Shown here: in pieces, positions 1-64,000 of the stretch
How the letters are laid out: each line of letters starts with the position of its first letter
Position numbering within the stretch: the first letter of the stretch is position 1
NCBI RefSeq assembly: GCF_030063445.1
Contig: NZ_JASITD010000027.1
Coordinates: 1 to 64,000, forward strand
From: Hymenobacter sp. H14-R3
Lineage (GTDB): Bacteria > Bacteroidota > Bacteroidia > Cytophagales > Hymenobacteraceae
Direction: 5' to 3'
Length of the DNA stretch: 64,000 nt
Program-made: the position numbers and the translations under genes
Notes under the pieces: model-generated
What the model was told of the DNA's origin: nothing
The model's database searches: none
The model's input: the letters and a program-made list of their open reading frames with translations, nothing else

Positions 1-2
1 TC

Positions 3-68
3 GGTCGACGCAGCCTGCGCCTGCTCGTGGAAGGCGTCCAGATGGCCGCGCAACTGCTAGCCGATTAA
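3..68 (+). CDS. 3' end of a plus-strand gene (partial)
   Basis: The third frame is open from the window edge and ends at TAA 66-68, giving a 21-residue tail (GRRSLRLLVEGVQMAAQLLA then D). A strong hairpin follows at once, which supports a genuine gene end. The helical, leucine- and alanine-rich tail is too short to name. It runs opposite to the prophage genes to its right, so it may be chromosomal or the last gene of another module. Confidence 0.5.
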   Translation, partial: GRRSLRLLVEGVQMAAQLLAD

Positions 69-73
69 CGCCC

Positions 74-107
74 AAAAAAAGCGCCGACCTACCGGCCAGC
101 GCTTTTT
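74..107. terminator. Bidirectional intrinsic terminator
   Basis: AAAAAGCGC (76-84) pairs with GCGCTTTTT (99-107). The A- and T-rich flanks let it work on both strands: for the plus-strand gene ending at 68 and for the minus-strand gene ending at 152. Confidence 0.75.
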
Positions 108-151
108 AAGATTTGGGTAAGGACAAGAATTATACGGGGCTTTTTTATTGC

Positions 152-421
152 TCATAAATCAGGGTCCAGCTCACGCACGCGTTCCTCCAGGGCAGCGATA
201 ATTTCCACGAGCTGATATTCGAACTTAGCCGGCGGTAGCAGTGGCTGAAGATTGTAGCGAGTAAAAATCTTGTACATCATCACGTCATCGATTGCCTTTG
301 GCTCCACCAGGGGTGGGCCCAGCTGCCGCTCGGGCGGGCCAGCTGCCTGCTCGGTGTCGCCTGCCTCGTCGGGCATGGGCTTGCGGCCGAAGCCGATGGG
401 GGCATCCTTTTTCTTAGCCAT
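152..421 (-). CDS. Hypothetical phage protein, 89 aa
   Basis: Starts MAKKKDAPIGFGRKP and ends in a charged helix rich in Glu and Leu (LVEIIAALEERVRELDPDL). The middle is rich in Pro, Gly and Glu. I recognise no family. The same frame stays open upstream to an ATG at 592, giving 146 aa; I prefer 421 because the upstream part has poor composition and the longer start would sit against the hairpin at 594-626. It is the last minus-strand gene before the terminator at 74-107. Confidence 0.45.
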   Translation of the reverse strand: MAKKKDAPIGFGRKPMPDEAGDTEQAAGPPERQLGPPLVEPKAIDDVMMYKIFTRYNLQPLLPPAKFEYQLVEIIAALEERVRELDPDL

Positions 422-593
422 AGCAGCAGTCAGGCAAGCTGGGGTAATCGCCGCAAACACCTCAGGGCCGTTCGCCCGAATGTGGAGGTCACACTCCTCC
501 TCTACACCCCAGCCGTATTTCGACGGCCGAGGGCGGACGGCATATTTTTCCCAAGGTGTTTGCTCAGCAAATATAGGGTTGCCGCAACGCAAA

Positions 594-626
594 ACAGCCC
601 GTTTGCATTGGATGCAAACGGGCTGT
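594..626. terminator. Perfect 15-bp hairpin
   Basis: ACAGCCCGTTTGCAT (594-608) and its exact complement (612-626) are separated by only TGG. There is no long T-run, but the stem is strong enough to act as a terminator or processing site between the small genes on either side. Confidence 0.5.
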
Positions 627-717
627 AACTGCTAGCTCAGCACGGCGGGGAGCTACTACCACGATTCATGGCTGGGGCCTTTCGACTACCCACTCCATCC
701 GCGCTAGCTGGGCAAAG

Positions 718-858
718 TTAACTGGTGAAATGCCGCCAGAGCCACTGGCACCCAGCGAATAATAAACTTAAGGCAACTGCGCCGAGCAACGTCATCAGCA
801 TGACCCCAACTATTCGGTCGCCCAGATTGGGGTCACGGCTGGGATTATAGCGACCCAC
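718..858 (-). CDS. Small membrane protein, 46 aa, GTG start
   Basis: Directly after the TAA of the upstream gene (859-861) the same frame continues with GTG GGT CGC and runs 46 codons to a TAA. The product has a polar N-terminus (RYNPSRDPNLGDR) followed by a clear membrane segment (VGVMLMTLLGAVALSLLF, then AGCQWLW). The zero-gap arrangement suggests translational coupling, or stop read-through that would add a membrane anchor to the upstream protein. A shorter form could start at the internal ATG (MLMTLLG). No family recognised. Confidence 0.4.
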   Translation of the reverse strand: MGRYNPSRDPNLGDRIVGVMLMTLLGAVALSLLFAGCQWLWRHFTS

Positions 859-1446
859 TTAGAAATCGTCTTTACCAGTGGCTGCATTCATCATTGCCTT
901 CTGCAAGGAGGCCACGATTCCCTTTACCTGCGCGTCCATGCCCTGAAGCACTTTAAGATTGTACTTGGTGCGCTTATCAGCCTTCAAATCAAGGTAGCAC
1001 TGGTTGTAATCCAGGATGCGTAGCTGCGTAGCATTCGCGCCGCCCAACATGCTGGTATTGACGTTATCGCCCTCAAAATTGTACATGCGGTAGCGGTATT
1101 TGCCATCCTTCACATCGAGCGCCAGCGTGAAGCGCATAAGCACTTGCGAAATATTAATGCCGTTTACGAACGAGTATTTATAACGGCCTTTGCCCATCAT
1201 TTTGCCGTCGGCTTTGTCGTCGAGTTGGAGCACCTCCTTCGCATCGACATAGGTATCGACGAACCAGGTGCGGCCGGTGCGGTACAAGTCAAGCTGCTTA
1301 GCGGTCGGGGCGGCGTCCACTACGCCTTCGTAGTAGAGTTTATCCTCCTTGATGGGGAAATCGGTGACCGCAACGTCAGCTGACTTCTGGGCCAGGGCTG
1401 AGAAGGAGCAGAAAAGGGTAGTGAGTAAAAGAAGAAGTTTGCTCAT
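859..1446 (-). CDS. Exported DUF4468-like protein, 195 aa
   Basis: A clean signal peptide (MSKLLLLLTTLFCSFSALAQ) is followed by a mature domain with alternating strands and aromatic residues (RTWFVDTYVDAKEVLQLDD, YRYRMYNFEGDN). This resembles the DUF4468 TBP-like fold family common in Bacteroidota; function unknown. I place the start at the ATG at 1446 because it begins the signal peptide; an ATG ten codons upstream exists. It lies at the distal end of the lysis-like cassette behind its own terminator and may be an accessory gene. The call rests on recalled family features. Confidence 0.65.
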   Translation of the reverse strand: MSKLLLLLTTLFCSFSALAQKSADVAVTDFPIKEDKLYYEGVVDAAPTAKQLDLYRTGRTWFVDTYVDAKEVLQLDDKADGKMMGKGRYKYSFVNGINISQVLMRFTLALDVKDGKYRYRMYNFEGDNVNTSMLGGANATQLRILDYNQCYLDLKADKRTKYNLKVLQGMDAQVKGIVASLQKAMMNAATGKDDF

Positions 1447-1484
1447 ATTGAGTATTTGGGGAAAATTAGACATCAAACCTACAC

Positions 1485-1512
1485 AAAAAAGGCTCCTAAA
1501 TAGGAGCCTTTT
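1485..1512. terminator. Intrinsic terminator
   Basis: AAAAGGCTCCTA and TAGGAGCCTTTT form a 12-bp stem with an AA loop and A/T tracts on both sides. It separates the gene starting at 1446 from the cassette ending at 1531. Confidence 0.8.
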
Positions 1513-1530
1513 GCATGATTGTCAAGTGGA

Positions 1531-1980
1531 TTAGACACTTATTTTTAGTGCCTTAATCAGTCGCGCTCGAAAGCGATAAGCTAGGCCAAGAAGTAATAGT
1601 ATCAGCACGAGGAGTCCACCGCCAACTAGTGCCCAGATTGGCACGCCGGTGCGGGTAGTGGCCCCGGCTGAGGCACCAGGCGCGGTGGCCAGGGCCCCAC
1701 CGTGCTGGCCGGCTTTGGTGTAGTCCTGCGCCTGGCTCGTGCCGGTGGCCACCGGCGCCTGGGACTTGGGGGCGTTGACGTTACCGGCGCCTATTTGGAT
1801 GGTGACGTTGCCTTTAAACTTGACCTTACCCATATGGCGCGCCACCTGACGCTGAATGGTGGTGTCGAGGGGCTGACTGAGCGAGTTAGTTATTGCAGCT
1901 GACGTGGCGCAACTGGGCAGCGTGCCCGCCACGAGGGCGGCGCCGGCTAGTAGGGCGAGGAGGCGAATCAGGAAGTTCAC
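1531..1980 (-). CDS. Lipoprotein-like protein with C-terminal membrane helix, 149 aa (spanin candidate)
   Basis: Begins with a GTG codon (MNFLIRLLALLAGAALVAGT) and has a Cys-containing export signal end (LPSCATS). A low-complexity Ala/Gly/Thr/Gln middle follows, then a strong transmembrane segment (IWALVGGGLLVLILLLLGLA) and a basic tail (YRFRARLIKALKISV). With two membrane attachments it could span the periplasm, as unimolecular spanins do. The start overlaps the stop of the 57-aa lipoprotein by one base (TAGTG), so the two are translationally coupled. Role in lysis is inferred from topology and position only. Confidence 0.6.
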   Translation of the reverse strand: MNFLIRLLALLAGAALVAGTLPSCATSAAITNSLSQPLDTTIQRQVARHMGKVKFKGNVTIQIGAGNVNAPKSQAPVATGTSQAQDYTKAGQHGGALATAPGASAGATTRTGVPIWALVGGGLLVLILLLLGLAYRFRARLIKALKISV

Positions 1981-2153
1981 TAATTCCAGGGGAGAAAAGG
2001 TTGCGGCGCGCGGCGGCGCTCGTGGGCGTGCCGGCGTTGCTGGTGCTGGTAGTAATGGCGCGCCCGGCGCGGGGCCTGGGCACTGGGTTCGAAGGCAGTA
2101 GTAGCGCAGCCCGTAAGCAGCGTAGTTAAGAGCAGAAAAATCAAGGCTTTCAT
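1980..2153 (-). CDS. Small lipoprotein, 57 aa (outer-membrane spanin candidate)
   Basis: ATG at 2153 opens a 57-codon frame ending in TAG at 1980-1982. The N-terminus is a textbook lipoprotein signal (MKALIFLLLTTLLTGCATTA, lipobox LTGC); the mature part is short, basic and rich in Pro, His, Gln and Arg. The start overlaps the endolysin stop by four bases (ATGA), and the stop overlaps the next GTG by one base. Size, lipobox and place after a lysin are what an o-spanin looks like. No sequence family recognised. Confidence 0.6.
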   Translation of the reverse strand: MKALIFLLLTTLLTGCATTAFEPSAQAPRRARHYYQHQQRRHAHERRRAPQPFLPWN

Positions 2154-2740
2154 GGCAGGTCTCCGTGGGTATAGTGAGGGTTATCGACGACGTTGGCCAC
2201 GGCGGCTACCAGGCGCTTGAGTCGCCAGTTTTGGTACACGCCCTCGCCTTCGCGCTTCAGGGCGCCGCCGCCCCCGGTGTTGCCGCCCAGCGCGCGCACG
2301 CTCGGGCCGGTGCCCCAGGGGCCTACCTGCGTCTCGACGTGGCAGATGTGGGGGTAGCCCCAGGTATAGCCCAGCAGGTCGCCCAGTTGGGGAGGCGGCC
2401 GGCCGGCCACTTGCTGGCCGGCCCGCCACACCACGTGGGCCGGGTCGAACCAGCTCTTGGCCTTGCCGAAGCGCGGCACCATAATGCCCGCCTTGCGCAG
2501 GATGTAAACTGCTGTCCAGGAGCAGTAGGCATCGCCCACTTTGCCACCGGCATAGTTGATGATGTGCTCGACGGCGGCCCCCGCATTGCGGCCCAGTTCG
2601 CGGATGCCCTCCAGGCTCAAGGCGACCCTTACAACCCGGGCGCGGCGGCTGGCACTGCTGTCAGCGCGGCCGTCAGCGCGTGATTGGCCAGCAGCAAGAA
2701 GAACAAAAAGGGCGACAAGGCAAAAACGAAGCGAACGCAT
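2150..2740 (-). CDS. Exported CHAP/NlpC-like cysteine hydrolase, probable endolysin, 196 aa
   Basis: An N-terminal signal (MRSLRFCLVALFVLLAAGQS) precedes a domain with the order expected of a papain-like lysin: a Cys in GDAYCSWTAVYILRKAG, with Gly-Asp before it and Trp after it, and a His in YPHICHVETQV. CHAP and NlpC/P60 enzymes cut peptidoglycan cross-links or amide bonds. The first 112 bases are nested in the 3' end of the upstream membrane-protein gene, so one DNA stretch encodes a signal peptide in one frame and a membrane helix in the other. The export signal suggests host secretion rather than holin-dependent release. Exact family uncertain. Confidence 0.65.
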   Translation of the reverse strand: MRSLRFCLVALFVLLAAGQSRADGRADSSASRRARVVRVALSLEGIRELGRNAGAAVEHIINYAGGKVGDAYCSWTAVYILRKAGIMVPRFGKAKSWFDPAHVVWRAGQQVAGRPPPQLGDLLGYTWGYPHICHVETQVGPWGTGPSVRALGGNTGGGGALKREGEGVYQNWRLKRLVAAVANVVDNPHYTHGDLP

Positions 2741-3318
2741 CTGATAAGAAATTGAAATTGAGCAATGTGACGTTTTTCGGCAACGGCCCGCAAGTCGCAG
2801 CTCCGGTCGTTGAATAAGTTTTTAAGCTCGTCCGTAAGATTCGCCAGCAGCTTGTCCGACATGCAGTCGATGGCGTAGGCGTAGAGGTCGGGGAAAATCC
2901 AGCGCCAGCTGACGTAAGCCATGCTCAGGGCGGCGAAGTAGTGGAAAGCGCCCAGGGCGGCGGCGTTCACCGTATCGGGGGCAAAGCCGCCCGCGGTGGG
3001 GTCAAACCAGCGCAGCACGTGGGGCAGCACGAAGAAGATGGACGAGGCCACCACGGCGAACACGGCGATGCGCCCGCCGGTGGGTAGCGCCGGCAGGGCC
3101 GGCAGGGCCGGCAGGTTGAGGGGCGGCACCAGGGGCGAGGTAGCAGCGTCGCCGTAGTAAAAGCGGGCCCCGAAGCCAACGATTCCACTCACCCAGAGCC
3201 CGGCTTGCAGGGCAAAGGAGAGGCTGAACAGGTGGCACGAGGAGGCCAGGATGCTGCCGGCAAAGCAGAGCAGCCAGAGGGCCACGGCTGCTCGAACCAA
3301 ACGAAGAGGGGTAAACAT
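2629..3318 (-). CDS. Multi-pass membrane protein, 229 aa (holin-like by position)
   Basis: Four to five hydrophobic segments are visible: residues 8-25, 37-52, one around RIAVFAVVASSIFFVLPHVL, one around ALGAFHYFAALSMAYVSW, and a C-terminal FVFALSPFLFFLLLANHALT. A soluble stretch with DKLLANLTDELKNLFND lies before the last helix. It matches no classical holin I know. It sits first in the overlapping cassette of membrane protein, lysin and lipoproteins, so a role in lysis or membrane disruption is inferred. Its 3' end overlaps the lysin gene by 112 bases. Confidence 0.55.
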   Translation of the reverse strand: MFTPLRLVRAAVALWLLCFAGSILASSCHLFSLSFALQAGLWVSGIVGFGARFYYGDAATSPLVPPLNLPALPALPALPTGGRIAVFAVVASSIFFVLPHVLRWFDPTAGGFAPDTVNAAALGAFHYFAALSMAYVSWRWIFPDLYAYAIDCMSDKLLANLTDELKNLFNDRSCDLRAVAEKRHIAQFQFLIRCVRFVFALSPFLFFLLLANHALTAALTAVPAAAPGL

Positions 3319-3352
3319 GGGGGAAGTGATTGGGGAAAAAGTGAAGTAGTTG

Positions 3353-3739
3353 TTAATCGACCAGGGTGGTTTCGGGGGGGGCAGCCTTGAAATTTGGCGG
3401 GTGGGGCAGCTTGCCGAGCATGGCCTGGCCGTAGAGCCACTTATCCATCGCGGTGAAGGCCCGCTCCAGGGCGGCGTAGGCTTGCTTGAGCACGCCGGTT
3501 TCTTCCTTCAGGTGCTGCACCAGGCCCGCGTAGTCCTTCAACTCACTTTTTACCACGCCTAATTCGGCGCGCAGCAGGGTCGTTTCGGCTTTGCTCGACT
3601 GGATAGCATCCTCGATTTGCTTGAGCGTGCGCACCAGAAACCAGGCGAGCAGCAGGAAGAGGCAGGGGCAGACGGTGATGGCCAGCCAGAGCATCAGGGA
3701 CTGGCCACCCACGGGGGCCGGGGAAGTGGGATAAGGCAT
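3353..3739 (-). CDS. Single-pass membrane protein with coiled coil, 128 aa
   Basis: A hydrophobic segment at about residues 16-37 (LMLWLAITVCPCLFLLLAWF) is followed by a long helix with heptad spacing (LKQIEDAIQSSKAETTLLRA through LKEETGVLKQAYAALERAF). The layout is that of an i-spanin or a membrane-anchored phage accessory protein; the family is unknown to me. It lies three bases from the gene ending at 3743 and 34 bases before the multi-pass membrane gene, between head and lysis genes. Confidence 0.5.
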   Translation of the reverse strand: MPYPTSPAPVGGQSLMLWLAITVCPCLFLLLAWFLVRTLKQIEDAIQSSKAETTLLRAELGVVKSELKDYAGLVQHLKEETGVLKQAYAALERAFTAMDKWLYGQAMLGKLPHPPNFKAAPPETTLVD

Positions 3740-3742
3740 GGC

Positions 3743-4762
3743 TTAGCAGAATTTATACACCTTAGAAATGAGGGTATTGACGACCAAGGCGGGCTGGTCG
3801 GGGGCGGTGTAGGCGCTGGAAGCGAAGTAGGTGGGGAAGCGCAGGGCCGAGGCCGTGCGGTCGAGGTAGCTGGTGAGCTGGCGCAGGTAGCGGGACCCAC
3901 TGATAAGCGCCTCGCTCACTTTGCTTTGCAGCAGCTGGTCGAGGCCGGCGTCGGCCTCCTTGGCGTTGCTGTCGTCGAGGCGGGCAATGGTCAGGTCGAT
4001 GCCGCCCCCGTTCAGGCTCAGGCCCAGTTCGGGCACCGCGTGGCCGATGGTCAGGCAGGCCAGGGCCGGGTAGACGTAGGTGCGCAGCAGGTTCTCGTTG
4101 TCGCTGGTGAGCGCGCGGCTGCGCACCTGGTCTCGCAGTTCGGCCAGGAACTCGGGGCTGAGCACCGGGCCCAGCTCGAAGTTTTCCAGGCGGCGGCGCA
4201 TGGGGCCGAGGGCCTCGAAGGCCAGGCGCGACGAGCTGATGTTCTCGTACTCCTGGAAGTCGGCCGTGCTGATGAACAGTTCGCGGCGGTGGCGCTGGCC
4301 GGCGGGCGAGGCGGCCCAGGCCTGCAACTCGGGCGAGGCCTCGGCGTGGGCTTCCAGCCAGGCTACCAGCGCATCCAACCCGCTGAAGCCGCGTTTGAGA
4401 AACTGGGCCTGCACGCGGTCGAGCTGCCACTGAAAGGCCGTTTTGCTGGTGTCGGTGCTGGTGATGTGCACGCCCGTTTCGTCGATGCTCACCTGGTGCA
4501 CCGTGGTGGCGGTGGCGGTGGCCAGGCGGGCCAACGGGGCCTGCACGGCGCGCAGCAGCTGGGCGGCCAGCCCAGGGCCGGCCGGGTCGAAGTCGGGCGC
4601 GTCGTAGGCCGCCTGGAGCCAGGCCAGCAGCGCCGGGCCCAGCAGCGGGGCAATCACGTCGGCCTCCGTCTGCTCCAGCTCCAGGGCGAAGCTGGGCAGG
4701 ATGCCGGTGGTGTCGACGGGCACGTAGCGCTTGAGCTCGGCAATGGTTTTAAGCAGGGGCAT
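3743..4762 (-). CDS. DUF6712-like phage structural protein, 339 aa
   Basis: Starts MPLLKTIAELKRYVPVDTTG, a pattern I associate with a Bacteroidota prophage family (DUF6712) found next to portal genes. The protein is largely helical with a conserved-looking core (YLRQLTSYLDRTASALRF) and ends in KVYKFC. It overlaps the portal gene by 14 bases, so co-expression is certain. A head-to-tail connector or internal head protein would fit the position, but nothing in the sequence proves it. Confidence 0.6.
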   Translation of the reverse strand: MPLLKTIAELKRYVPVDTTGILPSFALELEQTEADVIAPLLGPALLAWLQAAYDAPDFDPAGPGLAAQLLRAVQAPLARLATATATTVHQVSIDETGVHITSTDTSKTAFQWQLDRVQAQFLKRGFSGLDALVAWLEAHAEASPELQAWAASPAGQRHRRELFISTADFQEYENISSSRLAFEALGPMRRRLENFELGPVLSPEFLAELRDQVRSRALTSDNENLLRTYVYPALACLTIGHAVPELGLSLNGGGIDLTIARLDDSNAKEADAGLDQLLQSKVSEALISGSRYLRQLTSYLDRTASALRFPTYFASSAYTAPDQPALVVNTLISKVYKFC

Positions 4763-6131
4763 CGGTCGAGGAGCTATTGGCGACTTCCGTGGGGGCGTCG
4801 GCCGTGTTGATTTGGGGGTTGAGGAAGCGGAATTCGAGGTCGGGGTCCCAGCCGTTGTAGTCGCGGATGAAGTAGAGCACCTCCAGAATCAGGTCCTGGT
4901 GAAAGCTGTGGGTGGCGATGAAGGCGTTGAAGGCCACCCGCTTATCGGAGCCCGAGCCGGCCCCCATGCCCTTGCCGGGGCTGATACCCGACAGGGTGGG
5001 GTCCACTTGCAGCGAGGTGTAGATGTGGCTGCTGGCCTCCTGTGAGTCCTCCACGTAGAGGCCCGACTTGATTTTGTCGTCGATGGCCGTGACGGTGAAC
5101 ACTTTGATGGTGCCGCCCGGGTTCTGGGGATCGGGCATGGTCACGGTCATGATGGACTTGCCCGCGCCGGCCGTGCCCGACATCGTGCGCTCGAAAGCGT
5201 CCAGCTCCTCGGCAATGATGCTCTTGCGCTCGCCCTCTTTCTTCTCCTTCCAGCTGGGGTATTTCCACTCCCAGTACCGGATATCGACCTCAATCAGGTA
5301 CTTGATGCTGAGCTGATTGATGAAGAGTTGCTTCTTGAACTCGGGAATGGCCTGCGCCACGTCGAGCCAGCCCGACTTGCGGATGGGGTTCCAGGCGGCC
5401 AGCTGGTAGAGGGCCTGGCCGGGGCTGGGCAGCGAGAGCGGGTAGATGTATTTGAAGCCCCGCCGGTCGTTGCGCAGGGCCTCCACCGGGTCGTGGTAGG
5501 GGTCGAGCACCGGCACCTGGTAGGTGTAGCTGTCGCCTGGCTGGGCGGCCGGCCAGTTGGCACTGATGTACACCCACTGCGGCACGGCCTGGCCCGCCTG
5601 CTGGGCCGAGTAGCGGCAGAAGGCGGCGTCCTGAATGCAGAGGCTGGTAATCAGGCTGCGGTCGTTGCTGATAACCAGCTCCGGAAACGAGTTGGCGAAG
5701 TACATCAGCCCCTGGATGCCCTCCTTGCCGTAGCGGTGCATCTTAGAGGCCTTGAAAAAGGCCTCCACCAAGGGGTCTTTCTGACGCTGAAATATCTCCG
5801 AACCATCGGGCTTATAGCCCGTTACCTTGCCGTAGATGATACCTTTGCCGTACACGGCGCGGGTTTTCCAGTCCAGCACCGGGCCCAGGATGGTGGACTT
5901 GCCGATCTCGGCCATGATAACCTGCGGAAAATCGTTGCCCGGCCCCCAGGGGGCGAGCACGCCCGAGGCGGTCGTCTTATCGACCGGCGAGGAGGGCTGC
6001 GCCCCGCCCTGCTGGCCGCGCGGGGCGGCACTCGGGCCAGTGGCTGCGCCAAGCGCGCCGTTCAGGCGCACGGCCGCGTTGAGGCCGCGGTGGTAGGCCA
6101 GCCCGTTGCTGGAGTAAACGAGTTGTTCCAT
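4749..6131 (-). CDS. Portal protein, 460 aa
   Basis: The order of features fits Bacteroidota phage portals: an N-terminal arm; an early strand pair (TILGPVLDWKTRAVYGKGI); a helical middle containing EWKYPSWKEKKEGERKS; and a C-terminal stem region with SGSDKRVAFNAFIATHSFHQ, close to the GSD-R-AFN pattern seen in such portals. Portals form the dodecameric ring through which the terminase pumps DNA. It sits one small gene downstream of the large terminase. Its start overlaps the preceding stop by one base. Identification is by position plus these motifs. Confidence 0.7.
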   Translation of the reverse strand: MEQLVYSSNGLAYHRGLNAAVRLNGALGAATGPSAAPRGQQGGAQPSSPVDKTTASGVLAPWGPGNDFPQVIMAEIGKSTILGPVLDWKTRAVYGKGIIYGKVTGYKPDGSEIFQRQKDPLVEAFFKASKMHRYGKEGIQGLMYFANSFPELVISNDRSLITSLCIQDAAFCRYSAQQAGQAVPQWVYISANWPAAQPGDSYTYQVPVLDPYHDPVEALRNDRRGFKYIYPLSLPSPGQALYQLAAWNPIRKSGWLDVAQAIPEFKKQLFINQLSIKYLIEVDIRYWEWKYPSWKEKKEGERKSIIAEELDAFERTMSGTAGAGKSIMTVTMPDPQNPGGTIKVFTVTAIDDKIKSGLYVEDSQEASSHIYTSLQVDPTLSGISPGKGMGAGSGSDKRVAFNAFIATHSFHQDLILEVLYFIRDYNGWDPDLEFRFLNPQINTADAPTEVANSSSTDAPA

Positions 6132-6571
6132 TACAGGTAGACTTTGCGGCCCGCCACGTGGGTGAGCAGGTAGATGTGGATTTTGACTAGCAGGCCCGTG
6201 CGGGTATCGACCAGGTTGCGGGTGGCGTTAAGCCAGTGGGCGGGGTCCTTCGTGCCGGTGGGCACCGGCACCTGGCCCCCGGCCGCGGCATCGGCGCGGT
6301 CGGCCGCCGTTTCCTCCCCCGCGGTGGGCAGGCGCAGGGCCGCGGTGGCCGTGCGGGTGCCGCGGCCGATGCGGCCGGCCGGCAGGTAGCCCAGCTCGCC
6401 GGCCGTTTTGCGGCGCACGTCGCACTTGACCCAGCGCACGGCGACCGGCACCGGCCCGTCGAGCAGCTCCAGGGCGTCCTTGAGCCGAAGCATGGCCGTG
6501 CTGCCCGGGGTGCTGAGCGCCGTAGGGGCCGCGGCGGCCAGGTGGTTGAAAGGGGGGTTTCGCTTTTCCAT
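6131..6571 (-). CDS. Hypothetical phage protein between terminase and portal, 146 aa
   Basis: I start it at the ATG at 6571 (MEKRNPPFNHLAAAAP); the frame is open 15 codons further up but that part has no good start context. The product contains LRLKDALELLDGPVPVAVRW and ends in ATRNLVDTRTGLLVKIHIYL. The stop overlaps the portal start by one base. A repeated A-rich motif (AAAAGGACA, 6607-6615) lies about 35 bases upstream and recurs before two other genes. No family recognised. Confidence 0.5.
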   Translation of the reverse strand: MEKRNPPFNHLAAAAPTALSTPGSTAMLRLKDALELLDGPVPVAVRWVKCDVRRKTAGELGYLPAGRIGRGTRTATAALRLPTAGEETAADRADAAAGGQVPVPTGTKDPAHWLNATRNLVDTRTGLLVKIHIYLLTHVAGRKVYL

Positions 6572-6912
6572 TGGTGCAGCGAAGTACCCACCCCACCGAG
6601 GCAGGCAAAAGGACACAAAAACGGCCCCCAGAGCCTGGAAAGGGCTTAAAAGTCCAATCTCACTCTAAACCCGCCCAATGCGCCCCAACGCGCTGCAAAC
6701 GCCGTTTTAGGGCTGATACGACGTTTCAGAGTCTCAGAAGGCGAGGAGATTCCCCCTGCTTGCACTGTCGCCGTCTGGCAATTGCCGGGGGGTGCCTCGG
6801 GGATATCTGCCACACCCCCCGCTTCCTGGGCGAGGGGTCGGGCCAGGGGCGTGGGCAAACAAAAAGCCCCGACCAGGCGGTCGGGGCTTGCGGGTGGCTG
6901 GGTGGTCGAGGA
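6572..6912. other. Intergenic stretch with terminase terminator
   Basis: This 340-base gap separates the terminase operon from the portal operon. The part near 6913 is a terminator (listed separately). A 70-codon minus-strand frame (6646-6858) exists but its composition is not convincing. I see no exact TAnnTTTG element, so the portal operon promoter is not located. Confidence 0.5.
6864..6889 (-). terminator. Intrinsic terminator after terlarge
   Basis: AAGCCCCGACC and GGTCGGGGCTT form an 11-bp perfect stem. Read on the minus strand it ends in TTTTTG, directly downstream of the large terminase stop at 6913. Confidence 0.85.
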
Positions 6913-8631
6913 CTACGAGCTGACGATGAGCAGCTGGCTGAAGTCGACGGCCGCGTTGACTATCTCCGTGCCACAGCTAAGGAAGTGCAGGTCCACGTTG
7001 TCGGTGAAGTGGGTCGCGTTCTCCTGGGGGAAGTCCTTCTTGCCCTCGCTCTTCTTAACCTTGACGATGCGACCCTTCGAGTCCTGGCTCACGGGGGCCA
7101 GCAGCATGGCCGTCACCACGTCCTTACAGTTGACCTTGTTGATGCGAATACGCAGCAGGTTGGGGTTCCTCTCCCCGAGCAGCTCCTGGGCCAGCAGGTA
7201 GCGGGTGGGGTGCCCAGGGATGCGGCCCAGGCCGTAGCGCTGGATGCGCCAGTTCTTCTTGCGAAAGGCCGCCATTAGCGTCTCGTTGAGGGTGAACTCG
7301 TTATCGACCCGCGTGGCGTTGCCGTACTCCTCGTCGGCCAGGAACTCAATCTCCTTACGCAGGTGACACGAGTAGTAGTTGGTTACCGCCTCGACCAGGT
7401 CGTCAATGAAGGCCGGGTGCTTGACGTAGAAGCCTTTGAGCAGGCGGTACTCCTGCTTATCCAGGTGGGGCTGGCCCACGAGCATCGTGGTAATCTTGCC
7501 GCCCCAGTCTACGCTGATGCGCAGGGGCTTATGGGAGCGGCAGTCGCTATCGCCCCGGCTATCGGAGAAATCAGCATCACCCAGGAAGCGCGAGCCCCCG
7601 GCGGCAATGAGCTTCTTCAGGTTGAGGCCGCCCTTCTTCTCGTCGGTGAGGCCGAGCACGAAGTCGTCGTTGGCGCACTCCACCACGTGGCGGGCCTGGT
7701 CGAGCTTCGGGTAGAAACCGCCCTCCACCGTGGTGGGCCGGCGGTTCATCATCTCAATCTGGAACGTGAAGTCCGTCATGAAGGCGCGCTGGTCGAGCAT
7801 GTACTGCAGGCCCAGGTTCTGGATATTGTCGAACGCGTTAGCCTCCGAGTAGAAGGTGCCCCGGTCGCGCTGCGAGGGGAAGTAGCGCACGGCCTTCATC
7901 ATCGGCACCACCTGCTCGCGCCAGATGTAGAGCTTCTCCTCGTCGGTTTCCGCGTCCAAAAAGCGCACCTGGGCGTCAATCAGCTCATTCTGGCGCTCCT
8001 CCAGGTCCACGCCCTCCTGGGCGTAATACTTAGACTTATCCAGCAGCCAACGCCCGGTATCACCCCAGGGCATGGACGAAAACAAGAATACGCCGTGGTG
8101 CATCGGGTTTTTACCGAAATACTGGCCGTTGCCCCGATTGGTGGCCGACAAGTCGGCATCGAGCTTGGTCTTATCGAAAAGCAGGGCCTCATCGCCGATA
8201 AAGCCGTCCACGTTCAGGCCCCGCGAGGCCGAGCCACCGGCATCGAGCGACACCAGGTGAAACCCGGTGCCGTTCTTGAAAATAATGAAGTGGTCGTAGC
8301 TCAAGGGGCCTTCGAAGGGGCGCTCCCAGCCCAGGGCGGGCGGCGGCTTGCGGCCGATGTAATAATCCCGGTTTAGGCGGTAGCCCAGGCGCTCCAGACC
8401 GGCCACGGTCGAGGGCAGCGTGCGGGTAAGCACCTGCTTATAGGTCGAGCCCACAATGACCCAGCAGCTGCGGGGCATGGTCTTCACAATCTGGTGAATA
8501 TCCCAGGCAATGATGCTCGACTTGCCCGTACCGCGGCCCCAGACGCTGATGCCCTGCTTCTTACCCCGCGCCGTGATGTAGCGCTGCTGCGGCTGATTGA
8601 ACCGGAGCTGTTCTTGGTTGATAACGGTCAT
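6913..8631 (-). CDS. Terminase large subunit, 572 aa
   Basis: The packaging motor and headful nuclease. The ATPase half has a Walker A-like GRGTGKSS (residues 32-39), a Walker B with catalytic acid in DGFIGDEALLFD (about 142-153) and a coupling-type region after it. The nuclease half has an RNase H-like acidic strand ISVDWGGKITTMLVG (near residue 375) and a late acidic motif FTDNVDLHFL. Length is normal for the family. The start overlaps the small subunit stop by four bases (ATGA), and a terminator follows. The domain order leaves little doubt about the call. Confidence 0.93.
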   Translation of the reverse strand: MTVINQEQLRFNQPQQRYITARGKKQGISVWGRGTGKSSIIAWDIHQIVKTMPRSCWVIVGSTYKQVLTRTLPSTVAGLERLGYRLNRDYYIGRKPPPALGWERPFEGPLSYDHFIIFKNGTGFHLVSLDAGGSASRGLNVDGFIGDEALLFDKTKLDADLSATNRGNGQYFGKNPMHHGVFLFSSMPWGDTGRWLLDKSKYYAQEGVDLEERQNELIDAQVRFLDAETDEEKLYIWREQVVPMMKAVRYFPSQRDRGTFYSEANAFDNIQNLGLQYMLDQRAFMTDFTFQIEMMNRRPTTVEGGFYPKLDQARHVVECANDDFVLGLTDEKKGGLNLKKLIAAGGSRFLGDADFSDSRGDSDCRSHKPLRISVDWGGKITTMLVGQPHLDKQEYRLLKGFYVKHPAFIDDLVEAVTNYYSCHLRKEIEFLADEEYGNATRVDNEFTLNETLMAAFRKKNWRIQRYGLGRIPGHPTRYLLAQELLGERNPNLLRIRINKVNCKDVVTAMLLAPVSQDSKGRIVKVKKSEGKKDFPQENATHFTDNVDLHFLSCGTEIVNAAVDFSQLLIVSS

Positions 8632-9299
8632 AGCTTGCCGCCTCCTTCTTTGGCCTGGCTGATGAGCAGCTGCATCTGGTCGGCGTTGACCACATTCTCG
8701 CTCACAGCCTCCTCAATCAGCTCGTAATCCGCGTCGCTGATTTCTTCGGGCCGGGTAAGGTCAAATTGCCGCGATTTACGGCCCTCCACGGTCAGATTCA
8801 GCACGTAGGACGTATTGCCCGTGCCGGTGCCCTCGTCCTCACCGTGGGCATCCGCGCGCCGGAGCCCGGTGATGTCCGCGATGAATTTCATGGCCGCCAG
8901 GGCCGATTTCACGTCGGGCGGGCGCATGGTGAGGCTCAGCTGCAGCAGCTTCTGGGCAAACTCCAGCAACACCGTCCGGCGGCCCTCCTTCTTGACCTTT
9001 TTAAAGTCGCCGAACAGGTTCTGGGCGTCGCGCAGCCGGCGGTAGCACGTGGGCCGGCTGATAGCGAACTGCTTGGCCAGCAAGGGCCAGGCCTGCTCAA
9101 AGGAGTGGTAGTTGAGAATCAGCGCGTAGGCCGCCTCCAGCTGGCTGTGCACCAACTTGTCTTTGCGGCTAAGACCGTCCAGCCCCGGGCCGTTTTCGTC
9201 TTGATAGGCCGCAAAAATGCGCTCCACGGCCGTGCTCGTGGGCAGGGGTACCTGCTCGGCCCCGGGCAGGCTACTGAGCGTAGGCAGCGAGTTGGACAT
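8628..9299 (-). CDS. Terminase small subunit, 223 aa
   Basis: The N-terminal half carries a helix-turn-helix-like run (LAKQFAISRPTCYRRLRDAQ, about residues 83-102) suited to recognising packaging sites, then a basic helix (FGDFKKVKKEGRRTVLLEF) and a helical oligomerisation region. The C-terminal tail is acidic (EEISDADYELIEEAVSENVV). Position immediately before the large subunit, with an ATGA overlap, is the main evidence. The 5' end overlaps the methyltransferase gene by 29 bases. Confidence 0.75.
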   Translation of the reverse strand: MSNSLPTLSSLPGAEQVPLPTSTAVERIFAAYQDENGPGLDGLSRKDKLVHSQLEAAYALILNYHSFEQAWPLLAKQFAISRPTCYRRLRDAQNLFGDFKKVKKEGRRTVLLEFAQKLLQLSLTMRPPDVKSALAAMKFIADITGLRRADAHGEDEGTGTGNTSYVLNLTVEGRKSRQFDLTRPEEISDADYELIEEAVSENVVNADQMQLLISQAKEGGGKL

Positions 9300-10548
9300 C
9301 AGTGAGTTCCTCTCCGTTAAGGGTGATGGTAAAGCGGCGCTGGTTGTCGCGCATGAACTGCACGTAGCGGCGCACGTGCACGTCCACGTAGCGCGGGTCG
9401 AGCTCGATAACGCGCGCCTGGCGGCCGGTTTTCTCGCACGTGATGAGTACCGAGCCCGACCCGCCGAAGCCGTCGAACACCACCGCGGCCGGCGCGCTGG
9501 AGCACTCGACCAGGTACTCCAGGATGTCGAGGGGCTTCATCGTGGGATGGTCGGCATTGCGCCCAGGGCGGTCAAACTTGAGCACCGTGGTCTGCTTGCG
9601 GTCCGAGTACCAGGTATGGGCCGCGCCCTCCTTCCACCCGTACAAAATGGGCTCGTGCTGCCAGTGATAGTCCTGGCGGCCCATCACGAAGGCCTGCTTG
9701 ACCCACACCAGGCACTGGCTCAGCTTCAGCCCGGCGTCCTTGAGGGCCAGGCGGAAGTTGGCCCCTTCCGAATCGGCGTGGAACACGTAGATGGGCGCAC
9801 CAGGGCGCATAAACGCGTAGCAGTTCGTGTAATAGTCACACAGGAACTGATAGAAGTCCCCATCGCTCATACTGTCGTTTTCAATCTTGAGGGCGTCCTT
9901 CGTCTTGCCCTGGTAATCGACGTTGTAGGGCGGGTCGGTGTTGACCAGGTCGATGAGCACGCCCTCACCCACGGCCCGGGCCACCACGTCCGAGTCGGTC
10001 GAGGAGCCGCACACCAGGCGGTGGGTAAGACCCAGGCCATCCGAGCTAAACTCGTACACGTCGCCGAGCACCGACACGGGCGTGGCCGGCGGGCTGGGGT
10101 CGAACTCGGCCTCCTCGGCCGGCGGAATGACCAGCGCGCTCAGGGCGGCCAGCTGCTCCAGGCCGCCCGTGTCGAGGATGAAATCCAGGTTGAGGTGGCT
10201 GAAGTTGTCGAGCAGGGCCTGGTAGTCAAACTGGCCGGCCCCGACGTTGCTGGTCACGTTGTACTCGTCGAGCTCGTCTTTCGTGAGCTGACGATTGGGG
10301 GCGCGCACGTCGATTGTTTCGTCGCCGCGGCCGGCATCGAGCAGCATAGCCAGGCGCTGGTGGCCGGCCACGACGACGTTGTCGAGGTTAATGGCGGGTA
10401 TCTCCACCAGGTTGAACTTGGCCAGCGAGTGGACCAGGCGCGCACGGCCCTCAGGGGTGAGGATGCGCGGGTTGTAGGAGAGCGGCACCAGGTCGCGCAC
10501 GCGGCGCTGGGTGGTGTGCCAGGCGAGGGGGAGTAGGTCTTCAGACAT
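9271..10548 (-). CDS. ParB-like domain fused to N6-adenine / N4-cytosine DNA methyltransferase, 425 aa
   Basis: Residues 1 to about 110 form a ParB/sulfiredoxin-like domain (LVPLSYNPRILTPEGRARLV, VAGHQRLAML). The methyltransferase follows with the catalytic motif TDPPYNV (near residue 210) and the SAM-binding motif FDGFGGSGSVLI (near 365), the beta-class order. Such fusions are frequent in phages and modify the phage genome, often as protection from host restriction. It lies between virion genes and the terminase, so it is expressed late or with packaging. The target sequence cannot be predicted. No partner endonuclease is next to it. Confidence 0.9.
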   Translation of the reverse strand: MSEDLLPLAWHTTQRRVRDLVPLSYNPRILTPEGRARLVHSLAKFNLVEIPAINLDNVVVAGHQRLAMLLDAGRGDETIDVRAPNRQLTKDELDEYNVTSNVGAGQFDYQALLDNFSHLNLDFILDTGGLEQLAALSALVIPPAEEAEFDPSPPATPVSVLGDVYEFSSDGLGLTHRLVCGSSTDSDVVARAVGEGVLIDLVNTDPPYNVDYQGKTKDALKIENDSMSDGDFYQFLCDYYTNCYAFMRPGAPIYVFHADSEGANFRLALKDAGLKLSQCLVWVKQAFVMGRQDYHWQHEPILYGWKEGAAHTWYSDRKQTTVLKFDRPGRNADHPTMKPLDILEYLVECSSAPAAVVFDGFGGSGSVLITCEKTGRQARVIELDPRYVDVHVRRYVQFMRDNQRRFTITLNGEELTDVQLAAYAQ

Positions 10549-10550
10549 GA

Positions 10551-11222
10551 CTAAGACGTTAGTTTTGATTGGATTAGCAGGATATCAGCCTCCACAGCGG
10601 CTAGGTCGGCCGCGCGGGCGGGGTTGTTTTTGAGCTTGCTGCGCAGGCAGCGCCGGTTGGCCAGGCGGCGGCGCAGCTCCCCGGCATCGGTGAGCTCGTC
10701 GGTGGCCACCGGACCGGGTAGCTGGCCGTGGGCCCGCACGTGGGCCTCCAGGGCCTTGAGTTTGGCCTCCTCGCTGGTGAGCACCACGATGCGCAGGGCG
10801 ACCACGCCGCGGGCCTTTTTGCCCACGTTCTTGCCGGTGAGTTGGGGGTGCAGGTGGCTGCGCTCGTCGCGCACGGCCTTCAGCTGCTGGCGCACCTGCT
10901 GCAGCACGGGGTGGGAGTCCAGGACCGGCCCCGCGGCCGGCGCAGCCGGAGCCGGGGCGGTGGCCACCGGCGGGGCCAGGACTACTGGCTCCGCGGCCGG
11001 CGCATCCGGCGGCGACGTGGGTACCACCACGGCTGGCTCAGGGGCGGGGGCGGGCACCAGGGCGCGCAACTCGCGCACGAGCACCGCCTGGCTGTACTCG
11101 GTGGCTCCCAGCGCGAACAGGCGCTGGTAGGTCTTGCTGGGGGTGCCGGCGTTGTAGAGGGCCGCACCCTGGGCAAAGTCCTGACCCGAGGCCAGCCAGG
11201 TGGTGATTTGTTCCGGTTTCAT
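10551..11222 (-). CDS. Hypothetical phage protein with Pro/Ala linker, 223 aa
   Basis: Begins MKPEQITTWLASGQDFAQGA, a small helical N-terminal domain, then a long Pro/Ala/Val linker (about residues 60-105), then a helical basic C-terminal domain (VRQQLKAVRDERSHLHPQL, LRRRLANRRCLRSKLKNN). I chose ATG 11222 because the frame further upstream runs through the terminator hairpin at 11264-11300. It lies two bases upstream of the methyltransferase gene. I recognise no family. Confidence 0.6.
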   Translation of the reverse strand: MKPEQITTWLASGQDFAQGAALYNAGTPSKTYQRLFALGATEYSQAVLVRELRALVPAPAPEPAVVVPTSPPDAPAAEPVVLAPPVATAPAPAAPAAGPVLDSHPVLQQVRQQLKAVRDERSHLHPQLTGKNVGKKARGVVALRIVVLTSEEAKLKALEAHVRAHGQLPGPVATDELTDAGELRRRLANRRCLRSKLKNNPARAADLAAVEADILLIQSKLTS

Positions 11223-11263
11223 GCCCCGAAGTTGCCGGCAGCCGTCACGGTAAAAAAGGACGC

Positions 11264-11300
11264 GAAAAAGCCCACTACCGGGTGGGTAGCGGGCTTTTTC
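11264..11300 (-). terminator. Intrinsic terminator
   Basis: GAAAAAGCCC-ACTACC pairs with GGTAGC-GGGCTTTTTC with one mismatch. It follows the minus-strand gene ending at 11322. The A-rich motif AAAAAAGGACG (11252-11262) lies directly beside it. Confidence 0.75.
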
Positions 11301-11321
11301 GGAACAAATGCCGGAGGGCAC

Positions 11322-11534
11322 CTACGCCTCGCTCGCGGACGTTCTTTTGCGGGTGCGACGTGCGACGAGGTAGGTGAACTGCGGGTCTTTCACCAGCTCG
11401 TCGGCGTCGGTCAGGGTAAGCGTGCGCAGGTCAATCGTGCGGCCCAACCGTTGAATTTCGATTCTCGTGGGGACGATGCTGCACTTATACTTCGCCGCGA
11501 CCTCGGGCTGGAGCTGGTGGGGAGAGGTGGCCAT
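11322..11534 (-). CDS. Small phage protein, 70 aa
   Basis: MATSPHQLQPEVAAKYKCSI, then a strand-rich middle and a basic C-terminus (YLVARRTRKRTSASEA). It sits three bases downstream of the structural-type gene ending at 11538 and before a terminator, so it closes the capsid operon. Family unknown; a head or tail assembly factor is possible from position. Confidence 0.55.
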   Translation of the reverse strand: MATSPHQLQPEVAAKYKCSIVPTRIEIQRLGRTIDLRTLTLTDADELVKDPQFTYLVARRTRKRTSASEA

Positions 11535-11537
11535 TGG

Positions 11538-12074
11538 CTAGACTGGCTTCATCAGGACGTCGCCTGCGTAGATGTAGAGACCGTTGGCGTACGCCTCGCC
11601 CTTGACGTTGAAGCCCCGGCGGCCGCTCGAGAGCTTGCCCGAGTCGTAGTCGGGGGCCAGCTCTACGGGCAAGCCCTCCGAGCCCACTTGCAGGTAGGTG
11701 CCGTCGGCATCGGGCACCAGCATGATAAGGCCCAGGTTTTTCACCACGCGGAAGAATTCCAGGGCCTCGGCCTTGTTGCCAGGGTGAAAGCCTTCGAAGC
11801 TCACCTTCAGGCCCCGCCCGTCGCGCTCGCCCGTGATGGCGGCTTTGAGCATGTTGGAGTCGAGGGTGATGTACTGCTTGGTCCAGCCCTTGCCGGGCTT
11901 GAAGGCGTGGTCGGCCGCGATGATGGCCGTGTCGCCCGCCTTAACCCCCGTTTTGGGGGCCTTGGCGATGGTAGTGAAGTCGCTCTCGCGGGCCGTGAGG
12001 ATGTAGCCCAGCAAGCCGGGCGTGTTGTCGTCACCTTCGGGGCCAGCGAGGTTGTTGAGGTCAAACGTATTCAT
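11538..12074 (-). CDS. Putative virion structural protein, 178 aa
   Basis: A soluble, beta-rich protein with features of a tail-tube or head-decoration protein: it opens MNTFDLNNLAGPEGDDNTPG, has a middle with repeated short strands (ITLDSNMLKAAITGERDGRG) and ends in YANGLYIYAGDVLMKPV. No catalytic motif or signal peptide is visible. It lies downstream of the capsid and a coiled-coil gene in one operon. Tail-tube identity is only a suggestion from length and order. Confidence 0.55.
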   Translation of the reverse strand: MNTFDLNNLAGPEGDDNTPGLLGYILTARESDFTTIAKAPKTGVKAGDTAIIAADHAFKPGKGWTKQYITLDSNMLKAAITGERDGRGLKVSFEGFHPGNKAEALEFFRVVKNLGLIMLVPDADGTYLQVGSEGLPVELAPDYDSGKLSSGRRGFNVKGEAYANGLYIYAGDVLMKPV

Positions 12075-12130
12075 GCTGAATAGCTTAAGCAGGTGATATA
12101 ATAGGTGAAATCTTCCTGGTAGCTGGCGAG

Positions 12131-12613
12131 CTAGTCTTTTTCGTCGACCAGCTCCAGCACGCCCGAGCGGCTATCCACGAGTTTGGCCACCAGGGCGGGG
12201 TTGCTGGCCAGGTCCGCCCCTTTCACCAGGTTGCCCTCGAAGTGGAACTGCGGCACGAGCACGCGGTAGACCTGGCTCTCGTGGGTCACCACGGTAGTGC
12301 CGCCCTGGGCCGCTACTTTCGCGGCACGCTCGCGGGACTCGTGGCCGGCGATGACGTTTTCGTTGGCCTCGGCATCCAGCTCCAACTCGCGCACGCGGGT
12401 CACTTTCTCCGACAGGTCGGTTTTGGCCTTGTCGCGGTCAGCGACCGCCTGGTCGCGGTCCTTAACTGCCTTGGCCAGGTCAGCGCCCTGGGTTTTGAGC
12501 TGGCCTTTCTGGTCGGCGATGGTGGCTTCGAGCTGGCCCGATTTGGTCTTCAGGTCGGTTACCTGCTTGGTGAGCGCTTCGTTCTGCTGCTCGGGGGTGA
12601 GGGCTTCTGCCAC
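12131..12613 (-). CDS. Coiled-coil phage protein, 160 aa
   Basis: Residues 8-85 are a near-continuous heptad helix (VTDLKTKSGQLEATIADQKG through RDKAKTDLSEKVTRVRELEL). A compact C-terminal domain (QVYRVLVPQFHFEGNLVKGA) follows. The place directly after the major capsid gene suits a scaffold, head fibre or decoration protein, but scaffolds normally precede the capsid gene. No family recognised. Confidence 0.55.
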   Translation of the reverse strand: MAEALTPEQQNEALTKQVTDLKTKSGQLEATIADQKGQLKTQGADLAKAVKDRDQAVADRDKAKTDLSEKVTRVRELELDAEANENVIAGHESRERAAKVAAQGGTTVVTHESQVYRVLVPQFHFEGNLVKGADLASNPALVAKLVDSRSGVLELVDEKD

Positions 12614-12656
12614 GGTAGTAGAGGGTAAATAATTAGAAATGAGAGGATTGGCACCG

Positions 12657-12691
12657 CCAAAGCCGGCCCCCCAACGGAGAGCCGGCCTTGG
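12657..12691. terminator. GC-rich hairpin after the capsid gene
   Basis: CCAAAGCCGGC (12657-12667) pairs with GCCGGCCTTGG (12681-12691) with one mismatch. There is no T-run, so termination may be partial, which would lower expression of genes after the capsid. Confidence 0.5.
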
Positions 12692-12706
12692 CCGAGGTGG
12701 GGGTGG

Positions 12707-13714
12707 CTAGGTGACGGTGTTGCCCAGGTCCAGCTCGTTGGCGAAGACGGCCTCCAGGAGCGGGAAACCCACGCCCTTGTAGTAGTCGGTGAAAATGGCC
12801 ACTTCGCGCTTGGCGCTTTCCACGCGCACCATTTTCTCGTTTACCGACTTCTTCGAGAGCTTCTTGCGGTTGTCGTCGGGCGTGGCCCAGACTTTCGAGC
12901 TGGTGCCCATCGACACCAGGCCGACTACCGTGTGCAAGGTGAACTCAATCGGAATCTGCACGATGGCGTCGCCGTTGCCGGCAAGCAGGGGCTTGGACGT
13001 CATGAAATTCATGTCCCGGCCATACTTGATTTGGCGACCACGGGCGTAGCGCTCAGCCAGCGTCGGGTTCATGCACACCTTCATCGGGCGGCCTTTGTAG
13101 CGGATGCTGAAGGCGCGGCAGAACGCCTCCACGTACTCGCAGAAGGCAACCGCGTCGCTGGGCAGCGCGCCCAGCGAGATGGGCGTAATCTGCGAGTTGG
13201 CAATGCCCTGGTTGATGATGGTGCGGATGCCGTCCATCGCCGTGCCGGCCGCCGAGGGCACGCCCTTGGTGGGGGCCACGAACTTGCCCAGGTACACCTC
13301 GTTAAGCTCGAAATCCTCCTGAATCTGGGGCAGAATGTGCGCCTCAATCAACCAGCGGATAACCGGCCACTTGGCGCGGTCGAGGTCGTTGTCGGCCAGG
13401 AAGCCGAGCCAGGAAGCCTCGATTTGGTCAGGCGTCAACTCCAGGTCCACCTTCATCGGGAACTGGCTCAGCACCACGGGCGTAACCGCTACCGTGCCCA
13501 GGGGCGTCCAGCCGGGCTGGAAGGCCTGCAGGATGCGGCCCAGGTCGGTCTTGGCCATGCGGTACTGCGTGTCGTCGGTCACAATGGAGCCGAAGAGCGA
13601 CTCCGTCACGCCCGCGATGAAGGCGCGCTGCACCAGACGGGTAGCGTTCTGGCCGGCAGCGATGTAGTAGCTGCCGTACTCGGCCAGCAGGGATTCAATG
13701 GTCAAGTCTGCCAT
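12707..13714 (-). CDS. Major capsid protein, 335 aa
   Basis: Length, position after the head protease and composition fit an HK97-type capsid protein of Bacteroidota phages. It opens MADLTIESLLAEYGSYYIAA, has a long helix region (QIEASWLGFLADNDLDRAKW), a characteristic segment YKGRPMKVCMNPTLAERYA, and a C-terminal strand run with IFTDYYKGVGFPLLEAVFAN. No cleavable delta domain is obvious at the N-terminus, in keeping with a separate scaffold. It has its own leader and a hairpin just downstream. I identify it by context and overall look, not by a catalytic motif. Confidence 0.8.
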   Translation of the reverse strand: MADLTIESLLAEYGSYYIAAGQNATRLVQRAFIAGVTESLFGSIVTDDTQYRMAKTDLGRILQAFQPGWTPLGTVAVTPVVLSQFPMKVDLELTPDQIEASWLGFLADNDLDRAKWPVIRWLIEAHILPQIQEDFELNEVYLGKFVAPTKGVPSAAGTAMDGIRTIINQGIANSQITPISLGALPSDAVAFCEYVEAFCRAFSIRYKGRPMKVCMNPTLAERYARGRQIKYGRDMNFMTSKPLLAGNGDAIVQIPIEFTLHTVVGLVSMGTSSKVWATPDDNRKKLSKKSVNEKMVRVESAKREVAIFTDYYKGVGFPLLEAVFANELDLGNTVT

Positions 13715-13775
13715 CGGTAAGGGAAATTTTTAGAAGTGAAAAGCGGGAGAAAAGCGGGGCGAGCAGGGGCGGGCC

Positions 13776-15155
13776 CTAGTCTTTGATGCGGGGCCCGAAA
13801 AGCGGATTGCCGGCCAGCGCCTGGTTGTGGGGCAGCGCGTCGATGGCCTTCTGGTGCGCGCTGGGCTCACCCAGCTCCACATCGGTCCTGCCAGCTTCCA
13901 GGGCCGTGCCGGTGTGGGCCGCGCCGGGGGCCTTATCGAACTTGTCGGCCTTTACCTTGAAGCCGTCGCGCTGGGCAACCAGGGCGGCGATGTCGGTGGC
14001 ACCGGCAGCAGCCAGGGCAGTGGTCACGAGCTGAAGGCTTGCCTCAGCTGCGGTGGCTCGGCCGGCCGTGGTGGTGAGGTCCTCGAAGGCGGCCTCGGTG
14101 ATGAGCTGCGCGCCGGTTACCCCGGCGGCCGTGAGTTCGGCATTAGCCGCGGTGGCCTGCTCGGGGGTGATGGCTACGGCGGAAACCAGGGCGTGCGCGG
14201 CAGCACCCAGCGTCAGCTTCTTGGCGAAGAGAGACATGGAAGTAGTTGAAGAAGAAGGAGATGAATCAGTAGTGTCGGCCTCGTTGGCGAGTTGCTCAGC
14301 CAGGGCGATGGCCTCGTCGAGCGAGCCCATCAGGTCGGCCAGGCCGTTGGCGAGGCAGGCTTCCCCCACGAAGACCATTCCCGAGGTCACGAGCTTGAGC
14401 TGCTTGGCGGGAATCTTGTCGCCCCGGTTGGTGCTCACGGTGCTCAGGAACACCTCGTTAAGGGGGTCGAGGATTTCAGCGCGCAGGGGCTCGGGGTCGC
14501 CGTCGATGGCGGCCTGGAACGAGGCGTTTTTGTTGGTGCTCTTGGTGGCGTTGACGCGTACCGTCTTGATGCCTAGCTGCTCGAAGTAGCCCGTAAAGTC
14601 CAGAAACTCGGCCATCGTGCCGATGGAGCCGCACATGGCCGTGCGGCCGGCCAGCATCACCGCGTTGCCGCCACTGGCGCCCCAGTAGCCGGCCGAGCAG
14701 GCCTGCTGCACGTAGCTCACGAAGGGCTTCTGGGTGCCGGCGATGATGCCCGCGAAGTTTTCCAGGCCCATCGTGCTGCCGCCGGGCGTGTTGAACACGC
14801 CCACGTGGCCAATGAAGCTGGGGTGGGCATCGGCCTGCTGCACGCGCTGGCCGATGGTGCCGGTGCCGACCGCGTACCACGAGTCAAAGGGCATCATCAC
14901 CCCGGCGATGCTGTGCACGGCAACCGAGCCGGCGGGCACCTCGTCGAGGGTGGCGTAGCTCTGCACGCCCAGGGCTGCGGCGTGCGGGGTGAAGGCCGAG
15001 AAGCCGAGCTGCATTACTGGCCGCTCCTGCTCACTGGCCCCGCCCGAGCGGCCGGCCAGTAGCTGGGCCACCTGGGCGTAAAGCATCTGTACCCCCTGGC
15101 CTTCAAGAAGGACCGGGGCTTGCAGCATCGTGGCGAGGGTGGCGTAGGTAAGCAT
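13776..15155 (-). CDS. S49-family head maturation protease fused to scaffold-like region, 459 aa
   Basis: Residues 60-270 are a signal peptide peptidase-like fold: substrate-strand GVFNTPGGSTMGLENFAG, catalytic Ser in ACSAGYWGASGGN (near 154) and catalytic Lys in TVRVNATKSTNKNASF (near 205). After a Ser/Thr linker comes an Ala-rich helical region (about 307-459) typical of scaffold proteins. An internal ATG at 14237 (MSLFAKKLTLGA) would express that region alone, as lambda C and Nu3 do. Phage proteases of this family cleave scaffold and capsid before DNA entry. It lies directly upstream of the capsid gene. Confidence 0.88.
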   Translation of the reverse strand: MLTYATLATMLQAPVLLEGQGVQMLYAQVAQLLAGRSGGASEQERPVMQLGFSAFTPHAAALGVQSYATLDEVPAGSVAVHSIAGVMMPFDSWYAVGTGTIGQRVQQADAHPSFIGHVGVFNTPGGSTMGLENFAGIIAGTQKPFVSYVQQACSAGYWGASGGNAVMLAGRTAMCGSIGTMAEFLDFTGYFEQLGIKTVRVNATKSTNKNASFQAAIDGDPEPLRAEILDPLNEVFLSTVSTNRGDKIPAKQLKLVTSGMVFVGEACLANGLADLMGSLDEAIALAEQLANEADTTDSSPSSSTTSMSLFAKKLTLGAAAHALVSAVAITPEQATAANAELTAAGVTGAQLITEAAFEDLTTTAGRATAAEASLQLVTTALAAAGATDIAALVAQRDGFKVKADKFDKAPGAAHTGTALEAGRTDVELGEPSAHQKAIDALPHNQALAGNPLFGPRIKD

Positions 15156-15219
15156 CGACTTTGGGTAAGAATCGATGCAAAGCTGGCCGGCCGCCTAGCG
15201 CGCAAAAAGGACAGCAAAA

Positions 15220-15243
15220 AGCCCCGCCGGGTGGGGCGGGGCT
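15220..15243 (-). terminator. Intrinsic terminator after the fibre gene
   Basis: AGCCCCGCC and GGCGGGGCT form a 9-bp stem followed, on the minus strand, by TTTTTGCTG. It separates the fibre operon (ending at 15317) from the protease-capsid operon. Confidence 0.85.
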
Positions 15244-15316
15244 CGGGGTGCTCAGGGGCGCAGGGCCTTGTAAGTGATGCGGGCCAGGGCCAGCTAGTAA
15301 GTTATTGGCTTTTCTA

Positions 15317-17482
15317 TCACGCTGTGGTGAGGGTAATACATTGCAGAATGGGCGGCCCGCTGCCCGTGCTGGCAAGAGATAGCGTTATGCCATTGCCGCC
15401 GGTTGCCGAAATGATTGCTTGGCTCGCGTAGCTAGCAATATTACTCCCTGCTGTGTACGTATTCACGTTGGCAAGAATGAGCGGCCCGCTAGCATCTAGC
15501 CGCACGTCGAAAGTACGCGCACCCCGCAAAGGGCCGTAAGGTTCGCTAAACACCAGACCTAGCCGGTAATTTCCATTGGCTACTGGCAAATTAATGGAAA
15601 AATCACTGCCAGTATAGAACACTATATTGTACAACTCCGCATCTACCGTAGCTAGCGGCGGGTACCCAGCTCCGTTATAGTCGAAACGGGGCTGCGAAGC
15701 CGGTAGCGGCTGCCAGCTTTTGCCGTTCACGTCAATGTGGGTTTCTGCACCTGCGTAGAAGCGCAACACGTCCGGCAAGGCAAAAGCAACCGCATTAAAC
15801 AGCGTATCGGACGGGGCACGGCCATACCCTGGCCCCACTTGCCAGCCTAGCTGGCCGATTGGAGAACCGGCCGGGGCGGCTAAGCTAAACACATCGCCAG
15901 CCCGTTGCGCGGCCACGGCTGCGCTATAAGACGCGCCGCCGTTCGTGGTGTATCTAACATCAGCCGTTCGTATGTATTGCGGTGCGGTAGCCTTGTATAA
16001 TTGGCTGCCTAAGTCGCTGACCGGACTGGTGAAACTAGGCCACTTGCCGGCCGGCCCAGCTACGGAATCTGAACGCCTTACGGTTGTGCCGTCTGCTGCA
16101 ATCTGGCCCGGCAACGGGTCGGCCGAAATGCCATTAAGCAGAAAAGTCCCGCCGCCGGAGAACCGCACAAAGTCAGGCGCATCGTTATATAGTACGTTGG
16201 TATGTAGCACCAATGCGTTTGGTGGCGCAATATGCAGCACACTGCCAAACCGCCCGCCTACAAATTCGGTCGGGTTTTGGTCGCTCGGAAACTTGCACTG
16301 CATTGTCCCCGATTCCGCCGCGAAATTAAAAAAGCGGCCGGCCTGGTTGTACGAAATCGTTTTTCCATCTAGCCTAATTATGTAGTTATTTCCATTTACT
16401 ACCGTGCCCGTTGGCAGGGTAATGTTGCGCGCAAGTATGGCAGGCTGACGGTATATGTCAATAAAGGCGTACACGCCGCCGCCGCCCTTCGCGGTTAGCG
16501 CGTCGCCGGCATCTGCCAGACTTGCCCCCGTATAAATTACTGGTGCTAAGGCGTTTACAACCACGTTCTGGCGCACCAAAACGCCCGGCAATTGTACTGC
16601 GTTATCTACGTAATCTTTTCCGACTAGCAGCAGGTAATTAGTTGCATCCAGCGCCGGGCGCGGCTGGGGCTGCTGGCTCGAAACAGCGCGCAACACAAGA
16701 TACACCTGGCCTAGGTCCGAAACGAACGTAAGGCCATCCCGTGCCCCCTGCGCCCATTGCGGTGCGCCACCGATACTGCCCCCGCCCACCAGCTTAAAGC
16801 CGGCCGGATAGCCAGCCGGCGCGGCATTGGACACCTGAATATCGAGCCGCACCAGGTACACTGATTCGGTGTAGGTAACGAATTGCCCCTTCTTGTAGGC
16901 GCTGCCCTGCGTCCATTCCACCGCGCCGCCCGGGCCACCACCCTGCTCAAAGGCCGTAGTGGTATCGGTGGCCAGGTCGTAGTTTACCAGCACTGGCGGC
17001 TCCTGCATCAGCCAGCCGGTGGGCTCCAACCTATCGGTACTCAGGGCGCGGATGCGCAGCTCGTCCAGCAATCCATTACTTGCATCGACCCGGTTGAAGA
17101 CGATGTAGAGGCGCTGGGCTTTGAATCTGCCCCGCAGGGCGAGCAACTCGCTGGCCAGGATGTACTGCGAGGTAGCGTACTCTAACGTCACGGCCGTGCT
17201 CAGCCGCCAGGTATCGTCACCGATGGGCGAGCTGGGCGGGGGCAGCAGGCCACTACGCTGAGCCACGAACTGCTGGGTAGGCCCGTAGGTGTACTGTATC
17301 AGGTCATTGAGGTGATATTCAGTACCCTCGTCGTAGAATGGCACGTTGGGCGGGCCCTGGGCTACGAAGGTTTGGCGCGCATCCTCGGCAAAGTCCCGAA
17401 AGGAGGCCTCCGTAATGTTCTGAAACTCGTTGTCGGCGAAGCGTATGTTAGCGCGCTGGGCAAATTGCTGGGGGGTAAGCAC
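15317..17482 (-). CDS. Tail fibre / receptor-binding protein with malectin-like C-terminus, 721 aa
   Basis: The N-terminal part (MLTPQQFAQRANIRFADNE) is of the kind that attaches fibres to a baseplate. Two short modules around residues 190-280 share the pattern of carbohydrate-binding inserts (EWTQGSAYKKGQFVTYTESV; APQWAQGARDGLTFVSDLG). Beta-rich repeats follow. The last 120 residues resemble a malectin-like fold: a strand INLPVANGNYRLGLVFSEP, then GARTFDVRLDASGPLILANV. This suggests binding to host surface sugars. It is the largest virion gene here and has its own terminator. The GC content is lower than in neighbours (for example 16,300-16,500), a usual sign of exchange in fibre genes. Confidence 0.75.
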   Translation of the reverse strand: MLTPQQFAQRANIRFADNEFQNITEASFRDFAEDARQTFVAQGPPNVPFYDEGTEYHLNDLIQYTYGPTQQFVAQRSGLLPPPSSPIGDDTWRLSTAVTLEYATSQYILASELLALRGRFKAQRLYIVFNRVDASNGLLDELRIRALSTDRLEPTGWLMQEPPVLVNYDLATDTTTAFEQGGGPGGAVEWTQGSAYKKGQFVTYTESVYLVRLDIQVSNAAPAGYPAGFKLVGGGSIGGAPQWAQGARDGLTFVSDLGQVYLVLRAVSSQQPQPRPALDATNYLLLVGKDYVDNAVQLPGVLVRQNVVVNALAPVIYTGASLADAGDALTAKGGGGVYAFIDIYRQPAILARNITLPTGTVVNGNNYIIRLDGKTISYNQAGRFFNFAAESGTMQCKFPSDQNPTEFVGGRFGSVLHIAPPNALVLHTNVLYNDAPDFVRFSGGGTFLLNGISADPLPGQIAADGTTVRRSDSVAGPAGKWPSFTSPVSDLGSQLYKATAPQYIRTADVRYTTNGGASYSAAVAAQRAGDVFSLAAPAGSPIGQLGWQVGPGYGRAPSDTLFNAVAFALPDVLRFYAGAETHIDVNGKSWQPLPASQPRFDYNGAGYPPLATVDAELYNIVFYTGSDFSINLPVANGNYRLGLVFSEPYGPLRGARTFDVRLDASGPLILANVNTYTAGSNIASYASQAIISATGGNGITLSLASTGSGPPILQCITLTTA

Positions 17483-17494
17483 GGGGCGTAGAGG

Positions 17495-18151
17495 CTAAAT
17501 AATGGAGTAAGCCACGCGGAACCCCGAGCGCAGTACCACCGTGCGGCCGGCGGGCACAATGGCCAGGAGGTTGCCGCGGGCGTCGCGGATTTCAATGCTG
17601 CCGCCACTGCCACCCCCCAGCTCGATGCTGCCCACAAGGCCCACGCCGCTCACCAGCCAGGTGCCCAGGTAGGGCCGGGCCCGGCGCGGCGTTTCGCCCG
17701 AGAGGGTCCAGTCGTAGTTGTTGCGGGCAGCCTGGTCGCCCGAGTCGTAGGCGTCGCTCCAGGCCAGGGGCTGCTCGGGCGTGCCCAGCAGCTGCACCTG
17801 CCCGTTGTAGTCGCGGTAGAGCACCACGAGCTGCTGGCGCTCCAGGGCTTCGAGGCCCCGCGCCAGCTCGGCCGTGTGCCGGGCCAGCGTGCCCACCACC
17901 TTCTGGGTGTGGCTGTCGCCGTGGCGGCCCAGGGCTTTGGGGGTCTGCTTGTAGCGCACGGTGCCGCGGGTGCTCACCAGCTGGTACCAGAACGCGCCGG
18001 GCACCAGCTCAAGCTGGGCGATGGGCAAGTCACTGAGCGGATCGAAGTAGAGCAGGTCGGCCGCGCGGGCATACCAGAGCGCCTCCACCCCGCCCAGGTT
18101 GTCATCGGGCTCCTGCGCCAGGTTGCGGAAGTCGAAGGCGCTAGGCTGCAT
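17495..18151 (-). CDS. Phage virion-associated protein, 218 aa
   Basis: Starts MQPSAFDFRNLAQEPDDNLG at 18151. The frame stays open up to 18301, but that stretch is the out-of-frame reading of the tandem repeats, so I reject the longer start. The product contains WYARAADLLYFDPLSDLPIA and a C-terminal SGGSIEIRDARGNLLAIVPA, a short beta module. It lies 12 bases upstream of the fibre gene, which hints at a fibre adaptor or baseplate-like protein. No family recognised. Confidence 0.6.
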   Translation of the reverse strand: MQPSAFDFRNLAQEPDDNLGGVEALWYARAADLLYFDPLSDLPIAQLELVPGAFWYQLVSTRGTVRYKQTPKALGRHGDSHTQKVVGTLARHTAELARGLEALERQQLVVLYRDYNGQVQLLGTPEQPLAWSDAYDSGDQAARNNYDWTLSGETPRRARPYLGTWLVSGVGLVGSIELGGGSGGSIEIRDARGNLLAIVPAGRTVVLRSGFRVAYSII

Positions 18152-18953
18152 TATGAAAGAAGCGTGATTCAAAAAGCGGCAAGGGTAGTTTACTAAGTTC
18201 TTGACGCACAGCCTCAAAGGTGGCCTTATGGGACAAAACGCTTGTTTTTTGGGACAAAGCGCTTGTTTTTTGGGACAAAGCGCTTGTTTTTTGGGACACA
18301 TTCATAGAAAAATTCCCGGTTTTTGGGCCTTTTTCCTTGATTTTTTTTCGCGAAGGCAGTCCGCCATTGCGCTGCACGTTCTTGCGCAGGGTCTCGTAAG
18401 CGATGTCCTCCTCGCAGATATCGTAGAAGGCCATGTAGGAGCGGATGGCATCTTTGATGGTGGCTCGGCGCTCGCGGTGCTGACGCACCCACCAGTAGAG
18501 CTCCTTCTTGAAGATTTCGTCAACGAGTTGGTTGAATTCGAAAATGGCGTAGGGCGTCAGGTGATTCTGCGCCAGCTCGTAGTAGGAGAAGTTGTAGTTG
18601 CGCAAATCGACGCCTAGCATGGCCGTGCACTCCTCGTTGCTACCCTCGTGGCGCGCGCTTTTAACCGACTTGCGTAGCAGCCAGCTTAGGGGCAGGCCGA
18701 ACTGCTTGTTGGCGCTGCTCAGCACGAAGTCCTCCAGCTTAAGCGGGTCGGTCTCCAGGCGCTTAAGTTCGAGGTGCACCTCCAGATATTTGAGCAGGTA
18801 GGGCTTGATAGGGAAGTCGATTCGTTTCACGGGCGCGGGGAGCTTAGGATGCTCAAACCTAGCGGCAGTACCCAGCAGGGGAAAGGACGGGGAAGGTGAT
18901 GAAAGCAGCGAAGTAGAAGGGGTAGGGGTTAGGGCGGGGTATGTCTTCAGCAT
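18141..18953 (-). CDS. Phage protein with SQKTSAL repeats, possible replication protein, 270 aa
   Basis: After a Ser/Pro-rich N-terminus comes a helical region (YLLKYLEVHLELKRLETDPL, LPLSWLLRKSVKSARHEG) and a basic segment (RKKIKEKGPKTGNFSMNV). Near the C-terminus three heptads read SQKTSAL, SQKTSAL and SQKTSVL, encoded by the 21-bp tandem repeats at 18230-18300. An initiator whose own gene contains its binding sites, as in lambda O, would look like this, but I see no defined DNA-binding domain. The 3' end overlaps the next gene by 11 bases. Neighbouring primase and origin-like DNA support a replication link. Confidence 0.55.
   Translation of the reverse strand: MLKTYPALTPTPSTSLLSSPSPSFPLLGTAARFEHPKLPAPVKRIDFPIKPYLLKYLEVHLELKRLETDPLKLEDFVLSSANKQFGLPLSWLLRKSVKSARHEGSNEECTAMLGVDLRNYNFSYYELAQNHLTPYAIFEFNQLVDEIFKKELYWWVRQHRERRATIKDAIRSYMAFYDICEEDIAYETLRKNVQRNGGLPSRKKIKEKGPKTGNFSMNVSQKTSALSQKTSALSQKTSVLSHKATFEAVRQELSKLPLPLFESRFFHNAA
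18230..18300. repeat. 21-bp tandem repeats (candidate iterons)
   Basis: Three full units at 18230-18250, 18251-18271 and 18272-18292 and a partial fourth from 18293. Each unit begins GGGACAAAGCGCTTG and ends in a T6 tract; units 2 and 3 are identical, unit 1 has A for G at one position. The core AAGCGCTT is palindromic. The exact 21-bp period keeps the host gene in frame. Confidence 0.85.
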
Positions 18954-18999
18954 GCAGAAAAGGGCAGGGTAAAAAGTCTATTAATCAGTCAGCTAAGCA

Positions 19000-19450
19000 G
19001 GGTAGTAAAGCTAATCTATAAAATAGACATTATCGTTCAGAATGCTGGGCATATTTGTCCAGTAAAATAGCACTCTGGGATAGCGGGAGCGTGTTTTTCG
19101 ATTAGATAGCAGTGGTCCGGAATCGCGCCGATTCGGGGGGCGTGCGTTGGGAGTGGTCAGCAGTCCCAGCCAGATTTTAGCGGCAGCTCTGTGGAAACAC
19201 CTTTCCCTTTTCCCATGCTAGCATATACACCATGCTGACAATCAAATCAATACCTCTTAGGGAGTAGGGGAGAAGCGGGGAAAAAGGGGGAAACGGAGGG
19301 ATTCTTTGGGCCATTTCCCCCCCCCTTATTTGGGGCGTTTCCCCAACTTTCCCCCTCTTTCCCCTTTTTTCCCCGGTACTTTACCGATGTTATAAAATAT
19401 AAAACAATTGTTTACAGTGTGTTATAAAAAATGAAATTTGTATTAGGGGA
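19000..19450. other. Origin-like non-coding region
   Basis: The 614-base gap between 18954 and 19567 has no convincing gene. From 19255 to 19375 it is built of GGGGAAA-type runs on one strand followed by TTTCCCC-type runs, so the two halves form an imperfect inverted repeat of purine and pyrimidine tracts. From 19381 to 19445 follows an AT-rich stretch with two copies of TGTTATAAAA (19388, 19420). A G/C-tract block beside an AT-rich block next to a primase gene is how many replication origins look. The 19000-19250 part shows nothing definite. Confidence 0.45.
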
Positions 19451-19513
19451 AAGAGGAAAGAAATTATTTTATCTACTTAGTTGGCTGAAGAGGTCGGTGC
19501 GGCTGAGCACGAA

Positions 19514-19536
19514 AAAAGGCGCACTAGGCGCCTTTT
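19514..19536 (-). terminator. Intrinsic terminator after primase
   Basis: AAAAGGCGC and GCGCCTTTT with loop ACTAG... form a stem followed by a T/A-rich run on the minus strand, just downstream of the primase stop at 19568. Confidence 0.8.
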
Positions 19537-19567
19537 GACTTTTATTACTATTTCCTCCTTTCCCTGG

Positions 19568-22500
19568 CTAGAACGGTGTCTTCAGCCGGAAGCGCTGGGC
19601 GTCGCTGCTAAACTCCAGCTCGTGCACGGTGCCCACCTCCACATACTGGCGCAGGTGGGCGCGGAAAGCCGGCTCCGACAGGCCTGGCTCCTTATCCTCA
19701 TTGAACTGGCGCAGGGCGGCCGACACGGCCAGTGTGGTCTCGCTGGCCTGCGCGTCGAGCCAGGCGTGCACCAGCTGCTCGGCATCGTCGCCCAGGCGCA
19801 CCTTGTGGGCGATGCGCCGGCTGGCGTCGTCTTCGGCAATCATCTCATCGAGCTTCTCGGTGGTGGATAGCTCCACGCCGTCCTCGCGCATGCGGTCGTA
19901 GTTGAAGACCATCGCGCTGGTGGCGTTGGGCTCGTCCTTGAACCGCACACCCTTGGTGCGGTCTTCCAGGAAGAAGCGGCTCTTGGTGAGGTAGCTGCGG
20001 ATAGTAGCGGCCGAGAGCGGCTCCACGCCCTGCCGGGCGGCTGCCTGCAGGTAAAGCGGGTGTACCTGCCGGATGCGCAGGAAGAGCTTGGTGATGCCGT
20101 CGTCTTCCTTCCAGAGCTTAAAGTGGCGGCCCTCAAAAATGTCGCGGCCAATCATCGACGAGAGCACCATGAAATACTGCTCCACATCGTCGCTGGTGTG
20201 CTGAATCTGAATGACTTCCTGGATGCGCTCCATCAGCTTGCCGAACAGGTCGTCGAGCGCGAAGGGTAGCTTCAGGCCCGCCTCGCTCAGAATCTCGGTG
20301 GTGCAGTAGAGGGTGGCGGCGTTCTGCACGGTGCGGTCCTCGGGGTCTTCGATGCCCAGCTGCTCCTGGCAGTAGAGCCGGATGCGCCGGGTCACGTCGG
20401 GCTCCCGGCGACGGTAGGTACCCATCACGTCGCGGTACTTCAGCACCTCCTTGGTTACGTGCACCGTAGCCCCACTTTCCTGAAAAGTACGAAGTTCTTC
20501 GTAGGAAGTGCGGTCGTTGTGGCGCTTCATTTCTTCCGAGAATTCTAACACTACACTCCTCGAAAGCAGCGCTGGGTCTTTTGTAGGCAGGTCTTGGCCA
20601 CACACTACGGCCGACGATAATGGCCGCAGGCTCTTGGTTTCGTTGCCGCCAGTAGCCCGGCCCATCAGCTTGCCGGTGCCGTTGGCAATACCCTTGAGCA
20701 GCTCGATGGTAGGCATGGGCAGGTAGTTCTTGTACTCGTCGAGCATCATGAGCGAGTTACGGGCCGTGCTCATGTAGCGCTGGATACCGGTGGCGGTGGC
20801 CCCGCCGGCCAGGCGCACGGCCGTTTCCTCCGAAAACTGGCCGAAGCACGATATCAGCGCCTCGGCTGCCTTGCTCTTACCCGAGCCCCGCAGGCCGTAC
20901 ATGTGCAGCAGGGGGAAGTAGTTGCCGTTGGCCTTGTAGAGGATATCGCGGAACACCGCGGCCAGGTAAAAGCTAATCATCACCATGCTGTTGCTGCCGT
21001 AGGCCTTGGCCAGCAGCGTGCTCCAGTCCTCGAAGCTGATGGCCGCGACCTTAGTAGGCAGCCGGAAGCGGCGCTCGTTTTCGTAGTTGTCGTCGTCGTC
21101 GTCGGTCAGTTTGAGGGTGCTGGCGAAGGGTAGGAAGTAGTGCGCCTGGTGCGTTATCTCGCCCTGCTCTACCAGCGCCTCCAGTTTTTCCAGGTCGCCG
21201 ACCTTCTTGGCCAGCTTCTCTACCGAGTGCAGCACGTGCACGTCTTCGCCCACGCCCACGTGCGCCTCACTGCGCAGCTCGGCCAGCTCCTCCATCGTGG
21301 CCACCGCGCGCTCGAGGCGAACGATGCCGTAGCGGTCGGCCGGGAAGAAGCGGTCCTTATAGAGCAGGCCGTTGGCGAAAGTGGTAAAGTCGCCGTTGGG
21401 GTTGTAGAGCATCGTGCGGGGCTGCACGGCCTCGGCCACCCCGTTGAAGAGCTTAATCTTCAGCATGTTCAATTGCTCGTCGTTGCCCTCGAATATGAAA
21501 TTGCCCAACCTGGCTACGCATTTTTTGAACGTGGCCACGCTGGTAAAGTCGTCGGTGGTAACGGCCATCGTACGCGACGTGCCGAACATGTTGGTGAAGT
21601 GGCAGACGTACTTCGGCTCGTTGGAGCTGAGCACGAAGTATTGAATGTTGAAGGTGAAGTTGCAAATCCGCACCTCCAGGTTCTTGGCAAAGCAGTAGAA
21701 GCAGCCGTTTTTCTCGAAAAAACCAAAGTCGAAGTAGTCGGCCCGGTTGTCGCCCAGGTTGTCGAGGGCCTTCTTATCCAGCCCGTCATTGCCCCGCTTG
21801 GTCAGTTTGTAGCTGCGCTTAAAGTCGGGCCAGCGCTCGGCGACGTCGCCGTAGTACACCTGGCGTAGGGTGTCGTTCTCGATTAGCTCCAGCACCTCGC
21901 CCAGGCGGCCAATGGCGCCGGCTTTGTCGTGGCCACCGAGGCTGGCATCCTTCTCGCATTCGTCGAGCAGCACGCCGGTGATGTAGGGGGCGGTTTTGCG
22001 CTGCCAGGCCTCCAGCTCCTCCTGGGTCTTCACCTTGCGCTTCAGCATGTCGTCGGGGTCGAGGCCCGGCTCCGGCAGCAGCACATCCACGCGGAAGCCC
22101 GCGGCTATCAGGTGCTGGGCGTTTTTGTGCAGGGCCTTCATGCCGGCCGGGTCGTTGTCGGGCACCACCACCACGTGCTCGGTGTAGCGCTTCAATAGCT
22201 TGATTTGGTGGTCGGTGAGGGCCGTGCCGCAGGGGGCCACGGCGTTGGCCAGGCCCCACTGGTGAAACTGCATCACGTCGATGTTGCCCTCCATCAGGTA
22301 AGCCACCTTGGTTTTGCGGATGGCATCGGCTGCCAGGTCGAGGCCGTAGAGGTGGTCGCCCTTCACCCAGACCGTGTCGGGGCTGTTGACGTACTTCCCA
22401 GGCTTGTAGGCGGCATCCGGCGCGGGCTCCGTTATCAGCCTGCCAGTGAAGGCGATAACGCGACCCCGCACGTCGCGGATGGGGAACATAATCCGGTCCT

Positions 22501-23098
22501 GGAAGAAGTCGTAGTACTTCGGCTCCTGGCCCTCCTGCTCTACCTGCCGCACCAGGCCAGCGCGCACCAGCACCTCGGCCGAGTAGCCGTTTTTGATGGC
22601 ATCCTGGTAGAAGCCGTCTTTGCGCTGCTCGGCGTGGCCCAGCTGGAAGGCCTGCTGCACGGGCTGTTTCAGCTTGCGGGTTTCGGCCCAGCGCTCGGGC
22701 AGGGGTGTGCCAGCGAAGTAGCTCAGGGCATACTGGAGCGCAATCAGCACGGCTTCACGCTGGCGCTGCTCCTCCTCGGCCTTGGCCGCGGCTTCGGGCG
22801 TTAGCTGCTCGAAGTCCAGCACGATGCTGTGGGCGGCCGCAATTTCCTTCACGGCTTCGATGAAGGTCAGGTTCTGGTGCTTCATCACGAAGCCGATGCC
22901 GTCGCCGGCAGCGCCGCACCCGAAGCACTTAAAAATCTGCTTGCCAGGGCTTACGGAAAACGATGGCGTGTTTTCGTTGTGGAAGGGGCAGCAGGCTTCG
23001 TGCTTGTGGCCCCGAGATTTCAGCTTAACGTAGGGCTCAACGACGGTGAGGATATCGAGCTGGCGTACTTGGTCAATCGTTGAATCGGATAGTAGCAT
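19568..23098 (-). CDS. DnaG-type primase fused to AAA/SF3-like helicase, 1176 aa
   Basis: A CHC2 zinc finger opens the protein (CCPFHNENTPSF with Cys37 and His40; KCFGCGAAGD with Cys58 and Cys61). A Toprim catalytic core follows at about 255-320 (AYLMEGNIDVMQFHQWG, then VVVVPDNDPAGMKAL with the acidic pair). The C-terminal part has a Walker A (GLRGSGKSK near residue 736) and a Walker B (SLMMLDEYKNYL near 784). It should prime and unwind DNA at the phage fork, as T7 gp4 does, although the helicase here is not RecA-like in appearance. It is far longer than bacterial DnaG (about 600-650 aa). The middle 400 residues have no assigned role. Terminator downstream. Confidence 0.9.
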   Translation of the reverse strand: MLLSDSTIDQVRQLDILTVVEPYVKLKSRGHKHEACCPFHNENTPSFSVSPGKQIFKCFGCGAAGDGIGFVMKHQNLTFIEAVKEIAAAHSIVLDFEQLTPEAAAKAEEEQRQREAVLIALQYALSYFAGTPLPERWAETRKLKQPVQQAFQLGHAEQRKDGFYQDAIKNGYSAEVLVRAGLVRQVEQEGQEPKYYDFFQDRIMFPIRDVRGRVIAFTGRLITEPAPDAAYKPGKYVNSPDTVWVKGDHLYGLDLAADAIRKTKVAYLMEGNIDVMQFHQWGLANAVAPCGTALTDHQIKLLKRYTEHVVVVPDNDPAGMKALHKNAQHLIAAGFRVDVLLPEPGLDPDDMLKRKVKTQEELEAWQRKTAPYITGVLLDECEKDASLGGHDKAGAIGRLGEVLELIENDTLRQVYYGDVAERWPDFKRSYKLTKRGNDGLDKKALDNLGDNRADYFDFGFFEKNGCFYCFAKNLEVRICNFTFNIQYFVLSSNEPKYVCHFTNMFGTSRTMAVTTDDFTSVATFKKCVARLGNFIFEGNDEQLNMLKIKLFNGVAEAVQPRTMLYNPNGDFTTFANGLLYKDRFFPADRYGIVRLERAVATMEELAELRSEAHVGVGEDVHVLHSVEKLAKKVGDLEKLEALVEQGEITHQAHYFLPFASTLKLTDDDDDNYENERRFRLPTKVAAISFEDWSTLLAKAYGSNSMVMISFYLAAVFRDILYKANGNYFPLLHMYGLRGSGKSKAAEALISCFGQFSEETAVRLAGGATATGIQRYMSTARNSLMMLDEYKNYLPMPTIELLKGIANGTGKLMGRATGGNETKSLRPLSSAVVCGQDLPTKDPALLSRSVVLEFSEEMKRHNDRTSYEELRTFQESGATVHVTKEVLKYRDVMGTYRRREPDVTRRIRLYCQEQLGIEDPEDRTVQNAATLYCTTEILSEAGLKLPFALDDLFGKLMERIQEVIQIQHTSDDVEQYFMVLSSMIGRDIFEGRHFKLWKEDDGITKLFLRIRQVHPLYLQAAARQGVEPLSAATIRSYLTKSRFFLEDRTKGVRFKDEPNATSAMVFNYDRMREDGVELSTTEKLDEMIAEDDASRRIAHKVRLGDDAEQLVHAWLDAQASETTLAVSAALRQFNEDKEPGLSEPAFRAHLRQYVEVGTVHELEFSSDAQRFRLKTPF

Positions 23099-23157
23099 GA
23101 GGTCGGTGGGGTAGCAGAAATTAGGAGCGCGTTTGCCTATGGAGCTATGCAGTGAGG

Positions 23158-23346
23158 CTACTCTCCGTATTCAGCCTTTAAAAGGGCCAGCGCTTTTTGA
23201 GGGCTCCCAATGATGTATTCAATCGCTTGAACGAAGGCTTCAGAATCGGCCTGGGTGCCTCCAATGCCAGTATTTAAGATTTTCTTGCCGTCAGCTTTGA
23301 CTTTGACTTCTATGCAGACAACGTCGGTATTTTGTGAGGTAGCCAT
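23158..23346 (-). CDS. Small early phage protein, 62 aa
   Basis: MATSQNTDVVCIEVKVKADG followed by a helical C-terminus (AFVQAIEYIIGSPQKALALL). Soluble, no cysteines except one. It lies in the early operon 12 bases downstream of the HNH gene. Family unknown. Confidence 0.55.
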   Translation of the reverse strand: MATSQNTDVVCIEVKVKADGKKILNTGIGGTQADSEAFVQAIEYIIGSPQKALALLKAEYGE

Positions 23347-23358
23347 TGAAATTGGTCG

Positions 23359-23766
23359 TTAGAATTGGATGGGATATTGTCTTTTGCGCCAACTGTAGCG
23401 TCGGCTTTGGGCGCGTTGGCGAGCGGTGGCCGGGCGGTCATGATTGAGGTGGCAGCGCTGGCAGAGGGCAGCCAGATTGGTGTCGCTGTGGTCAATCAAA
23501 CGGTGGTCCAGGTGTGCCACTGTGAGCACTATTTGGTAAGGATTCGGCTTCTTCTTCAACACCTTAGCTAGTGCTGCTTCATCGGCCGGGGCGATGTAGT
23601 TGCCTTCCCAATCAGCGATGGTATAAAACTGGCCGCTCGGCACCCGCCATCCCTCCAGGCGGTCGGCTACCCCGCAGAACTTGCAGCAGTGGCCATCGCG
23701 CTTGAGGATGCGGGGCCGGATTTCACTGAGCCAGTTCTGCGGGTAGTTGCGGTAGTCAATTGGCAT
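23359..23766 (-). CDS. HNH endonuclease, 135 aa
   Basis: A Cys pair (HCCKFCGVAD) and a second pair (LCQRCHLNHD) hold the structural zinc, and the catalytic HNH part reads LTVAHLDHRLIDHSDTNLAA followed by CHLNHDR. A basic tail ends the protein. Many phages carry such nucleases for packaging or as free-standing homing-type enzymes; here the gene is far from the terminase, among early genes, so an early or selfish role is more likely. It overlaps its upstream neighbour by one base. Confidence 0.85.
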   Translation of the reverse strand: MPIDYRNYPQNWLSEIRPRILKRDGHCCKFCGVADRLEGWRVPSGQFYTIADWEGNYIAPADEAALAKVLKKKPNPYQIVLTVAHLDHRLIDHSDTNLAALCQRCHLNHDRPATARQRAQSRRYSWRKRQYPIQF

Positions 23767-24281
23767 TACTCTTCCTCGTCATCTCCATAACCAGCAGTTA
23801 CATAGCCACTGCCGCCGCATTCGTCGCAGGTGCCAGAGTCACTACCATAGGACTCCCCACCATATCCACCACAAACCGGGCAGTAGACTTCGCCGTCGTC
23901 ATCCTCCTCGTCGTAGTCGAGGCGAGCTTCTTCACCGGCTTCCTGCCCCGCCAGTACATCCTCATCGCTCATGCCGTGAGAGTTGCCTTGGCCTGTGCAT
24001 TCTGGGCAACACCGCATCGGCATATCGGGCATCCATTTCGCCGCAGGCGTGTAGCCAATGCCTTCAGGCACTGCTACTTCAGGATTGAATCGGCGAAGCA
24101 GCGTCTGGCCATCCCCTACTACTTCGCAAGCCTTGGCGTACAAATCCAGCGTAGCCTGGTCAGTAGCTGCGTCATAAGGTTTATGACGGGAAATGTTTGT
24201 CGAGATATCAGCTAGGTGAGCAGTCAGGTGGCTGAGCTTGGTCAGCACATCCAGTAGGTCTTCTTGTTGGCGCGTAGTCAT
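23766..24281 (-). CDS. Zinc-ribbon protein with DnaJ-like CxxC motifs, 171 aa
   Basis: Start at ATG 24281 (MTTRQQEDLLDVLTKLSHLT). A helical N-terminal half precedes three Cys pairs: CCPECTGQG, YCPVCGGYGG and TCDECGGSGYV. The CxxCxGxG style is that of DnaJ zinc domains, without a J domain. An acidic stretch (EEARLDYDEEDDDGE) lies between. It may bind unfolded protein or nucleic acid; phage role unknown. It overlaps the HNH gene by one base. Confidence 0.65.
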   Translation of the reverse strand: MTTRQQEDLLDVLTKLSHLTAHLADISTNISRHKPYDAATDQATLDLYAKACEVVGDGQTLLRRFNPEVAVPEGIGYTPAAKWMPDMPMRCCPECTGQGNSHGMSDEDVLAGQEAGEEARLDYDEEDDDGEVYCPVCGGYGGESYGSDSGTCDECGGSGYVTAGYGDDEEE

Positions 24282-24292
24282 AGTGTTGATTA

Positions 24293-24733
24293 TTAGGCTA
24301 ACAGTTTGACGTTGCCAGTTTTCACGCTGTCGTAGAAGGTGGCCCCCGTGTCCTGGCTGTAGTTGAAGGGCAGGAAAACTTGCAGGGCCTCCACCTGCTG
24401 AAGCTGAATCATGGCCACCTGTAGCTGCACCCACTCGTGGAGGGTGCGCCAGGCGGTGCGGGCGGCCTGGGCGCGGATACTGATGCGTTTCTCGGTGCTA
24501 GGGTTGGCCTTGCCGAGCTTGCTGAGCATGAGCTTGTACACCAGCTCCTCGTTGGCCGGCAGCCGGAATACCAAGCGGGCCGCGCCCACCGGAATCTCAA
24601 ACATGAAGCCGACCAGGCTCTTTTCGGCATACCACTTGCTCACGGCCGTAGCTCCAGCCTCCACGAGTAGGGCTTCGATAGCGGCCGATGAAAGCATTGA
24701 CGGCACCGTGGAGGTATAGTTTTTGATGTTCAT
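24293..24733 (-). CDS. Early phage protein, 146 aa
   Basis: Starts MNIKNYTSTVPSMLSSAAIE. The core contains an alpha/beta pattern (VGFMFEIPVGAARLVFRLPA) and a long helix with Trp (AARTAWRTLHEWVQLQVAMI). No catalytic motif seen. It lies 11 bases upstream of the zinc-ribbon gene in the early operon. I recall similar proteins in Bacteroidota prophages but have no function for them. Confidence 0.6.
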   Translation of the reverse strand: MNIKNYTSTVPSMLSSAAIEALLVEAGATAVSKWYAEKSLVGFMFEIPVGAARLVFRLPANEELVYKLMLSKLGKANPSTEKRISIRAQAARTAWRTLHEWVQLQVAMIQLQQVEALQVFLPFNYSQDTGATFYDSVKTGNVKLLA

Positions 24734-24827
24734 GGGGGTCAGAGTGAGGGGTTGGCGCTCATTGTATTCGTACTGGCTAGCCGTGCTCCGAGGCCTGGGC
24801 AGGCTAGAAAGTCCTCTTCTGAGGGGT

Positions 24828-25385
24828 CTAGGCACGATACAGGGCTCCTCTCTCAGTCTTCGTGGCGTAGTAGTGCAGCGCCATCAGCAAGCCCAGCTCG
24901 AACTGGTCGTCGCCGCTCTCGAGCGAAATCGTGTAGTAGGTAGTGCTGTAGATGTGCCCCATGCAGCCCAGCGATGGCCGGGTGCTCACCACGGCCCCGC
25001 CTTTATCAGCCATAGCTGCGAAAAAGGCCTCCAGCATGTAGTGGCCCACGGGCACCTCCACCACGTAGCGCGCGCCCCCCACGGCGCTGGGGGGCGCGGG
25101 GTATAAGGGCAGCACGCCCTCCCGCAGTAGCTCCTGCTCCGCGATAGTCCAGCTGGCTTCCGCGAAGGCCAGCGCGCCAGCCAGGGGCACCCGGGGCGAT
25201 ATGGCCAGCAACTGGCGCTCCTTGCTGCTGAAGGTCTCGTGCAGCTCATCCCAGGCCCGGCGGGTTTGGTCCCAGGTAGGTGAGTCTTGAGGGATAGCGT
25301 ACTGCTGATGAATCAGTTTGCTTAGTTCGTGGCCCAGGTGGTGAATGTCATCGACCAGGCGCTCGGCTTGCTGCTGCTTACCCAC
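24828..25385 (-). CDS. Early phage protein, 185 aa, GTG start
   Basis: I start it at GTG 25385 (VGKQQQAERLVDDIHHLGHE), which gives an 8-base overlap with the upstream stop; the open frame continues 17 codons into the upstream gene and is less likely. Helical N-terminal half, then a mixed alpha/beta C-terminal half with SLGCMGHIYSTTYYTISLES. No known domain. About 95 bases separate it from the next gene. Confidence 0.55.
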   Translation of the reverse strand: MGKQQQAERLVDDIHHLGHELSKLIHQQYAIPQDSPTWDQTRRAWDELHETFSSKERQLLAISPRVPLAGALAFAEASWTIAEQELLREGVLPLYPAPPSAVGGARYVVEVPVGHYMLEAFFAAMADKGGAVVSTRPSLGCMGHIYSTTYYTISLESGDDQFELGLLMALHYYATKTERGALYRA

Positions 25386-25623
25386 GAGCCGAGTCTCCTT
25401 CCAAAATAGCCAGCTCCTCAGGCGACAAGCCAACAACTGAAATAACTGCTTCCAGGGCGGCCGCGATGCGCTCCTGGGCTTCGGCTATGCGCAGCTGGAT
25501 GCTGAGCGCGATAAGGTCGCGGTCGTAGCGGGCGCCACCTTCCGTGAAAACGTAGGCGGGTGGGGTGCCCACCTGCAGGAGCTGGCGCGAAACGTCGGCC
25601 AACGGGGTGAATTGGGAATCCAT
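25378..25623 (-). CDS. Small early phage protein, 81 aa
   Basis: MDSQFTPLADVSRQLLQVGT, then a helix (IALSIQLRIAEAQERIAAAL) ending in an acidic SPEELAILEGDSARG. Overlaps the next gene by eight bases. Family unknown. Confidence 0.5.
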   Translation of the reverse strand: MDSQFTPLADVSRQLLQVGTPPAYVFTEGGARYDRDLIALSIQLRIAEAQERIAAALEAVISVVGLSPEELAILEGDSARG

Positions 25624-25645
25624 AAATCGTTTAGTAGTAGGGTGG

Positions 25646-25843
25646 TTAGTTCTGGTGCATCGTGGCCAGGGTCGTGGCCAGGCCCGGGCTGATGCTCACC
25701 GATTGCTTTTTGCGCTGCTTGATATCGCCGAGAGGCTTGAGAATCACGAAAATGCCCAGGGCCATCAGCTGAGCGATGGTGGTGCGGAATTGCCCTGAGT
25801 CAGAGTTGCTCGTGTAGAGCGTGACGACGCCAGTGATTATCAT
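25646..25843 (-). CDS. Small early phage protein, 65 aa
   Basis: ATG 25843 opens MIITGVVTLYTSNSDSGQFR; a hydrophobic stretch IAQLMALGIFVILKPLG follows and the end is basic. The start overlaps the upstream stop by four bases (ATGA). It could be weakly membrane-associated. Family unknown. Confidence 0.5.
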   Translation of the reverse strand: MIITGVVTLYTSNSDSGQFRTTIAQLMALGIFVILKPLGDIKQRKKQSVSISPGLATTLATMHQN

Positions 25844-26091
25844 AGCGCAACTGCCTCCTGCCGCTCCAGTAATTCGATATCGTCGGGCTGCTGGTGGGTA
25901 AGGGTGGCCAGCCACTGTTTGAGCAGGCCGACTTCCAGCAGCGATAGCTCCTTCTTGCTATCGTTCGCCATTATCTGGTTGAAGCGGTGGATGGTCATGC
26001 CATCGAGCTGCCGCAGCAGGTCATCGGTGGGAACCATCGATTTAATGCCGGCTTCCTGGAGCAGCATTTTTAATCTATTCCGGATTCTCAT
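25840..26091 (-). CDS. Small early phage protein, 83 aa, possible DNA-binding
   Basis: MRIRNRLKMLLQEAGIKSMV followed by a helix-turn-helix-like layout (TDDLLRQLDGMTIHRFNQIM) and an acidic helix (KKELSLLEVGLLKQWLATL). It is the first gene of the early operon and faces the divergent HTH gene at 26254, the usual place for a Cro-like or early regulator. That role is inferred. Confidence 0.5.
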   Translation of the reverse strand: MRIRNRLKMLLQEAGIKSMVPTDDLLRQLDGMTIHRFNQIMANDSKKELSLLEVGLLKQWLATLTHQQPDDIELLERQEAVAL

Positions 26092-26154
26092 GAGGGTGGT
26101 TTTTGGAGTTGCTGGCCTACTATTTGTCTAGTGCCTGTCTAACTCTAACGAGTT

Positions 26155-26257
26155 GACTGTACAAAAGTGTCAAATAATATGGACAAAACCTACGCCACCC
26201 TACTCAATATTGTCGCGCTACCTGGACAAAAGACTGTACAATTTTGTCATACTATGG
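26155..26257. promoter_or_regulatory. Paired direct repeats, candidate operators
   Basis: GACTGTACAAAAGTGTCA (from 26155) and GACTGTACAATTTTGTCA (from 26232) share ACTGTACAA...TGTCA and are each followed a few bases later by an ATGG start (26179 and 26254). They lie in the divergent region between the early operon and the HTH gene and are likely sites for that regulator. Confidence 0.5.
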
Positions 26258-26610
26258 CCTCACGCGGTGAACTAGTCAAGAAAGTGGTGCAGGAAAGTGG
26301 ACTTTCCATATCTCGTCTTGCCCAAAAAATAAATATTTCCCGGGCCCAGCTTTACCTCGATTTTGCCAATCCGGAAATGTCGTGGGATAGAATCCTAGCA
26401 ATTGGGAAGGTGCTCAAGCACGATTTCTCCGAAGAATTCAAAGACTTATCCGGTGCCCTGGTTAGTCTCGTTAACGAGGAGCCGGCCCCCTACAAACGCC
26501 AATTCGATGATTGCCAGGACCGTCTGGTTTCGGTGCAGCACCAATTGATTGCTGCCCTCCAAACCCTCGACCTCTACAAGCAGCGCTATGGCCCCGACCC
26601 TACCAACTGA
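26254..26610 (+). CDS. HTH regulator of prophage A, 118 aa
   Basis: From ATG 26254 the protein reads MASRGELVKKVVQESGLSIS and continues with a Cro/C1-type helix-turn-helix (LAQKINISRAQLYLDFANP), then a helical C-terminus. An upstream ATG at 26179 in frame would add 25 residues; I prefer 26254 because the extra part is encoded by the operator-like repeats. It is the only plus-strand gene of this prophage besides the next small one, so it is the probable repressor or lysogeny switch. Confidence 0.65.
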   Translation: MASRGELVKKVVQESGLSISRLAQKINISRAQLYLDFANPEMSWDRILAIGKVLKHDFSEEFKDLSGALVSLVNEEPAPYKRQFDDCQDRLVSVQHQLIAALQTLDLYKQRYGPDPTN

Positions 26611-26824
26611 TTTGCTCCAGCGCCTGCTCGATGCCGAGTCCACCGGTGCCGTGCGCCTGGTGGATGAGCAAGCCCGCCCGGTCGCGCTCCTTGATGTCCT
26701 GGATGCGCGCACCTGGGCGCACCTCACCGATGCGGCTGATGGGTGTGTGTATGTGCACGAGCTGCGAGGCAGCCGCGACTTGTTGCAGGCCAGCTACCAG
26801 GAGCTACTCGGCCTGAATGTTTAA
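26588..26824 (+). CDS. Small protein downstream of the HTH gene, 78 aa
   Basis: MAPTLPTDLLQRLLDAESTG, then RLVDEQARPVALLDVLDART, ending YQELLGLNV. It overlaps the HTH gene by 23 bases in another frame, so the two are co-transcribed. No family recognised; a partner or anti-repressor is possible. Confidence 0.5.
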   Translation: MAPTLPTDLLQRLLDAESTGAVRLVDEQARPVALLDVLDARTWAHLTDAADGCVYVHELRGSRDLLQASYQELLGLNV

Positions 26825-26879
26825 CATTTGTTTACCACGGCGATGCTAAGTGCTTGTATAATAAGCCTGTTTTGTAGCC

Positions 26880-26893
26880 CCGTCTCTGGTACA
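26880..26893 (+). repeat. attL core candidate
   Basis: CCGTCTCTGGTACA, identical to 58442-58455. GTTTTGT precedes both copies by a few bases and GAAGACCCG follows both copies, so similarity extends beyond the exact core. Confidence 0.65.
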
Positions 26894-26911
26894 ATAACCG
26901 ACAACCGGAAG

Positions 26912-26960
26912 ACCCGGAAAACAGCTTCTCGCGTCGCAGAAGCTGTTTTCCGGGTTTTTT
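26912..26960. terminator. Strong intrinsic terminator
   Basis: ACCCGGAAAACAGCTTCT (26912-26929) pairs perfectly over 18 bp with 26938-26955; a T-run follows. It isolates the integrase from transcription out of the HTH gene. Confidence 0.9.
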
Positions 26961-27016
26961 GCGTTCGGGCCAACCGGTAGGCACGGCGCTTCATGTGGGA
27001 TGTGCTACGCGAGTAG

Positions 27017-27039
27017 CGCCCCCCTATACGCCCCCTTCC
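27017..27039 (+). promoter_or_regulatory. Paired integrase arm-type sites, left
   Basis: Two CGCCCCC units 12 bases apart (27017 and 27029), the second as TACGCCCCCTT. The same pair occurs at 58338-58360. They lie directly before the integrase start, so integrase may also repress itself here. Confidence 0.5.
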
Positions 27040-27043
27040 ACCA

Positions 27044-28351
27044 ATGACTACTCAGTTTGTGTTAAGGACTGACAAGAAGGACAGCTCGGGACGCTGCCCG
27101 GTCCACCTCATCGCCTACTTCGACGGGCTACGGCTCAAATGCGCAACCGGCGAAAAATGTAAGCCCGCCGAATGGAACGAGAGTCGGCAACGGTTTCGAA
27201 GCTCCTTTACCGGAGCCGAAGAAGCTAATGACTTTCTGGATTTGCGTGCTACTCAGGTAAGCGACTGGTGGCGCAAGGTGCGGGCCGCGGGCGGCACGCC
27301 CACGCTGGCGGGGCTGAAAGCCGCGCTACGGCCGGTAGTCGAGCCGGTGGCGGTGGTGCCGGTGAGGCGGTCCATTACGGTGCTGAACGACGAGCACCGG
27401 GAGGCCTTGCGGGCGCGGGGCTACGCCGATCACACGCTACGCCAGCGCAAGATGCTGGGCAGCTGGCTGGCCGCCTATGAACAGGAGCGGGGCGAGCTGC
27501 TGGACCCGACTACCTACGACCTGGCGACCCATGACCGGGTGCTGCACTTTCTGCGCTTTGACCGGAATCTAGCCCAGAACACCATCGCCTCGGTGGTGCG
27601 CGGGCTGAAAGTGCTGCTGCGTTGGTGCCGGGAAGAACGGGGGATGGCGGTGCCGGTTGAACTGCGGAAGCTGCAAGGCAAGCACGCCGATATTCTGAAA
27701 ATGTGGCTCACGGCCGAAGACCTAACAGCGCTGGCCACGGCCGTGCTGCCTTCGCACCTCGTGCGGGTGCGAGATGTGCTGTTGTTCTGCTGCTACACTG
27801 GACTGCGTTACTCGGACGTGTGGGCCTTGCAGCCAGGCCACATACATGAATGGGATGGGGCACGGGTGCTACGGCTAGTGCAAACCAAGACGCGCACGGG
27901 CGTGAGTATCTATCTGACCGATGCGGCTTCGGCCATCCTCGACAAGTATGCTGGGGACGGGGAGCGAGCGCGGCTACTGCCAGTACTGGCTAATCAGGTA
28001 ATGAACCGCCATCTAAAACAGGTGGGTAAGTATGCGGGGCTTACTGCGCCAGTGGTAGTATCTGAGCGGGTGGCCGGGGTGATGGTGAAAAAGTCGGTGC
28101 CGAAATACGAGCTGCTGACTTCGCACACGGCTCGCCACACCTTCGCCACGCAAAGCTTGCTACGTGGGATGCCGGTGGAAGTGCTGCAAAAGGTAATGGG
28201 CCACGCTAAGATTCAAACGACCTTGATTTACGCCAAAGTTGTTGAGGATTTGCAGCACCAAACCATGCGGCGAGTGTGGGAAGGGCAGCCGGCCAGCCAC
28301 GACGGAAAAGCGAACGGAGCGGTGTGCCAAGTGCTGCCGGGCGCGGCGTAG
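27044..28351 (+). CDS. Tyrosine recombinase / integrase, 435 aa
   Basis: Bacteroidota-type integrase: an N-terminal arm-binding domain (FVLRTDKKDSSGRCPVHLIA), a SAM-like core-binding domain (about 120-210) and the catalytic domain with Arg in CCYTGLRYSDVWAL (near 254), Lys in LVQTKTRTGVS, His-x-x-Arg in SHTARHTFATQ (near 360), and His plus the nucleophile Tyr in GHAKIQTTLIYAKV (Tyr near 396). All catalytic residues are present. It should move element B between the two 14-bp repeats. The gene points into the element, with a strong terminator upstream. Confidence 0.95.
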   Translation: MTTQFVLRTDKKDSSGRCPVHLIAYFDGLRLKCATGEKCKPAEWNESRQRFRSSFTGAEEANDFLDLRATQVSDWWRKVRAAGGTPTLAGLKAALRPVVEPVAVVPVRRSITVLNDEHREALRARGYADHTLRQRKMLGSWLAAYEQERGELLDPTTYDLATHDRVLHFLRFDRNLAQNTIASVVRGLKVLLRWCREERGMAVPVELRKLQGKHADILKMWLTAEDLTALATAVLPSHLVRVRDVLLFCCYTGLRYSDVWALQPGHIHEWDGARVLRLVQTKTRTGVSIYLTDAASAILDKYAGDGERARLLPVLANQVMNRHLKQVGKYAGLTAPVVVSERVAGVMVKKSVPKYELLTSHTARHTFATQSLLRGMPVEVLQKVMGHAKIQTTLIYAKVVEDLQHQTMRRVWEGQPASHDGKANGAVCQVLPGAA

Positions 28352-28476
28352 GCTATCATTCATGCACGGCCGGGCGGGGCCGCGCATTGGGGCTGGGACG
28401 GGCAATAACGCGTAACAGATACTATGTGCTACCTCCCTTGTCCACCCGCTATATTCGGCCAAAAAAGCGCTGCCTT

Positions 28477-29757
28477 ATGCACCCGGAGGATATTGCCGAC
28501 GACCCCGAATTTCAACGCTATGCTGCGCTGGTAGAGGATTTTACTAACGGGCCGAATATCAAAGAAGTAGAGCACCTGCGCGATTTGCTGGGGCAACTGC
28601 TGAAGTTGCAGGCGCAGGAGGCTCTACTGAACTGGCAGCGCATTCAGCCCTGGATGCTGTCGAATGACGAGCGCCAGGGTGATTCTACCCACTTGAACCG
28701 GGAGGCTACTCATGCAATGTGGCGGCGTGTACGGGCAGTAGGCAACCGACTAACGGCCGAATTTAGAAGCGAGGCGTTGGCGCTGTTCGGGCCGCTGGGA
28801 ATGGAGCCGAGCGACTATGAGGCCGGGCTGCGGACGGACTTCGCACCGATACGGCAGTTGGTGCTGGCCTACCCGGAAGGGGTGAGCGGTGAGGGTAGTG
28901 ACTACAATGGGCTGACGCAGTTTTATGATGAACTGCTGTGCAAGGTGCCGCCCGAGTTGGAAGTGGTGCTGCTGGTGAAGTCGCGGGCGGTGATGCTGCG
29001 GCTACTGCCTAGGCAACTGCACCCGCGCCTGCGCTACGTAGTGCAGAGCGAGTTGCAGACTATCTGGCTGCGCGACGCGGTGGGTTTCAATTGCGGGGGA
29101 AAGCTTGTGAAGCCGCGCTACTCGCCGCTGACTATTGGGGAGAGTATGCTGCTGGTGCCGGCGGTGTTGGGAATGGATGTAGAACGCCTGCCGTGGTGGT
29201 GGGACGGGGGCAACTTGGTGAGCGACGGGCGGGTAGCCCTGATAGGCGAACTGATGCTGAAGCACAACGGAGTGGCCGTCGGCTCGCTCGAATACATACA
29301 GCTAGTATGGGATATTCGGAAAGCGCTGGGCGTAGAAATAGTGGAGTGGGTAGCGTTGCCGAGGGCTGACAAGCTGGGGCATACGGATGGCTACGTGGCC
29401 TTCGTAGGGGAGAATCGGGCCGTGGTCGCCACCTACCCGACGGAATGGGCACCCGACCAACGGTGCGCCGATGAGCTGGCGGAGCGGCTACGAGCGCATG
29501 GTGTAGAGGTGACGCGGCTACCAGAGAACCCTACTACCAAACCCGGCGCCTCGTCGCTGGATAGTGCGGTGGGTATCTACGTTAATTTTCTGCAACTTAA
29601 CTCGACCTGGTTGGTGCCAACCTATGGGCTGGATAGCGATGAGGCCGCGCTAGACTGCCTGCGGCGATTGAATCCCCAGGGCCAGGTAGTGCCGGTGAAC
29701 TGTACTCGACTGGCTGAACTGGGCGGAGTGCTGCACTGCATAAGCTTTACTAATTAA
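28477..29757 (+). CDS. Pentein-fold deiminase (agmatine / peptidyl-arginine deiminase family), 426 aa
   Basis: The C-terminal 290 residues show the guanidino-modifying set: substrate Asp in IWLRDAVGF (near 197), WDGGNLVSDG (near 241), catalytic His in LGHTDGYVAF (near 301), the NSTWLVPTYG strand (near 375) and nucleophile Cys421 in GGVLHCISF. All residues needed for arginine or agmatine hydrolysis are in place. The N-terminal 130 residues are helical and not part of normal agmatine deiminases (about 350-370 aa). The start is ATG 28477; the frame further up lacks a sensible start. A GIY-YIG-like gene follows after 11 bases. With no polyamine genes nearby, a housekeeping role is unlikely; cargo of element B is the better reading. 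Confidence 0.85.
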   Translation: MHPEDIADDPEFQRYAALVEDFTNGPNIKEVEHLRDLLGQLLKLQAQEALLNWQRIQPWMLSNDERQGDSTHLNREATHAMWRRVRAVGNRLTAEFRSEALALFGPLGMEPSDYEAGLRTDFAPIRQLVLAYPEGVSGEGSDYNGLTQFYDELLCKVPPELEVVLLVKSRAVMLRLLPRQLHPRLRYVVQSELQTIWLRDAVGFNCGGKLVKPRYSPLTIGESMLLVPAVLGMDVERLPWWWDGGNLVSDGRVALIGELMLKHNGVAVGSLEYIQLVWDIRKALGVEIVEWVALPRADKLGHTDGYVAFVGENRAVVATYPTEWAPDQRCADELAERLRAHGVEVTRLPENPTTKPGASSLDSAVGIYVNFLQLNSTWLVPTYGLDSDEAALDCLRRLNPQGQVVPVNCTRLAELGGVLHCISFTN

Positions 29758-29768
29758 CTTCTGGCTGT

Positions 29769-30350
29769 ATGGATACCGCGCTGCAACACGACACGATTGC
29801 CTTGATACGACAGGGATGCCGAGCGGCGGCGGGGCCGCTGCAACGGGTGGCTGAGGTAGGGGTGAAGGCGGTGCATCGTTTCCGCTTCGATATCGGAGGA
29901 ATGCGCGACTTCTCAGAGGAAAAGATTCGAAAATCAGTAGAGCACCGGGCTGATTTCCAACAGTTGGCAGCGGTACGGGGACCGGCCGTATATGTGTTCG
30001 AGATATGTCCACCCGGCAACTCGGTCAATGTGCTGGCAGCAGCTAAGCTTTACGCTGATACCAAGACACGGGCTGTACCGGCGCGGCGCATCAATATCGA
30101 CAACACTTCGTCGGTGCTTTACGTGGGTAAAGTGTCGTCGGTACCGCTAAGTATGCGGGTAATTCAGCATTTAGGCTTCTCGCGTTCGGCAGCTACGCAA
30201 GGGTTACAGCTTTACCATTGGGCGCGCGAGTTGAGCTTAATACTGGATATGACAGTTTTCGAGTTTGAAGACGATATGGCTGCGCCGCTGCCGTTGGTAG
30301 AGCGAGCAGTGGCGCAGCAGCTCCGGCCGCTGCTGGGTAAGCACGAGTAA
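29769..30350 (+). CDS. GIY-YIG-like nuclease, 193 aa
   Basis: The catalytic signature can be read in order: GPAVYVFEI (near 71-79), SVLYVGKVSS (near 116-125), Arg and His in LSMRVIQHLG (near 128-137) and a late Glu in PLVERAVAQQLRPLLGK (near 178). The final Asn of classical members is replaced by Gly. The N-terminal 65 residues are helical (FSEEKIRKSVEHRADFQQLA) and may bind substrate or partner. It is co-transcribed with the deiminase gene. The family call is fairly good; the role is unknown, though nuclease plus base- or amino-acid-modifying enzyme in a mobile element suggests phage defence. Confidence 0.65.
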   Translation: MDTALQHDTIALIRQGCRAAAGPLQRVAEVGVKAVHRFRFDIGGMRDFSEEKIRKSVEHRADFQQLAAVRGPAVYVFEICPPGNSVNVLAAAKLYADTKTRAVPARRINIDNTSSVLYVGKVSSVPLSMRVIQHLGFSRSAATQGLQLYHWARELSLILDMTVFEFEDDMAAPLPLVERAVAQQLRPLLGKHE

Positions 30351-30399
30351 GGTGGTATAGTATGCTTTATCCATACTTAAGCTACGCTCCAGCTACGGG

Positions 30400-30594
30400 C
30401 TAGCTACGGTTCAGGGCGCGGGAGACTTCGGCCTCGGGCAGGCCGGTGAACTGGCAGAACTCGCCTATGCTGACGTAGGAGCCGGCCGGTTTACCCAGCT
30501 TGGTGCGGATGCGCTGCAAGAGGCGCTTGCCGGCGGTGTATTGGTTGCCGGTGAGCTGAGCTGCCTGCTTGGGGTAGATGCAGACCTGAAGCAT
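30400..30594 (-). CDS. Small putative HTH protein, 64 aa
   Basis: Start at ATG 30594 (MLQVCIYPKQAAQLTGNQYT); continues RLLQRIRTKLGKPAGSYVSI and ends with a helix-turn-helix-like FCQFTGLPEAEVSRALNRS. I recall closely similar small proteins on Hymenobacter mobile elements, with no known function. It runs opposite to its neighbours. Confidence 0.55.
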   Translation of the reverse strand: MLQVCIYPKQAAQLTGNQYTAGKRLLQRIRTKLGKPAGSYVSIGEFCQFTGLPEAEVSRALNRS

Positions 30595-30665
30595 TATGGG
30601 GGCTTTTGGGGTATAGTTGGCAAGGCGAATATACAACCGCCAAAACCGGGCCGTAGGTTCGGGTC

Positions 30666-31271
30666 ATGGTTCGCAAACGGGTTATTTCGGTAATGGCGGG
30701 GGTAGGGCTGGCGGGGGCGCTGGCGGTGGGGTGCGTGGGTATGCGCTCGGACGACTTGCCGGTTTCGTCCTTCACCGCCCGCGCCGCGGTGGCCGCCGAG
30801 GCGGCCCGCGTGGTGCGCGTCGTCGACGCGGATACCTACATCATGCTGTCGGGCGGGAGTACCTACCGGCTGCGGCTGCTGGGCGTGGACGCGCCCGAGC
30901 ACGACCAGGCGTTCGGGCCCCAGGCCACCGACTCGGTGGCGCGGCTGCTGGCACCGGGGCGCGTGGTGCTGGTGGCGCGGGCTGGGCTGGACCTGTACGG
31001 CCGCACGCTGGGCGCGGTGCTGCTGCCCACGGCGACGGTGGCCGCGGCGGGCCGGCCGGTGCCCTTGGATTCGCTACTGGTGGCGCGGGGCTGGGCCTGG
31101 GCTTACGACCCGAACCACACGGTAGCGGGCCGGGCGCCACAGCAGCTGGCCGCGCAGCGGGCGGGGCTCGGGCTGTGGAAATGCGGCGTAGCTAAGGCCG
31201 TGCCGCCCAAGCTGTGGCGCTCCTTCAATTCGGAAATCAAGCGGCGCTATCAGGGTACTTGCCCCTGGTAG
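30666..31271 (+). CDS. Exported thermonuclease (SNase-like), 201 aa
   Basis: Signal or lipoprotein-like N-terminus (ISVMAGVGLAGALAVGCVGM) then an SNase fold: VVRVVDADTYIMLSGG (Asp ligand), YRLRLLGVDAPEHDQAFG (catalytic Arg and Glu region) and DLYGRTLGAVLL, followed by LLVARGWAWAY. The enzyme hydrolyses DNA and RNA with calcium. As a cell-surface nuclease it could digest incoming or environmental DNA. It is a single-gene unit. Very high GC compared with the flanking genes. Confidence 0.9.
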   Translation: MVRKRVISVMAGVGLAGALAVGCVGMRSDDLPVSSFTARAAVAAEAARVVRVVDADTYIMLSGGSTYRLRLLGVDAPEHDQAFGPQATDSVARLLAPGRVVLVARAGLDLYGRTLGAVLLPTATVAAAGRPVPLDSLLVARGWAWAYDPNHTVAGRAPQQLAAQRAGLGLWKCGVAKAVPPKLWRSFNSEIKRRYQGTCPW

Positions 31272-31330
31272 CAGCGCCGCGTAAATGAAAGCAAGAGGTT
31301 ACTTCTCTCACCTTTTTTCTGTACTTCCCT

Positions 31331-32362
31331 ATGGCCTCTCAAACTGGCATTCTGGGCTTGCAAGGCACGGTAGGCGGCCTTGTATTCGCCAAAGACGGCT
31401 CGGTCCGTCAAAAACCCGCCTCCAATAAGGCGGCCTTCACTTCGTCGGCTTCGCTGGCACGTACTCGTGAAAACGCCTCCGAGTTTGGCCGCGCCGCCTC
31501 GGGCGGCAAGCTGATTCGGGACTCGCTGCGCGCCCTCATCGCGGCGGCTTCGGACCGCCGCATGGTGAGCCGCCTCACGCAGAAGGTGCGCGCCGTGATT
31601 GCGATGGACACGGTGAACGGCCGTGGTACCCGCCTCGTGCAGGGCGATAACGTGGCCAGCCTGCTGGGCTTCAACTTCAACCTGGGCGCGGGCATCGGCC
31701 AGAACGTGTTTTTTCAGTACACGGTGGCCGGCAGCGGCGCGAACGTGACGCTGCACATTCCGTCGCTGGCTCCGATTAGCGACATCGCGCCGCCCCAAGG
31801 CGCGACGCACTTCGAGCTGTTGTTCGGGGCCTCGCTGATGAACTTCGCCACCGGCACCTACACGCAGGCCACGGTGGCCGCGCCCCTAGGGGTGCTGGCA
31901 CTGAACTCGGCGACCATCAGCAACCGCGATGTGGTGGCGGCCTTCCCGGCCGCGCCGACGGTCGACGAGGTGGTGGTCGGCGTGCTGGGCATCAACTTCT
32001 ACCAGCAGCTCAACGGGCAGTACTACCCGCTGAACAACAACTCGACCAACCCGCTGGCAATCGAGTACATCGCGGGCTCGGGCTCGGTGGGCGGCGGCTC
32101 GGGCAACGTGGCCTACAACACGAACCTGACCGGTCCGAATGACAACGCTCAGGGCGTGACGCTGGCCGCCTCGGCGGGCGACGGCTTCGGCTTCGACGCG
32201 CTGACGACGGGCGGCAGCGCCCCGGCCAACATGGACATCAACGTGGGCGGCGCGCAGGTGGCCTCGGTGGCGTACCTGGACCGCTACAACGGCAAGGCGT
32301 TCAGCTTCACGCACGCCGGCGTGGCCCACACGGGCGCGTTCGCGGCCACGGTGAACTTCTAG
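31331..32362 (+). CDS. Bacteroidota-specific protein of unknown function, 343 aa
   Basis: Begins MASQTGILGLQGTVGGLVFA and contains LARTRENASEFGRAASGGKL, a combination I recall from a family widespread in Bacteroidota genomes with no assigned role. The C-terminal part is beta-rich and Gly/Asn-rich. There is no signal peptide. A strong hairpin terminator follows. The two plus-strand genes downstream, each with a hairpin or short gap, may form a functional group with it. Confidence 0.6.
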   Translation: MASQTGILGLQGTVGGLVFAKDGSVRQKPASNKAAFTSSASLARTRENASEFGRAASGGKLIRDSLRALIAAASDRRMVSRLTQKVRAVIAMDTVNGRGTRLVQGDNVASLLGFNFNLGAGIGQNVFFQYTVAGSGANVTLHIPSLAPISDIAPPQGATHFELLFGASLMNFATGTYTQATVAAPLGVLALNSATISNRDVVAAFPAAPTVDEVVVGVLGINFYQQLNGQYYPLNNNSTNPLAIEYIAGSGSVGGGSGNVAYNTNLTGPNDNAQGVTLAASAGDGFGFDALTTGGSAPANMDINVGGAQVASVAYLDRYNGKAFSFTHAGVAHTGAFAATVNF

Positions 32363-32386
32363 GCCTAGCGGCCTAGCCAACGAATG

Positions 32387-32425
32387 GGCCGGCCCTGGTG
32401 CGATGCCGGGGCCGGCCTGTTTTTT
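32387..32425 (+). terminator. Intrinsic terminator
   Basis: GGCCGGCCCTGG pairs with CCGGGGCCGGCC (one mismatch) and is followed by T6. It closes the 343-aa gene. Confidence 0.85.
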
Positions 32426-32438
32426 AGCCTCATGCGCG

Positions 32439-32699
32439 ATGAATAGCCTTCTTACTACTACGGTCGGGCTAGGCCAGGTACAGATTACGGCCTTGGAGCC
32501 GATGGTGGGCCTCGACACGGTGCGGGCGCAAGTGGCGCTCGCGCATTGGTTGGTGGCGGTGGTGCAGGCCCCGGCCGGCCAGTACTACGCCGACCTGCAA
32601 ACGGCTTTCGAGGTCGGGGCGGCGTGGCCGCCGGCTCCTTTTCCGGTGGGCTACGTGCTACTGGGCTACCTCGACCCGCGCGACCTGGCGGCCGGCTGA
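32439..32699 (+). CDS. Hypothetical protein, 86 aa
   Basis: Starts MNSLLTTTVGLGQVQITALE at 32439; the longer frame from 32403 runs through the terminator and is rejected. Contains VALAHWLVAVVQAPAGQYYA and ends YLDPRDLAAG. No family recognised. It lies 34 bases before the next gene. Confidence 0.5.
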   Translation: MNSLLTTTVGLGQVQITALEPMVGLDTVRAQVALAHWLVAVVQAPAGQYYADLQTAFEVGAAWPPAPFPVGYVLLGYLDPRDLAAG

Positions 32700-32733
32700 T
32701 TCTTTTCTCTCAACTTTTTACTACTCCATACTT

Positions 32734-33282
32734 ATGAGTACGATAAGCAAAAAACTGGTGGGCTTCCTCTACGGCGGGGCGGCCCAGGCGCTGGCCTCGG
32801 CGGCCTGGAAAACCAACGCGAACGCCGTGTACGGCATCACCAGCGACGGTACCGCCTACCAGGTGTTCAAGCCGGGCAATACCTTCAACTCGCTCACCCA
32901 GCTCGTGCCCGATGGCATATACATTCTGGACGCCAACAAGCTGGGCTTTGACCTGCCGGGGGCCGTGCTGGCGGCGAGCGCCGCCGTGGGGCCGTCGGCC
33001 GGGGCCCTGACGCTGACGAGCTTCCTGCACAGCTTTTCGGGCGGTTACGACAACCTCACGCTGCAAGTCTCCTCGCCGGTGGCGACGGATACGGAGTACC
33101 TGCTGGTGTTCGACTCGCTGGGGGCCTACTCCTATAAGCTGGCTTTGAACGACACGATTAGCTTATCGGTGCCGAGTGTGGCGGCCGGGCAGGTCGTCAC
33201 GATGACAGCGGTGGCCCCGTCCGGGGCGCGGCTGACCCACACGTTTACGGTAGGTGAGCAAGCTGATGCAGCGGCTTTATAG
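32734..33282 (+). CDS. Hypothetical beta-rich protein, 182 aa
   Basis: MSTISKKLVGFLYGGAAQAL, then VYGITSDGTAYQVFKPGNTF and a C-terminal Ig-like strand pattern (TLQVSSPVATDTEYLLVFDS, TVGEQADAAAL). No signal peptide. Could be a small structural or adhesion protein. Terminator directly downstream. Confidence 0.5.
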   Translation: MSTISKKLVGFLYGGAAQALASAAWKTNANAVYGITSDGTAYQVFKPGNTFNSLTQLVPDGIYILDANKLGFDLPGAVLAASAAVGPSAGALTLTSFLHSFSGGYDNLTLQVSSPVATDTEYLLVFDSLGAYSYKLALNDTISLSVPSVAAGQVVTMTAVAPSGARLTHTFTVGEQADAAAL

Positions 33283-33305
33283 CGGCCATTACTATAAAAT
33301 GCAGG

Positions 33306-33336
33306 AGCCGGCCCCTGTATGGGGGTCGGCTTTTTT
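33306..33336 (+). terminator. Intrinsic terminator
   Basis: AGCCGGCCCC pairs with GGGGTCGGCT (one wobble pair) and is followed by T6. Confidence 0.85.
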
Positions 33337-33564
33337 GTGTCGGTAAGGCTTGGCTACACCTGTTGCTGATTCGCGCAACCATCAGGCTACGCGGCGGATA
33401 CAGCGGTATTACTACCGAGGTAGAATATTTTTTCGGCTGGTTATCAGCTGGAAATGCCAAGTTTATTAGTTGACGAATGAGCTAATTAGTTTAGTAGTCG
33501 TTTAATTTGACTTACCGCTCTGCTGGCGGTAAGCCGATTCTCAACCTACTTCATCTGCTACGCA

Positions 33565-33903
33565 ATGGCTTTTCCGATACCACCCGCCCATCTGCCAGGG
33601 GCCCTACCCGACTACCCCGTTTCCAATAGCGCCGTGGTGCGGCGGCTGCGCAACCGGCGCATTACGATGGTAGCGCTGCCTAACGGGGACTGCTACACGC
33701 ATTTTGCGGTGGCGCTGCGCCCCGGCGAGGCGGAGGAGCTGCGGCGCAACGGGCACATGGACACGGTGATAAACTATATTCTGCGGGACCGGGTGCGCTA
33801 CTGGGTACTGGTGTTGAAGGGCGAAACCTTCGAGGCGATGATTGGCGGCTGGGGCGACTTGCAGGCGCGGGAGCAGCAGCGGAAGGGGCGCAAGCGGGTG
33901 TGA
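33565..33903 (+). CDS. Hypothetical protein, 112 aa
   Basis: MAFPIPPAHLPGALPDYPVS, with VVRRLRNRRITMVALPNGDC in the middle and a basic tail (QAREQQRKGRKRV). A charged, single-domain protein of unknown role. About 230 bases of non-coding DNA precede it; I found no clear promoter there. Confidence 0.5.
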   Translation: MAFPIPPAHLPGALPDYPVSNSAVVRRLRNRRITMVALPNGDCYTHFAVALRPGEAEELRRNGHMDTVINYILRDRVRYWVLVLKGETFEAMIGGWGDLQAREQQRKGRKRV

Positions 33904-34000
33904 GTCCGAGCCAGTAAGCCGGGGCCTCGGCGGCCGAGAATCGGGTTTTGAGGTACCGGTGGGTTGCCGGGCCTCCGTTTTTACTTTTCTACTATTCTTT

Positions 34001-34264
34001 ATGCCATATTTCCTCCCGGATGCTGCATCCATTACCGATTACTGCGGCGCCTACGAAGCCCGCGGGTGCCAGTTTGAAATCGTGCGGGTCGACGTGATGG
34101 GCGGGTACGGGCTGCGCATGAACTTCGGTCCCGGTAGTACCGTGTCGCCCATTTTCCCATTGCCGGCCGATGAGATGCAGACCGTGGAAGCTGCGCAGCA
34201 TTGGATGGAACACCTGCGCGACACGCATTTGAGCCAGTTTGATTATATGCTGCGGGGGCGCTAG
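34001..34264 (+). CDS. Hypothetical protein, 87 aa
   Basis: Starts MPYFLPDAASITDYCGAYEA at 34001 and ends MEHLRDTHLSQFDYMLRGR. A small alpha/beta protein with one or two cysteines. The open frame extends further up, but this ATG follows an AT-rich leader (TTTTTACTTTTCTACTATTC). No family recognised. Confidence 0.5.
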   Translation: MPYFLPDAASITDYCGAYEARGCQFEIVRVDVMGGYGLRMNFGPGSTVSPIFPLPADEMQTVEAAQHWMEHLRDTHLSQFDYMLRGR

Positions 34265-34324
34265 CTAGGGCTGGAACGTTAGCGAGTGGGGGCTCGATTG
34301 GTAGATTCTAAGTAAGCGCATGTA

Positions 34325-34513
34325 TTGGGCAAAATCATTATTTTGGAGGCTATTTGCAAATCTGCTGATGTCGCACAAGTGCCCAAATATTAGGCTATCA
34401 TCGGCACTTTCGAGGATAGCAAAGACGGGGCTGAGCTGCCGGGTCTGGTTGCTGGCGAGTACGTGGCCCCAGTGGCTGAGAAGCCTGCAAAGGCCAAGAA
34501 ATTGGGCATTTAG
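34325..34513 (+). pseudogene. Remnant of a small gene with internal TAG
   Basis: One frame reads LGKIIILEAICKSADVAQVP, reaches TAG at 34391-34393 and continues AIIGTFEDSKDGAELPGLVA to a second TAG at 34511. The two halves look like one protein broken by a Gln-to-stop change. There is no ATG before it; the first usable codon is TTG 34325. A terminator follows. Confidence 0.5.
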
Positions 34514-34582
34514 AAGCCTGACGAGACTCCGGCACTTGCTGGTGAGATGTAGGGATTCGTTAATTCCGGTCAGGTCCCTACC

Positions 34583-34617
34583 AAAAAGCCGGCCCTCTGA
34601 TTAAGGGTCGGCTTTTT
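34583..34617 (+). terminator. Intrinsic terminator
   Basis: AAAAAGCCGGCCCT pairs with AGGGTCGGCTTTTT with one wobble pair. Confidence 0.85.
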
Positions 34618-34702
34618 GGTGTTTGCAATACATTCTGTTACTTGCCCGGTGCTACCAAGGAGTTGCTTGCAAAATTGACAAACGTGCTAATTAGCATTTT
34701 TG

Positions 34703-35428
34703 CTACGGTAAGCTTAAAAGGGTGCAGAAAACAATATTCTTTTTAATTCTATCACTGGTAGTATTTCCAGTGTAAAAATTACCACTTATAGGCACTGCTG
34801 CAACGCCCACTGGGAAATTATCCACTTTTAGTGTCCTGCCCCGCTTCACTAAATGAGTTGTTTCACATGTTTGGACTGAAGCAGCATTTACATAAAAGTA
34901 CTGACAGTTCGCTGGGTTGTTGCATTTTACACCTGTTGGTATCTTTGTCTTATCGACTTGTCGACCCGTTATTGTTGATATTGCCAAAGTGGTGGAATTG
35001 TATTCGTATCGTTCTTCATTGGACATGCTTGGGCTTATACCCATAAAGCTAATAGAGGCGGATGTACTTTTGTCGATTAGCTTGTATTCAATTTCAGGTA
35101 GCGATGGCGGAACAACTCTATTTTTGGTAGTGTCTGCTTTTATATTATTTAAAACCTGGGTGATTGTTGCGTTTCCGTCAGGAGATATCTCAATTAGGAC
35201 AATGCTTCCTACAAAATCCTGCAAATGATTAGCCCATAATGTGCTCTCAAACGCGATTGAACTAACTGGGGAAAAGGGCGCCCCACCTGGATTAACAAGT
35301 GACTGCATTAAGGTGGGGCTAATTAAGTCTGTTTTTACGACTTTTGCCTTGATAGGCGGCTTTGGTTGAACTTGTGCAGTACAAAAATAAGGGACTGCAA
35401 GAGTGAGGGTTAGTAATGCTGCTTTCAT
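34703..35428 (-). CDS. Exported protein of unknown function, 241 aa
   Basis: Signal peptide MKAALLTLTLAVPYFCTAQ from ATG 35428 (an in-frame ATG 22 codons upstream has no export signal). The mature protein is beta-rich with two Cys pairs (VKCNNPANCQYFYV) and ends IKKNIVFCTLLSLP. No known domain. The gene is markedly AT-richer than the rest of the window and follows the metalloprotease gene by 37 bases, so the two were probably acquired together. Confidence 0.6.
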   Translation of the reverse strand: MKAALLTLTLAVPYFCTAQVQPKPPIKAKVVKTDLISPTLMQSLVNPGGAPFSPVSSIAFESTLWANHLQDFVGSIVLIEISPDGNATITQVLNNIKADTTKNRVVPPSLPEIEYKLIDKSTSASISFMGISPSMSNEERYEYNSTTLAISTITGRQVDKTKIPTGVKCNNPANCQYFYVNAASVQTCETTHLVKRGRTLKVDNFPVGVAAVPISGNFYTGNTTSDRIKKNIVFCTLLSLP

Positions 35429-35465
35429 TAGATTTAGTTTGAAGGTGAATGCCTCTTGTGTTGAT

Positions 35466-36623
35466 TCATCGTGAGCCTTTGCCTCTATGGTCAACGAAAG
35501 GTGATCTAAGGTCTAATTTGTGGATTCCTTCAGTATCATTATTGGCAAAAATGTATTTTGAAATAATGACTGAGCTATCATCCTTGAAAGTTATTTTCGC
35601 TTCACACATAAAGTTTCCCCATACTTTTGTTAGTATTATGTGATAATTATTAGACCCATCATTACTTGTCATAGGATTGAATGTTTCCCTATGAAAATAA
35701 TAATCTACTTTTGATATATTATTTAATAATTCTTGTTTACCTAATATAGTAATTGATACCTGTTTTGCTATTATTTTTAAACCACTGTATTCATAAGACC
35801 TTTGTTCTTGATAAGTTGGTTTTTTTTTGGTTCGTTTGTCTCTTTTTGTAAACAAGGTTTTCTTGTTGGTTGCGGAGTAATTTATACGAAGAGTATCTAC
35901 TTGATTGTTATTTGGTTTCGGATAAAATTCTTGTAATTTTATTATGTCCAAAGAGCTTAAATATCCTTCGTTTAAATAAATATCATTGCAATAGTTCATG
36001 ACTGACCGTGCATTGCACGGAACGACAGTAAGGGTGCTGTCACTCGGGTTCATCTTCTCAAAATTGATGCAATCTTTCTGAGAACAGTCGTTTCGGCTTT
36101 GTTCATGACTGAAACCGATAGAATGACCGAACTCATGGACTGCCTGAGCTTCAATAAATAATTTCTTGAGCTTAGGATTTGAAGGCCATACTCTCTCACT
36201 AGGTACGTCACTGTAATAATTCGATGCTATCGGCAGGAAAATGGGCGTATCCTTAAAGGAAAAATTAAGTCTCATTGCAACACTGTCTGAATCAGCTGCT
36301 TTGCCTATTCTGCTTTCCGGAGGTACATCTTCGATTTTTATTCTAATTCCGTTGCTGCCTTTAGGATTATAATCCTGGCATTGGCACCATCCTACAAATT
36401 CTAAACTTGAAGCAGATTCCCAAGTGCGTTTAATAGCATTTTGAACCCATTCCCTTTCTATTTTATTACTCTGACTTGGATTAAGCCAGCATACAGGGAT
36501 AGAATTGGTGTTCCATATTACAGCTGGATTTTTACCTTTCTTTGGCTTTGAAGTGAACGAAGGGAGCAATAATATGCTAAACAGCACAAGTGCAACTATT
36601 AAAGTTAGTGTTAGTACGCGCAT
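35466..36623 (-). CDS. Secreted or membrane-anchored metzincin zinc protease, 385 aa
   Basis: An N-terminal hydrophobic segment (LTLTLIVALVLFSILLLPSF) exports or anchors the protein. The zinc site is complete: HEFGHSIGFSHEQ with His163, Glu164, His167 and His173, and a Met-turn SVMNYC near Met209. This arrangement is that of metzincins such as the astacin and M12 types. The 150-residue C-terminal extension has no recognised fold. AT-rich, unlike neighbours, hence likely transferred. The downstream secreted protein could be a substrate, inhibitor or partner. Confidence 0.85.
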   Translation of the reverse strand: MRVLTLTLIVALVLFSILLLPSFTSKPKKGKNPAVIWNTNSIPVCWLNPSQSNKIEREWVQNAIKRTWESASSLEFVGWCQCQDYNPKGSNGIRIKIEDVPPESRIGKAADSDSVAMRLNFSFKDTPIFLPIASNYYSDVPSERVWPSNPKLKKLFIEAQAVHEFGHSIGFSHEQSRNDCSQKDCINFEKMNPSDSTLTVVPCNARSVMNYCNDIYLNEGYLSSLDIIKLQEFYPKPNNNQVDTLRINYSATNKKTLFTKRDKRTKKKPTYQEQRSYEYSGLKIIAKQVSITILGKQELLNNISKVDYYFHRETFNPMTSNDGSNNYHIILTKVWGNFMCEAKITFKDDSSVIISKYIFANNDTEGIHKLDLRSPFVDHRGKGSR

Positions 36624-36804
36624 ATTTTAAGCAATTTCAATCGACCAAAATTACTTTTTGCTTAGTAGCTCTGCATCAGTGCTACCACTGAATTTTGTAG
36701 CTGATTGAGTAATTTATTTGCTCTTGAACAACATATGCTCTATTCATATCATTTTTAAGTATATTCAAGATTTTCAGCTGGTTAGATATTGGCATAATAG
36801 TTTT

Positions 36805-36867
36805 GCACCCAGACGTGAAAAGCCTCAACGTCCGGGCGGGGCGCTGGGGCTTTTCACGTCTGGGTGC
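36805..36867. repeat. Perfect 20-bp inverted repeat
   Basis: GCACCCAGACGTGAAAAGCC (36805-36824) and its exact complement (36848-36867) flank a 23-base GC-rich loop. There is no T-run outside either arm. It lies in the 334-base gap (36624-36957) at the border between the AT-rich island and GC-rich phage genes; nothing else is apparent in that gap. Confidence 0.85.
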
Positions 36868-36957
36868 ACGTTGGTACTGGCGGTATCAACTCAGGGAAGC
36901 GGGTGCTGAGTGACGGCCCGAGTCATCGAAAACGAATTACTAGCTCACCAGATAGGT

Positions 36958-37101
36958 CTATTGCAAATAATCTAGGGCCGCATCGGGAGTCGGGACCGGT
37001 CCCGCCATCGTCATGCCGCCTTCGGGCAGCTCGGCTCTGGTGTAAAACTGCTGGTCGCGGGCGCGGAAGATTTCTCGGTGTAGCTGCTGGGCTGTGCTCA
37101 T
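36958..37101 (-). CDS. Small protein at the end of the recombination operon, 47 aa
   Basis: MSTAQQLHREIFRARDQQFY followed by ELPEGGMTMAGPVPTPDAAL. Basic first half, acidic end. It becomes a separate gene once the frameshift in the upstream gene is taken into account. Family unknown. Confidence 0.45.
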   Translation of the reverse strand: MSTAQQLHREIFRARDQQFYTRAELPEGGMTMAGPVPTPDAALDYLQ

Positions 37102-37167
37102 GGCTGGCTGGCAGCGGGTTGGGAGTGGAAAATTACGGAGTAGCAGGGCGGGAAACAGCGGCGGTAT

Positions 37168-37575
37168 CAGAATGGCGGTTCCTCGTCGTCTGGACTGCGG
37201 CTGCCGGGTGATGCGAACCTGAACAACGGCGCGGGCGCATGTGCTGCACGCTCGCCGGCTTCGGTGGTGGTGGCCACGAGGCGGGGGGGCGGCCGGGTAT
37301 GGTTCAATCGACTGGCCGTTGTGGCCGGGGCCTTCCCAGCGATGCGGCAGGTTGGGGGCTCCGGTTAATACGGTATCGCCGGCGGCTGCGGCGGGCTGAG
37401 CGGCGCGGCGGGCGGCGGCTTTCTGGTGGTCGCGGGTGAATTCGGCCAGCAGTTCGGTAAAGTGGGCCAGGGCTCCGGCGTGGGTCTGGTGCGTGGTGCT
37501 GACGGTGTACCCGCGCTGGTCCTGGATGATGTTTAGCTGGGTAAGCATGGGCTTTATATCGTAGTTCTCGGACAC
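37168..37575 (-). pseudogene. SSB-like-tailed protein, frameshifted at a G7 run
   Basis: From ATG 37575 the protein starts MSENYDIKPMLTQLNIIQDQ, with AGALAHFTELLAEFTRDHQK after it. At the 7-G run 37283-37289 the frame turns into an unlikely Arg/His-rich sequence that runs into the next gene. Removing one base restores a sensible reading that ends ...SRSPDDEEPPF at TGA 37168-37170. An acidic end closing in Pro-Phe is the mark of single-strand DNA-binding proteins. Whether the change is real, a slippage switch or a sequencing error cannot be told here. No OB fold is recognised in the first half. Confidence 0.55.
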
Positions 37576-37578
37576 GGT

Positions 37579-38283
37579 CTACGCCCGGTTGAAGGCCTGG
37601 GCCCAGGCCCGCGTAGGCACTGCCGGTACCGTGGGTAGGGTGGGCTGCGGCTGTTGCTGGGCGCAGAGTTTCAGCAGGCGCTCGTACTTCTTGCGGCCTT
37701 GCTCGATGAGGCCGGGGGCGGCGCTCACCTCGAACTGCCACACCTCGGAGGGGGCTTTTTTCTGCACGCCGATGATGATGAACCGGGCCGCGCCCAGCAG
37801 GTCGGTGTAGAGGGCGGCTTGGCGGTCATAGTCGTACTTCTCAATGGTGGCGCAAAAGCTGGCGTAGTCGGGGCAGCTTGTGGTTTTGAAATCGACTAGC
37901 ACCCGCCGTCCGGTTTTGGGGCTGGTGATGAGTAGGTCGGGGCGCACTTTTACCGTGAGGCCGGTGGCCTCGTGGGTGGCGGTGTGGGTCTGCTCGGCCT
38001 GGCCCCGGTAAAGCAGGTCACGACAAAACCGCTGGCGGCGCACGGCCGCGGCCAGGTCCTCAATCTGCTGCCAGGGCACGCGCTGGGCGGTGCGCTGGTA
38101 TTGGGCGGGCTCCAGCACGGCGGTATGGAAGTGGCTGCCGAAGGCCAGCGCCTGCGGGTTGGGCTGGCGGGTGATGCCTAGGGCGCGGTTTTTAGTTTCG
38201 GTCAGGTCGGTATTGGAAACGAAGGGTAGGGCCCGGTGGGCTTCCTGAGATAGGCCGGGGTGGTGGCGGTGGTCGGTGAACAT
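37579..38283 (-). CDS. PD-(D/E)XK exonuclease, RecE-like, 234 aa
   Basis: The nuclease core reads VKVRPDLLITS (Asp), VLVDFKTTSCPDY (Asp-x-Lys) and YDRQAALYTDLLGA (Gln and Tyr of the RecB-type motif). An upstream TETKNRALGITRQ and ALAFGSHFHTAVLEP fit the exonuclease VIII family used by phages with an annealing protein. Three bases separate it from the SSB-tailed gene. A single-strand annealing partner is expected close by; the 230-aa gene at 38683 is the best candidate by position. Confidence 0.85.
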   Translation of the reverse strand: MFTDHRHHPGLSQEAHRALPFVSNTDLTETKNRALGITRQPNPQALAFGSHFHTAVLEPAQYQRTAQRVPWQQIEDLAAAVRRQRFCRDLLYRGQAEQTHTATHEATGLTVKVRPDLLITSPKTGRRVLVDFKTTSCPDYASFCATIEKYDYDRQAALYTDLLGAARFIIIGVQKKAPSEVWQFEVSAAPGLIEQGRKKYERLLKLCAQQQPQPTLPTVPAVPTRAWAQAFNRA

Positions 38284-38310
38284 GGCGGGGCGAATAAGTG
38301 GCGGTGAGGG

Positions 38311-38559
38311 CTATTGGTGGTGGTCGATGATGCAAGCGAGGCGGCCGGCCTCGGCGGCCCGGTGCAGCCAGATGTGGGAGCCGCCGCAGCCTACCAGGTA
38401 GGCCGGTTCGGGAAAGAGCTGGCGCACGGCGGGCGCGAGGTCGCGCAGGTCGGCCAGCGGGGCGGTGATAGCGAGGAGTTGGGCCAGCTCGGTCAGGCGG
38501 GCGGCCTCGTCAGGGGAATTTGGAATTTGCTCTTGGCGGAGTTCGGGAAGTTGCAGCAT
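38311..38559 (-). CDS. Small protein in the recombination operon, 82 aa
   Basis: MLQLPELRQEQIPNSPDEAA, helical, ending with AYLVGCGGSHIWLHRAAEAG and DHHQ. Short Cys/His-containing end without a clear zinc site. No family recognised. Confidence 0.5.
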   Translation of the reverse strand: MLQLPELRQEQIPNSPDEAARLTELAQLLAITAPLADLRDLAPAVRQLFPEPAYLVGCGGSHIWLHRAAEAGRLACIIDHHQ

Positions 38560-38642
38560 GAGAGTGAGGCGGGAAGGAGTGAGCTGGGCGCGGGTGGCGG
38601 CCCGTTGGTTTCGGCGGTGTCGTCAAGGCGGCCCGCCGCTTC

Positions 38643-38677
38643 GGGCGGGGCCAGCTGTGGCGTGGCTGGCCCCGCCC
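38643..38677 (-). terminator. Perfect 13-bp GC hairpin
   Basis: GGGCGGGGCCAGC pairs with GCTGGCCCCGCCC, loop of nine. It follows the stop at 38683 by five bases. No T-run; one of four similar hairpins between genes of this operon. Confidence 0.6.
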
Positions 38678-38682
38678 GGTGG

Positions 38683-39375
38683 CTATTCGGCGGTGGCCGG
38701 GGCGGCTTCGGCGGCTTCGAGCTGAGCGGGCTGCTCGTCGGCCTGGGGCACGGCGTAGGCGTGGCAGGTTTTCAGGTCGGCCAGCCCGGTGTAGGTTTCT
38801 TCGCGCCAGATGGCGAAGTCCTCGGCGAACTCGCGCAGGGCCTGCACCTCGGCCGGGTCGGCTTTGGAGTAGCTAAAGCCCGCGATGTAGTAGGTGGCCG
38901 TTTTGCCTTCTTTCGTGGTTTGCTTCTTCTCGGGCGTGACTTTCACCTTCACGTCGGCCAGGGTCAGGTCGTCGTAGAAAAGCGGCTCGATGAGGCGGTA
39001 CAGGTTTTCCACACTGTAGCCGTGGAAAAGCACGGCGCACACGGCGCCCTTCTCATCAATGAAGAACAGCTCGGCCCAGGTCTTGCGGCCCATGTTCAGG
39101 ATGTTGTCGGAGAAGATGCGCCAGGCCAGGGGCACGAATTCGAGCGAGTTGCCCAGCGGCACGGTGCCGCCGATGTTGAACTGGCCGGCCTTGGCGTCGA
39201 ACCGGACCTGGCGCGGGTGGCCGGGCAGGTAGCGGAAACGGCTGGTTTCGGCGACTTCGCCGCTGTCCTCGTCCACGGTGGCCGTGAGGTAGGCGCGGCT
39301 GGGCTTCGGGGCGGTGTCGATGGCGGCGGGGGCGGCTTCTGCGGCACCTGCGGCGGTTTTGGTGGTGGTTGCCAT
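38683..39375 (-). CDS. Protein of the recombination operon, 230 aa (possible annealing or ssDNA-binding protein)
   Basis: An Ala-rich lead is followed by a beta-rich core (FRYLPGHPRQVRFDAKAGQF; LGNSLEFVPLAWRIFSDNIL; KTWAELFFIDEKGAVCAVLF) and an acidic, Ala/Glu-rich tail (ADEQPAQLEAAEAAPATAE). I recall similar plasmid and phage proteins in Bacteroidota without assigned function. Position next to a RecE-like nuclease and the acidic tail suggest a DNA-annealing or single-strand-binding role, but no fold can be named from the sequence. Confidence 0.55.
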   Translation of the reverse strand: MATTTKTAAGAAEAAPAAIDTAPKPSRAYLTATVDEDSGEVAETSRFRYLPGHPRQVRFDAKAGQFNIGGTVPLGNSLEFVPLAWRIFSDNILNMGRKTWAELFFIDEKGAVCAVLFHGYSVENLYRLIEPLFYDDLTLADVKVKVTPEKKQTTKEGKTATYYIAGFSYSKADPAEVQALREFAEDFAIWREETYTGLADLKTCHAYAVPQADEQPAQLEAAEAAPATAE

Positions 39376-39402
39376 TGGGGCGGTTGTGGGGAGTAAAAAA
39401 GC

Positions 39403-39425
39403 GGGGCCAGTCGTCGGCCGGCCCC
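39403..39425 (-). terminator. GC hairpin between operon genes
   Basis: GGGGCC (39403-39408) and GGCCCC (39420-39425) in the gap between the genes at 39375 and 39441. Confidence 0.45.
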
Positions 39426-39440
39426 TACGCCGTTTATAGG

Positions 39441-39635
39441 TTAGGCCCGGTGCGGGTCGGGGTGCTCGTGTATGTCCTGGAAGTGGCGGCAGTCGCGGAT
39501 GATGTCGCGGATGGCCCCGGCGCGGGTCGGGCTGTCGTTGTTGGCAGTGGTGGCGCTGAATGGCTGGCGGGCCTGCCAGATGTAGCCGCCGGCGGGCCAG
39601 CGGCGGATGTAGGCGCGGAAAATCGGGGCTTTCAT
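39441..39635 (-). CDS. Small protein, 64 aa
   Basis: MKAPIFRAYIRRWPAGGYIW from ATG 39635, with ARQPFSATTANNDSPTRAGA and a His-rich end (CRHFQDIHEHPDPHRA). An upstream in-frame ATG exists but the frame then crosses the hairpin at 39652-39677. No family recognised. Confidence 0.5.
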   Translation of the reverse strand: MKAPIFRAYIRRWPAGGYIWQARQPFSATTANNDSPTRAGAIRDIIRDCRHFQDIHEHPDPHRA

Positions 39636-39651
39636 GGCGGGATTGGTATGC

Positions 39652-39677
39652 GGGGCCGGCATCGGGTAGCCGGCCCC
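39652..39677 (-). terminator. GC hairpin between operon genes
   Basis: GGGGCCGGC (39652-39660) and GCCGGCCCC (39669-39677), a perfect 9-bp stem, in the gap between two short genes. Confidence 0.55.
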
Positions 39678-39684
39678 TAGGTGG

Positions 39685-39993
39685 CTAGCGGAATTGCTTG
39701 TCGTGGCAGAGAATGGCGCGGCCCACGATGGCATCGACGCCGCGGGCGGCGGGCTGGTGCTGGTGCCAGAGGTAGGTAGCCAGCAGGTTGAGGTAGGCCG
39801 GTTCGCGGAACTTGCCTTCGTCGTCGATTATCAAAATCAGCTCATCGGTGAGGCGCACCACATCGACGGTGCGGCAGTTGAGCATGGCGTACAACTCGGC
39901 CAGTTTGAAGCTCTTGCCGTTGGCGGGGCTGACGGGCTGGGGCTCGGCGCTGTGCGGGTCGAGCAAATGGGGCTGGTAGTTGGTGCGGGGCAT
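39685..39993 (-). CDS. DUF3846-family protein, 102 aa
   Basis: The core matches the family layout: a helix LAELYAMLNCRTVDVVRL, a strand ELILIIDDEGKFREPAYLN, helix LLATYLWHQHQ and the end VDAIVGRAILCHDKQF. DUF3846 proteins occur in phages and plasmids and have no proven function. The gene lies in the middle of the recombination operon with GC hairpins on both sides. Confidence 0.7.
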   Translation of the reverse strand: MPRTNYQPHLLDPHSAEPQPVSPANGKSFKLAELYAMLNCRTVDVVRLTDELILIIDDEGKFREPAYLNLLATYLWHQHQPAARGVDAIVGRAILCHDKQFR

Positions 39994-40010
39994 TTTGGGG
40001 CAAGGGATGC

Positions 40011-40036
40011 GGGGCCGGCGCGCTGAGGGCGGCCCC
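40011..40036 (-). terminator. GC hairpin between operon genes
   Basis: GGGGCCG (40011-40017) and CGGCCCC (40030-40036), just upstream of the DUF3846 gene. Confidence 0.45.
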
Positions 40037-40068
40037 CGGTTGATGGGTTGGGATGGGGATGGGGGCGG

Positions 40069-40343
40069 CTAGCGCGGCGCGTAGCTGCCGGGGTAGCGTG
40101 GGGCCGGGCGCCGGGGTAGGCGTGGGCGCTGTCGTTGAAAAGGCCGACGACTGCGGCCAGCGCCTCCCACCGGCAGGCCCCGGTGGCGCGGTACTCGCGG
40201 GGGCAAGCCAGCCCGGCCGGAGTGCTCACGACGATGGTAAAGCGGCGGCCGTGGGCGAACGAGTAGCCACCGATGGTGCAGCCGGGGAGCGGAAACAGCG
40301 CCGCCGCGACCTGGGCGAAGCTGGGAGCAAGCAAGGCGGGCAT
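40069..40343 (-). CDS. Hypothetical protein with uncertain 3' end
   Basis: Starts MPALLAPSFAQVAAALFPLP, continues GGYSFAHGRRFTIVVSTPAG and ALAAVVGLFNDSAHAYPGA. In its own frame it then runs on for 75 codons over the DUF3846 gene with an unlikely Pro/Ser-rich sequence. In a neighbouring frame the tail would read APRYPGSYAPR and stop at 40069-40071, which looks like a natural end. A single-base slip in a C-run near 40100 would explain this. Either a frameshift or a long overlap is present. Confidence 0.4.
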
Positions 40344-40355
40344 GGGCTGGGCGAC

Positions 40356-40760
40356 TTACAGGTTGGTGCCGTAGCGGGCGTTATAGTCGGCGCGGACGGC
40401 GGCCTCGGCGCGGCCCCTGGGGCTGGCGTGGTAGGCCTGCGCGGCGGCGGCGTAGCGGGCGCGGGCGGCGGCCTGGGCCAGCCGGGCTGCTTGCTTGCGC
40501 CGCTTGCGGCCGGGGCCGTGGTAGTGGTCGCGCACCTCCCAGAATGCCCGGTCGGCCTCATACTTGGCCGACTGCGCCCGGCATAGCTCGAAGTAGGCGG
40601 CCTGGCTCTTGGAGTCGGGCGGCGGCCCGGCGGCGGGCGCGGCCGGGCGGCTGGTAGCTGGGCGGGCCAGCGCGGCATCGAGGCGGGCCAGCGTTTCGCG
40701 GAGTCGCTGGCTGGTGGCCCCCACTGCGGGAGCCACTGCCTGCTGCACGGTGCTAAGCAT
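40356..40760 (-). CDS. Basic hypothetical protein, 134 aa
   Basis: MLSTVQQAVAPAVGATSQRL, helical, with an aromatic patch (YFELCRAQSAKYEADRAFWE) and a basic, Ala-rich helix (RKRRKQAARLAQAAARARYA). Probably binds nucleic acid by charge. The start at 40760 gives an eight-base overlap with the upstream gene. No family recognised. Confidence 0.5.
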   Translation of the reverse strand: MLSTVQQAVAPAVGATSQRLRETLARLDAALARPATSRPAAPAAGPPPDSKSQAAYFELCRAQSAKYEADRAFWEVRDHYHGPGRKRRKQAARLAQAAARARYAAAAQAYHASPRGRAEAAVRADYNARYGTNL

Positions 40761-41211
40761 GGGCCCCGACGCTTTGGTGCATGGCCAGCCACACGCAATC
40801 GCAGCCCACGCCGAAGGGGTCGGTAGTGCTATCGCACTTGCAAGCCGCGCACTGGATAAGGGCGGGCGCTGCCGGCGCAAGCTGGGCGGGAGCCCGAACC
40901 CCCGCGAATATTGTTTCGGCCTGCGCGACTACCTGGCGGCCCTGCTCATACTCGAAAACGCCCAGCGCGCCAGCACGGTAGGCGGTAAAAAGTGCCTGCT
41001 CGACGGCCTGAAACGGGCAGCCGACGCAAGCCACGGAGTAGAAGCCGCTGGCGGGCTGCTGCGCGGTGGCCTGCTGCCAGCCCAGCGAGAAGTAGCTGAC
41101 CTGGTAGGAGAAATGGCCTGGCTGGCCGGAAGTGCCGACGTGGCAAGCTGCGAGCGGGGCACCGGCCCAGGCGGCAGCGGCCAAAGCATGAAATTGAACG
41201 GGGGTAAACAT
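40753..41211 (-). CDS. Cys-containing hypothetical protein, first gene of the operon, 152 aa
   Basis: MFTPVQFHALAAAAWAGAPL, a middle with SGFYSVACVGCPFQAVEQAL and a C-terminal Cys cluster (IQCAACKCDSTTDPFGVGCD) that could hold zinc. The promoter-like region at 41311-41330 lies 100 bases upstream. Function unknown; as the first gene it may be regulatory. Confidence 0.5.
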   Translation of the reverse strand: MFTPVQFHALAAAAWAGAPLAACHVGTSGQPGHFSYQVSYFSLGWQQATAQQPASGFYSVACVGCPFQAVEQALFTAYRAGALGVFEYEQGRQVVAQAETIFAGVRAPAQLAPAAPALIQCAACKCDSTTDPFGVGCDCVWLAMHQSVGAHA

Positions 41212-41310
41212 GGCCTGTATGGGTTAGGCGTGAAATGCGCTGCGGTGCTGGCCGGGCCCAGCTAGCGCCGCGGGCGCGAAGCGCCGGGGGCCTCCCCCCC
41301 GACTACATAA

Positions 41311-41330
41311 CAAATATACGTACTAAAGTA
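41311..41330 (-). promoter_or_regulatory. Promoter -7 element with adjoining operator-like site
   Basis: On the minus strand TATATTTG matches the Bacteroidota -7 pattern TAnnTTTG. Two bases upstream lies TACTTTAGTA (41321-41330), a TACT-AGTA palindrome that recurs twice before the holin-like gene at 43190. It should drive the 41211-to-36958 operon. Confidence 0.5.
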
Positions 41331-41408
41331 GGAAAAGATACACCAAAGTGATAAAATAGTTTGTCATAATATGTACCAGAATACACCGGGGTATTGTATC
41401 TTAGTGAT

Positions 41409-41825
41409 ATGAAAAATGTGCAAAATGCAAAGGCGGTAACGCTGGGCCTGGTGGTGGCGGTAGTGGGCAGCCGGGGACTGATGACGTGCGCGGCGCTGCT
41501 GGCCCGGCTGGCTGAGCTGGCCCCCGCTGAGGTGGTGAGCGGCGGCGCTGCTGGCCCCGACACGCTGGGCGCGGAATGGGCGCGGGCCAATGGGGTGTCG
41601 CTGCGGGTGCTGCGGCCCGATTACCGCACCCACGGCCCGGCCGCCCCTCATGTGCGCAATGCCGCAATAGTGGCCTTCGCCGATGTGGTGCTGGTAGTAT
41701 GGGACGGGAAAAGCCGGGGGACGCTGAGCACCGCCCGCGCCGCTGCCCGGCTGGGCCGACGCTGCGAGTGGCTGGCTGCCCCGGCACCTGGCGCGGGCCC
41801 AGTGGCGGGCGGGCTGGGCCTGTGA
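41409..41825 (+). CDS. SLOG-family nucleotide-binding protein (YspA / DUF2493-like), 138 aa
   Basis: A Rossmann-like fold with VAVVGSRGLMTCAALLARLA, the phosphate-binding SGGAAGPDTLGAEWARAN, LRVLRPDYRTHGPAAPHVRN and a last strand ADVVLVVWDGKSRGTLSTAR. This matches the SLOG superfamily that senses or processes nucleotide ligands; relatives act in defence systems and in DprA. Here it stands alone, divergent from the recombination operon, with no effector gene next to it. ATG 41409 chosen; a TTG lies five codons upstream. Confidence 0.8.
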   Translation: MKNVQNAKAVTLGLVVAVVGSRGLMTCAALLARLAELAPAEVVSGGAAGPDTLGAEWARANGVSLRVLRPDYRTHGPAAPHVRNAAIVAFADVVLVVWDGKSRGTLSTARAAARLGRRCEWLAAPAPGAGPVAGGLGL

Positions 41826-43143
41826 GGCTTGCACCGCTGGGGCCACTGGGGGCCGCTGGCGCGGTCCCGCCTGCCACAACACACTGAGAGCCCTCGGCCA
41901 GGGGGGTTGGGGGCCGGCCGTGAGGCCCCCGGTGCGCGCCACAGGCCGCACACTCTCCGCGAAGCGGGCCTTGTGAGGGTGTAGCGGCCTTTTCTGGCTG
42001 CGGAAACCGAGGAAGATGACCGGGCGCTAGCCTGGGCATAGATGCCGGGGGCCTGGGGGCTGCCCCCAGACAAACCCTCCGCGAAGCGGGCCTTGTGTTT
42101 TAGCCAGGGGCCGCTGTGGCCGCCGCCGGAACCTTTGCCGCTCTGAGCCGCGCCCTGGCCTCGTTTCCGCCGCATCTGGCGCTACTCTAGTCTGCTCGCG
42201 AGCGGTGCGTGGGCTACGGCCAGTGCCCCAGAGGGGTCCTCCGCGCATGGGAGGTGCCGACCAACGGGAGGCGGCGACCTTGCGCATTGGAAACCTGGGC
42301 CGGTGTGGGGGGCTGGCGTCAGGATGCGGGGCGACGGTAAGCGGAGGCTGAACCCGAATGCAGCAGAGCGGAGCGAGTGGCTCAGCCGAAGCGCTGGGCG
42401 CGCTTGGGTACTGAAACTGCGGCTGGCTGACAGCTGAGCGCGGGCCGCTTTTTCTAGCGGCTGGCGCGGTGCGGCTGGCTTGCGGCTGGCTGTATCACCG
42501 GTGCCGTGGCCACTGCTGCCTGACGCGCGGCGTGGGCTATGGTGGGTTGGCGGCGGGCTGCGGTGGGCGGCTTCTGCTGTTGCGGTGCGTGAGAAAGAGG
42601 CTGGCCGCCCAACGGAAGGCGGGCCGAGGCGGTGGGTTTCGGTAGGGGCGGCGGGCTGACTTTTGGAAGCTGGCCGGCCCGTAGGCGGTGGTGCTGCAGC
42701 TTCTTAGGCATCAGCAGTAGGTGGGGAGGTAGAGGCTGGCACGGTGCCGCAATGACCAGAGCGACTGGAGCCTAGCAAGCGTAGTGAGTGAGGAGCGGAG
42801 GAACGAAGCGACGAATCGAACGTAGCGCAGCGTGGCGCAGGGAGTGGCGGGAATGCAGGCGACGGGCGGGCCGGGGGTGGGTTTCGGTAGGGGCCGGCTG
42901 CGCCTCTTTCCGGCGCTGCCGGGCCCGCTGGCGGGTCGTCACTACCGGGTCACTGAGCTGCTGCTGGAGTGTGCAAGGGATGGGAAGGGAGCGACCAACG
43001 GGAGCTGTGCGCAGCACCGCAGCGAAGCGGAGCCCTGGACAGCCCGACCCCCGGAGCGACCAACGGAAGCGGAGGGGGATGCACCCAGAATAATGCAATC
43101 ATAATACGCCCGCGGATTGATGGCTTACTTATTATCAATTGCG
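41826..43143. other. GC-rich stretch without convincing genes, with short repeats
   Basis: About 1.3 kb in which every open frame is Arg/Pro-rich and unconvincing; an 85-codon minus frame (42454-42711) is the least bad. Direct repeats are present: CTCCGCGAAGCGGGCCTTGT at 41955 and 42077; GGTGGGTTTCGGTAGGGGC at 42632 and 42876; GACCAACGGGAG near 42250 and 42997 with a variant near 43057. A hairpin GGGGGCC/GGCCCCC lies near 41910. Possible readings are decayed genes or a structured RNA. Confidence 0.4.
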
Positions 43144-43185
43144 TAAGTTTGTACTAAAGTGCATCTTTTGACTTCTACTTTAGTA
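43144..43185 (+). promoter_or_regulatory. Promoter -7 element and two operator-like sites
   Basis: TAAGTTTG (43144-43151) fits TAnnTTTG. TACTAAAGTG (43152-43161) follows at once and TACTTTAGTA lies at 43176-43185, five bases before the holin-like start. A repressor on these sites would shut off the lysis genes. Confidence 0.5.
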
Positions 43186-43189
43186 AGCC

Positions 43190-43492
43190 ATGTTATTTAG
43201 CAGCTCAAAACTGGGCCATATCGGCCATATTCTCAGTACCGGTGCGGTTTGGGAAATAGGAACCTCGGCTTTTACGCCGCCCACAGCTAACGAAATAGAA
43301 ACTTTCGTGCACGTTGTAATTCAGGTGGTGGTGGGCATCGTGACTATCTATGCCACTGTCCGCAAGATGTTTCAGCGGCCGGAATCAGTGGTTAAGCTGC
43401 CCGCTGTCGGGGTGGTTGCGGCTCCTGTGGCTTCACCTGCTGCTGTTGCTACCCCTCCCGCTGCCGCTGATGCTGCCCATGTCGCCGAATAA
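43190..43492 (+). CDS. Holin-like small membrane protein, 100 aa
   Basis: One membrane segment (FVHVVIQVVVGIVTIYATV) with an amphipathic lead and a polar, Ala/Pro-rich tail. Its 3' end overlaps the M15 endolysin gene by 14 bases, as holin genes often do. No classical holin family signature; the assignment is by topology and partner. Confidence 0.65.
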   Translation: MLFSSSKLGHIGHILSTGAVWEIGTSAFTPPTANEIETFVHVVIQVVVGIVTIYATVRKMFQRPESVVKLPAVGVVAAPVASPAAVATPPAAADAAHVAE

Positions 43493-43967
43493 GCCCGCCG
43501 CACCTGAGCTTCCATCGGCGGTTAGGCCGGCCCGCATCGCGCCGGTGCTTTCTGCGGCTCAGGTTGGGAGGCAGGCTGCCCGGCTGGCTGAGGCGGTGCC
43601 CTGTCTGGCCGCGGCCTACTCGCACGCGCTGGGGCGTTGGCTAGGTGACCCGGTGCTGCGGCTCCTGGGGCGACCTATCGTGACGGAAAGCTACCGGAGC
43701 CCCGAGCGGCAGGATGAGCTTTATAGGCATGGCCGTACGGCTCCCGGCCCCGTGGTGACATACAAGCGGGGCGGTGAGTCGAACCACAACAAGCTGCCCG
43801 CGCCGGCGCTAGACGTGGCTTTTCTGCTGGCCGACGGGTCGGTGGTGTGGTCGGGGCTGCTTCTCTCCAAGTTCGCCCGGCTGATGAAGGCCGCCGATGC
43901 GCGGGTGCATTGGGGCGGCGACTGGCCGGGGTTCAAGGACCGGCCGCATTTCGAAGTGCTGAGCTGA
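43479..43967 (+). CDS. M15 peptidase endolysin (L-alanyl-D-glutamate type), 162 aa
   Basis: The zinc-peptidase core is readable: ESYRSPERQDELYRHGRT, then the His/Asp ligands in ESNHNKLPAPALDVAF, and the final HWGGDWPGFKDRPHFEVL with catalytic and ligand residues. These enzymes cut peptide bonds in peptidoglycan cross-links to free phage. Start at 43479 (MSPNKPAAPELP); no signal peptide, so it needs the holin-like protein. It is a complete lysis pair in an element that has no virion genes. Confidence 0.9.
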   Translation: MSPNKPAAPELPSAVRPARIAPVLSAAQVGRQAARLAEAVPCLAAAYSHALGRWLGDPVLRLLGRPIVTESYRSPERQDELYRHGRTAPGPVVTYKRGGESNHNKLPAPALDVAFLLADGSVVWSGLLLSKFARLMKAADARVHWGGDWPGFKDRPHFEVLS

Positions 43968-44025
43968 GCCGCGAGCCAGCCGCAACCCTTTCTTTTCCTT
44001 CACCCTTTTACCCCATTTTTCACCG

Positions 44026-44112
44026 ATGAAGCTCTGGCAACTACTCGTTCACGCTGTGGTTAGCGTCATTTTGCAGCTCGTGGACAAGAAGCGCGACCAG
44101 GCCGGTAAGTAG
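44026..44112 (+). CDS. Tiny protein after the endolysin, 28 aa
   Basis: ATG 44026 opens MKLWQLLVHAVVSVILQLVD and ends KKRDQAGK at TAG. A hydrophobic helix with a basic end, of the kind found at the tail of lysis cassettes. A diverged copy of its second half and of the DNA after it occurs at 47650-47768. Confidence 0.5.
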   Translation: MKLWQLLVHAVVSVILQLVDKKRDQAGK

Positions 44113-44139
44113 CCGGCTCCTGCACCACCACCGCAAACA

Positions 44140-44184
44140 ACGGGGCCAGCTGGCCGGGCGTGCTACTCGGTTAGCTGGCCCCGT
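44140..44184 (+). terminator. GC hairpin closing the lysis genes
   Basis: ACGGGGCCAGCT (44140-44151) and AGCTGGCCCCGT (44173-44184) pair perfectly; loop of 21. No T-run. Confidence 0.65.
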
Positions 44185-44290
44185 CAGTATTAGGTTAACG
44201 TTGGATAAATATAAAAAAAACTCGCCCTGGTATGCTATCACGACGGGGAGCGTAGTAGCGAGTGCAAGTAAGGTTTACTGACCTAAGCGG

Positions 44291-44731
44291 CTATGAGCTT
44301 ACGTAAGTAAGGGGAAAGAAATGGTTTGCTAGATGGTCAAAATCCTTGTCGGCCGTAGCTAGGGCCGCCCCATAGAGGTTGGCAGTAGCCGCAATCCAGA
44401 GGTCGTTTTTACCCATATGGCGGGCGGTAGTTGCTCGCAAGGGGTTAGGATTCTTCTGCCCAAACTCGTCTATTTGAGCATACGCTTCAAAGAGCGGCTC
44501 GGAATCTACTCGCACCTGCAAGTAGCTATTGAGCAACTCATTCATTTTGTCGGTCTTGGATGGCCCCCAGTTATTGCAACGGGCCAGCACATACATTTCT
44601 GCTCGGGTTACAACACTGATAATATAATCGTATTGCTGAGGAGGATAAGCGGCCTCAAAGACTTGCATGACGGGTTGATGCCCACGCACGTAGGCAAGCA
44701 CAATATTGGTGTCCAAAACGACGTAGGGCAT
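44291..44731 (-). CDS. PIN-domain ribonuclease toxin (VapC-like), 146 aa
   Basis: The acidic catalytic set of PIN domains is complete: Asp7 in YVVLDTNIVLAYVRG, Glu45 in VVTRAEMYVLAR, Asp110 in HMGKNDLWIAATANLYG and Asp128 in ALATADKDFDHL. Such enzymes cut tRNA or rRNA when not blocked by an antitoxin. It starts five bases after the stop of a 329-aa partner gene, far larger than VapB antitoxins (70-90 aa). Both genes have lower GC than the phage genes around them. Confidence 0.9.
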   Translation of the reverse strand: MPYVVLDTNIVLAYVRGHQPVMQVFEAAYPPQQYDYIISVVTRAEMYVLARCNNWGPSKTDKMNELLNSYLQVRVDSEPLFEAYAQIDEFGQKNPNPLRATTARHMGKNDLWIAATANLYGAALATADKDFDHLANHFFPLTYVSS

Positions 44732-44736
44732 GCTAA

Positions 44737-45723
44737 TCAGGCGTTGTCACGTAGTTGTTGGAGCAATTCTTCATACGATTCCTCAATGTTCATCTCTCGT
44801 GCCAACTGACGCACTTTGGCGACATCATTGCCTCTGTACTTCTGCTCTTTGCGCAACTGCTCCAGACTCGGAGCTATGCTCATGGAGCGAGGTAGTTGCT
44901 GGAACAGTGTGAACTGTTGAGGAGTAGCTTCGGTGATGGTTTTGGCTTCAATGGCAGTTATCTGCCCGGCGGCGTTGTAATTAGCCAAGCCCTGTACCAA
45001 GACGTTCTGACCAAAGAACTGGCCTAGGCCCCTTAGCAGGGCGGGTGGAATAAAGATGCGAATTTTGCGGTTGTCGACGATTACTCGTGCGTCGGCGGCG
45101 GAAAACTGCATGGCTTCCAACTGGCCGCTTACTTGTACTCGCTCAGGTGCCTGAATTTGAACGCCAGAGGTTCGTAGCTCGCGCAATACTTTGCGGTTTA
45201 TAACTACCCGGCTAGCCTCCTGCTGGTTGTGGATTAATAAGCTAGCTTGGTCGTTGCCAACAGGAAAGAGGTCGGCCATATTTTGGAGCTGGCGTAGGAT
45301 ACCCCGGTCTACTAGACCACTGCCGGCGGGAGCTACTACCTGGCCTGTGGCTTGTTGAATAGCCTGAATGGTAAGTCCCAGCGCCGATTCGCGGGCTATA
45401 TCACCGGTGCCGAGGGGTTCCTGAAAAAAGCCTTGGTAGGCCCCACCAACTAATACGTCGCCGAGTTGGGGAGCTTCGAGGGCTAATCCAGTTTGACCGT
45501 TGGGTGCAGATTCGAGGGCTGTGTAATTAATGTCGGTAGCCGTTTGTACCCATTCTGGTTGCTTACCGGGCCGGTCGCTGCGGCCTTCAAAATTGAGGCG
45601 TACTACTCCTACAGCTAACTTCAGAAGTTGCTCGCTTAGCGGTCCCACTACCCGCATTGGTAGCTTACCAGGTGCGACTGGGAAATTTTGAAGAATGACG
45701 TGGTATTCGTTGGGTCGCATCAT
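44737..45723 (-). CDS. Large partner of the PIN protein, 328 aa, unknown family
   Basis: From MMRPNEYHVILQNFPVAPGK. The first third is beta-rich; the middle has VIVDNRKIRIFIPPALLRGL and VLVQGLANYNAAGQITAIEA, which may be an OB- or AbrB-like strand set; the C-terminus is helical and charged (LEQLRKEQKYRGNDVAKVRQ, then ESYEELLQQLRDN), the sort of tail that antitoxins use to cover PIN toxins. The open frame extends 19 codons further up; I chose the double ATG at 45720/45723. Antitoxin role is inferred only from gene order and the tail. Confidence 0.55.
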   Translation of the reverse strand: MMRPNEYHVILQNFPVAPGKLPMRVVGPLSEQLLKLAVGVVRLNFEGRSDRPGKQPEWVQTATDINYTALESAPNGQTGLALEAPQLGDVLVGGAYQGFFQEPLGTGDIARESALGLTIQAIQQATGQVVAPAGSGLVDRGILRQLQNMADLFPVGNDQASLLIHNQQEASRVVINRKVLRELRTSGVQIQAPERVQVSGQLEAMQFSAADARVIVDNRKIRIFIPPALLRGLGQFFGQNVLVQGLANYNAAGQITAIEAKTITEATPQQFTLFQQLPRSMSIAPSLEQLRKEQKYRGNDVAKVRQLAREMNIEESYEELLQQLRDNA

Positions 45724-45890
45724 GACAAGGAAACTAGGAGCCAGACCATGAACGTGCGACGAAGAATTTACGCTCCCCAACTTAATGCCTTGGCGCTATT
45801 AAGGCTGGTGAAGTTACGCTGCCTGCGTAGCTACTTAAACCAGCCGGGTAATTGGAGACCCCATTGGTGATTTGAGTAATTGTGCTTTGC

Positions 45891-46943
45891 TTAAGCGGGA
45901 ACTCTGGTTGCCAGGATGGGCTGCTCGGTGAGACGGCCCAGGGCCAAGCTTAGGTATTCGGGGGTGAGGACGCGCTGCTTGCGGGGGTTCCACTGGCCCA
46001 CGGCGTGAATGAGACTGTCGAGGTCCTGGGCTTCGCGGGCATCGAGCAGGTAGTCGACGGTGGCCAGTAGCTCCATGCCCAAGGGCGACTCGAAGCCTTC
46101 GATGAGGTGGGTGAGGTGGGAGACTTGCTGCTTCTGCTTGGGGGTGAGCTGCTGCGCGATGTAGTCGTCAACTTCGGAAAACTTATCCTCCATCAGGGTC
46201 AACTCTTCGAACGGCCGGGCTTCTTTGTAGTGCATGCCACGCAGGTAGGCCCCATCCATGCGCTGCAGGACGTGACTGAGGTTGTCGGCATAAGGGCCGT
46301 ATTGGGCTTTCTGGAAGTTGAGCTTTAGCGGCTCGCCGAGGCGCTGGAGGAAGTAGGCCAGCTTCTGCACTTCGATAAGGGTAAGGCTGTAGCCGAGCGA
46401 CGAATAGGCGCGCATGGCAGCCAGCAGCATGGCCCGGGCGGGCGTCAGCTTTTGAGCCGCGGCTTCGGGCTTGCGCTCCCGCTTGGAAATGGTAGCGGAG
46501 GGCTCGTAGAGCTGGACAGGCACGGCCACATCGGCCATAGCCTGCACAATGAGGGGGCGCACCTGCTGCCAGTCGAGGCCACCGTTGCCGCAGCCGAGGG
46601 GGGGCATGGCTACTGACGTAATGCCGCACTCGGTGATAACGCGCTTCAAGTCCTGTAGGCCGTCGGTGATGTATTCGACGCGGGACTTCTCCTTCCAATG
46701 GCGCTTGGTGGGGAAGTTGATAATGAAGCGCGGGCCGACCAGCTCGTGGGTTTCGGTGACGAACATCTCACCGACGCGGACGCGCTGCTCCTTGCAGGCC
46801 TGGCGGTAGAGGCGGTAGTTGAGGTCGAAGGCTTCCTTGAACTGCAGGGCAATGCCTTTGCCCATGACACCCTCGGTATTGACGGTGTTGATGAGGGCAT
46901 CGGCGGGGGCCTGGAGCAGGTTGCCTTCGGCAGTGGTAATCAT
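45891..46943 (-). CDS. darG: DarG antitoxin: macrodomain ADP-ribosyl glycohydrolase
   Basis: Residues 1-150 are a macrodomain: ITTAEGNLLQAPADALINTV, then EGVMGKGIALQFKEAF, RFIINFPTKRHW and VAMPPLGCGNGGLDW. It removes ADP-ribose from DNA. The C-terminal half (ALNEAR-type helices: SLTLIEVQKLAYFLQRLGEP, KAQYGPYADNLSHVLQRMDG) resembles the Panacea/DUF4065-like domain found in many antitoxins and would bind DarT. Starts at ATG 46943; an ATG six codons upstream is possible. The gene follows darT after 24 bases. Both genes together form a known anti-phage toxin-antitoxin system. Confidence 0.9.
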   Translation of the reverse strand: MITTAEGNLLQAPADALINTVNTEGVMGKGIALQFKEAFDLNYRLYRQACKEQRVRVGEMFVTETHELVGPRFIINFPTKRHWKEKSRVEYITDGLQDLKRVITECGITSVAMPPLGCGNGGLDWQQVRPLIVQAMADVAVPVQLYEPSATISKRERKPEAAAQKLTPARAMLLAAMRAYSSLGYSLTLIEVQKLAYFLQRLGEPLKLNFQKAQYGPYADNLSHVLQRMDGAYLRGMHYKEARPFEELTLMEDKFSEVDDYIAQQLTPKQKQQVSHLTHLIEGFESPLGMELLATVDYLLDAREAQDLDSLIHAVGQWNPRKQRVLTPEYLSLALGRLTEQPILATRVPA

Positions 46944-46967
46944 GGGGAGTGGGGTGGGCAAGGCGGC

Positions 46968-47585
46968 TTAATAGTACCAAGCGGGCCATTCGCGAACGGG
47001 TAGCGCGAGGCCGGCCTGCTGCACAATCTGCTCAACCTGGGTGCGAATATGGGTATTTTGAACAGCAATTCCTACCAAAGCATTCACGGGTACGAACTGG
47101 TGAACGAGAAACTCGGCCTGTTTGTGACGCTGCAAATTAGGGTTTTGCAGGGTCGGCTTCCACTGGTCGGCGTAGATATCAGCCCAAGCTAAGTTGGCTA
47201 GGTCGGTGGGGCTTTGGTGGAAGGAAGTGAGGATTTCAAAGGCGTGGCCGTCGGTGAACACGTAGGGCAGGCCTAGCTGCTGGATGCGCTGCACGTTGCT
47301 GAGCAGGTAGATAATCTCGGACTGGGGCGCGTGCTTGCTGATGCGGTAGAGCATGGGGCTGCGCGGGCCGAGGTAGAAGGGCACGTAGTCGTTGAGAAAA
47401 CCGCCGGGCGGGAGCGTGACGGCGATACGGTTGCGCCGGTCGGTCAGGCTGGCATCGCCGATGTTGCGGTAGGTAATGGTGGCCGGGGTAGGGTGGTTGC
47501 GGCAGAAAATGCCCTGCTGCAGCGTGGCCAGGAGGTTATCGAGGTGGGTTATGCGGTAGATGCGGGTGGGAAGGGGTTGGAGCAT
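46968..47585 (-). CDS. darT: DarT toxin: DNA ADP-ribosyltransferase, 205 aa
   Basis: Family features appear in order: TRIYRITHLDNLLATLQQGI near the N-terminus (NAD-binding His14), PFYLGPRSPMLYRISK (residues 69-84) and the catalytic Glu157 in RHKQAEFLVHQFVPV. DarT transfers ADP-ribose to thymine in single-stranded DNA, stopping replication, and in defence it modifies phage DNA. Length is normal. The toxin gene precedes darG. A TATTTTTG -7 element lies upstream near 47628, but no -33 partner is clear. Confidence 0.92.
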   Translation of the reverse strand: MLQPLPTRIYRITHLDNLLATLQQGIFCRNHPTPATITYRNIGDASLTDRRNRIAVTLPPGGFLNDYVPFYLGPRSPMLYRISKHAPQSEIIYLLSNVQRIQQLGLPYVFTDGHAFEILTSFHQSPTDLANLAWADIYADQWKPTLQNPNLQRHKQAEFLVHQFVPVNALVGIAVQNTHIRTQVEQIVQQAGLALPVREWPAWYY

Positions 47586-47649
47586 AGTTAAGCAAACGCT
47601 GCGGCTATGGCATGGGCAAAAATAAATACTTGTACACGCGTCCGTTAGT

Positions 47650-47768
47650 ATGTTTTTGCAACTCTTTCATAAGAAGCGTGACAGTGCAAGTAGATAGCCG
47701 GTTCCGGCACTACCGTAACCAACGGGGGCAGTCAGCCGAGCGTGATGTCCGAATGGCTGTCCCCGTTG
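47650..47768 (+). repeat. Diverged copy of 44070-44184
   Basis: TTGCAACTCTTTCATAAGAA here matches TTGCAGCTCGTGGACAAGAA at 44073; TAGCCGGTTCCGGCACTACC matches TAGCCGGCTCCTGCACCACC at 44111; a hairpin with ACGGGG...CCCCGT follows in both. The same strand, order and spacing show they are one ancestral sequence. The PIN and DarTG genes lie exactly between the two copies. Confidence 0.8.
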
Positions 47769-47783
47769 CTTTTGTGGATTATT

Positions 47784-50426
47784 TTAGATTTCAGTTGCTG
47801 AAGTAGTAACCGCAAAATCAACATTTAGAGCGTCAAAATGAGCTTGGCCACACTGGATTTTAGCCCATTCTGACCCGCGAAGCTTCATTTCCTCCTTATT
47901 CGATTTAGTCTCACGCACCAAATACAGTTTTTCGTCTTCCTCTTTCACAATGGCCCAGTCAGGGTTGTATGTGCCGATGGGGGTTTCGATTTTAAACCAA
48001 GCCGGCAGTTTCACGAATAGCTTGATATCAGTGCGTTCGCTCAGGGCTTTGGCAAAGCTGCGCTCCACTTCAGAATCAAACAGCACCGCATCGTAGATAC
48101 TATGGTTTACGGGCAGCAGGCTTGTGAGAGCACCACTCAATTCGCGCTGCCCGAAAAGCAGCATTTCGTAGTCCTGGTTTTCAATCCGCTCGTACTTGAT
48201 GCCGGCTACCATCAGTTCCTTCAACTCGGTATCGATGGCCTTGTGGGCCTGTTCCAAAAACTGCTGCGGGTTGCGTACAGCATCGTCGAGGCGGCCCGAC
48301 TGAATCAGAATTTCGGCCAGCGTCTTGCGGGTCAACTCGGTTTTGGCTTGTAGGTAGGCCAACAAGTCGGGCATGGGCACTGCGGCCTGGTAACCGGCAC
48401 TGGCTTCGCGTACACTCAGCAATTGTGTGTCAACACCTGCACCGCTAATTTTTATCTCTGTTTTTTCGATGTTGATGCGGGCGGCGGTTACTTTGGGGCC
48501 TGCGGCCAGACGCTTGGCTGCCTGCCGAATCAAATCGGCGGTGCTGTACTGCACGGCGTAGCGCGTTTGGGGCTTGATGCGGTTCCAGAGTTCCAAAAAA
48601 TCGGCGTTGAACTGCCAGCCGGGCACCAGACGGACGGTTTCAACCTCGCGCTTGTTCACGATGCGGCCCGTGAAATTTATGCCAAAGTCGTCGGCCATTT
48701 CCTGCTGCAGCTGCCGCGCAAACTCGTCGTAGTGCTCGTTGGCAACTACGGTCAGCTTGTTGATGCTTTCGTCGAAACACCGCTCACCGGTAGCCAGTAC
48801 CGGCAGGCGCAATCCACGGCCTATTTCCTGCCGCTTTTTAACCTCCGATTTCGTTTCGTTCAGCGTGCAAATCTGGAACACGTTCGGATTGTCCCAGCCC
48901 TCGCGCAGGGCCGAGTGGCTGAAAATGAAACGTAGCGGCACTTCCGGCGACAACAATTCTTCTTTGGCCTGCATGATGAGGCGGTAGGCTTCATCGTCGG
49001 CCGCGGTATCGCCACGGGTGTCCTTGGGCACGTTTTTATAGGCTGAAAAATAGCCATTGTGGACCTTGTCTACAGGCGGTAGGGCTAGGCTTTTGTACTT
49101 CGGTAGTGCGGCTAGCTCCTCGTAGGCACTGATAAACCAGTAACGGATTTTACCATCTTCGGCCGCGTAGTTGGCCACCCGGTCGATAAAGAAAAGCGAC
49201 AGTACTTTGAGCTGTGCCGCCGCACCTAGGGCCGCAGGTGGCAGTATCCGAGCCACTTGTAACTCTTTGTCGAGGTGCTCCTTTACGGTTTCCCGAATCT
49301 GCACACGCATCACGTCGTCGGTGCGGCCACCGTGACTTTGGCCCACAAATAGCTGTAACCCATTTGTGAAGCTCACGAACCCATCGGCGGCGTTAATTTC
49401 ATCGATGATGTAGCCGTTGTAGTTTTCGCGCCCGTTGGTCTTTTCCAGCAAATCAATGCCCCCCGCGCCAATCGTGACGGGCTTGCGCTTGGGGCCAGCT
49501 TTGTCGTTCACATCGAGCAGCAGCTTGGCCGATACCTGCGTTTTGGTGGCGCTGATACCCTGTACCTGAATGTAGGGCTGGTTGAAATCGGGGTCGTCGA
49601 GGACGGAGCTGACCTGGATGCGCTTCACCAGTTTCAGGTCGTAGGCACGCACCGGGTCGAGCTTGTACACCAGATTGTAGGCGTGGCGGTGCGTGGCCGA
49701 GTAACGCAGCGTGCACAGCGGATTTAGGCTGGCAATGGCTTGCCGGGCCGGGCCGCTCTCCATATTCTGCGGCTCGTCAAGGATGACAATGGGTTGGGAT
49801 GCTTGCACAAACTCAATCGGCCGGCGGCCCGAAAGTTGGTCCTTCTCCTGATAAATGACGTTGTTGGCTTGCTTGTTAAACGAGTCAATGTTCATCACCA
49901 TAATTTGCAGGGCCGTGCTTTGGGCAAACTGCCGAAGCCGCGCAAACTGTCGCGAATCATACACCCACCGGTCGTAGGCTACGTTGTCGTAGAGGGTGCG
50001 AAAATGCGTTTCCATCAGCCCCAGGCTTGATAACACACCCTCCCGAATAGCTACGCTGGGCACTACAATAATGAACTTGGCAAAGCCGTAGCGCTGGTAC
50101 AGCTCAAAAATGCTTCGCAAATACACGTAGGTTTTGCCGGTGCCAGTTTCCATCTCTACCGAAAAGTTGCGTCCGTCCAAGACTTCACTTTCGGGTAGCT
50201 CGTTAGCTGCTTGCACCTGGCGCAGGTTGGCCAGCAGCGCCGCATCGTCAAGAGCTAGGTGGTTGGCCAGCCCTAACTCGCCAATCAACTCGGTTGGGCT
50301 GGCTAGGCTGAATGAAAAAGCGCCCTCGCGCAAAGGCTGGCCCTCGAACAGGTTAACCACCGCGTCAATGGCGTGGCGTTGGTAAGGCTGGTTGCTGTCG
50401 AATTTGATTTTCATAGCTCCCAACAT
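47784..50426 (-). CDS. res: Type III restriction endonuclease subunit Res, 880 aa
   Basis: An SF2 helicase/translocase with VEMETGTGKTYVYLRSIFEL (Walker A, near residue 92), VILDEPQNMES (DEAD-like, near 216) and SALREGWDNPNVFQIC followed by EIGRGLRLPV (motifs V and VI). The C-terminal nuclease shows GTYNPDWAIVKEED and YLVRETKSN, the PD-(D/E)XK pattern of Res subunits. With Mod it cuts DNA between two head-to-head unmodified sites. ATG 50426 overlaps the upstream stop by one base (TGATG); a start four codons later (MKIKFDSNQPYQ) fits homologues equally well. Confidence 0.94.
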   Translation of the reverse strand: MLGAMKIKFDSNQPYQRHAIDAVVNLFEGQPLREGAFSFSLASPTELIGELGLANHLALDDAALLANLRQVQAANELPESEVLDGRNFSVEMETGTGKTYVYLRSIFELYQRYGFAKFIIVVPSVAIREGVLSSLGLMETHFRTLYDNVAYDRWVYDSRQFARLRQFAQSTALQIMVMNIDSFNKQANNVIYQEKDQLSGRRPIEFVQASQPIVILDEPQNMESGPARQAIASLNPLCTLRYSATHRHAYNLVYKLDPVRAYDLKLVKRIQVSSVLDDPDFNQPYIQVQGISATKTQVSAKLLLDVNDKAGPKRKPVTIGAGGIDLLEKTNGRENYNGYIIDEINAADGFVSFTNGLQLFVGQSHGGRTDDVMRVQIRETVKEHLDKELQVARILPPAALGAAAQLKVLSLFFIDRVANYAAEDGKIRYWFISAYEELAALPKYKSLALPPVDKVHNGYFSAYKNVPKDTRGDTAADDEAYRLIMQAKEELLSPEVPLRFIFSHSALREGWDNPNVFQICTLNETKSEVKKRQEIGRGLRLPVLATGERCFDESINKLTVVANEHYDEFARQLQQEMADDFGINFTGRIVNKREVETVRLVPGWQFNADFLELWNRIKPQTRYAVQYSTADLIRQAAKRLAAGPKVTAARINIEKTEIKISGAGVDTQLLSVREASAGYQAAVPMPDLLAYLQAKTELTRKTLAEILIQSGRLDDAVRNPQQFLEQAHKAIDTELKELMVAGIKYERIENQDYEMLLFGQRELSGALTSLLPVNHSIYDAVLFDSEVERSFAKALSERTDIKLFVKLPAWFKIETPIGTYNPDWAIVKEEDEKLYLVRETKSNKEEMKLRGSEWAKIQCGQAHFDALNVDFAVTTSATEI

Positions 50427-51967
50427 CAGTTAGCGTGTTCCTCTACCTCGGGCTTCTTCATTGCCAGCCAATCATTTATCTCAGCTATGTATGTTGGCCA
50501 AGCTGGAGATTTTGCAGCCACTGAAATCATCATATCTACACCTCGCAGGAAATCAACGCCCAGACGCTCTACTACTTTGTTTACAAAATTGTGTTTATCT
50601 CTCACAACACTCACAGCTTGTGCAGCGCGTATGATTTCATCATCCCCTGCATTGCTGCCAGTGAGAAGAGATTTTACCATCTCATGGATTGCCTTTTCGG
50701 GGTTTACACCGTTAGAAGGACGCAATTGAATGATTCGGTCAATTGCTTTTTGCTGCCTTTCCGCAATATCGATTTCAGTTCCGTTGAGGACTTTGGAAAC
50801 TCCGCGCCTGCGTGCTGCGGCATCGCAGTTGACGTCTCCATCCAGAACCAAGAGGTGATTGGTAAGCTTTGGCTCCTTATTCATGACAAGGGCGGCGGCC
50901 AAGGTATAACAATTCTCAGCCGAGCCGTAAGTCAATACCTCAACGTGGCGGAGCATTCCTAAGTCATTGGCAACCTTCGTGATAATTGCTTTAGCAATAA
51001 TGTCTTCACCCGATATTCGGAGTGGGCGAGTAGAAATGCCAGTTAATCGAAAAAGAGCATCAGGCTTGGTTGTGTCGAATACTAAGGTTTGATAAGGAGG
51101 TTGCTGACTGCGGTATAAATGTCGAACCGCAATAATGTCGGTAAGGGCAGCTATTTGTTCGCGGTGAGTAGTAAAAATAATTTGGGTGTCTTTGTCTTGT
51201 GCGATTTTATGCAGTTCCGCCAAAAAACGATTAAGGGCCTCCGTGTGAAACAACAAGTCAATCTCGTCGATTAGAATAAGGGCGTTTGGACCAGCTGCCA
51301 AGACCTTTTCCAAGATGCGAATCGCACGCTGCTCACCGGCACCCATTGCCAGAGACGAATAAGACGTTTGTTCATAAGTAAGGCCAATCAAAGGCCTCTC
51401 TCGTCCGGCTTCGTGACTATTCAAACTGGTGTAGCTCCGATTGAAAACGGTGCTGAGAATTTCTAGTATTTTTTTTGCTGTCTTCGTTCCAACGACGCTG
51501 GTTTGAAACGGTACTTGCTCACCGCCACCGAGAGTCTCAATGTCAGGCGAAGCGGTTGAAACGCCAATAAAATAGGTTTCTCGCGGCGGTCTACTGGCTG
51601 GTTGAGGAGTCCAGCCCGCTGTCTTCTTCCGAATTTTAAGTACCGCACGAGAAGGTTTAGAAGCCCCCTCTTTAGTAAACTTATGAATAATTTCAGCGCT
51701 AGTGCCTGACCATGTCGCGTGCGGAGTACCAGCAAAAAAACTTGAAAAAAGACGAGTTTCTCCTTGCTCCTGACCAGTATTCCCTGCCTTTACATACGAC
51801 TGATTGAAAGACGCAGCCAGCAAATGTAATAAAGTGGATTTTCCACAGCCATTAGGCCCAAGAAGGGCAGTCAGATGTTTAGTGGGGTCAAATACGATAG
51901 TGACATCACGCAGATTTTTAAGTTGAGTAATCTTAATCTGCTCGATTACCTGTTGCGTTACTTTCAT
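50426..51967 (-). CDS. ABC-type ATPase fused to Toprim-like nuclease domain, 513 aa
   Basis: N-terminal ATPase of the RecF/SMC-like kind: ALLGPNGCGKSTLLHLLA (Walker A at 37-45), signature-like SLAMGAGEQRAIRIL (near 205) and NALILIDEIDLLFH (Walker B near 232). The last 170 residues look like a Toprim or DUF4435-type domain, with a first Glu in LTYGSAENCYTLA (near 350) and HLLVLDGDVNCD (near 374). ATPase plus Toprim is the layout of OLD-family and PARIS-type defence proteins. It sits between mod (3-base gap) and res (1-base overlap) in one operon, which ordinary type III systems do not have. GC is lower than in mod. Confidence 0.8.
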   Translation of the reverse strand: MKVTQQVIEQIKITQLKNLRDVTIVFDPTKHLTALLGPNGCGKSTLLHLLAASFNQSYVKAGNTGQEQGETRLFSSFFAGTPHATWSGTSAEIIHKFTKEGASKPSRAVLKIRKKTAGWTPQPASRPPRETYFIGVSTASPDIETLGGGEQVPFQTSVVGTKTAKKILEILSTVFNRSYTSLNSHEAGRERPLIGLTYEQTSYSSLAMGAGEQRAIRILEKVLAAGPNALILIDEIDLLFHTEALNRFLAELHKIAQDKDTQIIFTTHREQIAALTDIIAVRHLYRSQQPPYQTLVFDTTKPDALFRLTGISTRPLRISGEDIIAKAIITKVANDLGMLRHVEVLTYGSAENCYTLAAALVMNKEPKLTNHLLVLDGDVNCDAAARRRGVSKVLNGTEIDIAERQQKAIDRIIQLRPSNGVNPEKAIHEMVKSLLTGSNAGDDEIIRAAQAVSVVRDKHNFVNKVVERLGVDFLRGVDMMISVAAKSPAWPTYIAEINDWLAMKKPEVEEHAN

Positions 51968-51970
51968 CTC

Positions 51971-54052
51971 CTATACCGTCTTAAAAGTTACCCCTGCCGT
52001 CTGGGCTTCCAGCACGGCGTTTGTTTTTAGCGCATCGTTGCCGTCGAACGACGCATCGAGGCATAGCACCAGGCGCGGCGCGGGCCGGCCAGTTTTGGGG
52101 GCCGGGGCGAACAACTCGCGCAGAGCTTCGCGGGTGAGGTGCGGCGCCAGGCAGATAACCACCGAGCCATCGGCCACGGCTACGGCGGGCAGCCCGGCCG
52201 CTTTAAATCCCTGCATGGTGCTGGACAGCGGCAGGCCGGTTTTGAGCATCAGCTCGTAGCGCACATCATCTTCGCTGCGGTCGGGCATCAGGTGGTCGGC
52301 ATAAAGGCTCAGTTGCTTGGCCAGGTTAGCACTGTCAGAGCCAGCAGCTTCATCCGGTTGCCAGAGCTTGAAATTGCTGGTGTCGTAGTGGAAGGCCCGA
52401 AAGCCAAGGTCGGTAGGTGGCTGGGGGTACAGGGCCAGTTTGCTTGCGTCGTTATTCTGGAGTACCGCCCCCACCCGGCGTACCCGTTCGCGGGTGATGT
52501 GCGCGATGGTCGGGTACTTGGTGTGGGAAGTAGCTTCGTCGAGCTGAACTAGCAAAAAACGACGGGTGCCCCCGTCTTCCTGGTTCAGGCGCAGCACGGC
52601 TTCGGCAGTGGTGCCCGACCCACCAAAAAAGTCGAGCACGAGCCCCGTGGTGTCGCTACCCATTACGTACTGAAACAGCTTGGCCAGCTCTTCGTGGTCT
52701 TTGGGGTTGTCGAAGAGCTTACCGCCCAGCAGTTTTCGCAGGGCTTTCACGGCTACCTGCGACTGCTTGTAGAAATAGCTGCCCCGAACCTGGGTGGCGA
52801 AGCCTTCGGTCAGGTCATCGTCATCAGTAGCGTCGTTGGTTTCGTCGTCGGAGCCAGTAGCTTCTTCGGCCAGCAACTCGGCCGCGACGGGCCGGATATG
52901 CGCCTTGCGGAAAGGCGGCTGGGTGTGGTCGTCGCGAAACACGACCAGCCCTGCCTGAATCTGCCGCTCCATTTCTTCTGGCTTAGCATAAATCCAGCCT
53001 CGCTCCGGGACGGCGCAGGGCAGCCCGGTTATGGGATGAATCACATCGTAGCGGGGGCCATTGCCGCCGGGCCACGAAATGTCGCGGTCGCGCCAGGGGC
53101 CGTGTTCGTCCACCCGCTTGTAGCGGCTCCACTTCTTGGCCGGGTGGCTGCGGGGCAAGGCACTGTACCAGGCGCTCATGCCTTGTTCGATGGCGGCATC
53201 GTCGGGGCCGTGGGCGGCCCGCAGTGCGGTGTATTTATCCCAAATGTCGCGGGCACCAGGTTTTTCTTCGCGCCACACCGTGTTTTTCTCGCGTAGAAAC
53301 TGTTGCGAGCGGGCATAAACCAAGAGATATTCGTGGCCGACCGAAATCAGCTTGGCATCGTTTTTCCGGCCTTTTTCCCAAACCATGCAGGCCACAAAAT
53401 TCTCCTCCCCGAACACCTCGTCCATCAACAGGCGCAGGTTGTTAACTTCATGGTCGTCGATGCTCACCAAAATTACTCCGTCCTCTTTCATGAGGTTCCG
53501 CGCCAGAAATAGGCGGGGGTACATCATGTTGAGCCAGTTGGAATGGTAGCGGCCGTTGGTTTCTTTATTAGTGGTAGTGGCGGTGTTTTCGTCGCTGAGC
53601 TGGCCGGTAGCCCGCAAGTAATCGTCCTTTTCTTCATAGAAGTTATCGGGATAGATGAACTCGTTGCCGGTGTTGTAGGGCGGGTCGATGTAAATCAGCT
53701 TTACCTGCGCATGATAGGCCTTTTGCAGTAGTTTGAGGACTTTGAGGTTGTCGCCCTCGATGATGAGGTTTTCGGTGGTATCCCAGTTCACGCTTTCGTC
53801 GCGCTGAGGGCGCAGGGTGCCCCGGCTAGGATTTTGCACGTTGCGGAAGGCTTCGCGTTTGCCAGCCCAGTTCAGGCCGTAGCGTTCGGCATTGTCGTCG
53901 AGGTGGGCACCTAGGGCCGCTTGCAACTTGACAAAATCGACGTGGCCTTCGCTGAACACCTGAGGAACTGCTTCGCGCAGTTGGTCGAGCAGGACGGCAG
54001 TGAGGTCGGTAGAAATGAGGGGCAAGCGCGTGGACTTGGATACAGAAGGCAT
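51971..54052 (-). CDS. mod: Type III DNA methyltransferase subunit Mod, 693 aa
   Basis: Beta-class N6-adenine methyltransferase: catalytic IYIDPPYNTGNEF (near residue 124) precedes the SAM motif LDFFGGSGTTAEAV (near 472), with a long target-recognition region between them as in Mod subunits. The N-terminal ENLIIEGDNLKVLKLLQKAY is also typical. Start at ATG 54052 (MPSVSKSTRLPLI), below a good promoter; the longer frame from 54181 would cross that promoter and is rejected. It modifies host DNA and directs Res. The recognition sequence cannot be predicted. Confidence 0.94.
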   Translation of the reverse strand: MPSVSKSTRLPLISTDLTAVLLDQLREAVPQVFSEGHVDFVKLQAALGAHLDDNAERYGLNWAGKREAFRNVQNPSRGTLRPQRDESVNWDTTENLIIEGDNLKVLKLLQKAYHAQVKLIYIDPPYNTGNEFIYPDNFYEEKDDYLRATGQLSDENTATTTNKETNGRYHSNWLNMMYPRLFLARNLMKEDGVILVSIDDHEVNNLRLLMDEVFGEENFVACMVWEKGRKNDAKLISVGHEYLLVYARSQQFLREKNTVWREEKPGARDIWDKYTALRAAHGPDDAAIEQGMSAWYSALPRSHPAKKWSRYKRVDEHGPWRDRDISWPGGNGPRYDVIHPITGLPCAVPERGWIYAKPEEMERQIQAGLVVFRDDHTQPPFRKAHIRPVAAELLAEEATGSDDETNDATDDDDLTEGFATQVRGSYFYKQSQVAVKALRKLLGGKLFDNPKDHEELAKLFQYVMGSDTTGLVLDFFGGSGTTAEAVLRLNQEDGGTRRFLLVQLDEATSHTKYPTIAHITRERVRRVGAVLQNNDASKLALYPQPPTDLGFRAFHYDTSNFKLWQPDEAAGSDSANLAKQLSLYADHLMPDRSEDDVRYELMLKTGLPLSSTMQGFKAAGLPAVAVADGSVVICLAPHLTREALRELFAPAPKTGRPAPRLVLCLDASFDGNDALKTNAVLEAQTAGVTFKTV

Positions 54053-54102
54053 AGAAGAAACCAAAAAGCGCCTCAAAAAGGATAGTGAAAATCTTTGGAC
54101 AA

Positions 54103-54132
54103 CGAAAGTAGTCTTTGATAAGCGCCAAGCAA
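54103..54132 (-). promoter_or_regulatory. Promoter of the mod-ATPase-res operon
   Basis: On the minus strand TTG (54130-54132), a 19-base spacer and TACTTTCG (54103-54110) match the Bacteroidota -33/-7 pattern. The mod ATG lies about 50 bases downstream. Confidence 0.6.
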
Positions 54133-54213
54133 GAGTGACGCTGGAAGGTTTACCATTGCTACGGCACAACCTGAGTTTCACTAGATATAGTGGTGCGGCA
54201 AGTGTTCACTGAG

Positions 54214-54600
54214 CTAATGGGGCTGAAGATGAAGGCCCCGGCCCTCGAATGACTGTTGGAACTGGGCAAAATCGTAGGCGACGAAGGCCACGCCGCCGGC
54301 TTGCTTTAGCTCGTTGAGAAACAGCTTCTGGTCGTCGCGCAGGGTGTCGCGGCCGGCCTTCACTTCGACGCCCACGAATACCCCGTCAGCGAGGCGAAAG
54401 CCGATGATATCGGGCACGCCGTTGCAGCCCTGGGGGTTCTTGCGCCAGCGGCCGGTGGCCTGGTCGTAGATGCCGCTGGTGTTCTGGCGCCACACTTTGA
54501 AGCCGTGGCGGGTGAGGTAGGCAATGATGGCGCTGGTTATCTCGCCGGCCTTCATCGTGCCAAAATCGAGGGGTAGCTGGTCGTGCTTTTGGGCAATCAT
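54214..54600 (-). CDS. VRR-NUC domain nuclease, 128 aa
   Basis: A virus-type replication-repair nuclease: GFKVWRQNTSGIYDQA, then the core NGVPDIIGFRLADGVFVGVE followed by VKAGRDTL (PD...ExK). Common in phage replication blocks, where it is thought to act on branched DNA. Eight bases separate it from the upstream small gene. It belongs to the replication operon, not to the restriction system next to it. Confidence 0.9.
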   Translation of the reverse strand: MIAQKHDQLPLDFGTMKAGEITSAIIAYLTRHGFKVWRQNTSGIYDQATGRWRKNPQGCNGVPDIIGFRLADGVFVGVEVKAGRDTLRDDQKLFLNELKQAGGVAFVAYDFAQFQQSFEGRGLHLQPH

Positions 54601-54608
54601 GGGCGGGG

Positions 54609-54884
54609 CTAGTGGTCGGCGTAGAGGCCCCGGCCCGGCCGCGGCTGGGGGGCGGGCAGCTGGTTGGGAGCGAATAGCTGGCCCTGCACGAGCGAGGGCC
54701 GCACCTGATACAGGTTTTCGAGGTCGGCCAGCACGTCGCGGATTACCTGCTCGCGGTGGTCGGCGGTGCGCTGGCTAAGGCGGTTGGTGCGGACCCAATC
54801 GGGGTACACCCGTTCGCGGGTTTCCAGCTCGCGCCGTAGCTCGGTGAGGCGTTGCTCGGGAGTGGTGGGTTGCGGGTGGGGCAT
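54609..54884 (-). CDS. Small phage protein, 91 aa
   Basis: MPHPQPTTPEQRLTELRREL with RVYPDWVRTNRLSQRTADHR and a helix VIRDVLADLENLYQVRPSL. I recall similar short proteins in many phage replication operons, with no known function. Pro-rich tail. Confidence 0.6.
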   Translation of the reverse strand: MPHPQPTTPEQRLTELRRELETRERVYPDWVRTNRLSQRTADHREQVIRDVLADLENLYQVRPSLVQGQLFAPNQLPAPQPRPGRGLYADH

Positions 54885-54888
54885 GGCG

Positions 54889-55629
54889 CTAGGGGGTAGG
54901 GCGGCGGTATTTCTCCAGGATGGCGCGGTCTTCGGCCCGGTTGCGCTGGTCGATGCGGCGCTGGGCCACGGGGCTGGGCTGCCAGTCGGGGCGGGGCTTG
55001 CGCTGGGTAGCCTTGCGGATGTTTGCCCGCTGAGCCTGCGCTTCTTCAGGCGTGAGGAGGCCGCGCCGGGCCTTGCCGTTGGTGATGGTCAGCGCGGTGC
55101 GGAGCGTTTCGGCGTTGGGGTGGCCGGGCGGAATCTGCTGGGCCACGTTGTCGAGCATCCGGGGAGCGGCTTCGCCCAACAGCCGCACGTCCTGGGCCTG
55201 CTGGCCGGCCCCGGCGGCTTTCTGGTCGAGGTGGCGGTTTTCGAGGTAGGCAGCTTTGCGGGTGAAATACTCCTGGATGAGGCGGTACAACGTGCTCACA
55301 TCGAGCGACTGGTAAAACTTGGTGCCACTGGTGCGGGCCTCCTTCAGTGCCAGAATGATGTCTTTCAGGCTATCGTGGGTGTAGGTGTGGGCCAGGTTAT
55401 CGGCCAGCTCCAGGATGTCGGCCGCGTCGGGCTTGTCGGGCACGCGCAGCGAGTCTACAAAGGCCCGCAGCACTACCACCAGCAGCTTCACCAGGACTGT
55501 TTCGCCTAGGCGGTGGCGCAGCTGAAACAGCTTGGGCGCGGCGGCGGCCTGGGCCACGGTGAGGCCCACCGACACCTCGGCCAGCAGGGCGCGGGCCTCG
55601 GGGCAGGGGGTAGCGGCCAGCTCACGCAT
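54889..55629 (-). CDS. DUF6633-like replication-module protein, 246 aa
   Basis: I use ATG 55629 (MRELAATPCPEARALLAEVS), eight bases inside the upstream stop; the open frame goes back to 55743 over a Pro/Ser-rich stretch. The core ADILELADNLAHTYTHDSLK, DIILALKEARTSGTKFYQSL, DVSTLYRLIQEYFTRKAAYL has the spacing I associate with DUF6633 proteins that follow phage initiators. A helicase-loader-like role is possible but unproven. Confidence 0.65.
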   Translation of the reverse strand: MRELAATPCPEARALLAEVSVGLTVAQAAAAPKLFQLRHRLGETVLVKLLVVVLRAFVDSLRVPDKPDAADILELADNLAHTYTHDSLKDIILALKEARTSGTKFYQSLDVSTLYRLIQEYFTRKAAYLENRHLDQKAAGAGQQAQDVRLLGEAAPRMLDNVAQQIPPGHPNAETLRTALTITNGKARRGLLTPEEAQAQRANIRKATQRKPRPDWQPSPVAQRRIDQRNRAEDRAILEKYRRPTP

Positions 55630-56686
55630 CGTACTTGGAGCGGTAGCCAGTTGCAGCAGGCCGTGTTCCGGGGTCGGGGCTGGGCTGGCCGGGCTGGTAG
55701 GGCTGGGTACCGGGAGCGAGTTTGAGGCGGTTATCGGCAGCATCGTTGAGCATGAATCTGCGGGCGGTGGCTACCCAATCTTTTCGGCGGGGCGGAAGGC
55801 CGGTTTGCTTGTCTCTCCAAGTGTCGATGAGCTGGTGGTAGTGGCGCAGGTCGGTCAGCGCGCCATCGGTGCCCGCGAAGGCGGCGGTGAAGGCGGCGAA
55901 GTCGTAGATGGCCGACTCGCGGAACAGCACTTCGGGTAGGGGCGGCGGCCGGCGCGGCTCGTTGGCGCGGGCGGTGGCCGCTGGGCGGGTGGCCTCGGCC
56001 GGTACCCCTTCACCCAAATGCTTGACGCGCATTTTCTTTGGCGCAACTTTCTTTTTTGGGGCTGCGCCTGCCCCCGAGGAGTCCCTCGGCTGGCAATCGT
56101 CGGGCGAATCTTCGACCAGTCCTGAAAGCCCTTCGTTGGCGGGCGAAGCCTCCCCCATTTTTTTTTGAGGAGCGGCGGCGGGGCCGTTTACTTCTACAAG
56201 AGGTTTACTCTTATTACTTCGTTTATCATTTATAAGGAGTACTTGGGTCACTTCTGCCCCCGATGCGGCGGCTACCTGGGATACTTCCGGCCCCGGTGCG
56301 GGGTGGGTACCGGGGGCAGAGGTGGCCTGGGTAGACTGGTTTTCACCGGGGGTACTTGTGCCCCCGGTAGGGTCTTTTACCGGGGGCAGTTCTGCCCCAA
56401 GTAAATCCGACATGAAACAGCGGCTGGGCTGGTACTTCGACTTGCTGGGCTGGTAGGCCAGGAGGCCCCAGTTTTCGAGGTCGTAGAGCGTGGCCCGGTA
56501 GGTCTTGATGCTGCCGATGTGGGCGGCGCGCATCAGGTGGTTGTGGTCGAGGGCCAGCGACTCGGGGAAGCGGCCGGCGTTCCACTCAAAAAACAGCGCC
56601 CAGTACAAGCTGACGTGAAAGGGCGTGGCGGCGGGCTGCCGGGTCAGCTGGTCGTGGGCGGCGCGGGTGTGCTGGATAAAATTCAT
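55622..56686 (-). CDS. Phage replication initiator-like protein, 354 aa
   Basis: The N-terminal 95 residues resemble a winged helix (PFHVSLYWALFFEWNAGRFP; IGSIKTYRATLYDLENWGLL; YQPSKSKYQPSRCF). A long low-complexity linker (about 100-255) follows, then a C-terminal helical domain (DFAAFTAAFAGTDGALTDLR; YHQLIDTWRDKQTGLPPRRK; DWVATARRFMLND) as in DnaD/phage O-type proteins. It should recognise the origin of element B and load the helicase. First gene of the replication block proper. Confidence 0.75.
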   Translation of the reverse strand: MNFIQHTRAAHDQLTRQPAATPFHVSLYWALFFEWNAGRFPESLALDHNHLMRAAHIGSIKTYRATLYDLENWGLLAYQPSKSKYQPSRCFMSDLLGAELPPVKDPTGGTSTPGENQSTQATSAPGTHPAPGPEVSQVAAASGAEVTQVLLINDKRSNKSKPLVEVNGPAAAPQKKMGEASPANEGLSGLVEDSPDDCQPRDSSGAGAAPKKKVAPKKMRVKHLGEGVPAEATRPAATARANEPRRPPPLPEVLFRESAIYDFAAFTAAFAGTDGALTDLRHYHQLIDTWRDKQTGLPPRRKDWVATARRFMLNDAADNRLKLAPGTQPYQPGQPSPDPGTRPAATGYRSKYDA

Positions 56687-56756
56687 GGGTGCCCGGCCTG
56701 CGTGGTGTCAGTAGTCTGATAGATTGGGTGGGGTAGGCGGCCGGTTGGCGGGCGGC

Positions 56757-57044
56757 TCATGCGGCGGCCCGGTGGTAGCGCCGGGGGTAGGCATCGAGCG
56801 CGGACTGTTTGAAGCCCCACTCTTTCTCGTTGAGGCGCACGCCCTTGATGCGGTTTTTGCGGCGGGCCCGGCGTAGCGCCTCGGCCGACAGGCCGATGTA
56901 GGCAGCGGCCTGCTGCACGTTCAGCACCTCGTCGGGCGGGGTGGCGTGGGCTAGGGCGCGGGCGGTTTCGGCCTGCTCCAGGCGGTCAAGGCGGGCAGCG
57001 AGCTGCCGCCACTCCGTTTCGGGAATGATGACGACGTGCTGCAT
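56757..57044 (-). CDS. Helix-turn-helix protein (excisionase / MerR-like), 95 aa
   Basis: A helical lead (EWRQLAARLDRLEQAETARA) and an HTH_17-type domain: VLNVQQAAAYIGLSAEALRR, then KNRIKGVRLNEKEWGFKQSA. Such small proteins act as excisionases or early regulators. Two bases separate it from the gene above. Position near the repressor supports either role. Confidence 0.75.
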   Translation of the reverse strand: MQHVVIIPETEWRQLAARLDRLEQAETARALAHATPPDEVLNVQQAAAYIGLSAEALRRARRKNRIKGVRLNEKEWGFKQSALDAYPRRYHRAAA

Positions 57045-57046
57045 GG

Positions 57047-57301
57047 CTACCCGGCGATTTTGGCGCTGCGCTCCTTCACTTGCTCGCGGCGCTTGTGCTC
57101 GGCCTCGGCGGCGGTCAGGAAGGCTTCTACCAGCTCCTTCCGGCCGCTGCGGCCGTTGACGACCTGGTACATAGTGGAGCGGCTGACGGTGATTCCCTGC
57201 TCGGAAAGGGCGGCAATGGCATCCTTAACGACTGACTGGCCAGGACCTAGCCGTTCGAGCACCTTTTGCAATTCGGTGGGCTCTTTTGTATTTCTGTCCA
57301 T
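57047..57301 (-). CDS. Cro-like small regulator, 84 aa
   Basis: Starts MDRNTKEPTELQKVLERLGP at 57301, with an HTH-like stretch VKDAIAALSEQGITVSRSTM followed by YQVVNGRSGRKELVEAFLTA. First gene of the early operon and divergent from the S24 repressor, the usual place of Cro. The longer frame from 57406 would cover the operator region and is rejected. Confidence 0.65.
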   Translation of the reverse strand: MDRNTKEPTELQKVLERLGPGQSVVKDAIAALSEQGITVSRSTMYQVVNGRSGRKELVEAFLTAAEAEHKRREQVKERSAKIAG

Positions 57302-57412
57302 GTTCGTGTGTATTCTAGTTGTAGTTGCGTACATTTGCTTTGGCGAGCTAGCCAAGACTGTACAAACATACACGCACCAAGGCGTAAGTATGGCACCTGA
57401 ATACACTTTTTT
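57302..57412. promoter_or_regulatory. Divergent promoter / operator region of element B
   Basis: TACATTTG (57330-57337, plus strand) and TATGTTTG (57363-57370, minus strand) both fit TAnnTTTG and point toward the repressor and the early operon. GTGTATTC (57307) and GAATACAC (57400) form an outer inverted pair, a likely repressor site. Confidence 0.6.
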
Positions 57413-58318
57413 ATGGAAGCCACTGCCACTGTAACGGACCGCATAAAATCGCTATTGGGTCATTATAGCTTGAATGCCAATAGTGTAACCCAGAAATTGG
57501 GGTATTCTACTACGAGCAAAATGTACAAAATTTTGCAGGGAGCAGAGCCAAGTTTTCCTACTCTGGTCGATTTCTTGAAAACCTTTCCGGCCGTGTCGAG
57601 CGACTGGCTTCTATTGGGTCAGGGGGCGATGCTGCGTGAGGGCGCGAGAGCGGCCTCCGCCGGAGACGAGGTTGCTTCTACCAAAGTGGTCGCGCCGGCG
57701 AAGTATGAGACGAGTCACAGCGACGCGCTTAAAGTGCTGACGGTGACTGTGGACAAGAACGGGGAAGAAAATACGGTGCTGTTTCCGCGTGAGGCGCAGG
57801 CCGGTTACCCTTCCCGAATGAATGATGCGGTGTACCTCCAGGATATGACGCCCTACCACATCCCTGGCTTCGAGGGTGGCACTTACCGGGCTTTTGAGGT
57901 GGACGGGCTGAGTATGTCGCCCACCTTCGGCAACCGCGATATCGTGGTGTGCAGCTTCGTAGAACGTTGGCACCTGCTTAAGCCCTGGGAGTGCTACGTG
58001 GTAGTGACGCAGGAAAACCTGCTGCTCAAGCGCATTAGCGACGTTATCACGGACCGGCGCGGGACGGTGGAGCTGTTCTCCGACAATCCTGGCTACGACC
58101 CCTACCGGCTGCCGGTATCGGACCTGGTGCAGCTGTGGCAGGTGCGCGGCTACCTCTCCACGGCCGTGCCGCCCCGGCCCGACCGGCAAGGGCACGTTAT
58201 GGAGCGCCTGCAGGAAGTCATCGAGTTGCTGGGCCACGACTACCACGAGGTACGGCGGTATTTGGAAGAAAGCGCCCAGGCCGCGGCTTCGCAGCAGAAG
58301 GCCGCGCTATCCTCCTAA
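57413..58318 (+). CDS. Phage repressor with S24 (LexA-like) autopeptidase, 301 aa
   Basis: An N-terminal HTH (SLNANSVTQKLGYSTTSKMY; ILQGAEPSFPTLVDFLKTFP) is followed by an S24 domain with the nucleophile in FEVDGLSMSPTFGNRDIVV (Ser167) and the general-base Lys in NLLLKRISD (near 206). It should keep element B silent and cleave itself when DNA is damaged. The C-terminal 35 residues are an extra helix. It lies just inside the right end of the element. Confidence 0.9.
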   Translation: MEATATVTDRIKSLLGHYSLNANSVTQKLGYSTTSKMYKILQGAEPSFPTLVDFLKTFPAVSSDWLLLGQGAMLREGARAASAGDEVASTKVVAPAKYETSHSDALKVLTVTVDKNGEENTVLFPREAQAGYPSRMNDAVYLQDMTPYHIPGFEGGTYRAFEVDGLSMSPTFGNRDIVVCSFVERWHLLKPWECYVVVTQENLLLKRISDVITDRRGTVELFSDNPGYDPYRLPVSDLVQLWQVRGYLSTAVPPRPDRQGHVMERLQEVIELLGHDYHEVRRYLEESAQAAASQQKAALSS

Positions 58319-58337
58319 AGTAGGTGTCAGGGGTAAA

Positions 58338-58360
58338 CGCCCCCTATTACGCCCCCTACT
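58338..58360 (+). promoter_or_regulatory. Paired integrase arm-type sites, right
   Basis: CGCCCCCTATTACGCCCCCT: two ACGCCCCCTA units 13 bases apart, matching the pair at 27017-27039. Confidence 0.5.
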
Positions 58361-58441
58361 AAAATAGAATCACTGTTACTTGTGCTGTAAGTGACTGATA
58401 TAAAATAGTTTACCGAGTCTTCCGAGTTGTAAGTTTTGTCA

Positions 58442-58455
58442 CCGTCTCTGGTACA
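58442..58455 (+). repeat. attR core candidate
   Basis: CCGTCTCTGGTACA, identical to 26880-26893, 82 bases outside the right arm sites. Confidence 0.65.
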
Positions 58456-58457
58456 CA

Positions 58458-58496
58458 AAGAAGACCCGCTTGCACATGCTGCAAGCGGGTCTTCTT
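58458..58496. terminator. Strong intrinsic terminator
   Basis: AAGAAGACCCGCTTGCA (58458-58474) pairs perfectly over 17 bp with 58480-58496. It lies 12 bases beyond the stop of the esterase gene and protects chromosome and element from each other's transcription. Confidence 0.85.
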
Positions 58497-58508
58497 GCTT
58501 ACTGGTAG

Positions 58509-59093
58509 CTAGGCCGCTACTTGCAGTAGTGGCGCAAGCACCGCCCACACGTTGGCGGCCAGCAGGCGCTGGCCGGCGGCGTTGGGGTGCACGCGGTCGG
58601 CTAGGTTGAGGTGGGGCTGGCCCAGCACGCCCGCTAGCAGTGAGGGTATTGATACCGCACCTTCGGCCTCGGCCAGGGTGCGAAACAGCCCGCCAAACTC
58701 CTGCGCGTAGCGGCTGAGGCCGGGCAGGCCCAGCGGCCCCAGGTCGAAAGGCACTTCCAGGCCCGCTAGCAATAGCTGCGCCGTTGGAAATTGTCGCCGC
58801 ACCTCGGCTAGGATAGTGCGTAGGTTGGCTACCGTTTCGCGCACGGGTAGGCCCCGTAGGCCATCATTGGCCCCTAAGGCCAGCATAAATATATCGGGGG
58901 CCTGGCGGGCCAGCACTGAGGCTAGGCGCTGGCGACCGCCGGCACTGGTTTCGCCGCTCACGCCGTAGTTGAGGGCGCGGTAGGGGAGATGGGCCGCATT
59001 AAGCTTTTCCTGAATGCGGGCCGGGAAGCTATCGGCGGCCGGCAGGCCGTATCCGGCCGTGAGGCTGTCGCCAAAAAAAATAATGTTCTTCAT
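58509..59093 (-). CDS. GDSL-type arylesterase / lysophospholipase (TesA-like), 194 aa
   Basis: SGNH hydrolase: block I IIFFGDSLTAGYGLPAADSF (Ser nucleophile), block II NYGVSGETSAGG (Gly), block III LALGANDGLRG (Asn) and block V ADRVHPNAAGQRL (Asp-x-x-His). It hydrolyses ester bonds in acyl or aryl esters. Start at ATG 59093 (MKNII); no signal peptide. Chromosomal gene at the edge of element B. Confidence 0.92.
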   Translation of the reverse strand: MKNIIFFGDSLTAGYGLPAADSFPARIQEKLNAAHLPYRALNYGVSGETSAGGRQRLASVLARQAPDIFMLALGANDGLRGLPVRETVANLRTILAEVRRQFPTAQLLLAGLEVPFDLGPLGLPGLSRYAQEFGGLFRTLAEAEGAVSIPSLLAGVLGQPHLNLADRVHPNAAGQRLLAANVWAVLAPLLQVAA

Positions 59094-59138
59094 AAAAAGC
59101 CGCCCCGCCACTCGGCTTCAAAAGCCAGCGGCGGGGCG
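59094..59138 (-). terminator. Terminator or attenuator abutting the esterase start
   Basis: AAAAAGC-CGCCCCGCC pairs with GGCGGGGCG. On the minus strand the T5 tract ends directly at the esterase ATG (59093), so the hairpin may both end carotenoid transcription and limit the esterase. Confidence 0.7.
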
Positions 59139-59255
59139 TTCTAAAATTGTAAATCAAAAATAATCAGCGTATTACGTGGGCCGGGCTGCTGGGGATGGTT
59201 GTCAGCCCTCTGGCTATCAAACGCAGAAAAGACGCGGAAAATTTCGCTTTTTTGC

Positions 59256-59924
59256 TCAGGGCGCCAGCATGGTGAGGCCGAAGAAGAAGAGCAGCTGCAC
59301 CAGGTACACCAGCGGCGCCAAGGCGTTGCGCTTGGGAAAGGGCGAGCGCACGAAAAGCGCCTGCGTGAGTAGGGCCAGCAAAAACCAGTCGCGGAAATTG
59401 CGCAGCGGCACCAGCTCGCCCGTCCAGTGCCAGAAGTCGTAGCGGCCGGCCACGGGCTCCATGCACAGGTCGAGGCCCACCATAAGCACGGCCCCCAGCA
59501 GCACCCGCACCAGGGCGGGTACCCGCACGTAGGTCATCAGCATGCCAGCTAAGTACGTGACCATTACCCAATTAAGGCCAATAAGCCAGGGCGTGCCCAT
59601 GTACTTCGGCCCCAGCGTGGCCCCGTAGGTGTAGTGCCCAAACAGCAGCCCGGTGTTGGTGCCCACTATCTCGGCCACCATGCCCAGCAGAAATACCTGG
59701 GCCACAAAAAGCCAGAATACCAGGTTGCGCCCCGGTTGGAAAGCCGCGAGTAGCCCCAGCGTAAGTACCAGGGTAAGTGGCGTATAGGTGAGGTAAAACG
59801 ACTTATCCTCGCTGAAAGCCAGCCCCACGAAGCCCGTGAGGTGAAACAACACTATCACCCCCTGCGCTATCCGCAGCCGCAGGGTAGAGGCGGCCGGGGA
59901 CATGGGTAAATTTGAAAACTCCAT
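59256..59924 (-). CDS. cruF: Carotenoid 1,2-hydratase, CruF family, 222 aa
   Basis: An integral membrane protein with six to seven hydrophobic segments and the family pattern VFLLGMVAEIVGTNTGLLFG, GHYTYGATLGPKYMGTPWLI and LCMEPVAGRYDFWHW. CruF adds water to the C-1,2 double bond of psi-end carotenoids on the way to myxol- or flexixanthin-type pigments. It follows the desaturase gene by 93 bases. A second Met (MSPAAS) seven codons in is an alternative start. Confidence 0.88.
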   Translation of the reverse strand: MEFSNLPMSPAASTLRLRIAQGVIVLFHLTGFVGLAFSEDKSFYLTYTPLTLVLTLGLLAAFQPGRNLVFWLFVAQVFLLGMVAEIVGTNTGLLFGHYTYGATLGPKYMGTPWLIGLNWVMVTYLAGMLMTYVRVPALVRVLLGAVLMVGLDLCMEPVAGRYDFWHWTGELVPLRNFRDWFLLALLTQALFVRSPFPKRNALAPLVYLVQLLFFFGLTMLAP

Positions 59925-59952
59925 ATTTTATGAATTGTGAGTTATGAATTGC

Positions 59953-59999
59953 GAGGTGTGAATGAAGCCAGCGGGAAAGCAGCCCTCAATTCACACCTC
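59953..59999. repeat. Inverted repeat between carotenoid genes
   Basis: GAGGTGTGAAT (59953-59963) and ATTCACACCTC (59989-59999). It may act as a processing or weak terminator element between the two genes. Confidence 0.6.
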
Positions 60000-60017
60000 A
60001 CGACGCACAAGTCACAA

Positions 60018-61514
60018 TTAATCAATTAGCTCGGCCACGATTTTGGCCGAAAGTAAACACAACGGAATGCCGCCGCCCGGATGCACCGAGCCGCCGCAAA
60101 AGTACAGTCCCGGCAGCCGGCCCGAAAAGTTGGGGTGCCGCAAAAATGCCGCCAGCGCATTATTGCTGGAGCTGCCATAAAGCGCACCCCCAAACGACGA
60201 CGTATCGGCCGCGATACCGGGGGGCGTCCATACTTTTTCGGCCTTGATAAGGGGCTCTAGGTCAGTGCCTAATGTTTTGCTGAGCTTGGCCAGCACCACG
60301 CGGCGCGTGTGGGCGGCGAGGGTGGCCCAGTCCTGGCCCTCGTCGTGGGGCACGTTCACCATCACAAACCAGTTTTCGTGGCCGGCGGGGGCATCGGCGG
60401 GCGTTTTTTTGGAGGTGATGTTGACGTAGATGGTCACGTCGTCGGCCACGGTTTTTGCCTGAAAAATGGCGTCGAACTCGGCCTTGTAATCAGTTGAGAA
60501 GAAGATATTGTGCAGGTCGAGCTCGGCAAACTCGCGGGCGATGCCCCAGTAAAAGATGAGCGCCGACGACGAGCGCGGTTGGCTCAGGGTGCGCTCGGGG
60601 GCTGGCTGGCTGGGCAGCAGGCGGCGGTAGGTGGGCACCACGTCCATGTTGCTGACCACCTGCGTAAAGTCGTAGATATCGAGGTCGGTGCGCAGGCCCG
60701 TGATGAGGGAGCCGGCCGTCAGAATCTCGCGCACCGGCTCGTTGAACCGGAATTTCACCCCAAACTCCTCCGCCAGCCGGTGCAGGCTGCTGGCAATGGC
60801 GTAGATGCCGCCCTCGGGGTAAAACGCGCCGATGCCGTGCTCGAGGTGCGGAATGAGCGAGAGCGTGGCCGGCGCCTGGTAGGGGTCGGAGCCGTTGTAA
60901 GTAGCGTAGCGGTCAAAGAGTTGCACCAGGCGCGCATCCTGGCCAAACGCTTTTTCGTGGCGCGCGTGCATGGTGCCCGTGAGGCCCAGGCTAGGCAGGG
61001 CGGCCACGGCCTTCAGGGTTTCGGCGCTGAGGTAGGTGCCGGCTTTATGCAGCGACTTGTGCAAAAAGGTGCCCGCCGTGGCGTCGTAGGCCCGGCCGCT
61101 GCGGGCCAGAAACTGCGCCACGGCAGCGGCCGGCGTGCCCAGCTTCTCCTCAACCTCGGCGGCAAACCGGGCGGCGTCGGCCCAGGCGGTGAGGCGCGTG
61201 CCGTCGGCAAAAAAGTAGTTGGTGATGGGGTCGAGGCGCTCATAACGGAAGTAGTCGGCCGGGTCGCGGTGGGCCAGCCGGAAGACATCGTCCACCAGCT
61301 GCGGCAGCGTGAACAGCGACGGCCCCGCGTCGAAGCGGTAGCCACCGGGCAACTCAAACTGGTGCATTTTGCCCCCAAACGAGCCGCTGGCCTCAAATAC
61401 CGTGACCGGGTGCCCGGCCACCACCAGCCGCGCCGCGGCGGCCAGCCCCGCCACGCCCGCGCCAATAATGGCCACAGGCTGACGGGTGGGCGAAAGTTTC
61501 TTTTTCGTAAACAC
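60018..61514 (-). CDS. crtD: CrtI-family carotenoid desaturase, probably CrtD, 498 aa
   Basis: An N-terminal FAD-binding fold (VAIIGAGVAGLAAAARLVVA; VTVFEASGSFGGKMHQFEL) and the C-terminal family signature FCGGSVHPGGGIPLCLLSAK. CrtI-type enzymes desaturate phytoene; those next to cruF usually are 1-hydroxycarotenoid 3,4-desaturases (CrtD). Adjacency is the only reason to prefer CrtD over CrtI here. Length is normal. The cofactor is FAD and the enzyme is membrane-associated. Confidence 0.82.
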   Translation of the reverse strand: MFTKKKLSPTRQPVAIIGAGVAGLAAAARLVVAGHPVTVFEASGSFGGKMHQFELPGGYRFDAGPSLFTLPQLVDDVFRLAHRDPADYFRYERLDPITNYFFADGTRLTAWADAARFAAEVEEKLGTPAAAVAQFLARSGRAYDATAGTFLHKSLHKAGTYLSAETLKAVAALPSLGLTGTMHARHEKAFGQDARLVQLFDRYATYNGSDPYQAPATLSLIPHLEHGIGAFYPEGGIYAIASSLHRLAEEFGVKFRFNEPVREILTAGSLITGLRTDLDIYDFTQVVSNMDVVPTYRRLLPSQPAPERTLSQPRSSSALIFYWGIAREFAELDLHNIFFSTDYKAEFDAIFQAKTVADDVTIYVNITSKKTPADAPAGHENWFVMVNVPHDEGQDWATLAAHTRRVVLAKLSKTLGTDLEPLIKAEKVWTPPGIAADTSSFGGALYGSSSNNALAAFLRHPNFSGRLPGLYFCGGSVHPGGGIPLCLLSAKIVAELID

Positions 61515-61622
61515 TAGCTTACTAACCGCCAGGCCGGGGGGATAAGTTTGCCCCCGCCCGCCGAAAATACGCGCTACCTTCGCGGCGGTTTACTGCTGCT
61601 TCGATTTTTTATAAATCAACCA

Positions 61623-61796
61623 GCGGCCGGTTTTCGACTGCCCGCCGGGCGGCCGGAATGAAAAGGGAAGCGGGTGAAACTCCCGCACAGACGCGCTACT
61701 GTAAGTACCCACCCAGTGCCACCCCGCAAATTTCCATTGGCTTCGGCCGAGAAGGAGGGGATGGCATGGTACGAAGTCAGGAGACCTGCCGGCCGC
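61623..61796 (+). ncRNA. Cobalamin riboswitch aptamer
   Basis: The conserved blocks of B12 aptamers are present in order: GGGAAGCGGGTGAAACTCCC, CACAGACGCGCTACTGTAAG, and the B12 box GTCAGGAGACCTGCC. GCGGCCGG (61623-61630) and CCGGCCGC (61789-61796) form the closing stem. It binds adenosylcobalamin or a relative and lowers expression of the gene downstream. Confidence 0.93.
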
Positions 61797-61924
61797 CATT
61801 TGATGCTTCCTCCGCGCTTTGGGGCTCCGCATCAGGTTTGGCACGCCGGCGGGCCGGCTACTGCGCGCGCGGTGGCCGGGCCGGGCGTAGCTGGGTCTGA
61901 ATGAGTGCTTTAGCAAGATAAGGG

Positions 61925-61967
61925 AAGGTGAAAAACAAGCGCCGTGGCCGCGTCACCTTTTCTTTTT
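61925..61967 (+). terminator. Riboswitch expression-platform terminator
   Basis: AAGGTGA (61925-61931) and TCACCTT (61953-61959) pair, followed by TTTCTTTTT. It lies between the aptamer and the thioesterase ATG, suggesting transcriptional control. Confidence 0.65.
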
Positions 61968-61974
61968 CAGCCCC

Positions 61975-62370
61975 ATGCCAGCCCTCGCCGACCAGATTGC
62001 CCGCGCCGAAACGCGCATCTTTAAAGCCGTTTTTCCGAACACCACCAACCACTACGATACGCTCTTTGGCGGGGCCACGCTCATGCTCATGGACGAGGTG
62101 GCCTTCATCACGGCTACTCGCTTCTCGCGCCTCAAAATGGTGACGGTTTCCTCCGATAAAGTGGATTTTACGCACCCCATTCCCGGCGGTACACTGGTCG
62201 AACTCATTGGTAATGTGGTGCATGTGGGCCGCACCAGCCTGCAAGTGCGCGTCGAACTGTTCGTAGAGCAGATGTACGCCGAGGGTCGGCTGCTGGCCGT
62301 AACCGGCTCGTTCACGTTCGTAGCCGTGGACGAGCAGCGCCGCCCCACGCCGATTAGGCCGGTGGAATAG
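61975..62370 (+). CDS. Acyl-CoA thioesterase, hotdog fold, 131 aa
   Basis: YciA/BACH-like thioesterase: FPNTTNHYDTLFGGATLMLM (the Asn-His and Gly-Gly of the active site), DEVAFITATRF (Asp) and VDFTHPIPGGTLVELIGNVV. It hydrolyses acyl-CoA to free acid and CoA. It lies directly behind a cobalamin riboswitch and terminator with no gene between them, which is unusual, as these riboswitches mostly control B12 uptake or B12-independent isoenzymes. Confidence 0.9.
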   Translation: MPALADQIARAETRIFKAVFPNTTNHYDTLFGGATLMLMDEVAFITATRFSRLKMVTVSSDKVDFTHPIPGGTLVELIGNVVHVGRTSLQVRVELFVEQMYAEGRLLAVTGSFTFVAVDEQRRPTPIRPVE

Positions 62371-62443
62371 TAGCGCGGACTTTCAGTCCGTGTCTGAGCC
62401 TCTTCGTGCAAGCCAGCTACTCGCGGACTGAAAGTCCACGCTA
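62371..62443. repeat. Extragenic palindrome
   Basis: TAGCGCGGACTTTCAGTCCG (62371-62390) and CGGACTGAAAGTCCACGCTA (62424-62443) form a long stem with one mismatch, and each arm is itself partly palindromic (GGACTnnnAGTCC). It fills the gap between two convergent genes. I associate this type with Hymenobacter genomes. Confidence 0.75.
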
Positions 62444-62444
62444 C

Positions 62445-63638
62445 CTATTCTACCGCCAGCACGAGGCCCTTTAAATACGCGCCCTCGGGGTGGAACAAGC
62501 TCACTGGATGGTCGGCCGGCTGCGTGAGCCGGTGCAGGATGCGCGCCGGCCGGCCGGCCTCGATGGCGGCGGCCAGCACCGCGCCTTCAAACAGCTCAGG
62601 GCTAACTACTTGCGAGCACGAGAAGGTGAACAGTAGCCCGCCCGGCGCGAGGTGCGCAATGCCGGCCGCGTTGAGGCGCTTGTAGCCCATGAGGGCGGCG
62701 TGGCGGGCGCTGAGGTGCTTGGCAAACGCGGGCGGGTCGAGCACGAGCAGGTCGTACTCGGCCGAGTGGCTTTTGAGGAAGGTGAGCACGTCGTCGGGGT
62801 AGGCGGCGTGACGGTCGGCGTGGTGCGAAAGCTCGGCGTTGCGCTCAGTTAAGGCAATGGCTTTCTTGCTGCTATCGACGGAGTGCACCAGCTCGGCCCC
62901 GGCTTCGAGGGCGTATACCGAGAAGCCGCCGGTGTAGCAAAACGTGTTGAGCACGCGGCGGCCGGGCGAGTAGCGGGCCAGCAGGGCGCGGTTGTCGCGC
63001 TGGTCGATGAAGAAGCCGGTTTTCTGGCCCGTCTCCCAGTCGACGGCAAACTGGTGGCCGTTTTCGTGCACCAGGTGCTCCTGGCCGGTGCTTTCGCCGA
63101 AGAGGTAGCCGTTCTTGTTGTCGCCCACGGCGTGGCCGGGCGTGGTTTCGGCGCTCTTGTCGTAGATGGCGCGCAGCTTGTTGCCAAACACAACTTGCAG
63201 GGCATCAGCTATTTCGGGGCGGGCGCGGTACATGCCCACGCTGTGCGCCTGCACCACGGCCACATCGCCATACACGTCGATGATGAGGCCCGGCAAGCCG
63301 TCGCCCTCGGCGTGCACGAGCCGGAACACGTTGGTATCGGCCGTGCCCGTGAGGGCCAGGCGCTGACGCAGCGCGTAGGCATTGGCCAGGCGCTTCACCC
63401 AAAAATCGGGGGTCGGCAGCTCGGCTTCCGGCCCAAAATCGAGCATGCGCACCGCAATGGAGCCGCTGCCTGAGTAGTGGCCCACGCCCAGCAATTCGCC
63501 TGCCTGGGTCTCGATGCGCACGGCCGCGCCCTCGGCTGGCTCGCCCAGTGCGCGGGCAATGGCCCCCGAAAATACCCAAGGGTGGCGGCGGCGCAGGGAG
63601 TGGTCTTTTCCGTTTTTGAGGACGATGGTGGCGGGCAT
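62445..63638 (-). CDS. rlmI: 23S rRNA (cytosine) methyltransferase, RlmI family, 397 aa
   Basis: An N-terminal PUA domain (LKNGKDHSLRRRHPWVFSGA; GELLGVGHYSGSGSIAVRML) precedes a SAM-dependent methyltransferase with KTGFFIDQRDNRALLARYSP, VLNTFCYTGGFSVYALEAGA and LLVLDPPAFAK; a late Cys in FTFSCSQVV completes the m5C type. RlmI-type enzymes methylate 23S rRNA. Start at ATG 63638 (MPATIVLKNG); an upstream ATG lies within the repeat DNA and is rejected. The specificity is inferred from the family. Confidence 0.9.
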   Translation of the reverse strand: MPATIVLKNGKDHSLRRRHPWVFSGAIARALGEPAEGAAVRIETQAGELLGVGHYSGSGSIAVRMLDFGPEAELPTPDFWVKRLANAYALRQRLALTGTADTNVFRLVHAEGDGLPGLIIDVYGDVAVVQAHSVGMYRARPEIADALQVVFGNKLRAIYDKSAETTPGHAVGDNKNGYLFGESTGQEHLVHENGHQFAVDWETGQKTGFFIDQRDNRALLARYSPGRRVLNTFCYTGGFSVYALEAGAELVHSVDSSKKAIALTERNAELSHHADRHAAYPDDVLTFLKSHSAEYDLLVLDPPAFAKHLSARHAALMGYKRLNAAGIAHLAPGGLLFTFSCSQVVSPELFEGAVLAAAIEAGRPARILHRLTQPADHPVSLFHPEGAYLKGLVLAVE

Positions 63639-63667
63639 GGCTACTGAGTGTGAATTGCAGCTACAAA

Positions 63668-63770
63668 GGTCGTCATGCCGACCGTAGGGAAGCATCTCGC
63701 CCGCCTCGTTGCTAACCCCGGGGTTTACTGCCCCACGCGAGATGCTTTCTCGTGGTCTGCATGACGACCT
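63668..63770. repeat. Extragenic repeat with nested inverted repeats
   Basis: AGGTCGTCATGC (63668-63679) and GCATGACGACCT (63759-63770) are perfect end repeats; inside them AAGCATCTCGC (63690-63700) and GCGAGATGCTT (63737-63747) pair. The layout is that of a small palindromic repeat element, common in this group as I recall. Confidence 0.7.
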
Positions 63771-63776
63771 TTTATC

Positions 63777-64000
63777 TTACTTAAACCAACGCCGATACAC
63801 GGGTCCGCGCAACTTGAACTGCGCCCACATAGCGGGGTAAATCAGGAAATCGAGCCAGCGGCGGCCGGTGCTGAAGGTGATGTCCTCCACGATGACGCTG
63901 CCGCCGCCGCTGGGCGCGGGCTGAATGAGGTGGCGGTGCCGCCACTGCCGCAGCGGGGCGGGTAGGATTTGGCCTTCGTCTACGAAGTAGTGCGTGCCGT
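63777..64000 (-). CDS. SRPBCC-like protein, C-terminal part
   Basis: The frame enters from the window edge as THYFVDEGQILPAPLRQWRH and ends FKLRGPVYRRWFK. It holds VIVEDITFSTGRRWLDFLIY, typical of the end of SRPBCC (START-like) ligand-binding proteins often annotated as cell-division inhibitors. The N-terminus is outside the window. The terminating TAA is at 63777-63779. Confidence 0.6.
   Translation of the reverse strand, partial: GTHYFVDEGQILPAPLRQWRHRHLIQPAPSGGGSVIVEDITFSTGRRWLDFLIYPAMWAQFKLRGPVYRRWFK

Follow-up and report, generated by a model that had tools for sequence, protein, structure and literature searches.

An IbfA/HEC-04-type ATPase-Toprim gene between mod and res of a type III restriction operon, and the mod-res junction as a possible slot for exchangeable modules

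Introduction

Does an ATPase-Toprim gene lodged between mod and res of a type III restriction operon depend on that operon, or is it a mere rider? The question can be tested for nested defences in general, and genes nested in operons of type I restriction, BREX or Hma have already yielded new defence systems. Should the type III junction between mod and res serve similarly in some lineages, as the sampled loci suggest, defence and toxin modules could be sought there. We studied one such gene in a stretch of 64,000 nucleotides from Hymenobacter sp. H14-R3 (contig NZ_JASITD010000027.1, positions 1 to 64,000), referred to here as the window.

Results

Three closely joined genes on the minus strand

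All three genes were located on the minus strand in the order mod (51971..54052), middle gene (50426..51967) and res (47784..50426), as an earlier sequence-only reading had claimed. The junctions that it described were also confirmed: the TAG stop of mod is followed by GAG and then by the ATG of the middle gene, leaving a spacing of 3 bases, and the TGA stop of the middle gene has one base in common with the ATG of res. Mod matched models of type III DNA methyltransferases (N6_N4_Mtase, E 5.9e-24; PADLOC MTase_III, E 2e-181) and carries DPPY and FGGSG motifs. Res (880 aa; Pfam RE_endonuc, E 1.4e-37; PADLOC REase_III, E 3.8e-276) has an SF2 helicase part and a C-terminal endonuclease domain, with GTGKT and DEPQ motifs. 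The locus therefore encodes a Mod methyltransferase together with a Res helicase-endonuclease, which assigns it to type III restriction-modification.

A longer mod frame is possible, since the open reading frame listing begins at GTG 54181 instead of ATG 54052. In 17 of 20 relatives the Mod match begins at residues 39-65 of the longer frame (residues 22, 26 and 118 in the remaining three), and because most matches begin there, ATG 54052, which is residue 44 of that frame, appears to fit better as the start than the alternative GTG. The "good promoter" proposed at 54103-54132 was not among the six sites that a search for sigma-70-type promoters returned for 45000-58000, where 4.7 were expected. 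Downstream of res by 198 bases, outside the mod-res slot, lies a neighbouring DarT toxin gene (46968..47585, minus strand), followed by a DarG antitoxin gene (45891..46961, minus strand), recognised by family models. The type III operon is situated in a prophage-like region.

The middle protein joins an ABC ATPase to a predicted Toprim domain

The middle protein (513 aa) contains a Walker A motif (GPNGCGKST), an ABC-signature-like MGAGEQ and a Walker B motif (LILIDE). These motifs are present in the alignments and AAA_15 scored above its cut-off (E 4.4e-16), as in OLD-type ABC ATPases. A VIA structure comparison of the full chain returned ABC heads with Z up to 18.8; this comparison covered the ATPase part alone, and the C-terminal domain (residues 311-513; 50429..51037, minus strand) was therefore run separately. 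Modelled alone (pLDDT 87.6, pTM 0.86), this domain matched OLD entries at ranks 1-5 (Z 8.0-8.9), followed by PARIS 8ux9 chain A (Z 7.5), with unrelated rows at Z 5.5 or less. The top whole-chain Foldseek match was the OLD nuclease 6p74 (E 1.6e-13, with a TM of only 0.30).

Residues of catalytic type are conserved in the domain: E321, D322 and D376-G377-D378 did not vary in two alignments, one of 7 and one of 11 sequences, window protein included. The model and these residues together support a Toprim fold with E and DxD, and the ATPase-plus-Toprim call of the sequence-only reading holds in this respect. The Pfam match to Toprim or DUF4435 on which its check also relied did not appear among the best 25 of 31 families (E up to 1), and when the domain was run as a profile against PDB sequences, nothing beyond two chance-level rows came back. 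Residue 320, directly preceding the conserved E-D, is G in the window protein and V in nearly all aligned relatives, else T or L.

The middle protein resembles IbfA-type proteins of enteric plasmids

Of 128 PADLOC families, the best model for the middle protein was HEC-04 (96.1 bits, E 4.6e-28, residues 6-410), which was also the best model for three scanned relatives (L005, L002 and L149). AriA scored 65.4 bits. The better HEC-04 score rules out single-chain PARIS as a family label, contrary to the earlier description of a "single-chain PARIS-like" unit, and the PARIS link appears weaker than the IbfA/HEC-04 link. PADLOC includes a fused AriAB model, which was not among the matches listed (best 25 of 128 families). 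Hma membership was likewise considered and rejected, since no Hma model was among the matches listed for Mod, the middle protein or Res; Hma comprises a helicase, an m5C methyltransferase and an ATPase, as described in part of PMC8565338.

Among plasmids, 869 records matched the middle protein, with 80% or more of the query covered in 835, and the best proteins showed 37-38% identity over 97% of its length. We take these plasmid proteins to be IbfA because HEC-04 is the best model, a ProQ gene is the neighbour and the gene in L006 has 1557 bases, as published. The middle protein is not a new kind, resembling over its full length the IbfA-type phage-interference proteins of enteric plasmids. 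In PMC12111858, IbfA is described as reducing phage productivity, its action is linked to changed early transcription, and HEC-04 is mentioned as an earlier-named Hma-embedded candidate. Since that published link is to early transcription, ATPase or nuclease action is not established for the family. The phage sequence collection held no match to the middle protein, and a scan of the genome contigs with this single protein found no relative; an alignment-based search of the contigs gave at least six weak loci, which were left unused.

The mod-res junction is occupied by many modules in the phylum samples

Loci entered the survey through the resemblance of their Res to that of the window. The first set comprised all 20 non-window genomes, the second 42 regions from 40 of 55 non-window genomes, the third 3 further genomes and the fourth 15 regions from 14 genomes, these later regions being picked because they included the beginning of Res and sequence upstream of it. 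Nine of the 80 phylum loci were removed because upstream of res they had no mod of matching orientation, leaving 71, many of them from two genera and none from the window; of 64 viral loci, 5 were removed, leaving 59. A gap was scored as occupied when it exceeded 200 bases and contained a co-directional ORF of 100 aa or longer; slot ORFs were selected as co-directional, with the longest opposite ORF printed alongside. Resident names were carried from tested representatives by cluster (blastp E 1e-6), and Schlafen-AlbA and DUF1016 were counted as putative only.

Extra genes were present in the gap of 48 of the 71 related mod-res pairs in the phylum samples (23 had none). Occupied junctions were found in 12 of 59 viral contigs (47 empty) and in 3 of 14 plasmids (11 empty), one of the three being an IS1-broken mod; in the window's own family the gap was empty in 13 of 18. 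The residents in the phylum samples include DUF1016 nucleases, Fic/Doc, SIR2-HerA and DarTG, and at four loci (L109, L119, L132 and L203) an ABC ATPase and DUF4276 pair sits between mod and res. A defence- or toxin-like family was present in 35 of the 48 occupied slots (in L126 only via a fragment), and the other 13 hold only genes with no assigned family of this kind (L038, L039, L042, L055, L111, L114, L116, L117, L118, L196, L197, L198 and L199). Transposase-like or unrecognised ORFs were seen by eye in L116, L197 and L198, and L188 carries IS1.

Similar flanks allow a number of residents to be set side by side. Among 16 flank pairs hand-picked for differing contents, 3 had one empty slot and 13 had both slots filled; 9 of these 13 had no blastn match inside, and 4 had a part in common (L121/L122, L123/L125, L121/L126 and L143/L148). 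The flanks of L110/L112 (82% and 83% alike), L201/L204 (82% and 82%) and L114/L203 (82% and 80%) enclose contents with no blastn match at E 1e-5. Many close Res pairs also have their slot content in common.

These raw counts suggest that in some lineages the mod-res junction may be a slot for exchangeable modules. The sequence-only reading had named a three-gene order confined to this genome as a ground for refuting it. As a general statement, a unique mod-X-res arrangement is refuted by the occupied gaps elsewhere, four of which carry an ABC ATPase and DUF4276 pair. For the IbfA-type gene itself the order was unique in the loci covered: it occurred in that slot once, in the window, and in 45 neighbourhoods around its relatives, close or remote, there was no relative of the window Mod or Res, the only restriction types sought there; 30 of these neighbourhoods were viral contigs, several matching merely a short ATPase stretch. 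In the closest full-length Res relative found (58-60% identity), mod and res are 2 bases apart, so the middle gene was probably added to the operon. Among the literature listings and passages covered, none dealt with defence genes lodged between mod and res of type III systems. A 2024 preprint by Payne et al. on embedded defences may already cover such systems.

Discussion

A probable passenger in the junction

We consider it rather likely that the middle gene encodes an OLD-like IbfA/HEC-04 ATPase-Toprim effector, carried as a passenger cassette in the mod-res junction and acting as an independent second layer of defence. A defence cassette would have been inserted into the junction within the prophage-like region, and its product would probably be translated together with Mod and Res. 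The ABC ATPase part may sense a phage-induced state and then switch on the Toprim part, which would cut nucleic acid so that infection is aborted or dampened. The middle protein probably acts independently of Mod and Res, triggered by infection. Several observations stand against this explanation: the operon-tight junctions and the four ABC ATPase and DUF4276 occupants are also compatible with a functional tie between the middle gene and restriction, the IbfA-type gene was met in the slot a single time, the slot is mostly empty in the window's own family, in plasmids and in viral contigs, and the G at residue 320 departs from the V of nearly all aligned relatives.

That tie could take the form of a guard, in which the middle protein keeps watch on Mod/Res or on its inhibition and, once restriction is blocked, sets off abortive infection, by analogy with PrrC for a type IC enzyme and PARIS for Ocr. 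Such a role is possible, and we hold it to be unlikely. The gene is indeed embedded in a restriction operon, of type III and not type I, by the 3-base and one-base-overlap junctions; the ABC ATPase and DUF4276 pair has the equivalent place in four other loci, the Toprim model matches PARIS 8ux9 chain A, and the consulted passages of a review describe PrrC and PARIS as guardians of restriction-modification (PMC12707154). Against it, a general guard role is made doubtful by the 45 neighbourhoods devoid of a similar mod or res, and five plasmid gene tables, possibly incomplete, named no restriction gene (one lists a short BrxA-family protein). EcoPI, the single type III enzyme examined, was unaffected by Ocr (PMC10149784), which makes a back-up that responds to Ocr-like proteins a poor fit to type III; PARIS sensing is moreover described as decoupled from the antirestriction activity of Ocr in those same review passages (PMC12707154). 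The slot is also common to Fic, DarTG, SIR2-HerA and other modules that do not require a trigger from restriction, and because the gap holds so many mechanistically unrelated modules we prefer an exchangeable passenger to a guard dedicated to restriction. A broader version, in which the junction is a dedicated exchangeable guard slot whose residents, the single-chain ATPase-Toprim protein and the two-gene ATPase and DUF4276 pairs among them, are tied to the state of Mod/Res, fire on a non-Ocr trigger when restriction fails, and change places through recombination within the conserved ends of mod and res, seems to us distinctly improbable.

Alternatively, the junction might merely tolerate insertions and the gene be neutral or decaying, with no present function; the transposase-like or unrecognised ORFs and the IS1 in some slots would agree with this. 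The open frame of 513 codons, the conserved Walker and Toprim residues, the operon-tight junctions and the defence- or toxin-like families in most occupied phylum slots argue against it, making it quite improbable. Least of all do we expect an accessory subunit, a structural or catalytic type III partner altering cleavage or specificity, for which the tight position speaks, as does the extra conserved helicase-like ATPase gene upstream of mod in some type III systems, since peptides of that ATPase were not found in partially purified Eco86II (both from the part of PMC8259958 seen), many mod-res gaps are empty (23 of 71 in the phylum samples and 11 of 14 in plasmids) and members of the middle-protein family are encoded apart from type III genes.

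Comparison with known systems

Among known systems, the middle protein is closest to IbfA, an ATPase-TOPRIM protein of 518 aa in pUA1135 with equal domain order and similar length; plasmid IbfA stands alone, whereas the window gene sits inside a type III mod-res operon. The OLD-family nucleases (6p74, 6njx and 6nk8) likewise combine an ABC ATPase with a C-terminal Toprim domain and are the best fold matches for whole chain and domain, yet at only 10-16% identity. PARIS (AriA/AriB) also pairs an ABC ATPase with a Toprim-type domain, and AriA models and structures match the middle protein; PARIS differs in its score, lower than that of HEC-04, and in having a separate AriB gene, where the middle protein is one chain; the Ocr-type trigger is described for PARIS. 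The HEC-01A/HEC-01B pair, an ABC ATPase followed by DUF4276, occupies the identical mod-res slot in the four loci named above, as two genes rather than a single chain. DUF4276 is a putative relative of Toprim; our hhalign comparison of the Toprim domain with DUF4276 showed no relation (probability 0.65%, E 0.088). Embedded defence genes are known, in the passages seen of PMC11411939, PMC12839542 and PMC12707154, from type I operons (PrrC, RloF, TgvAB and DarTG2), from Hma (HEC genes) and from BREX (OLD-Toprim). The window gene is like them in being a defence gene set within the operon of a second defence system, and unlike them in lying at a type III mod-res junction that has many alternative residents.

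Organization of the type III operon and its surroundings

The sequence-only reading had placed a gene for a 513-aa ATPase (50426-51967, minus strand) between mod (51971-54052) and res (47784-50426) on the window, and all three genes lie as it stated. The mod stop TAG is followed by GAG and then by the middle-gene ATG, while the res ATG overlaps the last base of the middle-gene TGA. Family scans gave clear type III subunit matches for both Mod and Res; the promoter proposed upstream of mod was not supported by a sigma-70 scan. The surroundings include matches to a terminase large subunit (6913-8631), an integrase (27044-28351), an exonuclease VIII-like protein (37579-38283) and a CI-like repressor (57413-58318), and five of the ten window proteins scanned matched PHROGs, including a VRR-NUC protein at 54214-54600. 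Because of these phage-type matches, the operon seems to be located in a prophage or phage-like element. Directly downstream of res is a DarTG pair (45891-47585); two genes past DarG is a VapC-like PIN-domain protein (44291-44731), with a 347-aa ORF of no recognised family (44737-45780) between them.

Relatives of the middle protein

The N-terminal part of the middle protein is an ABC ATPase, and its top PADLOC model was HEC-04 (E 4.6e-28), with lower matches to AriA (2e-18) and retron ATPase-Toprim I-B (6.5e-17). A tblastn search matched 869 of 72,556 plasmid records, 835 of them with at least 80% query coverage. These were mostly from Escherichia and Salmonella, 722 were typed as conjugative, and identity ranged from 38% over 97% for the top match down to about 25% in lower-ranked rows. 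No match to the protein was found in phage records. The plasmid protein of locus L005 likewise had HEC-04 as its best model, and a ProQ-family gene adjoins the relative in both L005 and L006; the relative in L006 is encoded by 1557 bases. PMC12111858 describes IbfA as a 518-aa phage-interference protein with an ATPase plus TOPRIM, a HEC-04 homologue encoded near a ProQ gene. Given the ProQ-family neighbour and the 1557-base gene, the best plasmid relatives are taken for IbfA, a putative identification by neighbourhood, gene length and described features.

The middle gene was found in 1/204 genomes of the window's family, namely its own, in 4/395 of the phylum sample (E 1e-15) and in 8/390 of the order sample (by profile, E 1e-25), the window genome being included in each. 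We compared 45 neighbourhoods of near and distant relatives (10 genome, 5 plasmid and 30 viral loci; in several viral cases the match spans a short ATPase stretch only), and blastp at E 1e-5 found no relatives of the window Mod or Res in any of the 45. Within the material searched, the order mod-IbfA-res occurred in the window only. At L058:6354-10935, a 1012-aa ORF runs into the first bases of a distant middle-gene relative (26%) that lies downstream of it on the same strand; by eye the ORF looks part UvrD-helicase-like with a nuclease-type end, and this locus is possibly Gabija-like.

A predicted Toprim fold in the C-terminal domain

The ATPase had also been credited with a C-terminal Toprim-like region. 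No Toprim or DUF4435 model appeared among the best 25 of 31 Pfam rows, and since a profile search found no PDB sequence relatives of residues 311-513, the Toprim assignment rests on predicted fold and residues, which do point to it. The whole-chain AlphaFold2 model (11 sequences; pLDDT 76.4, pTM 0.56) had OLD nuclease 6p74 as its first Foldseek match (E 1.6e-13, TM 0.30). Modelled alone, residues 311-513 gave a confident structure (pLDDT 87.6, pTM 0.86), and all five Foldseek matches under E 0.001 were OLD C-terminal regions (TM 0.43-0.49). By VIA, this domain matched OLD entries at Z 8.0-8.9 (131-173 residues aligned, rmsd 3.3-5.2) and PARIS 8ux9 chain A at Z 7.5 (147 aligned, rmsd 4.1), where a Z below 8 can be chance; the following rows were unrelated entries at Z 5.5 or lower. 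Chain A is probably AriB, because chain B is listed as AriA. E321, D322 and D376-G377-D378 were invariant in 11/11 aligned sequences.

The mod-res gap as a slot

Of the full-length Res proteins found, the nearest to that of the window (58% by tblastn, 60% in alignment), on a Hydrogenophilus plasmid, begins 2 bases past its mod. We mapped the gap in 80 fetched phylum relatives, 71 of which had a same-strand upstream mod, and counted it as occupied when it exceeded 200 bases and held a co-directional ORF of at least 100 aa. Occupied gaps numbered 48/71, with 23 empty (own family: 5/18; phylum sample: 32/36; third batch: 11/17), 3/14 on plasmids, one being an IS1-interrupted mod, and 12/59 on viral contigs. 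Occupancy thus differs by group: most gaps are filled in some and few in others. Across all 51 occupied gaps of the phylum and plasmid sets, ORFs covered a median of 98% of the gap. In 41 they began no more than 20 bases away from where mod ends, and in 37 they stopped no more than 20 bases away from where res begins; res was overlapped by 1 or 4 bases in 24. Two genomes of the window's family (L052, L054) had the reverse order, res then mod.

Tested slot representatives included DUF1016/YhcG nucleases (PDC-S02, E 1.8e-133) and SoFic (E 6.5e-120), and others were a PDC-M59A protein, whose Fic/Doc-type partner PDC-M59B was seen in viral locus L223, Ppl-like PHP-ATPase proteins, SIR2 with HerA, DarT, AbiD/Abi_2, GmrSD and Schlafen AlbA_2. 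By cluster, 35/48 occupied phylum slots held a defence- or toxin-like family (L126 via a fragment only) and 13/48 did not. An ABC ATPase occupied the slots of L109, L119, L203 and L132, matching HEC-01A in L119 (E 1.6e-140), L203 (1.8e-141) and L132 (2.3e-159, frame 5271-6479, located by hand as the automatic map gave the DUF4276 gene only); the L109 ATPase clusters together with its L119 and L203 counterparts. A DUF4276/HEC-01B gene follows it in L109 (E 3.9e-73) and L132 (E 3.5e-68), and the DUF4276 genes of L119 and L203 cluster with that of L109. Two plasmids from other groups follow the pattern: one from Rhizobium has DUF262 between mod and res, and one from Phaeobacter has a slot gene that falls in the AlbA_2 cluster and is annotated 'RNA-binding domain-containing protein'. 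Of the 12 filled viral slots, the five scanned matched DUF1016 (one), Fic/Doc (one), RhuM (two) and, below the cut-off, a PLD-like family (one). A DarTG pair, downstream of res in the window, lies within the slot of L202 (697-2355).

Among 16 hand-picked flank pairs, L110 and L112 share 82% over the last 300 bases of mod and 83% over the first 300 of res, and their slots have no blastn match. Contents also differ between L201 and L204 (82% at the mod end, 82% at the res start) and between L114 and L203 (82% and 80%), and the filled L109 and L120 have flanks 72-78% identical to those of their empty relatives L215 and L209. Content was partly common in 4/13 hand-picked pairs with both slots filled, and many close Res pairs have the same content. 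Similar flanks around unlike contents fit a possible exchange through the conserved ends of mod and res. The 150-aa slot ORF at L126:644-1096 looks like a deletion product, its beginning and its end matching the respective ends of the L121 slot, which holds two genes.

A probable OLD-like effector or a possible guard of the restriction enzyme

On the most economical reading, the middle gene encodes an effector of OLD-like type: paired ABC heads would bind ATP and gate the Toprim nuclease, infection would release it, and the slot would supply co-expression and a ride with a hard-to-lose operon. The sequence-only reading had suggested a possible PARIS-like back-up, triggered when the restriction enzyme is blocked. 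Relatives of the middle gene occur away from type III genes and the slot residents are mechanistically mixed, which argues against such a tie, as does the reported insensitivity of type III EcoPI to Ocr, ArdA and ArdB (PMC10149784). The guard reading keeps some weight because ATPase modules whose partner may be of Toprim type recur in the slot and because PrrC, which sits inside a type IC locus, reacts when its enzyme is inhibited (PMC12707154). For PARIS, the same source describes an Ocr mutant that evades sensing yet continues to block EcoKI, indicating that PARIS senses the protein and not failed restriction.

Comparison with known systems

In some type III systems, an additional gene for a helicase-like ATPase is known to precede mod (PMC8259958). 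We observed a helicase-related or SNF2-type gene plus a DUF4391 gene upstream of mod in type III loci L046, L070, L071 and L182-L188, which L047 and L048 resemble by gene size only; their mod-res gaps are mostly empty, with an AlbA-type insert in L184 and IS1 in L188. In the literature searched, the coverage of which did not extend to the central preprint (Payne et al. 2024), no description was found of a type III mod-res junction serving as a slot. Embedded defence genes are described in type I loci (TgvAB and RloF; PMC11411939), in BREX loci (OLD-Toprim modules; PMC12839542) and in Hma (HEC genes; PMC12111858, PMC11411939). The hosts in these precedents are thus type I, BREX and Hma, whereas the host in the window is a type III mod-res junction.
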